The position numbers and the translations under genes were made by a program. The notes under the pieces are model-generated. The model did no database searches. It was not told the origin of the DNA and saw only the letters and a program-made list of their open reading frames with translations. A DNA stretch of 64,000 nucleotides from Clytia hemisphaerica (lineage: Eukaryota; Cnidaria; Hydrozoa; Leptothecata; Clytiidae): assembly GCA_902728285.1 (NCBI GenBank), contig CACVBU010001235.1, positions 426,082-490,081 on the forward strand, given 5' to 3'. Shown one piece after another: positions 1 to 64,000 of this stretch (positions within the stretch are counted from its first letter, which is position 1; each line of letters opens with the position of its first letter).

Positions 1-240
1 CACATAGAGGTGGTTCAATCGGGCATAGACCATCTCCAATCGTGGTTGATAATCTCTTGGAATGGTTCTTGAAGAACGGAGACTTTATTAATCCAACTTG
101 GTTGATTTGAAGGCAAGATAATTTTAGGTTTGTTTCATTACCGTCTTTTTCGTTTCCGGTACGGCAGGTGTAGAAAATTTTCCTTCATTGGCCAAATAAT
201 TTAGGTCAGGCTTCCAGTAAGTCCTTAGACCTCCATATAA

Positions 241-362
241 TGAAGAAATAGACCAAATAGATTGTAAATAGCATAAATTTAGAAATTTGATTGCAAAGAA
301 ATAATCCTAAAATGTTCTTTTGCCACGAAACACTAATAACGGATACGGTGTCTTTTATCGAT
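241..362 (+). repeat. Diverged copy of the 176-bp satellite, left fragment
   Basis: The stretch reads like the main satellite at 18575-43440: it has the 'aaatagcataaattta', 'tttgattgcaaagaaa' and 'ttttatcgata' blocks in the same order. It stops after 'atcgata', and the rest of the monomer reappears at 1681-1786, so the two pieces look like one monomer split by an insertion. Bases 1-240 show nothing recognisable. Confidence 0.75.
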
Positions 363-1680
363 AGGTGTATTTATTTACGTTTTCGTAGAAAATCAAAGGC
401 GGTCAGGGGCGTTTAAAATTATATATTACTATTACCGTTCTGTAAATTAGAGTTTTTGAGAGTTTCGCGTGTTTATAAAAATTTTGTTATTTGCATCACA
501 CGTCGTTCAAACCTGTTACAAGTCGTATTCTCGAAACTTCTCTTCCTCCTTTTTGTTTTTGGAGAATTAGAATTTACGCTAAAGGCAAAATATTTTATGA
601 TACGTTATATTGTTTTTAAACGAATAGGATTTTCAATTTCGGATTTTAGGTATTTTAGCATATAATTGCCCAATTAGATTAAAGAACTCGATTATCGATT
701 AATTTCATACATTTTCAGGTTGCAAACATTTCAAATTGCATACGTTTTCAAATTGCTTACGTTTTTAAAATTGCTTACGTTTTCGGGTTGTATACATTTT
801 CAAGTTGTATACGTTTTCGGGTTACATACGTTTTCGGGTTACATACGTTTTCGGGTTGTATACGTTTTCGGGTTGTATACGTTTTCGGGTTGTATACGTT
901 TTCAGGCTACATACGGTTTCAGGTTGTATGCGTTTTCAAGTTGTATAAGTTTTTAGGTGGGGTGCGTTTTTAGGTGGGGTGCGTTTTTAGGTTGTATGCG
1001 TTTTCGGGTTGTATGTGTTTTTGGGCTACATACGTTTTCAGGTTGTATGCGTTTTCAAGTTGTATACGTTTTCGGGTTATATACGTTTTTAAGTTGCATA
1101 CGTTTTTAGGTTACATAAGCTTATCGAGTTTAATATGTTTTTCGAGTGGCATACGTTTTCAAGTTTATATGGTTTCAAGTTGTTTTATTGAGTTTTTAGG
1201 GCTCGAACTGCGACCCTCTACGGTTTTTTGTTTCTAGCAGCCTAGTTCTCAGAGACAGTCAGGGCACCCAAATTGGCGAACCGGGGCTATAAAGTGTTTT
1301 CATCCGAGGGGGTCAAGGAACGAGAGTAGCTGTATTATTTTCTAAACGTTTTTTGAGGATTTTAGACTCTTAGGGCAACGAATAGGATTAGGACTAGGAT
1401 TATGATTATGATTAGGACTAGGACTAGGAATAAAATTATAGTTAGAAATAGAACTAGGCATTAATATATTTTTCATATTTTATAAGATGTTTTTAGATAT
1501 AAATACGACACAGGATTTGGTACGGCTCCTACTACTACTAGAATACATTAAATCTGTCTCGAAATCGAGATTTCGGTTGTTGTTTCATCGTGTTTTCAAT
1601 TTTCATTGGGTCTTTGACAAGATTTTAGAAGAATTAGGAAATAAATTAATTTATTTTCGTTTCGTAGATAAGAAAATAAT
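363..1680. other. Non-coding insert between two satellite halves
   Basis: This 1.3-kb stretch separates two parts of one satellite monomer and is probably an inserted element, although clean terminal repeats were not found. A short 'gata' occurs at both junctions and could be a target duplication. A similar motif (tttattt-cgttt-cgtag) lies near each end in direct orientation. Inside are the minisatellite at 717-1190, a tRNA-like B-box on the minus strand near 1200-1220, and a degenerate TAGGAC/TAGGAT hexamer run at about 1382-1460. Open frames here are short and repetitive, and no gene is supported. Confidence 0.4.
717..1190 (+). repeat. 17-bp minisatellite (GTTTTCGGGTTGTATAC)
   Basis: About 27 tandem, partly degenerate copies of a 17-bp unit. 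The clearest copies start at 847, 864 and 881. Outer copies vary at the GGG and TGT positions (CAGG, CAAG, TTAGG). Confidence 0.9.
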
Positions 1681-1786
1681 GACACCAAATTTGTAATCGA
1701 CCTATGACCTACAGCTTCAATGAAAGTAGTCATAAATGCACAAAGACCAAAGGGCTTGTAAATAGCATAGAGTTTTAAATTTGAAT
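1681..1786 (+). repeat. Diverged copy of the 176-bp satellite, right fragment
   Basis: Matches the second half of the satellite monomer ('gacaccaaat..tgtaat..gacctat..agcttcaatgaaagtagtca', then 'gggcttgtaaatagcat'). It complements the fragment at 241-362. Confidence 0.75.
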
Positions 1787-1805
1787 AACAACAAGCTAGA
1801 TGCTG

Positions 1806-2500
1806 AATGGACCTACCTGATGATGAAAGTTAGATAGCAATGCGAGGAGAAAAATGAAAAATAATCAGTAAGAAAATATAGCGTTTAGCGAAAATGCATA
1901 ACGCAATAAATTCATCATTACCGAGTTTATGTATTTGCACTTTTGAGGACGGTAAAGTGACTGAAGCGATTTGGAAAAACCTGCAATTCCGCCCCGCAAA
2001 ATCGAGGACGGTAAAAGTGCTGATTTACCGTCGTCCTCAGCTGGTCAAATTAGAACCTTACCGTCTCCGTCGCTGAAAACACACATACATAAACTCGCTA
2101 TTGATTGTTGATGGGGGAGAAGGAGAGAAGGATAACAAACAACATACTGAATGGACCTACCTGATGATGAAAGTTAGATAGCAATGCGAAAAGAAAAATG
2201 AAAAAAATGAGTCAGAAAATATAGCGTATAGCGAGAATACACTTAACGCAATAAATTGATTGTTGATTAGGGGAGAGGGAAGGGTTGTAGGGAAAAATAA
2301 ATAGCAAGTTCTGGTTGCAAAAATCAGTTTTATTGAAAATTGAATCATGCTTGATGGTGGGCATTGTTATCAATAATGTTTTTGAGTAAAAAAATATAAA
2401 GAAATACAAGAAGCCCGTTGGGCGTGAAGGCCCAGCAAAAGTGAAATTTTTGCGCGCAATTTTCGCGAATTTCGGAATTTCTAAAAATTCCAAAAAATGT
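1806..2500 (+). repeat. Dispersed repeat family R1, two tandem copies
   Basis: Two successive copies begin with 'tgaatggacctacctgatga' (near 1806 and 2145) and continue through 'gcaataaatt' and 'gattgttgat'. Another copy lies at 56890-57400 and partial copies lie near 3880-4010 and 10560-10720. The first copy here is broken by the small element at 1921-2098. No coding capacity is seen; a non-autonomous transposon is likely, but its termini were not defined. Confidence 0.7.
1921..2098 (+). mobile_element. 178-bp MITE with TA target duplication, inserted in an R1 copy
   Basis: The ends are inverted repeats: left CCGAGTTTATGTATTTGCAC, right (reverse complement) GCGAGTTTATGTATGTG. TA flanks both sides (1919-1920, 2099-2100). 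The R1 copy at about 56996 reads straight from 'aattcatcatt' into 'gattgttgatgg' without it, giving an independent unoccupied site. A TA duplication suggests mobilisation by a Tc1/mariner-type transposase. Confidence 0.8.
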
Positions 2501-2633
2501 TTAACAAGATTTCAAATTTCCCCCAGGAAAGGGATGGCCAAAGGATTTAAAATTTAACTGCGTCGAACAAAACACAATGAAAAATAAGTCAACAAGGATA
2601 ATTCTCCCTTTCTTCATTTCTTAGAACAGGGAA

Positions 2634-3400
2634 ACGTAGCATCATGGAAAAAGTTCCAATCTTGTTCAAATTTACACATGAGCTGCATTTTAGTCCTCCA
2701 TTGCCATAATCCATTAATAATCGGTATTTGAAATAATTCTGTGTTGCGAGTTTGAAAAATCAAACCACCAATTCGTTAAACGAGACAGATCTAGAAACAA
2801 GCATTTTCACACGTAGCATCATGGAAAAAGTTCCAATCTTGTTCAAATTTACACATGAGCTGCATTTTAGTCTCCATTGCCATAATCCATTAATAATCGG
2901 TATTTGAAATAATTCTGTGTTGCGAGTTTAAAAAATCAAACCACCAATTCGTTAAACGAGACAGATCTAGAAACAAGCATTTTCACACGTAGCATCATGG
3001 AAAAAGTTCCAATCTTGTTCAAATTTCCACATGAGCTGCATTTTAGTCTCCATTGCCATTATTCCATTTTAAATCGGTATATATTTGAAATAATTCTGTG
3101 TCGTGTTTGAAAAATCAAGCCACCAATCGTTAAACGAGACAGATCCAGAAATAACCATTTTCACACGTAGCATCATGGAAAAAGTTCCAATCTTGTTCCA
3201 ATTTACACATTAACTCCATTTTAGTGTCCATTAACAAATTCCAGAATCAGTTTGAGTTTACTTGAAATAATTCTGTGTCGAGTACACGTTGTCGAGTTTG
3301 AAAATCATGCCACGTCCCACTGTCACAGTACTGACCGTTGTTTAACAGCTACAGATCCAGAAGCAACATTGAATCTTATTTAAATTTACACATTTCAGTT
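2634..3400 (+). repeat. 177-bp tandem array, about four copies
   Basis: The anchor 'acgtagcatcatggaaaaag' starts at 2634, 2811, 2987 and 3165, giving periods of 177, 176 and 178 bp. The first three units are near identical and the fourth decays towards 3400. The sequence differs from the main satellite although the unit length is almost the same. Confidence 0.9.
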
Positions 3401-4425
3401 TATTTATTTCTATATTAGAAGCCATTATTTCCTAAAAATAAAGTCTTTTTGAAAACAAGAAACTTAAAATGACAGTGATTTATTAAGGTAGAATTTTCAG
3501 CCCTAAAGCTTTATGAAAACTTGAGCAAAAACTATAAGATATGACAGAATGTTGAAAAAGGTTTACAAAGAAAAATCACTAAAAGGTTTCCTTGGTTTGA
3601 AAGTCTCTAAAGCAAAGAAAATGTTCAAGAAATTATGAATCAACACGAATCAATTTCCTCGCTTCGACCGCCATCTTTTTTTGTTTTGAAAACATTTGTT
3701 GTTTAAGGAGCGCGAAATCAGAAAATATATCTTTTTAGCCAGTACCCGACTTTGGCAAGCTTTTCCCTGTCCAGACGGCAAAAAGTGTGGTACTGGTATT
3801 AAGCGCCGTTTCTACCAAAACGGACAGACAGAAGGAAACACGGAAAAAAAAAATAGTGAGACTCTCATTAAAGGCCCACTCGCTAGCGCTGGGCCAATAA
3901 GGGAAAAGTCCAATGAAAATCTGCAAATACGACGATTTCCAGCATATTTCTGGCATTTTCGGCCGAAAAAAAAACTTTCTCAAAAATCCAAATCGGTCAT
4001 GTTTTGGGCATTGAAAAGGTGAACATTTTTCAACAAAAAATTTGTAACTGTAACACTTCATAACATTATGAGAAGGGGTGTGTGGATATTATCTGGGTCT
4101 CTCTCCAACAGTATAACAGGAAAGAGTCTAAGGCAAACTTTTTGGCTACATTTTCACAAACCAGACTGTAGTAAAAATGACAGTCTGAAAATCGACTAAC
4201 CTTTTACAAAAAAAAACGATGATTACGTAACATTTGATAAAATGCTAGAGGTTTTTAGGATTGAATTTAATAGCATTTTATATGTGTAGTTTTTAAGACG
4301 CTTTTCTAATAATACCAAATGATAATTCCCTAAAAAATATCAATCTGTATTTACAATCTGGAAATGAATAATCAGATAAAAAGTTTTACTTCAAACAAAT
4401 CAATACGTAACTCTGAGTTTCATAT
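3401..4425. other. Intergenic, with a partial R1-type repeat
   Basis: Mostly unique AT-rich sequence. 3880-4010 carries the 'aagtccaatgaaaatctgc' and 'ggcattttcggcc' blocks shared with 10560-10720 and 57170-57370. Overlapping open frames on both strands at 3696-4061 fall in this repeat and are not supported as genes. Confidence 0.5.
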
Positions 4426-4426
4426 G

Positions 4427-4436
4427 TTTATAAATG
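4427..4436 (+). promoter_or_regulatory. Candidate TATA box for the 383-aa gene
   Basis: 'tttataaatg' lies about 90 bp upstream of the ATG at 4524. A start site about 30 bp further on would leave a short leader with no in-frame ATG. Position and composition are the only evidence. Confidence 0.35.
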
Positions 4437-4523
4437 TCTTGTCTTTTGTACATTTTCTCATTCTCATAACGAACGGATACTGAGAAGGTCATCTTCAACA
4501 TAACAATCCACATTCAAGAAATT

Positions 4524-5675
4524 ATGGTCAACTTCACATATCTCATTATTGTGATGTCAATTTCAACTAGTGGATCAATGTTATGTAATAAACGAAAAAA
4601 TATCACCATCATCCCTCATATTGACGTTGACCAGGGCTTAAATGGTGATCACGCGATTGAGAGGTTTTTTGAAAACCCAACAATGCAGCTGAGATACTTT
4701 ATCAAGTCTTTGTTTGAAATGAGCTGTTTTGAAGTATGGATTTACTCACCCATTCAAAACCTTTGTATTCACCAGGCAGAAGAAAACTACGTTCGATTTC
4801 TCGAGACAAAGTGGATGGCTACAGCAAGCATAGATGATAAAGATATTATCAATCTTTTGTCAGATATACCTCACAGTAACGATCAAGTCGAACAGACACT
4901 ATTTTTTGTATCTATACAATCAAAGAGAAGTTTGAAAACAGCATCTAACTTTGGAACAAAACTGAAAGCAATAAAACAAAAACACAATATTATTATAATA
5001 TGCCTGACAAATTCTTTACTTTGCCATGAGGGTAAGAAATGGCTGGATAATCAGAATGTCATTCATGCAGATCTCTACAACTCACTTTTCAATCCTCACA
5101 TACATCGCATCTTAATCGATCTCGCAAATAACCCTCATCACGATTGGCACGAGAGGTATGCTGGAAGCATAAAAGATAAATGCAAATTATCAAACAGTAC
5201 AAATCTATTCATTTGGCAAGCATTTGAATGGAATCAAGACAAGTCAAGCCCAGAAGTTTTATTTGCGGTCGAATTCTTAAATGATTTTTTTGTTAACACG
5301 ACACTACATGTGGGTATGACGCCAATAGCAATAGGCACCAATTATTATTACGCCATGGTACACTACACAAATACGGGTCGAATGTACCCTATTTTAGAAC
5401 TTCAGAAAAATGTCACGGGTATAACAAACCACATAAAAGATATAGGAGGAGATAATCAGATTCATATCATATTCTTTTACAGAGAAACGAAATTTGATTT
5501 CAAGCAACTACCGTTCACATTCAACAACACAATCAGAATCATAATTGATGACAAAATAACAGAGTCTCCAATGATGACCAAAGATGGAGATTTTGTGATT
5601 TTGGAAGAAGATGCCAGAAGTCCATTATTTATTAGTATGCTTATCGAGAAAATGTACTCAATTTTATGTAACTGA
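4524..5675 (+). CDS. Probable secreted protein, possibly with degenerate VWA-like folds
   Basis: A 383-aa uninterrupted frame, by far the longest on this side of the window and without tandem repetition. Residues 4-20 form a hydrophobic stretch suited to a signal peptide, and several N-glycosylation sequons (NIT near 26, and NST, NTT, NVT and NNT later) fit an extracellular or lumenal protein. The pattern of short beta-strand-like hydrophobic runs alternating with helices, seen twice (about 26-200 and 225-380), resembles von Willebrand factor A folds. If so, the metal-binding DxSxS motif is not preserved: the first strand ends in DVDQG. This assignment is a fold impression, not a family match. 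The gene is single-exon, with a candidate TATA box upstream and AATAAA 130 bp downstream of the stop. It could also be a retrocopy or a lineage-specific family. Confidence 0.7.
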   Translation: MVNFTYLIIVMSISTSGSMLCNKRKNITIIPHIDVDQGLNGDHAIERFFENPTMQLRYFIKSLFEMSCFEVWIYSPIQNLCIHQAEENYVRFLETKWMATASIDDKDIINLLSDIPHSNDQVEQTLFFVSIQSKRSLKTASNFGTKLKAIKQKHNIIIICLTNSLLCHEGKKWLDNQNVIHADLYNSLFNPHIHRILIDLANNPHHDWHERYAGSIKDKCKLSNSTNLFIWQAFEWNQDKSSPEVLFAVEFLNDFFVNTTLHVGMTPIAIGTNYYYAMVHYTNTGRMYPILELQKNVTGITNHIKDIGGDNQIHIIFFYRETKFDFKQLPFTFNNTIRIIIDDKITESPMMTKDGDFVILEEDARSPLFISMLIEKMYSILCN

Positions 5676-5804
5676 AATGACAGAGGACACCACACCTCAA
5701 ATTATGTATATTTTATTTCATTCCAACAATGAAATTTATCTTCTGATTTCGCCCATTAATAATGAGTTCAATCTATTGCAATGAATCTATTGCAATTAGC
5801 TGCA

Positions 5805-5810
5805 AATAAA
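5805..5810 (+). terminator. Candidate poly(A) signal AATAAA
   Basis: AATAAA lies 130 bp after the stop codon of the 383-aa frame, on the same strand and followed by an A-run. Confidence 0.5.
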
Positions 5811-6156
5811 AAAAACAATTTAATTTCTAAATTTGAGATGTAAGTTCACATTTTGAGAGACTTGTTGATGATATGATAGCATGTTAATGGCTTACAGTTG
5901 TGGTATTTTGTTTATTGGTATCCGTTAGATTGATTTTACGGATTTTCTGACCCTTCCCTACTGAAATATTTCAAAAAATGTAACATTAAAAATTAATTTT
6001 GTAATTTTATCTTCGGTGATTTTTTAATTTGTTTAGTATTCTTTATAGATGTAGAATATACTTGATTTAAAAAGTTCCAATTCACGCCAGCCAGAGCATT
6101 TTTTTAATTATTTTAGATTTTTGGAAATTTTGTTTGCTCGTACACAGTTACATAAT

Positions 6157-6374
6157 GAGAATACACGTGTTTCCTATTAGCGGATTCATGTAAAAAAGTC
6201 ACGAAAAACGTCGAGGAAGTCTCTGATTGGCTGAAATATTGCATATACAAGCATATTTTTCAAAACGTCCAGAGTATGAGGTAATCTTTGCATGCCTCCG
6301 CCAATCAAAAGTTTGTTTACTCGACGTTTTTTCGTGACTTTTGCATGAATCTGCTAATAGGAAATAGGTGTATT
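6157..6374. mobile_element. 218-bp MITE with ~60-bp inverted repeats
   Basis: The arms share 'tttcctattagc-gattcatg' and then 'gtcacgaaaaa(a)cgtcgag' in inverted orientation. ACATAAT occurs just outside both ends (6150-6156 and 6375-6381), so a 7-8 bp target duplication is likely, which points to a hAT-type element. Edges may be off by a few bases. Confidence 0.65.
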
Positions 6375-6641
6375 ACATAATACTAGCCGGTATCCGGCGT
6401 CGCACGCCAGTTAGGCTGTAGCTGAACGCACTAAAAGTCCTTTGGATGTTAAAGCTGGCTTAAAAAATGATCAAATGAATAAAAAGATATCTAAGTGTGA
6501 CTCTAACCCTCCCCCGGAGATCTTTTTCACCTGACAATCAATTTTTAGACCTGTCAATCATTTTTATCTGCGTTTCTTTTCACTTGTGGTTTCGAAAAAA
6601 GTGTTTGTAAGATAATAAAAAAAGACGAAAGTCGATTTGTA

Positions 6642-6902
6642 CACGTTTTTTTTTTTATAAGAACAAACTACCTATATAAGAACATAAGGCTTCGAGGCCC
6701 AAAAATTTAAGAACATTCTAAGAACATACTAAGGCTTTGGAGACTGAAAAACATGCAATCTCTTAAGAAATTACATTAAAGTGCTCAAAAAATACTGAAA
6801 ATAAGAACATTTTAAGAACATTTTTAGGCTTCAAATCCAACAAACTAAGAACATCCGAAGGCTTCAAAATTTTTTGTCGTTCTTATAAAAAAAAAAAACG
6901 TG
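6642..6902. mobile_element. 261-bp MITE, CACGTTTTT termini, TA target site
   Basis: The left end is CACGTTTTTTTTTTTATAAG and the right end is its reverse complement; TA flanks both (6640-6641, 6903-6904). The interior repeats an AAGAACAT..AGGCTT motif at least four times, a subterminal pattern shared with the element at 17739-18122. Confidence 0.8.
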
Positions 6903-7154
6903 TATGCACTTTTTTTAGTTCAAAGTTTTGGAATACTGGATTTTCAAGAGAAGAGAAAGTCATAACTCTTGACTCTTGACTCTCCACCCACTAACCAACC
7001 TGATCCATTTTGAAATACTGTACTTGAGTCAAACTGCACCGAGGTGACACTACTTATAAAATTTTTGTTTCTTAAAAATATAACGGGAATTTCCAAAAAT
7101 ATCAATAAGACCTCATAAACCAGAAAAAGGTTGGTCAATGCTGACAAACTTCAA

Positions 7155-7228
7155 CGCACCGTATAAGGATTCGAACTCTCAAAAATAACATACCAATCCA
7201 CCGCCTTACTCACTCGGCCACTCAAGAT
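7155..7228 (-). pseudogene. tRNA-Ser/Leu-like relic or SINE head
   Basis: The minus strand shows an A-box-like D arm (GTGGCCGAGTGAGTAAGGC) and, about 35 bp later, a B-box-like T arm (GAGTTCGAATCC). This resembles class II tRNAs (Ser/Leu). The acceptor strands do not pair and the anticodon arm is degenerate, so it is not a functional tRNA. A tRNA-derived SINE or a dead copy is more likely. Confidence 0.5.
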
Positions 7229-8169
7229 GTAGAGAATTTAGAATAATAATAAAAGATACCATATCTTTATTTGTGCCATGACCTGTATAACTTTATTTAC
7301 CCGTCAAGGTATTAACTTCTTAAACAAATGATTTTAGATCATTTTCAACATGCGGGCGGGAGCCGATGGCCGATTCTCAGGGGATTTACAGGACTCTTTA
7401 GTGGGACTGCTGCAAACGGGCTGTAAACCCTGCTATTTGGGGGTTAGGACACTCTCCAATCTCCTTAAAGTCTCAAAAGATTGAGGAGAGGAGCTTTTTC
7501 TTGCAAATAGTACCCATATACAGCAGACAGAATTTACAGAGCGTACACGCGCGGGCGATTAAACACGATCGCGCGAAATGCGGGTCAAAAAATTCCCGTG
7601 AGCAATCTCGTTATTTATAAAAAAGTTTTTGTTTTTATCAGATTTAAAAAGATAAATAAGTCAATTCTAAATTGCTTTTTTTAAACCCTTGACATAGCTT
7701 TTCGAATTTAAACATGTAAAATGACGTACACAGTTTTTAACAGTATCAACCACTTGAATGTTTTTATATGAAGAAAAAGATAGACTAATTTCTTCTCTTG
7801 CTTTTAATCGCCCTTTGAATGCTGTTATTGTTCGACAAACTTTTTAATTTTCATGTTTTGATTTACATTTGAAATGTTCTTTTCTATAAAAAAAACTTAA
7901 TTTGTTTTGAAAAGAATTCGAAAATATTTCGAACAAAAGAAAAGAGAAAAACAGGATCGGGCAAAGCTGGGCAGAAATTAAAAGTACGAGATGTAGATGG
8001 GCCTTAAATTTCAAAACAAAGACTGAATAAAGTCTAAACCAGGCTCTATCCAATCTGTCAATCAAAACAAAATCATCGAGAACAAAACATTGCTTGCGAA
8101 ATCGAAAGTGACACACAGACAAAAAAAAACAGAAAAGAGACATACAAACTACGGCTATTAATTCATGAT
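7229..8169. other. Intergenic; GC-richer island at 7340-7610
   Basis: 7340-7610 is richer in G+C than its surroundings (for example 'catgcgggcgggagccgatg' and 'acgcgcgggcgatt') and has no sustained reading frame. It may be a relic of a mobile element. A 130-aa minus-strand frame at 7844-8236 is rich in Phe and Leu, runs into the hairpin at 8170-8308 and is not accepted as a gene. Confidence 0.4.
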
Positions 8170-8308
8170 ATTCATGATGTAATCTTTTATACGGAAGCAC
8201 ACAAAATAATCCGGAACTAGTGGCAAAATTTGCCACTAGTCTTTTGTTATTTTGTCACTAGTTCCGGGTTATCTCGGGTACTTCCGTATAAAAGATTACG
8301 TCATGAAT
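8170..8308. mobile_element. 139-bp near-palindromic element
   Basis: The left arm 'attcatgatgtaatctttta', then 'acggaag', 'ccggaactagtg', is mirrored on the right as its reverse complement. The two arms meet around 'caaaattt' so that almost the whole element folds on itself. It is probably a MITE. The target duplication is uncertain. Confidence 0.65.
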
Positions 8309-8761
8309 AACATGAATATATAGATATAATAGAGGCTCAAAATTCTAAAATTCTTTCAGTTTTGAGCCCTAAAAAATATGTATTGGGAGTTCTTACTTCC
8401 GGGAAATAGCACTGGGGGTAATTATTTCGTGAATACTTTTTCCTGTGACACGTGACACATACCTGTTTGCTAGGATTATGGAATCGATGAATTGAATCTT
8501 TCGGGAAGGACAAAATCCAAACAACTTTCCGTTGAAGTTCTTTATCTTATCGTGCCAGCTTCGGTTAAACTTGATAACGTTTTTGAATCGCATTGATCAA
8601 TATCGTCCAACTGAAAATTGAAACAAAAGAAAAAACTTCCAAAAAGAACGGATTTCGTTCAAATTTTATAAAGCATAGGTTTCGAATCAACTTTCTGTAC
8701 TGATTTCGTGTAAACGACACGGAAAACATCAACGAAAACTTATCTAATTGAATAGTATCAA

Positions 8762-9713
8762 GAATTTATTATAGACACTGGATAACCAACGAGCTATATT
8801 TTCATTGATTTCTCATGTTCTAGCCTTGTCCGCAGTAATGACATTATGGTTCACTCTCCTTCCTTCATTAAACGATTTTTCGTAACATTCTAATCATTTT
8901 TCTCATCTTAACACAGTCATTCCAATTCCCAAATGAAAATTAAGTTTTCCTTAGAAAGGCGAACGCATCAAAATAGTTGCTAATTACGTGTCATTATGAC
9001 GTTTCAAGTTGCAAGAAAGATACGAAAAACATGCTATGTATGAAAAATTGAATGTTGACACCAGAAATTTTCAAAATTTAACCTCATACCACCACGAGCC
9101 TCCAAAATATTTTCATACCACGGTGAAGCCAAGACACTCAAGTCTCATATATGTCGATCTTAGCTCTTCTCAGAAAGATGTTAGAGAGATATTGCCAACT
9201 TAAAATTCTGTGTCATTTTAGGCCTTTTGTTTGATTTTTCTTGTCTGATGATGTTTTTGTCACAACAGATTTAATACATGTATCCGTTAAGTATTTTAGC
9301 ATTTATTTCCAAATTTTTGGCGAGTAAAAGTACAAAAAGATAAAGATAGAAGATTTTTAGAAAAGAGATTATTAATACAGATAGAGGACTTTTTAGAAAA
9401 GAGATTATTAATCATTTTTCAAAATAGGCGATATCGGATTTAGATAAATGCAATGCATTCTGGTTTCTAGGGACTCTCAAATGAATTACAATCTATTATA
9501 ATTGATCATTATCATGACTTTGAGAGTCCCTAGAAACCAGAATGCATTGCATTTATCTAAATCCGATATCGTCTATTAGAGAACTTCGAGCCGTCATGAC
9601 AGTTGTCCTTTGCGGACAAGCTAGATCCTCGATTGTTTTCTTAAACAAAAGAAAGACAATGCTTCGCTCTCCACCGTTTTATACGTTGTTTTTCCAGTGT
9701 CTATAATAAATTC
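8762..9713. mobile_element. Possible TIR element bounded by 'gaatttattatagacactgg'
   Basis: 'gaatttattatagacactgg' at 8762 is repeated in inverted orientation ending at 9713, followed by the similar pair 'ataaccaacg' and 'aaaaacaacg'. The 950-bp interior has no convincing gene; a 64-aa frame at 9009-9203 is not distinctive. It also contains the hairpin at 9423-9577 and a roughly 36-bp tandem duplication near 9345-9415. Confidence 0.45.
9423..9577. repeat. Long hairpin, 59-bp arms
   Basis: 9423-9481 and 9519-9577 are reverse complements with a single mismatch, separated by 37 bp. It could be a small MITE or the core of a larger element. Confidence 0.85.
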
Positions 9714-10559
9714 ATGATAGTATGTTAATGAGCGCAGTTTTGAACAAATCAGAGTTATTTAAAAATTTTCGCGAGTATTAAATTTTGCGAATTTTAGGAA
9801 AACTCGGGAAATAAAATTATCGCGTAAATTAATCCATTGTAAGGTACTTGCTTTTTTAACAATTGCAAGTTACATAAAATCTAATCTCATAACAGATCAT
9901 CCATCCTGCCAACATTACGCTCTGCTCTAAAAAGGTACTGGCGAATGTGACAATCTATTTTTTAGCCAAAACAATCAAAACCACAATGATGAAAAAAAAC
10001 AATCTGATGTCATCATATAACTTTAATCCTAATTTACTCACATTCAGTACATTTTTAGGAATTTTTGTAAGCAAAAAGATTGTTCAGTATTCAATAAGCT
10101 TTCCAGCAGTATATTGAAATGCCTATATTTGAACAACTTAAATTTCGACCAAATTTTCTCGCAGTCATCATGAATTATGACGTCATAACTCGTGATGCCA
10201 AGGTGCTGAAGGTGGGGGTTTTAATATGAGGTTCCTTATATCTTATCCTGACTTTGTGCAAAATTTCAGCTTTGTATCAAAATTTTTCCGGCTAGGATGG
10301 TTTTTCAGCTAATTCTCTCCTACTACATAGCTAATGCGCATATTTGAGCAAAATCAGAAAACACAAATTATGAAATCTCGAGGAAATGCCGAAAAACCGG
10401 TTTTCCCGGCATATTTACGGCATTTTCGGCCGGAAAAGTATGTTTATTGAAAATCGGGCTCTGTCACATTTTAGGTATTGCCATTTTGCATCAGTGTCTA
10501 AAATTTCATGAAAAAAGAGTACAGCTTGAAAAATTCAAGAGAAACAGTTTTTCCGGCGA
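9714..10559. other. Intergenic, no gene seen
   Basis: AT-rich sequence with short motifs ('gcgaaatt', 'ccggcatatttacggcattttcgg') shared with dispersed repeats. No supported reading frame. Confidence 0.4.
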
Positions 10560-10720
10560 TTCTCGGCTGTACTTGTGATTATCATAAAGTTCTTCAAAAA
10601 TCAGTTTTATTGAAAATTGAATCATGCTTCAATTGTGGGCATTGTTATCAATAATTTTTTTGTGTGAAAAAAAAATTAAAGAAATATCAGGAAAAAGTCC
10701 AATGAAAATCTGTAAAAATA
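10560..10720 (+). repeat. Partial R1 repeat copy
   Basis: Contains 'aaaaatcagttttattgaaa', 'attgaatcatgctt', 'gggcattgttatcaataat' and 'agtccaatgaaaatctg', in the same order as at 2310-2400 and 57080-57185. Confidence 0.7.
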
Positions 10721-10769
10721 ATTCATGGACCTTATTCAAAGGTACCATAATTCATGGCCCTTATTAAAA

Positions 10770-10835
10770 AGACTCATAACAGATACGGCGACTTTCATCG
10801 GAAAAGATGCCAAATCTGTAACTTCAATGAAAGTA
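10770..10835 (+). repeat. Satellite fragment left of the 7.7-kb transposon
   Basis: 'agactcataacagatacggc' through 'cttcaatgaaagta' is satellite sequence that stops exactly at the transposon end. Its continuation is at 18575. Confidence 0.85.
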
Positions 10836-11251
10836 CCAGGTGTCCCAGAAAAAAATCCCCCTCTTTGGAGTGAATTTTCTCGAGTTCTATGAAAGTTCAA
10901 TTCTTTTGCATTGGAAAGAGGAAGGAGAAACTTAAATTTTGAGGGGTCATTTGTCAAATTTTGTCAATTAGATCAAAAGTTATCGTCTAAATTTTAAAAC
11001 ATTACTTTTCAAAAGAGTCGAAAAAAGGCGAAAAATGAGGGTATCAAATCATCAAAGAAAGCACTTCTTTTATCAATTTATTAACAATCAAGTTTTTCTA
11101 TGTTGTCCTTTAAGGTAGACTACACAATAGACAGTAGCCTACCTTTAAGGTGGCTTTTGCAGGAGTTGTTAATCTTGTAAATAAGTGCTTTGCAAAAAAT
11201 GGAAATACATTTCCTGATGAATAAAAAAACATTTTTGTGTCTTTGTCTTAA

Positions 11252-11808
11252 CCCTATTCGTACTAGGGGGGGGGGCTCTTTCTGTTCGGAGGTCAAACTA
11301 TTGCTAATAGCTCCTGAAATAATAGAGCTTTTGCCGTGAAATTTTCTGTAAATTCTTAACTTTTATTTAGCTTCAAAATAAAAAAAAATTTGACACCTAA
11401 ATATTTTCACACCTTGAGCATGATGACATTTCTGACAGTAAGGTGTCACAAAAATTGACACTTTTCCAATACAAATTTATTTTCATTGTCAAATATATCG
11501 TTTAAACCGTAATTTATTGAATATTTAGGATAAAATAAGCATTTTAAACTCAGGCAACTTTTTTCTAAAGCCTTTGTTCGAATACAATAGCTATTTATAA
11601 GAACAAAGGAAATTTTCGGTTTTTGCTCACTTTGGGCATGATAAGTGACGTCATCAAAAAAATGTTTTGTCAAAAGTTACCTTACGTCACAAGGATCTTG
11701 TCTGCCAAATTTCATCCAAAAAGACCCACTAGATCAAAAGTTAAGGGGTGGTACAGGAAAAGCCCCCCCTAGTTCTGAACCGCCCCTAAAAGCCTAGTTT
11801 GAATAGGG
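11252..11808. mobile_element. 557-bp piggyBac-like MITE, TTAA target site
   Basis: The termini read TTAA|CCCTATTCGTACTAGG on the left and, in reverse complement, TTAA|CCCTATTCAAACTAGG on the right. TTAA sits at 11248-11251 and 11809-11812. TTAA duplication with a CCC start is the piggyBac hallmark. A 75-aa minus frame at 11446-11673 has no recognisable domain. Confidence 0.8.
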
Positions 11809-12137
11809 TTAAGCCGTGGTTACACTACATTAATATCTTTAAAATTTTTGAAATTTTTTAATCAAAAATACATTAAAGAAATTAACTATTTTCTTTAAAG
11901 TCTTTCTGAAATCTTTGTGTTGTATCAAATCTTCAATCGTTTTTTCTCAACTCATTTTCTCACTCAACAAACGACATGAGTGGAAGGAGGAAGACAGCTG
12001 CACGTATTGTGTTAATTCTTATCATAGTCCGGAAAGGGGTCTGATACCCCCTTCTTAAATGATCCCCCCTTCTTGGCATCCCCCAACCTTTAAAAATGTC
12101 TATCCCCCAAGGGTTTTGGGCTAAATTTTCGAAAATA

Positions 12138-12335
12138 TACCGGGTGCACCAAAAAAAAGTATACAGGTTTGTCGAGATATTGTGAGCTTCAGGATTTAAT
12201 TTTTTTGTTCATTCTTTTTTTATTGTATAGAGGATGATCTAACTTGAATTTTGAGATATTATACATTAAATTTGAAAAAGCAGTTCGAAAGTTATTTCCA
12301 AAAAACTAACTTTTTTTCCATGTCAAAAAATCAAT
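12138..12335 (+). mobile_element. Transposon end fragment (CCGGGTGCACC family)
   Basis: About 190 bp starting TA|CCGGGTGCACCAAAAAAAA are repeated with few differences at 54745-54945. The outer bases resemble the ends of the element at 10836-18574 (CCGGGTGTCCC). No partner end was found in the window. Confidence 0.6.
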
Positions 12336-12339
12336 TGAA

Positions 12340-13375
12340 GCAGCAAACACAACTGCAACATGCACCCTTGTTACGTGTATTGATGATGAAGATCAAAATC
12401 GACTCAAATGCCGTAGCTGCCAACGTATGGTACATTACGAATGCACACAATTGCCACTTTACCAACTGCAAATATTCGCTAACACGTACAATAATCAATA
12501 TGTATGTCACAATTGTGTGCGAATAACGAGATCCTTAAGAAGTAAAATCGGAGAAAACAAGTACCATATGATGCAAGAGCAGATTGCTAAAAAAGACGAC
12601 GAAATCAAAAAAACTCAAAAAACAACTGACCAAAAACCGAGAAGTCATCAACAACGACATCGAAACAATGCTAACACAAAAGATGAGCGACCTAGAAGCC
12701 AAAACAAGGAAAATGATAGAAGAAGAAGAAGAAGAGATACAACAGACAAAAGATTTTATGAAAGAGTCATCCCGTAAAACCTACGCTGATATAACCAAAG
12801 CACACAAGGAAAATCTTAAATCTGTTGTTGCGGAACAAAAAGAAGAGGAGAGGAGAGAAAAACGAGACATCGAATCAAGAAGAAAAAACATCATAATTCA
12901 TGGACTCTGTGAACAAGCTGAAGACACGAAAGAAGAAGATCAAGAAGAGGACAAAAAAGAAATTGAGGATCTGCTCAAAGATATCGGCATCCGCGACATC
13001 AAACCAACGCATCAACATCGTATTGGGTTCGAACATGAAAATGGGCCGAAGAAAAATCGTCCGATAAAGGTGACCTTGCAAAGTGAAGAAGAAAAAGAAA
13101 GAATCATGAGCAACCTTAAAGCCTTAAAAAAGTTTGGATATCATCTAAGCATCACTGATGATTTCACCATCAATGAAAGAAGAAAAATCAAAGAGATGTG
13201 CGAAAAAGCTAAAAAATGGAACTCCGAATGTGATGGTGATTTCATTTGGCGTGTGAGAGGAAGTCCCAGAACAGATAACCTTCACTTGATAAAAACAAAC
13301 AAAAACTTTGCCAACCAAGAGCTGTCAATATCTAGCCTCAGTAGCAGCGACGATGAGCTGCCAACAAAACATTAG
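12340..13375 (+). pseudogene. LINE ORF1 (PHD finger, coiled coil, RRM-like), frameshifted
   Basis: The reading frame begins with a cysteine-rich module: KCRSC, HYEC and CHNC spacing over about 12360-12520 matches a PHD-type zinc finger as found in ORF1 proteins of CR1/L2-like non-LTR retrotransposons. It is followed, one frame over, by 263 aa (12584-13375). Residues 1-100 are a Lys/Glu-rich coiled coil, RKNIIIHGL at 100-108 opens an RRM-like ORF1 core, and a basic C-terminal domain contains TDDFTINERRKIK (191-203). The frame switch lies in an A-rich stretch near 12600-12620, so the copy is broken or the assembly has an indel. No ORF2 (endonuclease/reverse transcriptase) follows; the sequence ends 80 bp later in a LINE-like tail. 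Confidence 0.8.
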
Positions 13376-13440
13376 TCTTTTTTAATTGTAAAGTAGCGTT
13401 GACTTTTATTAGCCTTTGTTGCTACCTTTTCGTCAACATG

Positions 13441-13476
13441 AAATAAACTATTACTTACTTACTTACTTACTTATTT
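13441..13476 (+). repeat. LINE 3' tail with (ACTT)n
   Basis: 'gaaataaactatt' followed by five ACTT units closes the ORF1 unit. Short tandem tails are common at LINE 3' ends. Confidence 0.7.
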
Positions 13477-14095
13477 AGAACTTATCCTATCTTTCACCCC
13501 TATCTCTTCCAAACGCTAGAAAATCCATTCATCGAAAAAAATGTACAGAACTATCATGTCGGTGGCTTTGATCTCGAGAGAAGTGAAGAAAAAAACTTTA
13601 AACTCTTTACCAAAAAAATGGTAAAGAATCGCAAGACATAATTTATTTTTCAAGAATTTATACGTCTTTATTGGTCAGCCTAAGCTGAGCATTCAAATAG
13701 GTAAAATTCGGTTCTTCCATAAGACGGCAAAAAAAAAATCTCCGATCTCACTTTTATTTCTAAACTTTCTTCCGATCGGGTTTACTTTTTGGGTAATTTT
13801 AGCGTGCGTTGTTTTTACAGATCATAATGTGGTGTTTCAAGATGGCGGCTCAAGCCAAATGTGATAAGTGTTGTACCAAAGTATTTCCAGTGTAAATCTG
13901 TTGCAAGCTTCAATTCCTGTCATTTATTTTTGTAACTCGGCAAATCAAACACATGATTTTCATCAAGGGGATTCTTTTTCTACATCTTTTGAAGGTTTAA
14001 AGCTGTTTGCTCAAGTTTTTGTTTATGTTGAATTTTCTGATACTTTTTATTATTTGCTGTTTTTTATTAGTTTTTGCAATAAAAAACATATTTTT

Positions 14096-14883
14096 GGGAG
14101 TTTCTAAACATCGACCAGAAATGGCGACCACGACCAGCGACCACGACCGGCGACCAGATAAATTTGGGTTATCGAGTTTATCTGCTCTCTCCACCGTAGA
14201 GAAAGAACATCCAAATCGAGTCCTGATGTGGCTTTCAAATGAACCACTGAGCACGTGGCTGAGAATTACTCTAGCTTAGAATACTAAAAGTGACCTTTGA
14301 CATTACCAGTCATTTTCTAGACAAAGTGACACTTTTTGACAAAAATATCGACAGGGCAATTAAGTGTGATGCCTGTAAACTTTATTACACCAAATATTTT
14401 AATTATGCTGAATGAGATGTCTTTACTATGAATAGATAGAAATTGTCAGTAGGCAAAAGCTGGGAAGGGCAGCTTTAGAGATATCAATCTCATCAATTAT
14501 TCTATTGTCCTTACATTGTCAAAATGACTTATTTTGACAAAATAATGATCTGATGATCAAATATAAAGCTTCCTAAATGAATTTCAGCAAAAAATTTGCC
14601 ACTAATTAATTTGATGCCGAAAATACAAAAGGATAGAAATTGACACCCCATTCAAGCTCCATGAGCGTTAAAATGGCTGTTCTACACGTTTTGCACGTGG
14701 CTTTATAATTACTGTAGAAGAGACAGGGGTGAGTTTTTACTCTTCAATTCGATAAATAAATGATCATAGAAGAAAGACTCTAAGGTGGAGAAAGAGGAAA
14801 AACTCGATAACCCAAATTTATCTGGTCGCCGGTCGTGGTCGCTGGTCGTGGTCGCCATTTCTGGTCGATGTTTAGAAACTCCC
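14096..14883. mobile_element. 788-bp Mutator-like MITE, 84-bp TIRs, 9-bp target duplication
   Basis: 14096-14179 and 14800-14883 are inverted repeats beginning GGGAGTTTCTAAAC, with an internal GCGACCACGACC repetition. CATATTTTT flanks the element exactly (14087-14095 and 14884-14892). A 9-bp duplication with long TIRs is typical of Mutator-like elements. No transposase is present. Open frames across the left arm are TIR artefacts. Confidence 0.9.
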
Positions 14884-14892
14884 CATATTTTT

Positions 14893-15683
14893 CTTGTTTG
14901 CCTCTTGGGAGGATTGATGGTGTTTTAATGTTATTGGAATTTGATAAAGTTTACAAAAGTACAGCTACTGTCTAAATTTGATAAAGACTGGATGCAATCG
15001 TGCTTTTTTGGACTTGGACGTGTTTGATAAGGCGAATCGCAAAAAAATTGTTTGGTTCCCGTCATTTCTACTTAAAAAAGTGGGGGTCGTTCGGTCGGTC
15101 GGTCCAAAATATTTCTCTATTAAGAAGCAGCTACATCTTGTTGAAAGGGAATCCGTGTGGACTGATCCGAATTAAAAAATTGAGAAACTGTGGATAAACT
15201 GGTTTTCGGTTTAATCTCCATTTTAGCATGCGGCTCGCTACTTCGATTTGAAAACTTGTAAACACAGAGCGTGCAGAGGTCGACAGTGGAAATCCAGCTA
15301 AGCAACGGAAAAGCTTTCTGACTCTCCAACTCTACTTGCTGACCGTAAATCAGGGTCGGTCAGATGACTGAACCAAATGATGAGATCAAATCTCCTATTA
15401 TTGGACTTACAAACTTATGACAAATGGTCTTTGGAATTTGATCAATTATATTAATATTAATATATATATATACAGTTCTTGTTGAAATTGATCAAACTAT
15501 TTTTCACGCAGTTCCCGACGCAGATTGTGTTTTTCTAACCTTTTCTAACCTTGGCGCACGTTTTGACTGAATGATGGAATGGAATGAATGGCGATAACAG
15601 TTTATACATATCTCTTATCAGACTTGCAGAAAGCGGACTGCAGAAAGTTATGAAAAATGGTTTCTAGAATTTAATGAATTATA
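14893..15683. other. Transposon interior, no gene seen
   Basis: Unassigned AT-rich sequence. Small overlapping frames at 14978-15329 on both strands lack any domain. It contains a TATA dinucleotide run near 15450-15473. Confidence 0.4.
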
Positions 15684-16062
15684 CCGTCAAGTTACACAAC
15701 ATGCACACTCTCGTCACAACTTGCACAGCCATAACAAACAGATCCATCTGGTCTTCATTTAACATTGTTTTAAAGTTTAAAAAAACACTGCCAGTGCTTG
15801 GCACAGAAGAGAGGACTCCCAGTTGAAATTAATTACTACTCCGCTGCCCTGTTGAATTTATTTATTATGGTCGTGTGTTTATTCCGCCAATGCGGTAAAG
15901 CGATCGCCCAAATTCATAGACCAATCAAAAGCGAGTTTAAAGCAAAACGGGGGAAATATGAGCTTCCCCGCATAGTTATGAATTTTAAATTTTGCTTTCG
16001 ATTATCATTTGCGACCAGCAAAGTCTTAAAGATGGTTGTGTGCATGTTGTGTAACTTGACGG
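15684..16062. mobile_element. 379-bp MITE, 25-bp TIRs, TA target site
   Basis: CCGTCAAGTTACACAACATG.. at the left is the exact reverse complement of the right end at 16038-16062. TA flanks at 15682-15683 and 16063-16064. The first bases (CCGT) resemble those of the element at 55292-56161. Confidence 0.85.
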
Positions 16063-16149
16063 TACTAAACTACAAAATTTATTTACGCAGACTGGATGCA
16101 AATTGTGTTTTTCAAAATTTTGTGATTTTGTTTTAAGTGCACAGTAGGA

Positions 16150-16560
16150 CAATGATCAGTCACATTTTGGGACCTACCTGGAGGTCCTATAAATTAACCT
16201 GTGTTCGTCCGTCCGTCCGTCCGTCCGTCCGTTCGTCTGTTACCAACTTTTCTCGGGATTGATCATAGGAATTTTTTAATTTTTGTTACAAAGGTGCAAA
16301 ATGGTGGTGGCCAAAATGTGACAGAGCCCGATTTTCGAAAAAAAAAATTTTAGGGTCAATTTGGGCCCAAAAATGCCCAAAAAAGGGTTTTTTGGACTTT
16401 GTGAAAAACTCTTCATTAGTTTTCCTGATTTTTTGTACGAAGACGTGGAATTACAGTGTGCTAAATATAAAAGAGTTGATTTTTCAAGAAAAAAAATTTT
16501 TGGGCCAAATTAGGCATGGTTTTTTTTTTCATGGTTTTTTTTGTAATTTGACCAAGTCTA
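16150..16560 (+). repeat. Dispersed repeat with GACCTACCTGG head and (CCGT)n
   Basis: 'gggacctacctgg' is followed by a CCGT microsatellite (about 16206-16232), then 'gacagagcccgattttcg' and 'gcccaaaaatgcccaaaaa'. The same blocks occur, in inverted order and orientation, at 52700-52910 and 53510-53660. Confidence 0.6.
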
Positions 16561-16920
16561 CCAAAATACAGTTCCTGTTGAAATGTTATAAATATGAACT
16601 ACGTTTTGCAAAGTTTTTGATGCAAATTGTGTTTTTCTGGAGTTTGCGCTTTGTGAATTAAAGTTTGTAGCTTGTTAGTTTAAAGTGTTAGTTTTATCAA
16701 GTAAAACAAAAAGTACAGTTTCTATGTATATTTGATGGATATCTTTTTTCTGACGTTTTGGCAATTTTCTTATTTATTTCTAGTATAACACTTTGGTCAG
16801 ATATGGATATTGTCTACATCCAACAGAAAAAATGTATCATAACTGACTGGAATGAAATTAACAAAAAGTTTAATTACACTATGTTTCTCTTTTATTTTAT
16901 AGTAATGAACTATAGCTTAA

Positions 16921-17589
16921 CCTTTCCACCCCGAAAGACGTATCTGATACGTTCGCCATACGTTCCGAAAGACGTATCTGATACGTTTTTAAGGTGACCT
17001 TTATATTTGGTCGGATTACGCCCCAACCGTCAGAGGTACGGTAAAACCGATTAAAAAATCGGAATCAGCGTGAAATTTCCGATAAGAAACAATCGGGGTT
17101 TGTTTTGGTATGACGCAACATTTTTCAAAAATAGAAATGGTAGACCAAGCTATGTTGCGTGATTTTGTGAAACTGGAGGAGGCAGAAAGTTAGCTATGAA
17201 AGTAAGGGTTTATAAAAGTGTTTTATTTGGCTTTTCAAAAGTATGAAATTGTATTACCTAACTATAAAGGAACCTTCTAAAGAAAAAAGTAAGTGTTTTT
17301 ATCAATTTATCAGTTCTCTATAATTTTTGCACCAAAAAATGACTTTTTCGCGACATTGTTTTTTCATATACCTTTTGTCTGGCTTCATAATTTCTGTCCA
17401 AAATTGTTTGAAGTACTCAGTTAAACATATTTAGAAAGGGGAAAGGTAGGGCTTTCCAAAAATATAAGGGTTTTTTTCTGAAGTTAATTTTTCAAAAAGT
17501 TATAACGGTTATCGTGAAAATTGCATTTTCATCAAAAAACGTTGCGCGCAGACGGGCTGAAGATATAAAAATGTTGCGCGCTGGAAAGG
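16921..17589. mobile_element. 669-bp piggyBac-like MITE, TTAA target site
   Basis: TTAA|CCTTTCCACC on the left and, in reverse complement, TTAA|CCTTTCCAGCGCGCAAC on the right (TTAA at 16917-16920 and 17590-17593). Only 8-10 terminal bases are inverted. A direct repeat 'cgaaagacgtatctgatacg' occurs twice just inside the left end (about 16933 and 16966). Confidence 0.7.
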
Positions 17590-17738
17590 TTAATTGTTTG
17601 ATGTCATAGAAACAGTGCTACAATGCTAAAGAGAAGTATACTTTGAGCTTCTCGTGAGGGGGGGGGTTGGAGGAGCTCTCAGGCTTGTTTTAAATAATTT
17701 TAAATCAAGTTATCAAATGTTTCACATTTTGTACATTA

Positions 17739-18122
17739 CACGTTTTTTTTTTAAGAAACACACTTTTAAGAAACATGAGGCTCAGAATGCCTAAAAACTA
17801 AGAAACATGTAAGAAACATGCTGAGGCTGAGAATGAGAAAATAGCATTTTTTAATTCGATTTTTTTAAGAACCTTCCCGGGAACCTTCCAATCAAGGTTC
17901 CAGAAATATACATACACAACAGTTAGAAACACTTGAGAAAGTCAGAAAATCAATATAGAAGATAGGAAAGTACCGTAGATTAGACTATTGTATTATTGAC
18001 ATGCGTCCTTTAAGCTTGACAAAGTTTAGAAACATGTAAGAAACATTTAAGGCTCAAAAGGCCGATTTCTTAAGAAACATTGAGGCTGCTTGGTAAAACT
18101 AGTTTCTTTAAAAAAAAACGTG
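17739..18122. mobile_element. 384-bp MITE, CACGTTTTT termini, TA target site
   Basis: The ends CACGTTTTTTTTTTAAGAAA and its reverse complement are flanked by TA (17737-17738, 18123-18124). AAGAAACAT..AGGCT is repeated inside, mirroring the motif in the 6642-6902 element, so the two are sister families. Confidence 0.8.
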
Positions 18123-18574
18123 TATTCAACATTTTTAGTCTACTCTGTTTCAGTACATCTCTTACATCTGTTAACCCACTTATTAAAGCTATCTAGCTAA
18201 GCTCTATTGGCTGACCTTCCAGCCTCGGCTGGTTTATTTTCTTTAAAAGAGGGCTGTTACACTTGTAAATTTTTTAATCATAAAGACTTGATTAAAACAT
18301 TTCAGAAATTTAGAAATAAATCAATGTAATGTAGCCACGCCTTTACAATCAATTTAATACCCTCATTTTTCGTGTTTTTTCGACTTTTTTGATAAGTAAT
18401 TTTTTTAGCATTTAGACCATAACTTTTGATCCAGTTGACTAAATTTAACAAATGACCCCTTAAAATTTAAGTTTATCCTTCCTTTTTCCAATGCAAAAGG
18501 ATCGATACTTTCAAAGTTCATAGAACTCGAGAAAATTCGCTTCAAAGAGGGGGACTTTTTTCTGGGACACCCGG

Positions 18575-20040
18575 TAGTAGTAAATCCAAAAAAATAGAGC
18601 AAATGGCTTGCAAATAGCATAAATTTAGACATTTGATCGCGAAGAAAAATCCATAGATGTTCCTTTACCACGAAAGACTATTGACAGACACGACTACTTT
18701 TATCGATAAAGACACCAAATCTGTAACTTCAGAAAGTAGTAGTAAATCCACAAAAATTGACCAAATGGCTTGCAAATAGCATAAATTTAGACATTTGATT
18801 GCAAAGAAACAATCATAACATGTTCCTTTCTCAGGAAAGACTCAAAATAGATACGGCGACTTTCATCGGAAAATACGCTGAATCTGCAATTGACCTATAG
18901 TTTCAGTGAAATTAGTGGTGAATCCACGAAAATAGACGAAATGGCTTGCAAATAGCATAAATTTAGAAATTTGATTGCAAAGAAACAATCCTAAGATATT
19001 CTATTGTCACTAAAGACTCGTAACATATACGGCAACTTTCGTCAGAAAAGATAAAAATCTGTAATTGACCTATAGCTTCAGTGAAAGTAGTAGTCAATCC
19101 ACAAAAATAGAGCAACGGGCTTGCATATAGCATAAATTTAGAAATTTGATCGCAAAGAAACAATCCCTAGATGTTCCTTTGCAACGAAACACTCATAACA
19201 GAAAAGGCGACTTTTATCGATAAAGACGCCAAATCTGTATTTGAATTATAGCTTTAGTGAAAGTAGTGGTGAATCCACAAAAATAGAGCAAAGGGCTTGC
19301 AAATAGCATAAATTTAGACATTTGATTACAAAGAAACAATCCTAAGATGTTCCATGGTCACTAAAGACTCATAACAGATATGGCGACTTTCATCGGAAAA
19401 GACACTGAATCTGTAATTGACCTATTGCTTCAGTGAAATTAGCGGTACAGAAATAGTCTATATAGTTTGGAAAGAGCATAAATTTAGACATTTGATTGCA
19501 AAGAAACAATCATAACATGTTCCTTTCTCAGGAAAGACTCAAAATAGATACGGCGACTTTCATCGGAAAAGACGCTGAATCTGCAATTGACCTATTGCTT
19601 CAGTGAAATTAGTGGTGAATCCACGAAAATAGACGAAATGGCTTGCAGATAGCATAAATTTAAAAATTTGATCGCGAAGAAACAATCCCTAGATGTTCCT
19701 TTGCCACGAAACACTCATAAAAGATACGGCGACTTTTATCGATAAAGACGCCAAATCTGTATTTGACCTATAGCTTCAGTGAAAGTAGTGGTGAATCTAC
19801 AAACATAGAGCAAATGGTTTGCAAATAGCATAAATTTAGACATTTGATTACAAAGAAACAATCCTAAGATGTTCCATGGTCACTAAAGACTCATTACAGA
19901 TATGGCGACTTTCATCGGAAAAGACGCTGAATCTGTAATTGACCTATTGCTTCAGTGAAATTAGTGGTGAATCCACGAAAATAGACGAAATGGCTTGCAA
20001 ATAGCATAAATTTAGAAATTTGATTACAAGAAACAATTCC
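18575..20040 (+). repeat. 176-bp satellite, diverged monomeric flank (left)
   Basis: Head-to-tail ~176-bp monomers ('cttgcaaatagcataaattt' followed by 'tgttccttt' and 'gcgacttttatcg') that differ clearly from one another and show no fixed multi-monomer order. This is the expected older edge of a homogenised array. Confidence 0.9.
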
Positions 20041-23000
20041 TAGATGTTCCTTTGCCACAAAACACCCATAACAGATGCGGCGACTTTTATCGATAAAGAC
20101 AACAAATCTGTAATTGAGCTACAGCTTCAATGAAAGCAGTCATGAGTGCACAAAAATAAACCAAATGGCTTGCTAATACCAGAAATTTAGAAATTTTATT
20201 GAGAAGAAACAATCCTAAGATGTTCCTTTGCCACAAAACACTCATAACAGATGCGGTGACTTTTATCGATAAAGACGCCAAATCTGTATTTCATCTGTAG
20301 CTTCAGTGAAAGTAGTGGTGAATCCACAAACATAGAGCAAAGGGTTTGCAAATAGCATAAATTTAAACATTTGATTACAAAGAAACAATCCTAAGATGTT
20401 CCATTGGCACTAAAAACTCATAACAGATATGGCAACTTCCATCGGAAAAGACGCTGAATCTGTAATTGACCTATTGCTTCAGTGAAATTAGTGGTGAATC
20501 CACGAAAAACGAAATGGCTTGCAAATAGCATAAATTTAGAAATTTGATTGCAAGAAACAATTCCTAGATGTTCCTTTGCCACAAAACACTCATAACAGAT
20601 GCGGTGACTTTTATCGATAAGACGCCAAATCTGTATTTGATCTGTAGCTTCAGTGAAAGTAGTGGTGAATCCACAAAAATAGAGCAAAGGGTTTGCAAAT
20701 AGCATAAATTTAGACATTTGATTACAAAGAAACAATCCTAAAATGTTCCTTTACCATATAAGACTATTAACGAATACGGCGACTTTTATCGATAAAGACA
20801 CCAAATCTGTAATTGAGCTACAGCTTCAATGAAAGCAGTCATGAGTGCACAAAAATAAACCAAATGGCTTGCTAATACCAGAAATTTAGAAATTTGATTG
20901 AGAAGAAACAATCCTAAGATGTTCCTTTGCCACAAAACACTCATAACAGATGCGGTGACTTTTATCGATAAAGACGCCAAATCTGTATTTGATCTGTAGC
21001 TTCAGTGAAAGTAGTGGTGAATCCACAAACATAGAGCAAAGGGTTTGCAAATAGCATAGATTTAAACATTTGATTACAAAGAAACAATCCTAAGATGTTC
21101 CATTGGCACTAAAACTCATAACAGATATGGCAACTTTCATCGGAAAAGACGCTGAATCTGTAATTGACCTATTGCTTCAGTGAAATTAGTGGTGAATCCA
21201 CGAAAATAGACGAAATGGCTTGCAAATAGCATAAATTTAGAAATTTGATTGCAAGAAACAATTCCTAGATGTTCCTTTGCCACAAAACACTCATAACAGA
21301 TGCGGTGACTTTTATCGATAAAGACGCCAAATCTGTATTTGATCTGTAGCTTCAGTGGAAGTAGTGGTGAATCCACAAAAATAGAGCAAAGGGTTTGCAA
21401 ATAGCATAAATTTAGACATTTGATTACAAAGAAACAATCCTAAGATGTTCCTTTACCATATAAGAGTAATAACGAATACGGCGACTTTTATCGATAAAGA
21501 CAACAAATCTGTAATTGAGCTACAGCTTCAATGAAAGCAGTCATGAGTGCACAAAAATAAACCAAATGGCTTGCTAATACCAGAAATTTAGAAATTTGAT
21601 TGAGAAGAAACAATCCTAAGATGTTCCTTTGCCACAAAACACTCATAACAGATGCGGTGACTTTTATCGATAAAGACGCCAAATCTGTATTTCATCTGTA
21701 GCTTCAGTGAAAGTAGTGGTGAATCCACAAACATAGAGCAAAGGGTTTGCAAATAGCATAAATTTAAACATTTGATTACAAAGAAACAATCCTAAGATGT
21801 TCCATTGGCACTAAAAACTGATAACAGATATGGCAACTTTCATCGGAAAAGACGCTGAATCTGTAATTGACCTATTGCTTCAGTGAAATTAGTGGTGAAT
21901 CCACGAAAATAGACGAAATGGCTTGCAAATAGCATAAATTTAGAAATTTGATTGCAAGAAACAATTCCTAGATGTTCCTTTGCCACAAAACACTCATAAC
22001 AGATGCGGTGACTTTTATCGATAAAGACGCCAAATCTGTATTTGATCTGTAGCTTCAGTGAAAGTAGTGGTGAATCCACAAAAATAGAGCAAAGGGTTTG
22101 CAAATAGCATAAATTTAGATATTTGATTACAAAGAAACAATCCTAAGATGTTCCTTTACCATATAAGACTATTAACGAATACGGCGACTTTTATCGATAA
22201 AGACACCAAATCTGTAATTGAGCTACAGCTTCAATGAAAGCAGTCATGAGTGCACAAAAATAAACCAAATGGCTTGCTAATACCAGAAATTTAGAAATTT
22301 GATTGAGAAGAAACAATCCTAAGATGTTCCTTTGCCACAAAACACTCATAACAGATGCGGTGACTTTTATCGATAAAGACGCCAAATCTGTATTTGATCT
22401 GTAGCTTCAGTGAAAGTAGTGGTGAATCCACAAAAATAGAGCAAAGGGTTTGCAAATAGCATAAATTTAGACATTTGATTACAAAGAAACAATCCTAAGA
22501 TGTTCCTTTACCATATAAGACTATTAACGAATACGGCGACTTTTATCGATAAAGACACCAAATCTGTAATTGAGCTACAGCTTCAATGAAAGCAGTCATG
22601 AGTGCACAAAAATAAACCAATGGCTTGCTAATACCAGAAATTTAGAAATTTGATTGAGAAGAAACAATCCTAAGATGTTCCTTTGCCACAAAACACTCAT
22701 AACAGATGCGGTGACTTTTATCGATAAAGACGCCAAATCTGTATTTGATCTGTAGCTTCAGTGAAAGTAGTGGTGAATCCACAAACATAGAGCAAAGGGT
22801 TTGCAAATAGCATAGATTTAAACATTTGATTACAAAGAAACAATCCTAAGATGTTCCATTGGCACTAAAAACTCATAACAGATATGGCAACTTTCATCGG
22901 AAAAGACGCTGAATCTGTAATTGACCTATTGCTTCAGTGAAATTAGTGGTGAATCCACGAAAATAGACGAAATGGCTTGCAAATAGCATAAATTTAGAAA

Positions 23001-26000
23001 TTTGATTGCAAGAAACAATTCCTAGATGTTCCTTTGCCACAAAACACTCATAACAGATGCGGTGACTTTTATCGATAAAGACGCCAAATCTGTATTTGAT
23101 CTGTAGCTTCAGTGAAAGTAGTGGTGAATCCACAAAAATAGAGCAAAGGGTTTGCAAATAGCATAAATTTAGACATTTGATTACAAAGAAACAATCCTAA
23201 AATGTTCCTTTACCATATAAGACTATTAACGAATACGGCGACTTTTATCGATAAAGACACCAAATCTGTAATTGAGCTACAGCTTCAATGAAAGCAGTCA
23301 TGAGTGCACAAAAATAAACCAAATGGCTTGCTAATACCAGAAATTTAGAAATTTGATTGAGAAGAAACAATCCTAAGATGTTCCTTTGCCACAAAACACT
23401 CATAACAGATGCGGTGACTTTTATCGATAAAGACGCCAAATCTGTATTTGATCTGTAGCTTCAGTGAAAGTAGTGGTGAATCCACAAACATAGAGCAAAG
23501 GGTTTGCAAATAGCATAGATTTAAACATTTGATTACAAAGAAACAATCCTAAGATGTTCCATTGGCACTAAAAACTCATAACAGATATGGCAACTTTCAT
23601 CGGAAAAGACGCTGAATCTGTAATTGACCTATTGCTTCAGTGAAATTAGTGGTGAATCCACGAAAATAGACGAAATGGCTTGCAAATAGCATAAATTTAG
23701 AAATTTGATTGCAAGAAACAATTCCTAGATGTTCCTTTGCCACAAAACACTCATAACAGATGCGGTGACTTTTATCGATAAAGACGCCAAATCTGTATTT
23801 GATCTGTAGCTTCAGTGAAAGTAGTGGTGAATCCACAAAAATAGAGCAAAGGGTTTGCAAATAGCATAAATTTAGACATTTGATTACAAAGAAACAATCC
23901 TAAGATGTTCTTTTACCATATAAGACTATTAACGAATACGGCGACTTTTATCGATAAAGACACCAAATCTGTAATTGAGCTACAGCTTCAATGAAAGCAG
24001 TCATGAGTGCACAAAAATAAACCAAATGGCTTGCTAATACCAGAAATTTAGAAATTTGATTGAGAAGAAACAATCCTAAGATGTTCCTTTGCCACAAAAC
24101 ACTCATAACAGATGCGGTGACTTTTATCGATAAAGACGCCAAATCTGTATTTCATCTGTAGCTTCAGTGAAAGTAGTGGTGAATCCACAAACATAGAGCA
24201 AAGGGTTTGCAAATAGCATAAATTTAAACATTTGATTACAAAGAAACAATCCTAAGATGTTCCATTGGCACTAAAAACTCATAACAGATATGGCAACTTT
24301 CATCGGAAAAGACGCTGAATCTGTAATTGACCTATTGCTTCAGTGAAATTAGTGGTGAATCCACGAAAAACGAATTGGCTTGCAAATAGCATAAATTTAG
24401 AAATTTGATTGCAAGAAACAATTCCTAGATGTTCCTTTGCCACAAAACACTCATAACAGATGCGGTGACTTTTATCGATAAAGACGCCAAATCTGTATTT
24501 GATCTGTAGCTTCAGTGAAAGTAGTGGTGAATCCACAAAAATAGAGCAAAGGGTTTGCAAATAGCATAAATTTAGACATTTGATTACAAAGAAACGATCC
24601 TAAAATGTTCCTTTACCATATAAGACTATTAACGAATACGGCGACTTTTATCGATAAAGACACCAAATCTGTAATTGAGCTACAGCTTCAATGAAAGCAG
24701 TCATGAGTGCACAAAAATAAACCAAATGGCTTGCTAATACCAGAAATTTAGAAATTTGATTGAGAAGAAACAATCCTAAGATGTTCCTTTGCCACAAAAC
24801 ACTCATAACAGATGCGGTGACTTTTATCGATAAAGACGCCAAATCTGTATTTGATCTGTAGCTTCAGTGAAAGTAGTGGTGAATCCACAAAAATAGAGCA
24901 AAGGGTTTGCAAATAGCATAAATTTAGACATTTGATTACAAAGAAACAATCCTAAGATGTTCCTTTACCATATAAGACTATTAACGAATACGGCGACTTT
25001 TATCGATAAAGACACCAAATCTGTAATTGAGCTACAGCTTCAATGAAAGCAGTCATGAGTGCACAAAAATAAACCAAATGGCTTGCTAATACCAGAAATT
25101 TAGAAATTTGATTGAGAAGAAACAATCCTAAGATGTTCCTTTGCCACAAAACACTCATAACAGATGCGGTGACTTTTATCGATAAAGACGCCAAATCTGT
25201 ATTTGATCTGTAGCTTCAGTGAAAGTAGTGGTGAATCCACAAACATAGAGCAAAGGGTTTGCAAATAGCATAGATTTAAACATTTGATTACAAAGAAACA
25301 ATCTTAAGATGTTCCATTGGCACTAAAAACTCATAACAGATATGGCAACTTTCATCGGAAAAGACGCTGAATCTGTAATTGACCTATTGCTTCAGTGAAA
25401 TTAGTGGTGAATCCACGAAAATAGACGAAATGGCTTGCAAATAGCATAAATTTAGACATTTGATTGCAAGAAACAATTCCTAGATGTTCCTTTGCCACAA
25501 AACACTCATAACAGATGCGGTGACTTTTATCGATAAAGACGCCAAATCTGTATTTGATCTGTAGCTTCAGTGAAAGTAGTGGTGAATCCACAAAAATAGA
25601 GCAAAGGGTTTGCAAATAGCATAAATTTAGACATTTGATTACAAAGAAACAATCCTAAGATGTTCTTTTACCATATAAGACTATTAACGAATACGGCGAC
25701 TTTTATCGATAAAGACACCAAATCTGTAATTGAGCTACAGCTTCAATGAAAGCAGTCATGAGTGCACAAAAATAAACCAAATGGCTTGCTAATACCAGAA
25801 ATTTAGAAATTTGATTGAGAAGAAACAATCCTAAGATGTTCCTTTGCCACAAAACACTCATAACAGATGCGGTGACTTTTATCGATAAAGACGCCAAATC
25901 TGTATTTGATATGTAGCTTCAGTGAAAGTAGTGGTGAATCCACAAACATAGAGCAAAGGGTTTGCAAATAGCATAGATTTAAACATTTGATTACAAAGAA

Positions 26001-28976
26001 ACAATCCTAAGATGTTCCATTGGCACTAAAAACTCATAACAGATATGGCAACTTTCATCGGAAAAGACGCTGAATCTGTAATTGACCTATTGCTTCAGTG
26101 AAATTAGTGGTGAATCCACGAAAATAGACGAAATGGCTTGCAAATAGCATAAATTTAGAAATTTGATTGCAAGAAACAATTCCTAGATGTTCCTTTGCCA
26201 CAAAACACTCATAACAGATGCGGTGACTTTTATCGATAAAGACGCCAAATCTGTATTTGATCTGTAGCTTCAGTGAAAGTAGTGGTGAATCCACAAAAAT
26301 AGAGCAAAGGGTTTGCAAATAGCATAAATTTAGACATTTGATTACAAAGAAACAATCCTAAGATGTTCTTTTACCATATAAGACTATTAACGAATACGGC
26401 GACTTTTATCGATAAAGACACCAAATCTGTAATTGAGCTACAGCTTCAATGAAAGCAGTCATGAGTGCACAAAAATAAACCAAATGGCTTGCTAATACCA
26501 GAAATTTAGAAATTTGATTGAGAAGAAACAATCCTAAGATGTTCCTTTGCCACAAAACACTCATAACAGATGCGGTGACTTTTATCGATAAAGACGCCAA
26601 ATCTGTATTTCATCTGTAGCTTCAGTGAAAGTAGTGGTGAATCCACAAACATAGAGCAAAGGGTTTGCAAATAGCATAAATTTAAACATTTGATTACAAA
26701 GAAACAATCCTAACATGTTCCATTGGCACTAAAAACTCATAACAGATATGGCAACTTTCATCGGAAAAGACGCTGAATCTGTAATTGACCTATTGCTTCA
26801 CTGAAATTAGTGGTGAATCCACGAAAATAGACGAAATGGCTTGCAAATAGCATAAATTTAGAAATTTGATTGTTAGAAACAATTCCTAGATGTTCCTTTG
26901 CCACAAAACACTCATAACAGATGCGGTGACTTTTATCGATAAAGACGCCAAATCTGTATTTGATCTGTAGCTTCAGTGAAAGTAGTGGTGAATCCACAAA
27001 AATAGAGCAAAGGGTTTGCAAATAGCATAAATTTAGACATTTGATTACAAAAAACAATCCTAAGATGTTCCTTTACCATATAAGACTATTAACAATACGG
27101 CGACTTTTATCGATAAAGACACCAAATCTGTAATTGAGCTACAGCTTCAATGAAAGCAGTCATGAGTGCACAAAAATAAACCAAATGGCTTGCTAATACC
27201 AGAAATTTAGAAATTTGATTGAGAAGAAACAATCCTAAGATGTTCCTTTGCCACAAAACACTCATAACAGATGCGGTGACTTTTATCGATAAAGACGCCA
27301 AATCTGTATTTGATCTGTAGCTTCAGTGAAAGTAGTGGTGAATCCACAAACATAGAGCAAAGGGTTTGCAAATAGCATAGATTTAAACATTTGATTACAA
27401 AGAAACAATCCTAAGATGTTCCATTGGCACTAAAAACTCATAACAGATATGGCAACTTTCATCGGAAAAGACGCTGAATCTGTAATTGACCTATTGCTTC
27501 AGTGAAATTAGTGGTGAATCCACGAAAATAGACGAAATGGCTTGCAAATAGCATAAATTTAGAAATTTGATTGCAAGAAACAATTCCTAGATGTTCCTTT
27601 GCCACAAAACACTCATAACAGATGCGGTGACTTTTATCGATAAAGACGCCAAATCTGTATTTGATCTGTAGCTTCAGTGAAAGTAGTGGTGAATCCACAA
27701 AAATAGAGCAAAGGGTTTGCAAATAGCATAAATTTAGACATTTGATTACAAAGAAACAATCCTAAGATGTTCCTTTACCATATAAGACTATTAACGAATA
27801 CGGCGACTTTTATCGATAAAGACACCAAATCTGTAATTGAGCTACAGCTTCAATGAAAGCAGTCATGAGTGCACAAAAATAAACCAAATGGCTTGCTAAT
27901 ACCAGAAATTTAGAAATTTGATTGAGAAGAAACAATCCTAAGATGTTCCTTTGCCACAAAACACTCATAACAGATGCGGTGACTTTTATCGATAAAGACG
28001 CCAAATCTGTATTTGATCTGTAGCTTCAGTGAAAGTAGTGGTGAATCCACAAACATAGAGCAAAGGGTTTGCAAATAGCATAGATTTAAACATTTGATTA
28101 CAAAGAAACAATCCTAAGATGTTCCATTGGCACTAAAACTCATAACAGATATGGCAACTTTCATCGGAAAAGACGCTGAATCTGTAATTGACCTATTGCT
28201 TCAGTGAAATTAGTGGTGAATCCACGAAAATAGACGAAATGGCTTGCAAATAGCATAAATTTAGAAATTTGATTGCAAGAAACAATTCCTAGATGTTCCT
28301 TTGCCACAAAACACTCATAACAGATGCGGTGACTTTTATCGATAAAGACGCCAAATCTGTATTTGATCTGTAGCTTCAGTGAAAATAGTGGTGAATCCAC
28401 AAAAATAGAGCAAAGGGTTTGCAAATAGCATAAATTTAGACATTTGATTACAAAGAAACAATCCTAAGATGTTCCTTTACCATATAAGACTATTAACGAA
28501 TACGGCGACTTTTATCGATAAAGACACCAAATCTGTAATTGAGCTACAGCTTCAATGAAAGCAGTCATGAGTGCACAAAAATAAACCAAATGGCTTGCTA
28601 ATACCAGAAATTTAGAAATTTGATTGAGAAGAAACAATCCTAAGATGTTCCTTTGCCACAAAACACTCATAACAGATGCGGTGACTTTTATCGATAAAGA
28701 CGCCAAATCTGTATTTGATCTGTAGCTTCAGTGAAAGTAGTGGTGAATCCACAAAAATAGAGCAAAGGGTTTGCAAATAGCATAAATTTAGACATTTGAT
28801 TACAAAGAAACAATCCTAAGATGTTCCTTTACCATATCAGACTATTAACGAATACGGCGACTTTTATCGATAAAGACACCAAATCTGTAATGGAGCTACA
28901 GCTTCAATGAAAGCAGTCATGAGTGCACAAAAATAAACCAAATGGCTTGCTAATACCAGAAATTTAGAAATTTGAT
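20041..28976 (+). repeat. 176-bp satellite as 703-bp tetrameric higher-order repeat, block 1a
   Basis: Four distinguishable monomers recur in order. A has 'accatataagactattaacg' and 'gcagtcatgagtgcac'; B has 'aaacatagagc' and 'catagatttaaaca'; C has 'ccattggcactaaaa' and 'catcggaaaagacgctg'; D has 'caattcctag' and 'aaaaatagagc'. Equivalent positions in monomer A fall at 20087, 20786, 21488, 22191, 22543, 23245, 23948, 24648, 25000, 25703, 26406, 27107, 27810, 28512 and 28864, so steps are ~703 bp with three of 352 bp (A plus a B/D hybrid). Whole 703-bp units are nearly identical whereas monomers inside a unit are not, the definition of a higher-order repeat. The repeated 64-, 87- and 99-codon minus-strand frames are a by-product. 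Confidence 0.95.
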
Positions 28977-29663
28977 CTCAACGGTCGTAAGGGGCTCATT
29001 TTCAGTTTTTTCAAAACTGCATGTACTTCCACCTCATAAACATACCTATTTTTGGGCTTTTTTGGAGAAGCTTAATTTAGCCGTCATGAATGTGTCCTGT
29101 CAGATGTCCCATAATGCACCAAACTCGAGAAAATTTAGAAAATCCCTGAAAAATCCGCCATTTTGATGACGTCATTGACAGAAAAACTTGAATAAGTTCA
29201 GGTACAAAAAAGATTTCGAGCTCAAATTTCGACCAGAGACGTATATAAATAAAACAAATTAGGAAATTGGAAAACAAAATCGAAAAAATGCTTACGTCAG
29301 CAAAAATGGCTGAAAAACCATTTGTGCGAAAAAATGCTGACGTCATCAAAAAATCTAAACAATTTTGATTTAAAATGCTTTTAATTTTTAATTTGAATCT
29401 CTGGTAAAAATTTGAGCTGGAAATCTTTTTTCTACCTGAACTTATTCAAGTTTTTCTGTCAATGACGTCATCAAAATGGCGGATTTTTCAAGGATTTTCC
29501 CAATTTTTTCGAGTTTGGTGCATTATGGGACATCTGACAGGAAACATTCATGTCGTCGGCTAAATTAAGCTTCTCCAAAAAAGCTCTAAAATAGGTATGT
29601 TTATGAGGTGGAAGTACATGCAGTTTTGAAAAAACCGAAAATGAGCCCCTTACGACCGTTGAG
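28977..29663. mobile_element. 687-bp foldback element inserted in the satellite
   Basis: The arms start CTCAACGGTCGTAAGGGGCT and mirror each other for some 250-300 bp, so most of the element can fold. It interrupts monomer A between 'aaatttgat' and 'attgagaag'. This fits a 2-bp AT duplication, or no duplication if the termini are read as TCTCAAC. Taking out 689 bp restores a 703-bp unit spacing between 28864 and 30256. The open frames inside are arm artefacts. Confidence 0.85.
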
Positions 29664-31831
29664 ATTGAGAAGAAACAATCCTAAGATGTTCCTTTGCCAC
29701 AAAACACTCATAACAGATGCGGTGACTTTTATCGATAAAGACGCCAAATCTGTATTTGATCTGTAGCTTCAGTGAAAGTAGTGGTGAATCCACAAACATA
29801 GAGCAAAGGGTTTGCAAATAGCATAAATTTAAACATTTGATTACAAAGAAACAATCCTAAGATGTTCCATTGGCACTAAAAACTCATAACAGATATGGCA
29901 ACTTTCATCGGAAAAGACGCTGAATCTGTAATTGACCTATTGCTTCAGTGAAATTAGTGGTGAATCCACGAAAATAGACGAAATGGCTTGCAAATAGCAT
30001 AAATTTAGAAATTTGATTGCAAGAAACAATTCCTAGATGTTCCTTTGCCACAAAACACTCATAACAGATGCGGTGACTTTTATCGATAAAGACGCCAAAT
30101 CTGTATTTGATCTGTAGCTTCAGTGAAAGTAGTGGTGAATCCACAAAAATAGAGCAAAGGGTTTGCAAATAGCATAAATTTAGACATTTGATTACAAAGA
30201 AACAATCCTAAGATGTTCCTTTACCATATAAGACTATTAACGAATACGGCGACTTTTATCGATAAAGACACCAAATCTGTAATTGAGCTACAGCTTCAAT
30301 GAAAGCAGTCATGAGTGCACAAAAATAAACCAAATGGCTTGCTAATACCAGAAATTTAGAAATTTGATTGAGAAGAAACAATCCTAAGATGTTCCTTTGC
30401 CACAAAACACTCATAACAGATGCGGTGACTTTTATCGATAAAGACGCCAAATCTGTATTTCATCTGTAGCTTCAGTGAAAGTAGTGGTGAATCCACAAAC
30501 ATAGAGCAAAGGGTTTGCAAATAGCATAAATTTAAACATTTGATTACAAAGAAACAATCCTAAGATGTTCCATTGGCACTAAAAACTCATAACAGATATG
30601 GCATCTTTCATCGGAAAAGACGCTGAATCTGTAATTGACCTATTGCTTCAGTGAAATTAGTGGTGAATCCACGAAAATAGACGAAATGGCTTGCAAATAG
30701 CATAAATTTAGAAATTTGATTGCTAGAAACAATTCCTAGATGTTCCTTTGCCACAAAACACTCATAACAGATGCGGTGACTTTTATCGATAAAGACGCCA
30801 AATCTGTATTTGATCTGTAGCTTCAGTGAAAGTAGTGGTGAATCCACAAAATAGAGCAAAGGGTTTGCAAATAGCATAAATTTAGACATTTGATTACAAA
30901 GAAACAATCCTAAGATGTTCCTTTACCATATAAGACTATTAACGAATACGGCGACTTTTATCGATAAAGACACCAAATCTGTAATTGAGCTACAGCTTCA
31001 ATGAAAGCAGTCATGAGTGCACAAAATAAACCAAATGGCTTGCTAATACCAGAAATTTAGAATTTGATTGAGAAGAAACAATCCTAAGATGTTCCTTTGC
31101 CACAAAACACTCATAACAGATGCGGTGACTTTTATCGATAAAGACGCCAAATCTGTATTTGATCTGTAGCTTCAGTGAAAGTAGTGGTGAATCCACAAAC
31201 ATAGAGCAAAGGGTTTGCAAATAGCATAGATTTAAACATTTGATTACAAAGAAACAATCCTAAGATGTTCCATTGGCACTAAAAACTCATAACAGATATG
31301 GCAACTTTCATCGGAAAAGACGCTGAATCTGTAATTGACCTATTGCTTCAGTGAAATTAGTGGTGAATCCACGAAAATAGACGAAATGGCTTGCAAATAG
31401 CATAAATTTAGAAATTTGATTGCAAGAAACAATTCCTAGATGTTCCTTTGCCACAAAACACTCATAACAGATGCGGTGACTTTTATCGATAAAGACGCCA
31501 AATCTGTATTTGATCTGTAGCTTCAGTGAAAGTAGTGGTGAATCCACAAAAATAGAGCAAAGGTTTGCAAATAGCATAAATTTAGACATTTGATTACAAA
31601 GAAACAATCCTAAGATGTTCCTTTACCATATAAGACTATTAACGAATACGGCGACTTTTATCGATAAAGACACCAAATCTGTAATTGAACTACAGCTTCA
31701 ATGAAAGCAGTCATGAGTGCACAAAAATAAACCAAATGGCTTGCTAATACCAGAAATTTAGAAATTTGATTGAGAAGAAACAATCCTAAGATGTTCCTTT
31801 GCCACAAAACACTCATAACAGATGCGGTGAC
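29664..31831 (+). repeat. 703-bp higher-order satellite, block 1b
   Basis: The same A-B-C-D order resumes after the foldback element (A at 30256, about 30959 and 31660) and is cut by the next insertion inside 'gatgcggtgac'. Confidence 0.95.
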
Positions 31832-34317
31832 GCAAATTTTTTTTCCGTAGACGGGCGGAAATATCTTTAATGGTCGGAAATATCATAGCGCAATGGTCGG
31901 AAATATCATTTGATGGTCGGAAATATCTTTAGATGGTCGGAAATATCCCAAACAAAATTAAATTTGAAAATTTAATGGTCGGAAATATCATTTGATGGTC
32001 GGAAATATCATTTGATGGTCGGAAATATCATTTGATGGTCGGAAATATCATTTGATGGTCGGAAATATCATTTGATGGTCGGAAATATCTTTTGATGGTC
32101 GGAATTATCATTTGATGGTAGGAAATATCATTTGATGGTCGGAAATATCCAAAACTCTAAAAATTTGAAAATTTAATGGTCGGAAATATCCCGCGCTTTT
32201 AAAAATGCTTCATCAGCAAAAAAAATGTAAACAAAAATGGTAGCAAAGGTGGCGTTGTGTGGCCAACATGTTGTGTGTGCCAGACAAGCTTTTTAGAGAG
32301 AGAAAGTGGTATTGACCTTTTTATTCTAACACGACTCTTCGTTCTTTCTTGTCTTTTTTATATCCTTTCCTCCTCTGGCCCCCACTGTAAGGGTCATTTT
32401 TTGGCCAGATTTTTTCTGCATGCACTGCCAGCTGGATGCACTGTAAAGGTTCGATTTTGGAAGCCAAATTTTCCGCCGAACAGTCGTTTTCAGATCAAGT
32501 GCCCCAAGTGCCTCCCCCCCGGGTAAGGTCTAGAATGGGAGGATGTCCGGGTAGGGTTAGGACTAGCTTTAGGGTGATTTGAGAGTAGTGGGGGCTAGAG
32601 AGAGGAGGAAAGGATATAAAAAATACAAGAAATAAAGAAGAGTCGTGTTTGAATAAAGGGTCAATACCACTTTCTCTCCCTAAAAAGCTGTCTACGTCTT
32701 GTGTAAAAATACTGTGTAAAGAACTAAGAAACAGAACAGTTCTCAGATAGTGTCCCAAAAACTTAAAATAAAAAACTACTCTTGTCTGGCACACACAACA
32801 AGTTGGCCACACCACACCTATGGTTGTTCATTTGTAGCAAAAGTCAATCTTTTTCATTCAGTGAAATATTTTTACATTCAGTGAAATATTTTTACATTCA
32901 GTGAAATATTTTTACATTCAGTGAAATATTTTTGTGTTTAGTAGGAATGTTTTTACATTCAATGAAAAATAATTTTATTCAGTGGAAACATTTTTACATT
33001 CAGTGAAAAATTTTTGTATTTAGTGAAAAAAAATCACGTTCTGTTTTCCGCAGAATATTTTTATTTAGTGGAGAAAATATATGTTCAGTGAAAAAAAATT
33101 CATATTTAGTGACCACGTGACAGAACGCGCAGATTGGTAAGTATGGTCAGTATTTTATCCTCCTGCCAAGAAATACAGGTCGAAAATGCGGGTTAACACA
33201 TTCCACATCAGCCTTGGCAATATTGGGAAAATCCATGTGAATACTTCTCAAGGCATTTTGATAATCCTTCAAAAAATTAAACATTATATCAGCCTGGCCT
33301 TCTTCGGTACAAGTCCTTGCCCTCTCGACCAATGTTGCCAGGCTGCTAAAAAACTCTTGATAAGCCTCATCCAGATCTGCCATCTTGCTTTCCTGATCTG
33401 ATTTGTTTATGTTATTATTTTGCTGGCATCAGCATAAATAGTCATGGCCTCATATACTAAATTGGATTATCTAGGAGTAAAAGTTCCGTAAATTTTAGTC
33501 AAAACGACCACGGAAAATACAGGGCTGCTCATACGGGATATGAGAAGGTTTAATCAGCAGACCAGAATGAGCCAACCCCAAATTCAAAAACTGCAAAATT
33601 CACTAAAGTAAGTAAATAAATAACTCATTAAAAAATTTATTAAATTAAAAAAAAGTATTTCACTGAATAAAAAAAATAAATTCACTAAATAAAAAAAGAT
33701 TTCACTGAATCAAAAAAAATTCATTGAATAAAAAAGGATTTCACTAAATACAAAAAAGTTTCCACTAAATATAAAAAAGTTTCCACTAAATATAAAAAAG
33801 TTTCCACTAAATATAAAAAAGTTTCCACTAAATATGAAAAAGTTTCCACTAAATATGAAAAAAAACTTCTAAATGAAAAAGATTGACTTTTGCTACAAAT
33901 GAACAACCATACACACCACCTTTGCTACCATTTTTGTTTACATTTTTTTTGCTGATAAAGCATTTTTAAAAGCGTGGGATATTTCCGACCATTAAATTTT
34001 CAAATTTTTAGAGTTTTGGATATTTCCGACCATCAAATGATATTTCCGACCATCAAAAGATATTTCCGACCATCAAATGATATTTCCGACCGTTACGCTA
34101 TGATATGATACCATTTTTGTTTACATTTTTTTTGCTGATAAAGCATTTTTAAAAGCGTGGGATATTTCCGACCATTAAATTTTCAAATTTTCAGAGTTTG
34201 GGATATTTCCGACCATCAAAAGATATTTCCGACCATCAAATGATATTTCCAACCATTGCGCTATGATATTTCCGACCATTAAAGATATTTCCGCCCGTCT
34301 ACGGAAAAAAAATTTGC
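31832..34317. mobile_element. 2.5-kb Mutator-like foldback element with 9-bp target duplication
   Basis: The termini GCAAATTTTTTTTCCGTAGA and the inverted copy are flanked by TGCGGTGAC (31823-31831 and 34318-34326), satellite sequence duplicated on insertion. Both arms hold many 20-bp repeats of ATGGTCGGAAATATCATTTG. Inside them are further inverted layers: 32220-32390 against 32585-32825 plus 33905-33960, and an 'attcagtgaaatattttta' repeat run (32855-33110) against 'tttccactaaatataaaaaa' (33640-33880). The right arm has an internal duplication (about 33928-34018 and 34111-34207). No transposase is seen; a gene-like fragment sits in the unfolded centre. Confidence 0.88.
33147..33383 (-). CDS. 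78-aa gene-like fragment in the centre of the foldback element
   Basis: The frame has balanced, non-repetitive composition (charged helices, DEAYQEFFSSL near the start, a proline/arginine-rich end) unlike the A/T-rich arms around it. Its ATG sits in a good context (aagATGG). No domain was recognised. It lies at the element's axis, where Mutator-like elements often carry captured host sequence, so it may be an exon copied from elsewhere. It could equally be a chance frame. Confidence 0.3.
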   Translation of the reverse strand: MADLDEAYQEFFSSLATLVERARTCTEEGQADIMFNFLKDYQNALRSIHMDFPNIAKADVECVNPHFRPVFLGRRIKY

Positions 34318-36840
34318 TGCGGTGACTTTTAACGATAAAGACGCCATATACGCCTGTAATTGACCTATAGCTTAAGTGAAAGTAGTGGTGAATCTACCAA
34401 AATAGAGCAAAGAGCTTGCAAATAGCATAGATTTAAAAATTTGATCACGAAGAAACAACCCCTAGATGTTCCTTTGCCACGAAACACTCATAACAGATAC
34501 GGCGACTTTTATCGATAAAACGCCATATCTGTATTTGACCTATAGCTTCAGTGAAAGTAGTGGTGAATCCACAAAAATAGAGCAAAGGGCTTGCAAATAG
34601 CATAAATTTAGAAATTTGATTGCAAGAAACAATTCCTAGATGTTCCTTTGCCACAAAACACTCATAACAGATGCGGTGACTTTTATCGATAAAGACGCCA
34701 AATCTGTATTTGACCTATAGCTTCAGTGAAACTAGTGGTGAATCCACAAAAATAGAGCAAAGGGCTTGCAAATAGCATAAATTTAGATATTTGATTACAG
34801 AGAAACAATCCTCAGATGTTCCATTGTCACTAAAGACTCATAACGGATGCGGCGACTTTCATCAGAAAAGACGTCAAATCTGTAATTGACCTATAGCTTC
34901 AGTAAAATAGTGGTGAATCCACAAAAATAGAGCAAAGGGCTTGCAAATAGCATAAATATGAAACTTGATTGCAAAGAAACAATCATAACATGTTCCTTTC
35001 TCAGTAAAGACTCAAAATAGATAAGGCGACTTTCATCGGAAAATACGCTGAATCTGCAATTGACCTATAGTTTCAGTGAAATTAGTGGTGAATCCACGAA
35101 AATAGACGAAATGGCTTGCAAATAGCATAAATTTAGAAATTTGATTGCAAGAATCAATTCCTAGATGTTCCTTTGCCACGAAAGACTAATAACAGGTACG
35201 GCAACTTTTATCGATAAAGACGCCAAATCTGTATTTGACCTATAGCTTCAGTGAAAGTAGTGGTGAATCCACAAAAATAGAGCAAAGGGCTTGCAAATAG
35301 CATAAATTTAGATATTTGATTACAGAGAAACAATCTTCAGATGTTCCATTGTCACCAAAGACTCATAACGGATGCAGCGACTTTCATCAGAAAAGACGTC
35401 AAATCTGTAATTGACCTATAGCTTCAGTGCAAGTAGTGGTGAATCCACAAAAATAGAGCAAAGGGCTTGCAAATAGCATAAATATGAAATTTGATTGAAA
35501 GGAAACAATCAAAACATGTTCCTTTCTCAGGAAAGACTCAAAATAGATACGGCGACTTTCATCGGAAAAGACGCTGAATCTGCAATTGACCTATAGTTTC
35601 AGTGAAATTAGTGGTGAATCCACGAAAATAGACGAAATGGCTTGCAAATAGCATAAATTTAGAAATTTGATTGCAAGAAACAATTCCTAGATGTTCCTTT
35701 GCCACGAAAGACTAATAACAGGTACGGCAACTTTTATCGATAAAGACGCCAAATCTGTATTTGACCTATAGCTTCAGTGAAACTAGTGGTGAATCCACAA
35801 AAATAGAGCAAAGGGCTTGCAAATAGCATAAATTTAGATATTTGATTACAGATAAACAATCCTCAGATGTTCCATTGTCACTAAAGACTCATAACGGATG
35901 CGGCGACTTTCATCAGAAAAGACGTCAAATCTGTAATTGACCTATAGCTTCAGTACAAGTAGTGGTGAATCCACAAAAATAGAGCAAAGGGCTTGCAAAT
36001 AGCATAAATATGAAAATTGATTGCAAATAGCATAAATTTAGACATTTGATTGCAAGGAAACAATCATGACATGTTCCTTTCTCAGGAAAGACTCAAAATA
36101 GATACGGCGACTTTCATCGGAAAAGACGCTGAATCTGCAATTGACCTATAGTTTCAGTGAAATTAGTGGTGAATCCACGAAAATAGACGAAATGGCTTGC
36201 AAATAGCATAAATTTATAAATTTGATTGCTAGAAACAATTCCTAGATGTTCCTTTGCCACGAAAGACTAATAACAGGTACGGCAACTTTTATCGATAAAG
36301 ACGCCAAATCTGTATTTGACCTATAGCTTCAGTGAAAGTAGTGGTGAATCCACAAAAATAGAGCAAAGGGCTTGCAAATAGCATAAATTTAGATATTTGA
36401 TTACAGAGAAACAATCCTCAGATGTTCCATTGTCACTAAAGACTCATAACGGATGCGGCGACTTTCATCAGAAAAGACGTCAAATCTGTAATTGACCTAT
36501 AGCTTCAGTACAAGTAGTGGTGAATCCACAAAATAGAGCAAAGGGCTTGCAAATAGCATAAATATAAAATTGATTGCAAATAGCATAAATTTAGACATTT
36601 GATTGCAAGGAAACAATCATAACATGTTCCTTTCTCAGGAAAGACTCAAAATAGATACGGCGACTTTCATCGGAAAGGACGCTGAATCTGCAATTGACCT
36701 ATTGCTTCAGTGAAATTAGTGGTGAATCCACGAAAATAGACGAAATGGCTTGCTAATACCAGAAATTTAGAAATTTGATTGAGAAGAAACAATCCTAAGA
36801 TGTTCCTTTGCCACGAAACACTCATAACAGATACGGCGAC
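34318..36840 (+). repeat. 176-bp satellite, diverged monomers (middle)
   Basis: Monomers carry variants absent from the higher-order blocks ('ctcagatgttccattgtcac', 'gatgcggcgactttcatcag', 'cataacatgttcctttctca'). A local repeat of about 700 bp also appears here (similar segments near 35130, 35680 and 36230), suggesting a second, older higher-order family. The first monomer continues the target interrupted at 31831. Confidence 0.9.
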
Positions 36841-39800
36841 TTTTATCGATAAAGACACCAAATCTGTAATTGAGCTACAGCTTCAATGAAAGCAGTCATG
36901 AGTGCACAAAAATAAACCAAATGGCTTGCTAATACCAGAAATTTAGAAATTTGATTGAGAAGAAACAATCCTAAGATGTTCCTTTGCCACAAAACACTCA
37001 TAACAGATGCGGTGACTTTTATCGATAAAGACGCCAAATCTGTATTTGATCTGTAGCTTCAGTGAAAGTAGTGGTGAATCCACAAACATAGAGCAAAGGG
37101 TTTGCAAATAGCATAGATTTAAACATTTGATTACAAAGAAACAATCCTAAGATGTTCCATTGGCACTAAAAACTCATAACAGATATGGCAACTTTCATCG
37201 GAAAAGACGCTGAATCTGTAATTGACCTATTGCTTCAGTGAAATTAGTGGTGAATCCACGAAAATAGACGAAATGGCTTGCAAATAGCATAAATTTAGAA
37301 ATTTGATTGCAAGAAACAATTCCTAGATGTTCCTTTGCCACAAAACACTCATAACAGATGCGGTGACTTTTATCGATAAAGACGCCAAATCTGTATTTGA
37401 TCTGTAGCTTCAGTGAAAGTAGTGGTGAATCCACAAAAATAGAGCAAAGGGTTTGCAAATAGCATAAATTTAGACATTTGATTACAAAGAAACAATCCTA
37501 AGATGTTCCTTTACCATATAAGAGTAATAACGAATACGGCGACTTTTATCGATAAAGACAACAAATCTGTAATTGAGCTACAGCTTCAATGAAAGCAGTC
37601 ATGAGTGCACAAAAATAAACCAAATGGCTTGCTAATACCAGAAATTTAGAAATTTGATTGAGAAGAAACAATCCTAAGATGTTCCTTTGCCACAAAACAC
37701 TCATAACAGATGCGGTGACTTTTATCGATAAAGACGCCAAATCTGTATTTCATCTGTAGCTTCAGTGAAAGTAGTGGTGAATCCACAAACATAGAGCAAA
37801 GGGTTTGCAAATAGCATAAATTTAACATTTGATTACAAAGAAACAATCCTAAGATGTTCCATTGGCACTAAAAACTGATAACAGATATGGCAACTTTCAT
37901 CGGAAAAGACGCTGAATCTGTAATTGACCTATTGCTTCAGTGAAATTAGTGGTGAATCCACGAAAATAGACGAAATGGCTTGCAAATAGCATAAATTTAG
38001 AAATTTGATTGCAAGAAACAATTCCTAGATGTTCCTTTGCCACAAAACACTCATAACAGATGCGGTGACTTTTATCGATAAAGACGCCAAATCTGTATTT
38101 GATCTGTAGCTTCAGTGAAAGTAGTGGTGAATCCACAAAAATAGAGCAAAGGGTTTGCAAATAGCATAAATTTAGACATTTGATTACAAAGAAACAATCC
38201 TAAGATGTTCCTTTACCATATAAGACTATTAACGAATACGGCGACTTTTATCGATAAAGACACCAAATCTGTAATTGAGCTACAGCTTCAATGAAAGCAG
38301 TCATGAGTGCACAAAAATAAACCAAATGGCTTGCTAATACCAGAAATTTAGAAATTTGATTGAGAAGAAACAATCCTAAGATGTTCCTTTGCCACAAAAC
38401 ACTCATAACAGATGCGGTGACTTTTATCGATAAAGACGCCAAATCTGTATTTGATCTGTAGCTTCAGTGAAAGTAGTGGTGAATCCACAAAAATAGAGCA
38501 AAGGGTTTGCAAATAGCATAAATTTAGACATTTGATTACAAAGAAACAATCCTAAGATGTTCCTTTACCATATAAGACTATTAACGAATACGGCGACTTT
38601 TATCGATAAAGACACCAAATCTGTAATTGAGCTACAGCTTCAATGAAAGCAGTCATGAGTGCACAAAAATAAACCAAATGGCTTGCTAATACCAGAAATT
38701 TAGAAATTTGATTGAGAAGAAACAATCCTAAGATGTTCCTTTGCCACAAAACACTCATAACAGATGCGGTGACTTTTATCGATAAAGACGCCAAATCTGT
38801 ATTTGATCTGTAGCTTCAGTGAAAGTAGTGGTGAATCCACAAACATAGAGCAAAGGGTTTGCAAATAGCATAGATTTAAACATTTGATTACAAAGAAACA
38901 ATCCTAAGATGTTCCATTGGCACTAAAAACTCATAACAGATATGGCAACTTTCATCGGAAAAGACGCTGAATCTGTAATTGACCTATTGCTTCAGTGAAA
39001 TTAGTGGTGAATCCACGAAAATAGACGAAATGGCTTGCAAATAGCATAAATTTAGAAATTTGATTGCAAGAAACAATTCCTAGATGTTCCTTTGCCACAA
39101 AACACTCATAACAGATGCGGTGACTTTTATCGATAAAGACGCCAAATCTGTATTTGATCTGTAGCTTCAGTGAAAGTAGTGGTGAATCCACAAAAATAGA
39201 GCAAAGGGTTTGCAAATAGCATAAATTTAGACATTTGATTACAAAGAAACAATCCTAAATGTTCCTTTACCATATAAGACTATTAACGAATACGGCGACT
39301 TTTATCGATAAAGACACCAAATCTGTAATTGAGCTACAGCTTCAATGAAAGCAGTCATGAGTGCACAAAAATAAACCAAATGGCTTGCTAATACCAGAAA
39401 TTTAGAAATTTGATTGAGAAGAAACAATCCTAAGATGTTCCTTTGCCACAAAACACTCATAACAGATGCGGTGACTTTTATCGATAAAGACGCCAAATCT
39501 GTATTTGATCTGTAGCTTCAGTGAAAGTAGTGGTGAATCCACAAAAATAGAGCAAAGGGTTTGCAAATAGCATAAATTTAGACATTTGATTACAAAGAAA
39601 CAATCCTAAGATGTTCTTTACCATATAAGACTATTAACGAATACGGCGACTTTTATCGATAAAGACACCAAATCTGTAATTGAGCTACAGCTTCAATGAA
39701 AGCAGTCATGAGTGCACAAAAATAAACCAAATGGCTTGCTAATACCAGAAATTTAGAAATTTGATTGAGAAGAAACAATCCTAAGATGTTCCTTTGCCAC

Positions 39801-40720
39801 AAAACACTCATAACAGATGCGGTGACTTTTATCGATAAAGACGCCAAATCTGTATTTCATCTGTAGCTTCAGTGAAAGTAGTGGTGAATCCACAAACATA
39901 GAGCAAAGGGTTTGCAAATAGCATAAATTTAAACATTTGATTACAAAGAAACAATCCTAAGATGTTCCATTGGCACTAAAAACTCATAACAGATATGGCA
40001 ACTTTCATCGGAAAAGACGCTGAATCTGTAATTGACCTATTGCTTCAGTGAAATTAGTGGTGAATCCACGAAAAAACGAATTGGCTTGCAAATAGCATAA
40101 ATTTAGAAATTTGATTGCAAGAAAACAATTCCTAGATGTTCCTTTGCCACAAAACACTCATAACAGATGCGGTGACTTTTATCGATAAAGACGCCAAATC
40201 TGTATTTGATCTGTAGCTTCAGTGAAAGTAGTGGTGAATCCACAAAAATAGAGCAAAGGGTTTGCAAATAGCATAAATTTAGACATTTGATTACAAAGAA
40301 ACGATCCTAAATGTTCCTTTACCATATAAGACTATTAACGAATACGGCGACTTTTATCGATAAAGACACCAAATCTGTAATTGAGCTACAGCTTCAATGA
40401 AAGCAGTCATGAGTGCACAAAAATAAACCAAATGGCTTGCTAATACCAGAAATTTAGAAATTTGATTGAGAAGAAACAATCCTAAGATGTTCCTTTGCCA
40501 CAAAACACTCATAACAGATGCGGTGACTTTTATCGATAAAGACGCCAAATCTGTATTTGATCTGTAGCTTCAGTGAAAGTAGTGGTGAATCCACAAAAAT
40601 AGAGCAAAGGGTTTGCAAATAGCATAAATTTAGACATTTGATTACAAAGAAACAATCCTAAGATGTTCCATTGGCACTAAAAACTCATAACAGATATGGC
40701 AACTTTCATCGGAAAAGACG
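36841..40720 (+). repeat. 703-bp higher-order satellite, block 2
   Basis: Monomer A positions 36843, 37546, 38248, 38600, 39302, 39653 and 40354 give steps of 703, 702, 352, 702, 351 and 701 bp. Rare variants match block 1 in order, so this is a duplicate of about 20786-24900 (see findings). Confidence 0.95.
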
Positions 40721-43440
40721 CTGAATCTGTAATTGACCTATTGCTTCAGTGAAATTCGTGGTGAATCCACGAAAATAGACGAAATGGCTTGCAAATAGCA
40801 TAAATTTAGAAATTTGATTGAAGAAACAATCCTAGATGTTCCTTTGCCACGAAAGACTAGTAACAGGTACGGCAACTTTTATCGATAAAGACGCCAAATC
40901 TGTAATTGAGCTATAGCTTCAATGAAAGATGGTGAAACAAAATAGACCAAATGGCTTGCAGATTGCATAAATTTAGACATTTGATTGCAAAGAAACAATC
41001 CTTAGATGTTCTATTGTCACTAAAGACTCGTAACGGATCCGGCGACTTTTATCAAAAAAGACGCCAAATCTGTAATTGACCTATAGCTTCGGTGAAATTA
41101 GTGGTGAATCAACAAAAGTAGCAAATGGCTTGCAAATAGCATAAATTTAGAAATTTGATCGCGAAGAAACAATCCTAGATGTTCCTTTGCTACGAAACAC
41201 TCATAACAAATACGGCGACTTTTATCGATAAAGATGCCAAATCTATAATTGACCTTTAGCTTCAGTGAAAATAGTGGTGAATCCACAAAAATAGAGCAAA
41301 GGGCTTGCAAGTAGCAGAAATTTAGAATTTGATTGAAAAAAAAACCTAAGATGTTCCTTTACCATATAAGACTAATACGGATACGGCGACTTTTATCAAT
41401 AAAGACACCAAATCTGTAATTGAGCTACAGCTTCAATGAAAGCAGTCATGAGTGCACAAAAATAAACCAAATGGCTTGCTAATACCAGTAATTTAGAAAT
41501 TTGATTGAGAAGAAACAATCCTAAGATGTTCCTTTGCCACTAAACACTCATAACAGATGCGGTGACTTTTATCGATAAAGACGCCAAATCTGTATTTGAT
41601 CTGTAGCTTCAGTGAAAGTAGTGGTGAATCCACAAGCATAGAGCAAAGGGTTTGCAAATAGCATAAATTTAAACATTTGATTACAAAGAAACGAACCTAA
41701 GATGTTCCATTGGCACTAAAAACTCATAACAGATATGGCAACTTTCATCGGAAAAGACGCTGAATCTGTAATTGACCTATTGCTTCAGTGAAATTAGTGG
41801 TGAATTCACGAAAATAGACGAAATGGCTTGCAAATAGCATAAACTTAGAAATTTGATTGCAAGAAACAATTCCTAGATGTTCCTTTGCCACGAAAGACTA
41901 ATAACAGGTACGGCAACTTTTATCGATAAAGACGCCAATCTGTATTTGACCTATAGCTTCAGTGAAAGTAGTGGTGAATCCACAAAATAGAGCAAAGGGC
42001 TTGCAAATAGCATAAATTTAGATATTTGATTACAGAGAAACAATCCTCAGATGTTCCATTGTCACTAAAGACTCATAACGGATACGGCGACTTTCATCAG
42101 AAAAGACGTCAAATCTGTAATTGACCTATAGCTTCAGTAAAGTAGTGGTCAATCCACGAAAATAGAGCAAAGGGCTTGCAAATAGCATAAATTTGAATTT
42201 GATTGCAAGGAAACAATCATAACATGTTCCTTTCTCTGGAAAGACTCAAAATAGATACGGCGACTTTCATCGGAAAGACGCTGAATCTGTATTGACCTAT
42301 TGCTTCAGTGAAATTAGTGGTGAACTCACGAAAATAGACGAAATGGCTGCAAATAGCGTAGATTTAAAAATTTGATCGCGAAGAAACAATCCCTAGATGT
42401 TCCTTTGCCACGAAACACTCATAACAGATACGGCGACTTTTATCGATAAGGACGCCAAATCTGTATTTGACCTATAGCTTCAGTGAAAGTAGTGGTGAAT
42501 CCACAAACAAAGAGCAAAGGGTTTGTAAATAGCATAAATTTAGACATTTGATTACAAAGAAACAATCCTAAGATGTTCCATTGGCACTAAAGACTCATAA
42601 CAGATATGGCGACTTTCATCGGAAAAGACGCTGAATGCGTAATTGACCTATTGCTTCAGTGAAATAGTGGTGAATCTACGAAAATAGACGAAATGGCTTG
42701 CAAATAGCATAAATTTAGAAATTTGATTGCAAGAAACAATCCTAGATGTTCCTTTGCCCGAAAGACTAATAAACAGGTACGGCAACTTTTATCGATAAAG
42801 ACGCCAAATCTGTAATTGAGCTACAGCTTCAATGAAGCAGTCATGACGCGCACAAAAATAGACCAAATGGCTTGCAGATAGCATGAATTTAGACATTTGA
42901 TTGCAAGAAACAATCCTTAGATGTTCTATTGTCACTAAAGACTCGTAACGGATCCGGGGACTTTTATCAAAAAAGACGCCAAATCTGTAATTGACCTATA
43001 GCTTCGGTGAAAGTAGTGGTGAAATCCACGAAAAATAGGCAAAGGGCTTGCCAAATAGCATAAATTTAAGAATTGATTGCAAAGAACAATCCTAAGATAT
43101 CCATTGTCACGAAAGACTCGTAACAGATACGGCGGACTTTTATCAGAAAAGACGCCAAATCTGTAATTGACCTATAGCTTCACTAGAAGTAGTGGTGAAT
43201 CCACGAAAATAGGCGAAAGGGCTTGCAAATAGAATAAATTTAGAAATTTGATTGAGAAGAAACTATCCTAAGATAATCCATTGTCACGAAAGACTCGTAA
43301 CAGATACGGCGACTTTTATCGGAAAAGACGCCAAATCTGTAATTGACCTATAGCTTCAGTGAAAGTAGTGGTGAATCTACCAAAATAGAGCAAAGGGCTT
43401 GCAAATAGCATAAATTTAGAAATTTTGATTGCAAGAAACT
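40721..43440 (+). repeat. 176-bp satellite, diverged monomers (right edge)
   Basis: Monomers become increasingly different and carry many one-base gaps and insertions towards 43440, where the satellite ends in 'gattgcaagaaactatt'. Confidence 0.9.
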
Positions 43441-44581
43441 ATTTCAATTGTTCAAGTGTCATAAAATGATTCCGTCCTATCAATGGATTCGTGTCTCATG
43501 ACGATTGATCAGTATTGGTGGATATTCCCAGACTTTAAACCTTCAATGGCATTAAATTTTGCGTGTTTTGGTGTCATTCGCGAAATTAAGTCCAATGGAA
43601 ATATAGAAAGGTCTTATCCACGAAATTCTTTTGAACAAAACTCAAAAAAATCTCGAATAACTACTTTTATAATGTTAACTGACAAAGAAGCGCTAATAAT
43701 GCATATTTTAACGACCAGTGTGTATAATTTGGCAGTAAAAGACACATGCAAATATCATTTCCCGAAAATGTCACCCGCGAAATTAAATCCCCGTGAAATC
43801 TAGTTTGAATCGCAGACCTCTACAAAACCCCAGGTAGTATAGGTCTGCTTAATGATCTACCAACCGCTTTCCGATTCATTTTTTTTAATTCGATGTATTT
43901 TACAGAATCTTGGCGAGTTATTAATTGATTCACATGATGTTCGCGCAAAACGATCGTTTCGAACGTTTTCAATAGAATGTTTACATTCGAAATGAATCCC
44001 AGACCAGAAAAACAAAACAGAAAGAAAGTTAAAAAACAATCTGATGCGCGCATTTTGTACAGTCTGAAGATACATCAGGCACTTAAATTCAATAAATCTA
44101 ATTTCTAATCTTTTACAAAATCTCCACATTAAACAAGAAATGAGAAAAAAAAGAAGCAAACTTCCTTCGCCTACTTTTTTTCGAAATCCAAATATATTTT
44201 CCAATCTATGATTTGGTGTCTCACAGAAAATTTAAACATTACGTAATGTTATATTTGTAGACACTCGCCAGCTAAAAATGTCTTTAGCCGTATATCGGCT
44301 AAAGGCGGCAAATCTCTGGACAAAGGAAATATCGCTTATTAAGCATCCTCTATAAGGAGCACGAATCCGTTAGTGGATGCCAGCAGCCTACGTGAAATCT
44401 TAAAATTTCGCGGATTAGCTGAACAACGAAATTTAATGCCTGCAAAAATTTCTCATTTAAGTATAAGAACTAATTGTTCAACATGTACCTTTTCTGAAAG
44501 CAGCTATGTCTTCGTATGCAAGATGAGAGGTTTCAAAAATCTGAAGTCGAAACCCTGGCATTGATATAACCATTCATCTTT
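43441..44581. other. Intergenic, dispersed-repeat motifs
   Basis: Contains 'cgcgaaattaaatccccg' and 'gcgaaattaagtcc' motifs typical of a dispersed non-coding repeat. The 106-aa frame at 43483-43803 ends inside that motif. Minus-strand frames at 43820-44204 overlap each other and have no domain. Confidence 0.4.
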
Positions 44582-44818
44582 TTAATGGTCGACGTGGATC
44601 AATTTAAGTCTTGGAAAAACATTCCATGGCATTAGTAAAAATCCAAATTCTAATTCCAAATCACTAGTGTGTATTTCTTCAATCGGGAACTTTTTGATGA
44701 AGTTGATGTATTTGTTTATGTGGAGTCTTTCTGGTAAACTTCTTCGTTTCCGCCAAAGATGTGGTAGCCCTAAATCATGCATCAACTTTGACGCCAACAT
44801 AATATTCTTTGTATCCAT
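44582..44818 (-). CDS. Unrecognised 78-aa frame
   Basis: Starts at an ATG at 44818 and has mixed, non-repetitive composition with a basic patch (LWRKRRSLPERLH), then IEEIHTSDLELEFGF. No family was recognised. It lies just left of the foldback element at 44902 and may be part of an exon or of an old transposon. Support is limited to composition and length. Confidence 0.25.
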   Translation of the reverse strand: MDTKNIMLASKLMHDLGLPHLWRKRRSLPERLHINKYINFIKKFPIEEIHTSDLELEFGFLLMPWNVFPRLKLIHVDH

Positions 44819-44901
44819 GTTTCCTTGTTTTTTTATTGTTTATGCTGAAAAGATAAATAAAATAACAAGCATTTCTGGATCCCAAATAAAAGTGAAAAAA
44901 C

Positions 44902-45740
44902 TACGGAAGCCGAAGGGACATCCAAACTTTCTTTTTTTGTCGACTTTTTTTTCTTTTTTTGCCGACTTTTTTCTTTTTTTGCTGACTTTTTTTCTTTTTT
45001 TGAAAACTTTTTTTCTTTTTTTGCGGACTTTTTTCTTTTTTTTCAAAAAAAGGTTTTTTTTAATTTAACTTTTCTTTTCGAGACTGCTTTCTTTTAGTTG
45101 ATAAGGGCAAATTTTTGATATTATGCTCCTAATAAAGTGTAGAATTGACAAAAAAGAATTGACAAGAAAAATTGCCCTTCGAATCTCCTGCAGTTTTCGA
45201 GTTTTAGATTTTTAGTTAATCAATAGAACTTATCAAGAGTCCCCCCTTAAATACTAGCATCAACTAGTTTTTTTCGAGGTCTGAAAATCAAATATCTGAG
45301 GCTACCAACGGATTCAGTGTGAAAAGTTTTCGATGTCTAGATCTCGACAGATATTTTTGGTTTAAGTATTGAAAATTATCGATATTTTCAGCTGAGTCAG
45401 CAGTTTTTCAGTATGTATACGCCTTAGATATGAATTATCTCGAGATCTAGACACTAAAACATAACAAACCATACCATTTTTAAACCCGGGGGTTTTTTTA
45501 CAAAAAAAGAAAAAAAGTCAGCAAAAAAAGAAAAAAAATTCGCAAAAAAAGAAAAAAAAAAAAAAAAAAAAGACAAAAAAAAGAAAAAAACCTCTTCAAT
45601 TCAAAAAAAGAAAAAAAGTCGGCAAAAAAAGAAAAAAAGTCAGCAAAAAAAGAAAAAAGTCGACAAAAAAGAAAAAAGTCGACAAAAAAAGAAAAAAAGT
45701 CGGCAAAAAGAAAGTTTGATGTCCCTTCTCGGCTTCCGTA
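44902..45740. mobile_element. 839-bp foldback element with polypyrimidine arms
   Basis: The outer inverted repeat TACGGAAGCCGAAGGGACAT is mirrored at 45715-45740. The arms then run into tandem CTTTTTTTGCCGACTTTTTT units (44930-45055) and the complementary AAAAAAAGAAAAAAAGTCGG units (45500-45715). 'aaaac' follows or precedes both ends and could be a 5-bp target duplication. Lys/Arg- or Phe/Leu-only frames at 44840-45068 are artefacts of these runs. Confidence 0.75.
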
Positions 45741-46486
45741 AAAACAGATGTCCTGGAAGATAGATTACTCTGGAAAATACCGTAGTCCTTATAAAAAGCC
45801 CGGTCTTAAAGGCTTTTTCTTTCTATCTACTTGAACTTTGTTTTGCTCAATTTTTTATCATCAGCGATTTTATTTCAATTCAAGTGCCTAAATGTTTGAA
45901 CGTGTTTCAATGCTTCAAAGATGTTTCAAACTTATGTTTCAAATATCGAAAAAGAGAAAAAGAAATAAAAATAAGCACATTTAAAATATGCGAACAGACG
46001 AAGGTATTATCCGTGTTGTTTACACAAAAGACAGCTCCAATATTTAAATCTTTCGCTCGATCTATATAGGCAAAGGCTGAAGAGTAGTGACAATAACTCG
46101 GAAAGGAAGGAACATATGACGTAGCCTATATCGAGTGATTTAGAATGAAATGTAAAGAAATTATAAAACAACAGTGAATTCTACAATTTCTAGTGTATTA
46201 TTGAATATATTACATAGAACTCTAGTTTAAAAATTTCTAAAAAGGCTTAGACAGTTTACTGGGTCATACCTAGGTGGGCTTATGTTTTAAAACTATTCTT
46301 TAGTTAGTTTAAGTTACTACCCTAGTAGTTTAATTAATGCACTGTACAGAAAGAGTCTTAATTCAATTCAAAAAGTTATGTCCACGGTCGAATCTCTCAG
46401 AGGGTTTAAGTCGTCTTAAGATGTACCAGATTTAAAATCTCAATAAGGAACAAAGTATATGTAAAATAAACTTTCACAATAATCAA
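45741..46486. other. Downstream flank of the minus-strand gene
   Basis: No gene seen. ATTAAA on the minus strand (46329-46334) is a possible variant poly(A) signal about 155 bp after the stop codon at 46487-46489. Confidence 0.35.
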
Positions 46487-48404
46487 TTACAACCGGACTT
46501 CTCTTTTTCTTTTAACACCACTAGCTTGCAATTTTGAATGAAATTTCGGAAACATTCTCAACTCATCCTGCAAATCAGTCAATTCTTCCATCAAGAGACG
46601 AAAAGCAATTTTCTCTTTCTCATAGATATGGCGTTCTTTCTGCAGTATCAACTCAACCGACCCGACGTTTGAAATACGAGCTATACCAGAGAAGCTGTGA
46701 GATTGAATAAAGCTTGGCCTACAGTACGCGTCAATCCAATGTCCAGCCGCTTGTAAATCAGGGAATTTCCCCAAAACACTGTAGGTTGTTTGCTCACTTC
46801 TTAAGAACGCTTGGATGTTTTCATCAGTGGGAAATTCTGCATTAGGTTGGTCCCAATGAAGTCTGGGTTGACCTTCTTGGTAAAGAGATGTTAGATTCTC
46901 GACACGAATGGATACAAGTCGAGCATAAGATTCATGCTGAGAGAAATCCTCTTTCAAATCACGAATAAGTTTCTCTAAACTTTGTTTCTCTTTGTTTATA
47001 TTGCTTTGACCGTTTATTTGGAAAGCTTGTAAAGAAGTCAACTGCCAAGCTATATCTGAATAAAAATCATCTTGAAACACAGTTTTAAAAACGCGTAGAA
47101 TGGCTTTATACCGTACCGACGACAGTCTTCCAACACGTTTTTCCTCTTCAAAAACGATTTCAAAAATTTCAACAGCCAACGTTAGAAGCATTTTACAAGT
47201 CTCAGTTTTCTCTAGATTTACTTTCGACATGAGCTTCAAGAATTTCTTCCAATTCTTCTTGTAGAATGGAATTTGTAATAAGGCTGGTAGTAACTCGTGG
47301 GCGAGTGGAAAATCAGGCTGTGATAGGAGAAATTTAATAACAGTCCGGTAGTAAGCATGATCAGGTTCCGAGCCTGGTTCGGGGTATTGTGGATCTTGTA
47401 AAAGAAGAGAATAATTGACAAGCAGTAAGCGAAAATTAGTATTTGATTTCAGTTTCTGGATAACTATATCAGGGTCTGTGAGCAGTGACCAAAGAGTGTA
47501 TCCCATTATGTCATCGTCTAGGGTGACAGCTTCTGTGGCAAGCATCTTGCTCAAAATATAATGGTAAGAATCACCACGTTCAAAAAGTGCAGTCAGAACC
47601 CAACACAGATCTTCCGTGTCATCCCAGGTACAATTTGGTAAAGCACAGTAAACAACTTTCACCAATTCTGTCATGAACTTGCAATGTGATTTCTCTTGCT
47701 CTTTCGGTAAAACACGAAAAAGTTTATCAATCAAACCACTAAATTCCTTTAAATCTGTGATTCTCTTACAAATTTTCACCAACTTTTTGGGGTTTTCAAT
47801 AGCAACACCACGAACATAAATGATTTCAGTCAGAAATGTTATTTCATCGTCAAAGGTAGCAGTCATTTTAGGAGCTATAAGAAGCCAGTTCATATAAAGA
47901 TCAATAACAGATTTGAAGATTTCTGTACTGCTGTAGGTTTTCTCTCGTTCAGTTATAAGAAGTAATACTTTCCCAACCAAACGTGAATTATTTGTGCTGA
48001 GAAGCTGATTAAAAATATCATGTATTTCGTTCTTGTAAGTAACAGTATCTTTAAATAGTGGTTTAATAGCAGCATATAGCAATGGCGTGTAGGTGTCGAC
48101 GGACAGCCTCATTTTCAGACATTTGATTAGGAAATTGCTGACGATGGAATACTTTGAATGACACTCAGTTGGCAAGTCAGCACAAAATTGCAACACAAGC
48201 CCAATATTTGATATAATTTGTTGACATGTTGATAATTTCTCCCACCAAAGATTGGAGAAATATTCATCTGTGAACACTTTTTGAAAGATCTTTGTCCACA
48301 GCGGGTAATATGGCTCTGATCCATTTGGGTAGGAAGTTATAGGAGCTGTGCTGATTTCGTGAAATTCTGGAAGCTTTTCTAAACAAATGTTGATGACTTT
48401 ATCT
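46487..48404 (-). CDS. C-terminal exon of the 2OG-oxygenase-like gene
   Basis: Open from DKVINICLEKLPEF at about 48404 to the TAA at 46487-46489, roughly 640 codons. It is helical and HEAT-like in character (repeated LL..L patterns) up to about residue 450, then has the conserved C-terminal block HWDQPNAEFP, IQAFLRSEQTTYSVLGKF, SNVGSVELILQKERHIYEKEK and a basic end (VKRKREVRL) that could be a nuclear signal. The first ATG inside the frame is well downstream, so the true start is in upstream exons. Confidence 0.8.
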
Positions 48405-51400
48405 GTATTTCTTTAATTCCGCAATCAGAAGAAATATCGATCCATCGGAAAAGCTCATCCACTTGCGTGTGAGATATAATATCCTCAATAATGTCTTTAA
48501 GATCTTTCCACTGAAAAAATTTCAGAAGTTTAGCGAGGGCTTGTTCTGAGCTCTTTGGCATTTTGTCGACAAATTTTTCGTCATAATCAATCTTTTCAGC
48601 ATAGAATTTTCGTAGAAACGTTTTGGCCATTTCAACATCATCAGCATTGACTAATAACTGGGTCATTGTGAGTAAAGGTTCATCATCAGGATACCATAAT
48701 CCCTCTTCTTCTTGTTCAACGAAAGGTCCATTATCTAAATCGTTATATCTTGATTGCTTGAAAAAACTACTGGATACCTTCTCTATAACTGATTTGATTG
48801 AAGATTTGAATCTTGGTGACGAGACTTGGATTTCATCTTGGATAAAGCACAGACTTTCATACCACATCTCTTTTTGTGTGAATAACTCTAGCTGAGAGTG
48901 TTTTGGTAAGCAGAGGATTATGTATCGGTGATACCAACGCTCGCGAGTTGAAGAATGAGAATATTCTTCTTTGTTGATCTTTTCCTTTTTGTCTTCCCAG
49001 AATAATGGTTGCTGGTTGTCATGGGTACACATATGAATTGACGGAGAGAAGGATATTCGCCGAAAGTTGCTGTTCCTTATTTTACCATCAAAACTGAATG
49101 CTCCGAAAATTTTGGTTCCCTCGCGCACTGGTTCGTCGTTTGCTGAAAATGAGGGAAGAAAACTGTCATGATTCACTTTTTAAATTGTGTGATTGAGAAA
49201 AATCATTGCTGATTTACTGTTTCCTCTTCCATCGAAGATTTTGCTATTTGATATACTTTAGGCGTACAAACTACAGTACTTTAAAAATGATTTCTAAGCG
49301 CTATGGTAAATTGGCATAGATTTTTAAAAACAATCGTTCCCAACTAAGATTGAATATACTTCATAACTTTAGACCCTAAAGAACATACCTATGAAAGTTT
49401 TTCCATCGACACCAACTTCTCCTTCATCTTTCACCCAACGACACAATTTCCCAATATAAAAAATTGCTTGGTCTTTTTTCTCCAGCTTCGAGTTAGCCAT
49501 CTGTAGGTATGAGGCTAATGCAAAGTCATTGCCTGTCAAACCATCCATTCCCTTCTGAAGTGTGGTTGGCTCATATTGGTGTTGTAGAGTCCATCCATAA
49601 GGATTGTAAAAATAGTCATCTTCTCGTCGCTTTACCGTTCGATGGTTGATCTATTTAAAAGCAAATAATGCATTTGGTACCATCTTTGGAAAATGAGGAA
49701 TCGTATGAAAAAAACAGAATCTTCCTTGTGGTAAAAGCTTAGTGAGAGACACTGACCTTTACCCTGGACCCAGTTTCTCGATAACGGCCAAGCGAAATCT
49801 TAGATTAAAGTTTTTTGAAAGGGGTACCCTAAGCGGGTACCCACTTCTCAATATTGATGAGAATATTCTTAAACGAAAAATTTCAAAAATTGCGGAAAAA
49901 GCTTGGTCTAGGGTATAAAGGTCAGTGACATAGGATTGAACTTGAATTCAGACTTCGTAAAATTACGTCTTTCGTCTGAAATTTCGTAAACTGAGGCAAG
50001 GCAACATCTTTCACGTAAAATAAGTTCCATGCTCATAACACTTTACATTAACTGTTTATCTAACAGAGAAGATTGAGAATAAAAATAAATAACTTAATGA
50101 TGCTTTCTATTAGGCCGTGAAGTAGCCTATGATGTAGTTGATGATGGAGCACTTTAAATAGCATATGTATTTTTATGAAGAGGTACAAGTTTGGAAAAAT
50201 AACAACTTGTTCATATACCTTAGTCAACGCAGAAGACAATTTCTTTATCAGTGACTCGCTTTCACGTAGGATTGAAATCTTTGGTGGTGATTTGTGCACC
50301 ATATCATATACTAGCACTAAGGAATAGCCAGATTCTACAGGTGAGAAATCTACTCTACATTCACGATGATAGGCAGCATAGATGATTTCAAATTCAGATT
50401 GTTTGTCATCAAATTGAACAGTTTCAGTTTTATTATGATGCCAAATGGTTAATTTACTCCCAAGGGAAATGGATGGCAGCTGGATATAAAGTTTTACTAA
50501 GTTTTCTGTGGATTTTTCAACTTCTTTATTATATAATATATGGCTTCCTGGTGGGCAAACAATGAGATTTTGAAAGACAGCTTCAATATTGGTGTCACTA
50601 GGTTGACAACCTAGTTCCTCTTTGACTTTACTTATGATTGATTCTATCGTTGAAATGAAATTTGGGTTACCAAATGTAATCCCTTCAGGTTGAAATGACA
50701 ACATGTTTCTACCAACACTAAAACGAAATAAATTTTTCATCTTTTTTTTAATCCTAATTAATAAGTACTAATATTGTCCATTGATAAATTTCTCCAAAAA
50801 GTGTGTGAATATAAAAGGACAATAGCTCCATTTTGGGTGACAATTTTAAAAAGGCACCTGAAAAGAAATAAAGTATCAAAAGAAAGAGAACCCTAAATAA
50901 ACTAAAATATAAGGCAAACATACCATTCTTTTTCATTTAGGTAATTGGTCATTTGGTTGACCTGCTCACGAGTTATAGGTAAAGGAATGGAACCAATATC
51001 CTTGATGTTGAGAGAGGGTAATGGTGATTTTCCAATGATACCATGAGTTGCAAACTTGGCAGGTTTTGCCTTGATTGATGATAACAATTTGGAAAATCCT
51101 GCTTTCTAAAAATTAGGAATTTGTTGAAATTTATAGACTTTGTTGAAAAAACCTAAAGACTTCTTTGAAGAACAAGGTTTGCCGAAAGCAGTGCATCTCA
51201 AATCATGAAAGGAGAGTTAGCTAACAATTAGAAATCGAAGGTATTCTTCCTCATTCTATCTCTTTCAAGGATTTAATAAGATAACATCATCACACCTACG
51301 CATAGATGCTACAGGATTAAACCTCATGGAACAACAAACAATAAAAGGAAATCTTTTTTTTTAATTTTCTTAAGAAGTAAAGAAATCCTGAAGGCTTACC

Positions 51401-51774
51401 ACAGGGCATGATGAAATGTTTCTGATTGTTTGTTTATAGTCGGCATTTTCACTTTCACTTTCTGAAGAGGAGTCTTCGTAAGCAGAATTATTGTATTGGA
51501 TACTGCTGGTATCTGTATTTTGTCTGTAGATGTAATCATTTCCATGCATTGCTTCCTGTTCGTTATCTTCAACTTCACTGTCAGATTCAAACTGGTTTTC
51601 GGATTCAGCTTCCTCGTTATCTTCTGATTCAGACCCATCAGTCTCTGATACGACCTCTTCGTTTTCGGTTTCTGATTCATTTTCACTCCCAACATCTTCA
51701 TTTTCACTCCCAACATCTTCATTTTCACTCTCACTGCTCTCATTACCACCAGTGCTGTTGTCACTTTCCATCAT
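46487..51774 (-). CDS. Large 2OG/Fe(II) oxygenase-like protein, multi-exon gene
   Basis: The exons join in order 51774-51400, 51105-50926, 50717-50219, 49650-49389, 49142-about 48405, about 48404-46487. Donors and acceptors are GT..AG and phases match at each join examined. The product is about 1,150 aa: an acidic Ser/Glu N-terminus, a short GxIPLPITREQ module, a prolyl-4-hydroxylase-like double-stranded beta-helix core, and a long helical C-terminal region ending in the conserved HWDQPNAEFP..IQAFLRS segment. This layout matches the large 2OG-Fe(II) oxygenase family known from fungi, oomycetes and other eukaryotes. The normal HxD..H iron ligands and the SGYR arginine are replaced (NKE, no His, SGYS), so hydroxylase activity is doubtful. 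One frame switch near 48405 remains unexplained. Exact function is unknown. Confidence 0.8.
48405..49142 (-). CDS. Exon 5 of the 2OG-oxygenase-like gene
   Basis: Acceptor CATTTTCAG|CAAACG at 49142. It encodes NDEPVREGTKIFG, then a region with RERWYHRYIILCLPKHSQLEL, a common family landmark following the core, and a helical part ending WIDISSDCGIKE. The frame then runs into a stop about 25 bp later, while the neighbouring frame continues into the C-terminal region without one. Confidence 0.75.
49389..49650 (-). CDS. Exon 4 of the 2OG-oxygenase-like gene
   Basis: AAATAG|ATCAACC to TTTCATAG|GTATG. The in-frame product includes NPYGWTLQHQYEPTTLQKGMDGL, equivalent to the family's 'L-hxYt..sL..LKG.D' block, then a Trp-containing helix (LCRWVKDEGEVGVDG). 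The exon ends in phase 1, which matches exon 5. It has no ATG-started frame of its own. Confidence 0.75.
50219..50717 (-). CDS. Exon 3: oxygenase core with replaced ligands
   Basis: Opens after TTTCGTTTTAG and closes ACTAAG|GTATATG (phase 0). It carries the beta-helix landmarks FGNPNF, LVKLYIQLP, LTIWHH and SGYSLVLVYDM. At the position of the HxDTEK iron motif it reads NKEVEK (Asn codon at 50530-50528, Glu at 50524-50522). No histidine aligns with the distal ligand before SGY, and the 2OG-binding arginine after SGY is serine (near 50320). Confidence 0.75.
50926..51105 (-). CDS. Exon 2 of the 2OG-oxygenase-like gene
   Basis: TTTTTAG|AAAGCAGG opens the exon and GAATG|GTATGT closes it (phase 2). 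It encodes a segment with FATHG, LPSLNIKDIG and IPLPITREQVNQM, matching the conserved short block that precedes the oxygenase core in this family. Exon 3 can be joined directly in phase. A possible small exon at about 50779-50867 (acceptor TTTTCAG) would fill the missing core start, but it does not keep the phase. Confidence 0.7.
51400..51774 (-). CDS. Exon 1 of the 2OG-oxygenase-like gene (acidic N-terminus)
   Basis: Starts MMESDNS at 51774. Residues up to about 75 are Ser/Glu/Asp-rich with a duplicated NEDVGSE motif, then YIYRQNTDTSS. It ends CCT GTG|GTAAGC at 51400, phase 0. A 3' splice site (TTTCTAG) at about 51798 suggests a short non-coding leader exon further upstream. Low-complexity acidic tails of this kind often act in nuclear proteins; that is inference. 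Confidence 0.7.
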
Positions 51775-51797
51775 GCTTTTGTTTTGACTTTTTATAT

Positions 51798-54744
51798 CTA
51801 GAAACCAAAATTAATAATAAAATCAATAATAATTTTTACATGTTGAAATAGGTCAGATGGCCGAAATATTCATTAAAAGATGATGTGTTTCCCTTACTAC
51901 CTTATCAATCATGCTTATTTCAAAATTTCAAAACATAATTCTCAAAGCTTTTTTATCAGCGATTTTGAAAACCTTTGGCCCAGTTTCACACCACTTTTAT
52001 TTGTCAGTACACGTTAGTTTTTGGCAGTTTTTAGCCCTATAAAATGTCAAAAAGAATTTTCACTTGCTTCAATTGCATTAGTTTTTTTACAATTTTTCCA
52101 CCTATAAAATGATGATATGTCAAAAAAAAATTTCACTTGCTTCAATTGCATTAGTTTTTTTACAATTTTTCCAAGTAAAGGGACGCCAAATTGCCAGGTT
52201 TACTATTTTGCCTCCCATGCGTTTACCAAACCAAGGATAATTAATCTACCTTTCATCTTTCAGAAAAAAGATGTTTACTATTACCTTAGTCGCAAGCAAA
52301 CTTGTAAAAAACATGCTCGTCTTTGCCAAAAGATCTTTCATATAATCAAGACGATAAAAATGTTTTGTTATCAAAGACCAAAACAATTAAACAATCCTTT
52401 CTTTCCTGTAAAGATAATTTCATAAAATGTACTATCTTTACCTACAGACCTTATGCGGCTGCGGTCATAACTAAACTAACTCAAAAGAATACAAAGGACT
52501 GTAATATGCTATAATATAATATATGCTAATATATGCTAAATATACAATGACGTAATACGTATAATTATACTTTCTTTTCCGACAGATAACTCTATATCTT
52601 TAAAGATTAAATCTAATGAAGCAACTTCCACAAATCAAAAATTAGGCCCAAATTCACATAAGAATTTATCTATTTTGAAGTGCCTTAAATTTTAAAGATT
52701 ACCATTTCCAATCACTGTGTGAAAATCAGGAAAAAGTAAAGAAGCAAAGTCCAAAAACCCCATTTTTAGGCATTTTTGGCCAAAATTTACCCAAAAGTTA
52801 TTTTCTTCGAAAATGGGGCTCCGTCAGATTTTAAACAAAACCATTTTACATAATTGTGCAAAAAATCAGAAACAAGCGATACTTTTATGGACCTACCTGG
52901 TTATCAAACTAATCAATGAACATTGAAACAATGAAACACATAAGACAGGTTAAAATACAAAAAAATAAAGAAAATGAAAGCATATGATATTATCTAATGA
53001 GAGAAACTATGAACACTATTGAAAAAGATTTTTGAAAAATAAATAAAAAAGCTATTAAACGCTTTTCTTTAAAAAAACAATCCACTATCAGAAAAATTCA
53101 CAGCTTAATAAATAAGGTTTCCAGAAAACAGAAACCATCGTGCTCTAAGGTGACATTTTCTTTGTTTAGAAAAAATAATAATAAATTTAATATTTGGCTA
53201 AGAACATTGATCTATGCTTATAAATAGTGATTCATATAGACAAAGATTCGTTTTCAGCCAAAAAAATAATAAGTGTTTCCCGAAAACTCAAACCATTGCC
53301 CTCCACCGTGACATTTTCATCTTAAAAAAAACTAATAAAAATAATAATAATGTGGCTAAGAACATTGATGTATGCTTATTAATAGTGATTCTTATAGATA
53401 AACATGTGTTTTTTGAGCCAACAAATTTTTTTTGCAAAAATCTGCTTGAGCCATCTTTTACCTATGATGGTACCCTACTTTCATGCAAAAAATCAGAAAA
53501 AATTAATGATCCAATTTTTCACAAAAAAAGTCCAAAAAACCTGTTTTTTTGGCCCACATTTGCCCAAAAAATATTTTTTTTGAAAATCGGGCTCTTCCAT
53601 ATTTTGGCCACCACTATTTTGCACCTTTGTACCAAAAAAAAGAAGATTCCTATGATGATTCAATCCTGAGATATCTTCAATTCAATATCTTTTGTCAGAA
53701 GAGACTCCACCAAAAACTAAAAAAGACCTCACCACCTACGTACCATATAGATTGTGTAAATAATAAGAATCACTCTCAACACAGCTTAAAAATTCCAATA
53801 TATAATGTGTGACAAACGTTTTTGAATCCTGTGTTATAAAAATATACCTAAGTTTTCTGCTTTGCATGATTGCTTCTGTTGCTGGATGAGAAAACCATCG
53901 CTTGAAGAGGTGTTAAACGTGTTATTAAAATATTCAATACTTGTAAAGAGACTTCTGAAGTTACATTCCAAGATTCCACTTGAAGCCCAAAAACTTCTGA
54001 TAAATTTCTTTGGAAAGCTGAAACACCACCAAACTTTCTAGACTTACATTTTTTCTGACAGAATTAACTCTTTTTCTTCCTTCCCTCGTCTCTACTGAGT
54101 TTGTTTATTTTTTTAACATTTCGAATCATTTCGTTCGACGTTTGAAAAAAAGACCAGACATTTGAAATAAAAGACCGATATCGATAATTGTTCTTAAAAC
54201 TTGTGCGCACATATCTGGTCTGCAGATCTTTATAAATCAAAACAAAATTCTTTAGAAAACAAAATTACAGAATAAGTCATACCAGGGGGTTGTTTTTTTA
54301 CTTTCGCATGATGGGGACACAATAAAAGTATAACCGATGGAAAGCTAGATAAATTTTGCATATGCCTGGGACAAGCTGGAGTTTTTACAAGCTCTTATTT
54401 GATTTAGTTGGTCGTTAACCTGTAATAAAACAATTTTGTTACTTTTTCTAAAAGTTATCGCGTTATCTCTGTTACTTTTAATGACCAATTAGTGAAGTAT
54501 CTTATAAAAACTCCAGAACATCCCATATGCCTCTGACCTTACTTTTTGTTCAATTTGTATACAATTCAATTTTTATGACTATTTGAAGGAGAAAGAAGAC
54601 AATTTTTTGGTACATACAAGGCTATTGTACCCCCTGAAAAGATTAAACTAAAAAATCGAAAACAAAAAATTCTATCCTAGCTTTTTTTACCAATATCAGG
54701 GTTGGTCACATTTTTGCATTGTTGTGCAAAAGATCAGTAAAAAT
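51798..54744. other. Intergenic with local duplications
   Basis: A ~90-bp tandem duplication lies at 52042-52175 ('cacttgcttcaattgcatta' twice). A second of ~157 bp spans about 53110-53430 ('ggctaagaacattgat' twice). Copies of the 'gcccaaaa..ggggct/gggctc' dispersed repeat lie at 52700-52910 and 53510-53660. Reading frames at 53214-53812 fall in these repeats and lack domains. Confidence 0.5.
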
Positions 54745-54945
54745 ATATATACCGGGTGCACCAAAAAAAAGTATACAGGTTTGTCGAGATATTGTGAGCT
54801 TCAGGATTTAAATTTTTTGTTCATTCCTTTTTTATTGTATAGAGGAAGCTCTAACTTGAATTTTGAGCTATCATACATTAAATTTGAAAAAGTAGTTCGA
54901 AAGTTATTTTCAAAAAACTGACTTTTTTTCCATGTCGAAATTTCA
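54745..54945 (+). mobile_element. Transposon end fragment (CCGGGTGCACC family), second copy
   Basis: Same strand and nearly the same sequence as 12138-12335, diverging after 'tttttccatgtc'. TA precedes the first C. The following DNA differs between the two copies. Confidence 0.6.
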
Positions 54946-55291
54946 AAAAAATCATTAAAAAGCATAATACCAAACATCAATGCAAATGCAAATCAAAAGA
55001 CAACCCGCCTCTAGGTGGAATGTGTGTTACCAAGTACATAGTCCAAATAATTCGACATTACGTGACAGCACGGTCATTAGCAATACAAGGTGCAAAGCTA
55101 CTCAGCCAAAGCGCATTAGAAACTTGAAAAATGTTCCATAGTTCAAGACTCTAAATAACGATTTCAAGTGGGTCGGACAAAATGTCTGATCAGGGTTGCT
55201 TTAGCTTGAAAAATATCATTATTCAGTCGGACATGAAGCTATTTGGGTCGGACAATGTCCGATGTGAGACCGTTATTTCAAGCCCATGATA

Positions 55292-56161
55292 CCGTGAGAA
55301 TTCCTAAATCCGACACCACTGCCTAATTCCGACCCCCCAAATAACTGTTATGAAAAAAAATTCTATGTTTACAAACATTACCTCTCCAAGTTGAACGATA
55401 AACTATTGCTAGAACTCTCAAAACAAAACATCTAACAAGATAGCTGTAATATCAAGATGTCAATTAATGTATATAATTAAAAAGTGTGAGTTGTAAAAAT
55501 AATTACCTTGTATTCTGGATCAGTTGCTCATGTTTAAAACGATAACAGTTTTGTAATAAAAGTGACTTGTGCGGGAAAAATACGAAACAACTTGGGCTGG
55601 TTTCCATCAAGAAACAAACAGACTAAATTGAAAAAATGTCGCGAAATTGAAAAAAGGGCGGATGCGGTAGCACTTAATTTGAATAACAAACATTGAATAA
55701 ATGAGGCGGCAGCTATCAACGCCATCTTTACCACCCATAAGTCCGGATGTTTATTTATACGGAAGGCCCGCAATCAAGCCAAGTGCCAGTGCAAAGTAAT
55801 AAAAACCAGGCTTGATTACGTAACATTTCAAAATGAGCACGCTCGTACACAGACCTCTTTTATATTTTCGTGTGCTTTGGAAAATCAAAACATCTCATTA
55901 CTTTTTATTATGCTGTTGTCATTTATGACGTTGTGCATATTGCAATAAAAAAATATGTTTTGTTATAAGAAGCAATTATTGTTATTTGGTTCAATTGGTT
56001 CAGTGTATCTAACCTCTCAGTTTAGTTGACACTTTGGTATCTTCGTTGCGTCACAGCGAAAGGTTTGTTTTTATTTTAGTTTGTATCTTTGAAAGACCCC
56101 ATCGGATTTAGGCAGTGGTGTCGGATTTAGGCAGTGGTGTCGGATTTAGGACCTCTCACGG
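55292..56161. mobile_element. 870-bp TIR element, TA target site
   Basis: CCGTGAGAATTCCTAAATCC at the left is mirrored at the right (CCGTGAGAGGTCCTAAATCC in reverse complement). TA lies at 55290-55291 and 56162-56163. The right arm repeats 'ggatttaggcagtggtgtc' in tandem. A 79-aa minus frame at 55534-55773 has no known domain, so the element is probably non-autonomous. Confidence 0.8.
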
Positions 56162-56169
56162 TAGTTGAT

Positions 56170-56885
56170 AAATGCAAAAAACACTGGATAAGCACCTCAA
56201 AACAATTCCCAATGAACCCCAAATCTGTGGTTACCTTAAGGGAAGAAATTAACTCGGGAAGAAAATTTTGTGGAACTATATATGGTGAAGATCAGAGATC
56301 TGACCTCAAGGAGAGAAAGTGTTGAAAATACTAAATAAAATAAAGATGAAACATAAAAAGGCACTAATATTTTTATAATTATATGTTTTTGTCCATTTTT
56401 TTGAATTTTTGTAAATATATAAATCAAACCAATCAAACATCCTGTCAAGAAATGAGAATTTTATGCGAAAAAGAACCAACTAACCAATAGACATAAAGTT
56501 TAAAAAGCCAAGCAGAAAAACACAAACACCAAAAACCACTCAAAAACCCAACCAATGCAATCTGGAGTCCCTGATTTGCGACAGGCGCAGCGGCTTTAAA
56601 CATGTTTTATGGACGTCCAACACTCAGCCTCCCCCAGATTCCATAACCCTGAACCGACCCGCAGTCCAAACAAACTAACAAACATAGAAAAATAAACAAA
56701 AAAGGGTAAACAACAGACAAGAACAAGACAAACGACAAAATACAAGTATCAAAAAAATTTTCAAAAGGTAGGCCCAGAACCCGGTTTGACACCCTAAAGT
56801 CCGTGCAGCCGTCTGTACGGGAAAGAACGAAAAAAAAATGACTGAGAAAACTAACATACAATACATAATATTAAAAAAAAAAAAA
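56170..56885. other. Intergenic, nothing firmly assigned
   Basis: 56530-56820 has a different, C/A-rich composition ('caacactcagcctcccccag', 'cgacaggcgcagcggcttta') and may be a transposon remnant, but no terminal repeats or domains were found. Confidence 0.35.
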
Positions 56886-56889
56886 AAAC

Positions 56890-57400
56890 AAGCAACATGC
56901 TGAATGGACCTACCTGATGATGAAAGTTAGTTAGCAATGCGAAAAGAAAAATGAAAAAAATCAGTCAGAAAATATAGCATTTAGCGAAAACACAACACAA
57001 TAAATTCATCATTGATTGTTGATGGGGGGAGAGGGAAGGGTTGTAGGGAAAAAATAAATAGGAAGTTCTGGTCGCAAAAATCAGTTTTATTGACAATTGA
57101 ATCATGCTTGATGGTGAGCATTGTTATCAATAATATTTTTGTGTGAAAAACATAGAAATACAAGGAAAAAATCCAATGAAAATCTGCAAAAACGGCGATT
57201 TCCAGCAACCGGAAAATTTTTTTTCTCAAAAATCGAATTCGGCCATTTTTTGAGCATTGCTAATACGCATCTTTCTGCAAAAAAATCAGAAAAAACTAAA
57301 ACTAAAAATTTGAGAAAAAGTCAAAAAACCGGTTTTCCGGCATATTTCCGGCATTTTCAAAAATGCAGTTGCGCTAAAAAACAATTTAAGGATTCTCTGA
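56890..57400 (+). repeat. R1 repeat copy without the 178-bp MITE
   Basis: Runs from 'tgctgaatggacctacctga' through 'attgaatcatgcttgatggt' to 'ccggcatatttccggcattt'. Compared with 1806-2100 it shows the unoccupied target of the 1921-2098 element. It abuts the truncated 3' end of the reverse transcriptase. Confidence 0.75.
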
Positions 57401-57403
57401 ATT

Positions 57404-59067
57404 TCATAAAAGTCTCTGGAAATCTATCAAAACACTTTGTTTTCGCAAGAAAGATCTTTCAGCTCCCTGATTGAGCATGCGCTTGAAAAGTTCTGAAATT
57501 CTGGGCAGAACATCTTCAAAAAGAAGAGTGCATCTAGCAATGCGTAGGACCTCAGAATATATAGAACTGTGAAAGATGATTGATGGTAAATTACTATCTT
57601 TATGTGGCATTCTCACAATGAAAAAGGGAAATGCGTCTCTCTTGTCAAACAATTTGTAGCGAAAGATGTTATTTTCAATGCTTATATCTAGATCCAAAAA
57701 CGTTACATGTGTTCCATGATGTTCAACTTTCAACTGTAGCTCTTCCTGATATATATCATTATAACATGAGAAAAAATCATCTCTATCATTAATAGCGCAA
57801 AGGTCATCAATAAATCTACCAACTGAATGAAAATTGTATGCTCTAGGAGAACTAGTAGATATCAAATTTTGTACATATTTAGATTCGTAATAATAAAGAA
57901 AAAGGTTAGCCCAAAATGGAGCTGGATCTATTCCCATCGGGATACCAATGTTTTGTCTGAGTATATGATTACCAACTTTGAAATAGCAATTCTTGATTAA
58001 AAATTCAACACACTCCGATAAGGAAATGTTGGTAAAAAATCTGTTATCTTTTCCTTTTGCTGTCCAATAGACTGAATTTGCAGAAAATCCAAGTTTATTG
58101 CGACAGGCCCCATCAAAAACGAAATTAATGATATCTGTCAAACTTTTACAAGTAATTCATGAGGAAGAGTGGTATAAAGTGTAGCAAAATCGAAGGTAAA
58201 AATTCTTTGTGCTTTTTTCTTAGCATTTATCCGATTTAGATGTTCAATAACCGGTGAAGAATTTTGAACCACCCAAAATTTGCTAAACCCAGAAAAGAAT
58301 CTTGATTTTCTGTGAAAACTTTCAACATGTTTGTAAAGAACTTTAAAAACATTTCTTGAAACAACTGCGGTCAACGGTTTGGTGCTACAAGTTTTAGAGG
58401 CTACAATAAATCTGAAACCAATAGGATTTTTATGCATTTTTGGCATCCAATCCAGGCGTCCGCGCTCGATAGGATCAATCATCGGAACGGCTCGATGACG
58501 GATCGATATGTGATTGATGGATTACTTATCGATCGGGATAGGAGATCGATGGAAGATTCAGCCATTAAAAAGTCTTGAGCATCGATCCTTCGTTGATCCA
58601 TTATCGAGCTAGTATTTCAATCGAGTATATCGATTCGTCATCGATCATTAATCGATTCGTCATCGATCGTCGTCATCGATTATAAATCGATTATGCATCG
58701 ATCGTTAATCGATTCGTCATCGATCGTTAATCGATTCGTCATCGATCGTTAATCGATTCGTCATCTATTATAAATCGATTATGTATCGATTTTAAATTGA
58801 TAGGTGTCGATAGGTGTCGATAGGTAATCGATAGCGAGAAAGATCGATTAATATTAGAGCTCGATTTTTAGAAAGAGTCGATAGGGTCGATAAGATCGAT
58901 AAAAGATCGATGATAGAGCGATAACTAATCATAAGCTTAAAAAAATCTTGAGTATTGATCCTCTATCGATCTCCTATCCGGATCGATAAGTAATCCATCG
59001 ATCACATATCGATCCGTCATCGAGCCGTTCCAATGATCGATCCTATCGCGCGGACGCCTGGTCCAAT
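57404..59067 (-). pseudogene. Penelope-like reverse transcriptase, frameshifted and split by a transposon
   Basis: Two minus-strand frames, 58482-58138 and 58141-57404, form one reverse transcriptase domain. The first has WMPKMHKNPIGFRFIVAS and FDFATLYTTLPH (fingers and motif A). The second has GIPMGIDPAPFWANLFLYY (motif B, about residues 66-84), FIDDL (catalytic motif C, 110-114) and VTFLDLDI. A one-base shift at 58138-58141 separates them (LPHELLVKV against LTDIINFVF). The frame is also interrupted just before WMPK by the element at 58452-59061; beyond it the sequence resumes as VMYWMPK. It ends near 57404 in an R1 repeat without any endonuclease domain. Motifs fit Penelope-like elements; a related RT class is possible. 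Confidence 0.8.
58452..59061. mobile_element. 610-bp ATCGAT-rich TIR element inside the reverse transcriptase
   Basis: The ends CCAGGCGTCCGCGC.. are inverted repeats about 95 bp long ('ggaacggctcgatgacggat' in both arms). TCCAAT flanks the element on each side (58446-58451, 59062-59067), a 6-bp target duplication. The interior holds 22-bp tandem units of TCGATTCGTCATCGATCGTTAA (58640-58780) and dozens of ATCGAT palindromes. No coding capacity. Confidence 0.85.
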
Positions 59068-59940
59068 ACATGACAGTGTAGACCTAAAGCTCTAAACCAG
59101 CATCTAATAACATGAAAACCAGAATATGATTCTTCAATGAGAATCAAAACTATAAAGTGCACTTACAAACATCAATTTGTTATTAGATCTAACAAAATTA
59201 TTGCGAAGCGAATTTATGAGCGAAGCAGTTTTGCTACATTGTGCACGTACCTTTAACTTCTATCCCAAGCGAAAATTTGCTGTAAAATTTGCTATATAAA
59301 TCACATCTTCAAACCGATGATTTTATCAAAATGACCTTGAATGGTTTGGCTTGAAGCCACGAAAACTTTCTCGGTTTGGTAGCTAGGACTGCGAAAAATG
59401 CCGTTTTAAAATGGTGTACCCTAGCAGTGAACAGCAACAAAATTACCGGAAGCCGAAACTCGGACTCAGAATCTGAAGTTGATCAAATTGCCGCGCGGGC
59501 GGATTAGAGGGATTTTTAGAGTGTCTCTTATTTTGCTAGCAACTTGCGAATTAGGGTGGAGTCTGGATCGCTTCGCAACCCTTATACAATACGGCTAGTT
59601 AACCACACTGTCATCATTGACAATAAAACAAACGATTTTCTGTCAAGAGCCTTGTAAACATTCCAACAACTTCCATCGAAATGATCTATCACAGCTCAGT
59701 CTACCATTTTTAGCGCGGTCCGAGGATTGAGCCGAGAACGCTCCGCGAACTTCTGCGCGGGTGAAAACTTCAATCTGTCAATCATTTTCTCAAGCGAAGA
59801 GTACGCGAAGCGATTCTAGCTTTACGATAGTGCCGCGGGTCATCAATGGATAGTATTCAATTATCATCATCCCTTTTATTTTCATTCCTAGAACTTTTGC
59901 AAAAAAAAGGAAAAATAGAAAAGTTGTATTTTTTACTGCT
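59068..59940. other. Intergenic or reverse transcriptase 5' remnant
   Basis: The minus strand just upstream of the transposon has a stop three codons before VMYWMPK, so the RT N-terminus is degraded. 59340-59800 is richer in G+C but shows no sustained frame. Confidence 0.4.
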
Positions 59941-60222
59941 CTATTCACATACTGAATTTGAAAGATCTTCTATGTGGCGTTTTTTTGCAAACTTCAAAAA
60001 ACTGATTTTTGTCCCTCCTTTGCGGGACTTTGGCTTAAGTGCTTGAGTGCAGCATAGGGTACAAAGTCCAAACATGCGTTTCCCGTAATTTTTGTGTGAA
60101 GAGTTAGGTCTACACTGCATGATGGGAAGAGTTTTCATTTTTTCTATCAATCCTAAACCAAAGCGTTTACACATTTCCTCATTTGTATTGATGATGGTAT
60201 TGAAGTCTATGTCACTAGGCAA
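59941..60222 (-). CDS. Unrecognised 93-aa frame upstream of the reverse transcriptase
   Basis: Starts at 60222 on the same strand as the reverse transcriptase 0.9 kb downstream. Composition is protein-like, with cysteines and a basic patch (KRMFGLCTLCC, KPKSRKGG). It may be part of the same mobile element's N-terminal region or another transposon's protein. No domain was recognised and the frame may be a fragment. Confidence 0.3.
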   Translation of the reverse strand: MPSDIDFNTIINTNEEMCKRFGLGLIEKMKTLPIMQCRPNSSHKNYGKRMFGLCTLCCTQALKPKSRKGGTKISFLKFAKKRHIEDLSNSVCE

Positions 60223-60320
60223 GTATGTATTATTGCCTGAAACCTCAGCAATGAGTTTGGCGACATAGAACTTCTTACAAATAAAGGCAAAGTTTTTGGA
60301 AGCTTTATATATAATTTTTT

Positions 60321-60371
60321 GCAGAATTTAATTTTGCTGTTTTTCGACAACTTCGCAAAATTAAATTCTGC
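60321..60371. repeat. 17-bp perfect hairpin
   Basis: GCAGAATTTAATTTTGC at 60321-60337 and its exact reverse complement at 60355-60371, with a 17-base loop. Confidence 0.8.
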
Positions 60372-60539
60372 GAAACACGAAAACTCATGATATAAAATTG
60401 ATCCTTTTAGAGGTAAATAGGCAATATTTCATGAACAATAAGGGCCTAATTTAACTTGAGTCCCGCTCGGGACTGTCCCGAACTAGAACGACGTAAATAG
60501 GAAGTCGAAAACAATGAAAAAAAAAATTGATCGATGGTT

Positions 60540-62290
60540 TGATTTATACTATTATATAGTAAATGGGGACTAAAAGTTTCTCGTTACTATATATACTTTT
60601 ACTTGAGTCCCGATTTTGCGTACGAAATGTTTGGATTCGGGACTAAATTAAAATTCCCGATTTGGCCTACGAAATGGTTGAATTCGGGACTCAAGTAAAA
60701 GTATATATAGTAACGAGAAACTTTTAGTCCCGATTTACCTTATGAACATATTGGATTCGGGACTCAAGTAAAGTATATATAATACATATTTAATATCTGA
60801 GTCACTGAAAAGATGGATATGGCGGCTTGAATTTGAAAATCAGGGAAGTGTGGGGCAGATCTTTATTTATACGGGCTAATTATAGCTTGTCTTGAAAATG
60901 TAAATTTCGGGACGGTCCCGAATCTGTCTTTAAAAAGGTTTGATTCGGGACGGTCCCGATTTGGCCTACGAAATGGTTGAATTCGGGACTCAAGTAAAAG
61001 TATATATAGTAACGAGAAACTTTTAGTCCCGATTTACCTTACGAACATATTGAATTTGGGACTCAAGTAAAAGTATATAATACATATTTAATATCCGAGT
61101 CACTGAAAAGATGGATATGGCGGCTTGAATTTGAAAATCAGGGAAGTGTGGGGCAGATCTTTATTTATACGGGCTAATTATAGCTTGTCTTGAAAATGTA
61201 AATTTCGGGACGGTCCCGAATCTGTCTATATAAAGGTTTGATTCGGGACGGTCCCGAATTGGTCTACGAAAATGTTGCATTCGGGACTCAAGTAAAAGTA
61301 TATATAGCAACGAGAAATTTTTAGTCCCGATTTACCTTACGAACATATTGAATTCGGGACTCAAGTAAAAGTATATATAATACATATTTAATATCCGAGT
61401 CACTGAAAAGATGGATATGGCGGCTTGAATTTGAAAATCAGGGAAGTGTGGGGCAGATCTTTATTTATACGGGCTAATTAAAGCTTGTCTTGAAAATGTA
61501 AATTTCGGGACGGTCCCGAATCTGTCTATATAAAGGTTTTTGATTCGGGACGGTCCCGAATTGGTCTACGAAAATGTTGCATTCGGGACTCAAGTAAAAG
61601 TATATATAGCAACGAGAAATTTTTAGTCCCGATTTACCTTACGAACATATTGAATTCGGGACTCAAGTAAAAGTATATATAATACATATTTAATATCCGA
61701 GTCACTGAAAAGATGGATATGGCGGCTTGAATTTGAAAATCAGGGAAGTGTGGGGCAGATCTTTATTTATACGGGCTAATTATAGCTTGTCTTGAAAATG
61801 TAAATTTCGGGACGGTCCCGAATCTGTCTATATAAAGGTTTGATTCGGGACGGTCCCGAATTGGTCTACGAAAATGTTGCATTCGGGACTCAAGTAAAAG
61901 TATATATAGCAACGAGAAATTTTTAGTCCCGATTTACCTTACGAACATATTGAATTCGGGACTCAAGTAAAAGTATATATAATACATATTTAATATCCGA
62001 GTCACTGAAAAGATGATATGGCGGCTTGAATTTGAAAATCAGGGAAGTGTGGGGCAGATCTTTATTTATACGGGCTAATTATAGCTTGTCTTGAAAATGT
62101 AAATTTCGGGACGGTCCCGAATCTGTCTATATAAAGGTTTGATTCGGGACGGTCCCGAATTGGTCTACGAAAATGTTGCTTTCGGGACTCAAGTAAAAGT
62201 ATATATAGCAACGAGAAATTTTTAGTCCCAATTTACCTTACGAACATATTGAATTCGGGACTCAAGTAAAAGTATGTAAGGCAACGAGAA
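60540..62290 (+). repeat. ~300-bp tandem array with GGGAC palindromes and TATA-like motifs
   Basis: The anchor 'gggaagtgtggggcagatct' occurs at about 60843, 61141, 61441, 61743 and 62042, giving a ~300-bp period. Every full unit holds two near-palindromes TTCGGGACGGTCCCGAA, inverted 'cgggact'/'agtcccg' pairs, 'agtatatataatacatattt' and 'gtctatataaaggttt'. The left edge (60566-60640) carries an inverted copy of part of the unit. No coding frame. Confidence 0.92.
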
Positions 62291-62329
62291 ATTTTTAGTC
62301 CCGATTTTCCTTATTTCAAAATATCTAAA

Positions 62330-63475
62330 GAAGGCGAAATACTATATTAGAACAAAAAATCCAAACAATGTATGCCACCTTTTATAAAAAAATTCCCTTT
62401 CGAATGTTTCTAAAGAAGGCGTAATACATTACTATGGACTTACTGCCCTAACATAGTATTCCGCCTTCTTTAAAAAAATTCCCTTTCGAATGTTTCTAAA
62501 GAAGGCAGAATACAGTACTATGGACTTACTGCACTACATATTATTCCGCCTTCTTTAGAAATATACGTTTTCGAGTGTTTCTAAAGAAGGCGAATACACT
62601 ACTTTGGAATTACTACTGCACTAACATAGTATTCCGCCTTCTTTAAAAATATACGTTTTCGAGTGTTTCTAAAGAAGGCGGAATACACTACTTTGGAATT
62701 ACTGCACTAACATAGTATTCCGCCTTCTTTAAAAATATACGTTTTCGAGTGTTTCTAAAGAAGGCGGAATACACTACTTGGGAATTACTTCTGCACTAAC
62801 AGAGTATTCCGCCTTCTTTAAAAAATATACTTTTTTCGAGTGTTTTCTAAAGAAGCGGAATACACTACTTGGAATTACTGCACTAACATAGTATTCCGCC
62901 TTCTTTAAAAATATACTTTTTCGAGTGTTTCTAAAGAAGGCGGAATACAGTACTATGGACTTACTGCCCTTACATAGTATTCCGCCTTCTTTAAAAAAAT
63001 TCCCTTTCGAATGTTTCTAAAGAAGGCGGAATACACTACTATAGACTTACTGCCCTTACATAGTATTCCGCCTTCTTTAAAAATATACGTTTTCGAGTGT
63101 TTCTAAAGAAGGCGGAATACACTACTTTGGAATTACTGCACTAACATAGTATTCCGCCTTCTTTAAAAATATACTTTTTCGAGTGTTTCTAAAGAAGGCG
63201 GAATACAGTACTATGGACTTACTGCCCTTACATAGTATTCCACCTTCTTTAAAAAAATTCCCTTTCGAATGTTTCTAAAGAAGGCGGAATACACTACTAT
63301 AGACTTACTGCCCTAACATAGTATTCCACCTTCTTTAAAAAAATACGTTTTCGAGTGTTTATAAAGAAGGCGGAATACACTACTTTGGAATTACTGCACT
63401 AACATAGTATTCCGCCTTCTTTAAAAAAATTCCCTTTCGAATGTTTCTAAAGAAGGCGAAACACTTTGTTGGGAC
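62330..63475. repeat. 86-bp tandem array of hairpin units
   Basis: 'taaagaaggcg' occurs at 62336, 62411, 62497, 62582, 62670, 62756, 62848, 62932, 63018, 63104, 63190, 63276, 63362 and 63448 (mean spacing about 86 bp). Each is followed about 45 bp later by its reverse complement 'cgccttcttta'. Units alternate between two spacer types, 'atatacgttttcgagtg' and 'attccctttcgaatg'. Confidence 0.93.
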
Positions 63476-64000
63476 AATAAATCTAGATAATGTATTCTGC
63501 ATGTCTCTTTAAATATTTGCTCTGTTAGAGTGCATGTAAAGAATTCGGAATGACGTAGGGGCAAAAATACGCATAGTATATCTATATCTTTTCTTCAAGA
63601 AATTCGGAGGACTTAAAAGCTTTTATTCGACTAGGTATAGTTTGTCATTAAAAGCAAAGACAATTATTTTCTACCATTAGTACTATTCAATTTTATTATT
63701 GTAAAGCGACTGTTAATGCAATGTATATAACAAATACAAGTGTCGAATATTTCAAAGAAATGTTTTTCTGTTTAATCGCAAACTGTTCACATACATACAT
63801 ATATACAATAACAATTATTTGTGCATGGGAAAGCAATTAATGTAAAAAACGATATTCTTTTAACAGTAATGTGATTCCAAAAATGTATTAAAAAAGTATG
63901 AAAAGTTACAATGGTGTGTAGGTACTCGTTGTATGATATAGAACTTATGAAATCAAGCAAAATCGTCCATATCCGATGTGGTGTCGAATGAAGTGATGAA
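63476..64000. other. Unique AT-rich flank, no gene seen
   Basis: Short AC/AT runs near 63790-63815; no reading frame or repeat structure of note. Confidence 0.4.

Follow-up and report, generated by a model that had tools for sequence, protein, structure and literature searches.

A locus-specific higher-order satellite array of a dispersed ~176-bp repeat family in Clytia hemisphaerica

Introduction

The closest described counterparts of the locus analysed here are satellites organised as higher-order repeats (HORs). In primate alpha satellite (171 bp), diverged monomers of near-nucleosomal length are co-amplified as near-identical units, and these are bordered by diverged edges. Among insects, the available text of PMC8122249 describes dimeric and trimeric HORs for the 211-bp satellite of Chrysolina carnifex and dispersed single repeats for Tribolium TCAST2, and it places such satellites pericentrically. 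Dyad symmetries have been discussed for some centromeres (available part of PMC9070824), and macro-dyads in Tribolium span tens of kilobases according to the available part of PMC13081366.

Here we describe a satellite array in Clytia hemisphaerica. The window, that is, the whole 64,000-bp stretch of DNA that was analysed, corresponds to positions 426082-490081 of contig C850, and the assembly searched comprises 417,433,876 bp in 951 contigs. The array shares with alpha satellite the near-nucleosomal monomer, the amplification of diverged monomers as near-identical units and the diverged edges. In contrast to alpha satellite, it lacks a CENP-B-box-like site, spans only about 22 kb and is nearly confined to one locus, and the likeness drawn here is one of architecture. 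The insect HORs are similar in their dimers and trimers and in their dispersed single repeats (PMC8122249, available text), but whereas those satellites are pericentric, the Clytia array lies on unplaced contigs and its conserved block has 478 matches in the genome. Judged from its sequence, the array belongs to HOR satellite DNA as a structural class.

Results

Four monomer types form a 703-bp unit

Tandem repeats with a period of about 176 bp were found at 18732-31831 and, in several rows, at 34320-43439, and the net satellite in the array amounts to 21,761 bp. The satellite features of the window are as follows.

246..363, strand +: isolated diverged satellite fragment, 86% over 118 bp
1672..1787, strand +: apparent continuation of the 246..363 fragment past about 1.3 kb of other sequence
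10767..10832, strand +: severed leftmost satellite piece of about 66 bp; the monomer resumes at about 18573
18573..20169, strand +: left diverged edge with chimera D (19995) at its end; its 9 full monomers average 89.4% identity to the nearest core type
20170..28975, strand +: core 1, 703-bp HOR 1-2-3-4 with 352-bp 1-4 variants at 22274, 24731 and 28595, delimited by order and identity tests
29665..31831, strand +: core 1, continued past a 689-bp insert
34318..36925, strand +: interior diverged block with chimera D (36750) at its end; its 14 full monomers average 88.9% identity to the nearest core type
36926..40788, strand +: core 2, probable block copy of about 20869-24730, with 1-4 variants at 38331 and 39385
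40789..43442, strand +: right diverged edge, matching contig C488 in monomer order; its 15 full monomers average 90.5%

The two outlying fragments together make up about 1.4 monomers. A second tandem repeat with a period of about 176 bp (about 3.7 copies) lies at 2634-3283, and similarity to the main satellite was not detected. Further tandem arrays occupy 60655-62275 (period 299 bp, 97% matches) and 62370-63465 (86 bp, 89%).

The array was decomposed into 126 full monomers, and four partial pieces were dropped. Clustering and diagnostic columns defined types 1, 2, 3 and 4, with 24, 22, 18 (plus one variant) and 23 members, along with the edge types A, B, D, G, H and I. For types 1 and 3, identity is 94.3%, and eight columns distinguish them, one of these with a single exception; the remaining type pairs are 80-82% identical, and identity within types is 97.7-99.3%. 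In the autocorrelation of core 1, the top lags were 176 and 703. The initial annotation had proposed four ~176-bp monomers in fixed order, and this was borne out in the three core segments, with the edges and the interior block left out: all 80 adjacent steps followed the order 1-2-3-4-1 (75) or skipped from 1 to 4 (5), as compared with a maximum of 48 in 10,000 shuffles. The near-identical ~703-bp units that it had described are likewise present. Seventeen complete units of 699-703 bp had a mean identity of 98.98% (minimum 98.0%), as against 80-94% between the monomers within one unit. Linked variants and the 1-4 dimers hint weakly at a second-order repeat of about 2.46 kb, with roughly two cycles.

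The proposed division into homogenised cores and decayed edges also holds, with core monomers 99.4% identical to the nearest core consensus as compared with 89.4% on the left edge and 90.5% on the right. The interval given for the array, 20041-40720, needs revision. The repeat is real, but the interval includes two inserts (28976-29664 and 31832-34317) and a diverged stretch at 34416-36925 that consists of edge-type, non-HOR monomers mostly in a three-step order, and satellite also occurs further to the left. Within the interior block, the monomers at 34766-36749 follow the order G/I-A-H with a period of 525-555 bp.

A monomer tree was built from 121 of the 126 monomers after five insert-hit monomers were dropped. 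Four groups were recovered, as had been predicted of the monomer phylogeny, and types 1 and 4 formed exact clades. The type 2 clade included one edge monomer, and type 3 was less clean, its best clade holding only 15 of 19 members. The closeness of types 1 and 3, compared with the 80-82% of the other pairs, makes the unit look like a pair of dimers with closely related first members, and the tetramer would then have grown from the dimers 1-2 and 3-4.

Among the window's own monomers, no windows were conserved beyond chance (permutation fractions 0.13, 0.84 and 0.42). A weak helical-phase signal of AA/TT/TA at 10.35 bp was the second strongest of 59 harmonics and reached a nominal, uncorrected p <0.05 for 5 of the 8 monomer consensuses. 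When one 703-bp unit was folded as DNA, z was -5.4 (20 shuffles), a value set aside because repeats pair with each other. No homologue was found for a 100-aa ORF within the repeat.

Chimeric monomers and a probable block copy

The 3' base characteristic of type 3 was carried by all five type-1 monomers that precede a type-4 monomer, as compared with 1 of the 19 that precede type 2. All six of these type-1 monomers have eight type-1 sites upstream and one type-3 site downstream. They fit 1-to-3 chimeras that would each have deleted 352 bp, the 3' evidence being a single site. Such a pattern is expected of an exchange between two 94%-identical monomers. A second chimera, D, precedes both cores and is type 3 up to monomer position ~83-87 and type 4 beyond it; it is clean at 19995 and noisy at 36750.

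Core 2 is probably a block copy of part of core 1 (~20869-24730), as suggested by the order of related units. Its units at 36926, 37629, 38683 and 39736 are nearest to the core-1 units at 20869, 21571, 22625 (tied with 27190) and 24031, with the order kept, and three of these four pairs have in common variants that occur in no other of the 17 units. Alignment of core 2 as a whole block gave 95.3% at 20869 and 95.1% at 23328 and did not single out the source.

Mobile-element-like inserts in and beside the array

Three inserts resemble mobile elements.

10833..18572, no strand assigned: segment of ~7.7 kb with inverted terminal repeats of ~220 bp (86%) and TA on both sides; it splits the leftmost monomer
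28976..29664, no strand assigned: 689-bp fold-back element, inserted at an AT dinucleotide of a type-1 monomer; its arms are 94.0% identical over 267 columns
31832..34317, no strand assigned: 2,486-bp element with terminal inverted repeats containing ~20-bp repeats and a 9-bp target duplication, TGCGGTGAC

The 7.7-kb segment may be a single element or several nested ones. An ORF inside it (12310-12777) gave a sub-threshold PHD-finger match. At the 689-bp element, the 29 bp before and the 147 bp after are both 100% type 1 and are contiguous in that type. The 2,486-bp element has no ORF of at least 120 aa. To its left, 91 bp are 100% type 1, and to its right, 98 bp are only about 86-88% identical to the best types. 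The homogenised core thus stops exactly at the left end of the element (31832).

That the family spreads as a tandem part of a transposable element, and not by recombination in place, would account for the isolated short copies and for the presence of three mobile-element-like inserts in or at the array. The inserts break monomers and do not carry the repeat, however, and we consider this mode of spread very unlikely.

A probable second version of the locus on contig C488

A second contig, C488 (99,367 bp), matches both flanks of the array: the left at 98.13%, with 51 mismatches and 78 gap positions in 6,913 columns, and the right at 98.41%, with 17 mismatches and 80 gap positions in 6,108 columns. 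Its array extends over about 51.34-75.93 kb. The monomer order at the right end, h-g-b-4-1-2-H-G-A-B-2, is that of the window, and the left half has other monomer combinations than the window. The core contains eight complete 1-2-3-4 units and no 1-4 dimer. In positions 44001-82000 of C488, the 689-bp and 2,486-bp inserts had no match longer than 150 bp among the matches listed, and the leftmost monomer is uninterrupted where the window has the 7.7-kb segment. C488 has interruptions of its own at 51705-52600 and at about 62491-63834.

For all 25 units of the window and C488, the nearest neighbour was a unit on the same contig, and a search for a fixed difference between the units of the two contigs found none. 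Substitution divergence was 0.68% among units of the window, 1.14% among those of C488 and 1.28% between the two sets; between the flanks it was 0.75% on the left and 0.28% on the right. C488 is probably the other haplotype, or allele, of the window locus, correctly assembled, and it could instead be a recent duplication. The comparison shows signs of recent turnover, in agreement with the initial view of a recently active array. A third contig, C932, terminates within a further copy of the right edge and carries ~0.6 kb of right flank. It is 89% identical to the window and 90% to C488 and may be a separate copy rather than the window locus.

A neighbouring gene starts 3 kb to the right of the array.

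46490..49650, strand -: protein-coding gene, 93-97% identical to a C. hemisphaerica UniRef protein, in two exon-like stretches; the frame breaks once, at 48406

Its ORF at 46487-48412 (strand -) is 97% identical to the UniRef protein over all 641 residues, and the gene has no Pfam hit. The copy on C488 is frame-broken elsewhere, so the break at 48406 in the window may be a sequence error. On the other side of the array, the ORF at 4470-5675 has five relatives at 42-56% identity; two of these are named, at 56% and 51%, and both belong to C. hemisphaerica. At 57404-58521, two overlapping minus-strand ORFs, which by eye resemble reverse-transcriptase fragments, had no Pfam hit.

The differences between the contigs and the block copy could largely be assembly artefacts, in the form of collapsed or mis-joined repeats. 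The differing frame breaks in the neighbouring gene suggest base errors, and at 6 of the 17 contigs with arrays of this family the array lies within 5% of the contig end (expected 1.7, binomial p 0.005; KS test p 0.14). However, the 1-2-3-4 HOR is present on two contigs with 17 and 8 complete units, the right-edge order is common to both, and the inserts serve as unique anchors. We therefore give an artefactual origin little credence.

The core variant is nearly confined to one locus and has diverged kin

A 22-base word from the core monomer, with at most two mismatches, had 181 + 8 matches in the whole assembly (189), and its reversed control had none. Of these, 188 could be placed: 95 in the window (94 in the array and one at 262), 85 on C488 and 8 at the end of C932. 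With 180 of 189 on the window and the C488 stretch, the core variant appears nearly confined to the window/C488 locus and one related contig end. An exact-match search with two words (one against viral_contigs, one against genome_contigs) returned no match.

Related arrays were sought with three ~700-bp queries, for which 37 of 57, 36 of 70 and 35 of 64 candidates were scored. Among the scored candidates, diverged kin arrays were found on C412, C832, C431, C339/C38, C566, C717, C202 and C8, further ones on C197, C564, C775, C101, C760 and C899, and shorter fragments on C597, C712, C786, C864, C193, C250 and C75. The arrays represent about 14 further loci, or about 15 with the window locus, in a count that takes apparent allelic groups once and C932 with the window locus and that may include further alleles. 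C339 and C38 look like another allelic pair: their arrays measure 12.0 and 5.7 kb, and the two match at 97.0% over 8,505 columns. C899 and C101 hold only a few monomers, and satellite fragments also occur singly. On C412, a separate 129-bp tandem array of about 17 copies (L010:6020-8166) lies about 1.7 kb from the kin array.

Monomer length is similar across the kin. Within an imposed period range of 170-180, tandem-repeat consensuses of 173-176 bp were obtained for 12 kin stretches, C488 and C932; within an imposed range of 165-185, the later loci gave 175-176 bp at four of five, and C775 gave none. Without the filter, rows with periods near 176 or 352 predominate, and other periods also occur, for example 112 on C202 and 309-343 on C832 and C717. 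The best-rotation identity of the kin to type 3 was 58-78%, compared with 53-57% for six shuffled controls. By this measure, C8 (58%) and C566 (60.5%) scarcely exceed the chance level; other kin and the E-values of the genome search link them to the family.

A conserved block coincides with a dyad

When ten families were compared, the best 42 columns (77-118) had a mean pairwise identity of 0.849, as compared with 0.645 elsewhere; the maximum for a 42-column block in 5,000 permutations was 0.838. The block is an imperfect dyad of ~41 bp. Of 18 monomer consensuses, several of which are near-copies of each other, 13 have their best dyad in this block. In 10 of these 13, none of 40 shuffles reached that dyad, and the counts for the others were 2 (type 1), 7 (C202) and 1 (C8). 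In types 2 and 4 and in C339, C38 and C566, the best dyad lies outside the block. At the twelve outer dyad pairs, which were chosen from the consensus, 96 of 120 cells were paired, compared with 19-39 when the positions were slid. Compensatory changes were absent among the 120 cells, and the left arm drifts, unlike the nearly invariant right arm.

A 33-base word from the block, with at most three mismatches, had 228 + 250 = 478 matches in the whole assembly, and its reversed control had none. Among the matches listed were 100 places, all on contigs already named above. The similar monomer length across kin that are only 58-78% identical, and the coincidence of the block with the dyad, suggest constraint and hence a possible function; the block might serve as a protein-binding site, or it might be an ancestral inverted repeat. 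As in the centromeric dyads of PMC9070824 and PMC13081366 (available parts), dyad symmetry here occurs in repeat DNA, but in Clytia it is one imperfect ~41-bp dyad per monomer, present at most but not all loci, lacking compensatory change and recognised from sequence alone.

Does the family mark centromeres?

The array had been likened to alpha-satellite-like centromeric DNA. The likeness stands for the architecture, an HOR with a near-nucleosomal monomer, but not for a centromeric identity: the variant is locus-specific, the array is ~22 kb and a gene lies 3 kb away. A CENP-B box is not required for centromeres. No CENP-B-box-like site with at most two mismatches was found within a monomer, and the consensus matched 63 times in the window where 73 matches were expected by chance. 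Identification of a centromere by resemblance was not adopted, in view of the missing CENP-B box, the low abundance in the assembly and the locus-specific variant.

Each chromosome's centromere might nevertheless have its own local 176-bp variant, with the window HOR as the core of one chromosome. The near-nucleosomal monomer, the HOR, the rapid turnover and the conserved dyad block are consistent with this, and the number of array loci (about 15) fits one array per chromosome if compared with 2n=30, given for one Clytiidae species in the available text of PMC9112765. High abundance and long arrays are usual, though not universal, for centromeric satellites; two contigs, C932 and C564, end inside arrays, so the arrays may be longer than assembled and the family may be under-represented in the assembly. 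Against this stand the small size of the array and its neighbouring gene, the low abundance of the dyad block in the assembly, the loci with few monomers or single fragments, and the absence of a CENP-B box. On balance, we regard local centromeric variants of this kind as unlikely and a centromere function of the 176-bp family as improbable. Similarly doubtful is that the family is a sequence mark of Clytia centromeres. Each chromosome would then carry about one array, with a sequence and HOR unit of its own; a common monomer length and dyad block would unite the arrays, and they would be remodelled between the alleles of one individual.

Discussion

We favour the explanation, with a probability of roughly 0.7, that the array is a locus-specific member of a low-copy, genome-dispersed ~176-bp satellite family that is rebuilt by misaligned recombination. 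Misaligned exchange and conversion between near-identical monomers would expand, delete and homogenise units, and the same recombination would copy blocks of several units. Mobile elements would insert, and sequence out of register would decay. The HOR, the chimeric monomers, the block with shared private variants, the nearly confined variant, the kin arrays and the contrast between the arrays of two contigs whose flanks are ~98% identical can be seen directly in the sequence. We infer that the joints were made by unequal exchange and not by another copying process, and that selection acts on no function beyond some constraint on monomer length and one conserved block.

The Clytia genome paper is reportedly Leclere et al. 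2019. In the titles and abstract openings that were covered, with most subscription papers outside this scope, no Clytia satellite or centromere was described. Should the family turn out to be centromeric, it would open the centromere DNA of hydrozoans to study, and Clytia, an early-branching animal, would have a centromere system that is small, close to genes and resolved at the sequence level. The array is small, has unique flanks and comes with an apparent second allele, and the steps by which an HOR changes are directly readable in it. Chimeric deletion, block copy and element insertion can thus be compared between near-identical haplotypes.
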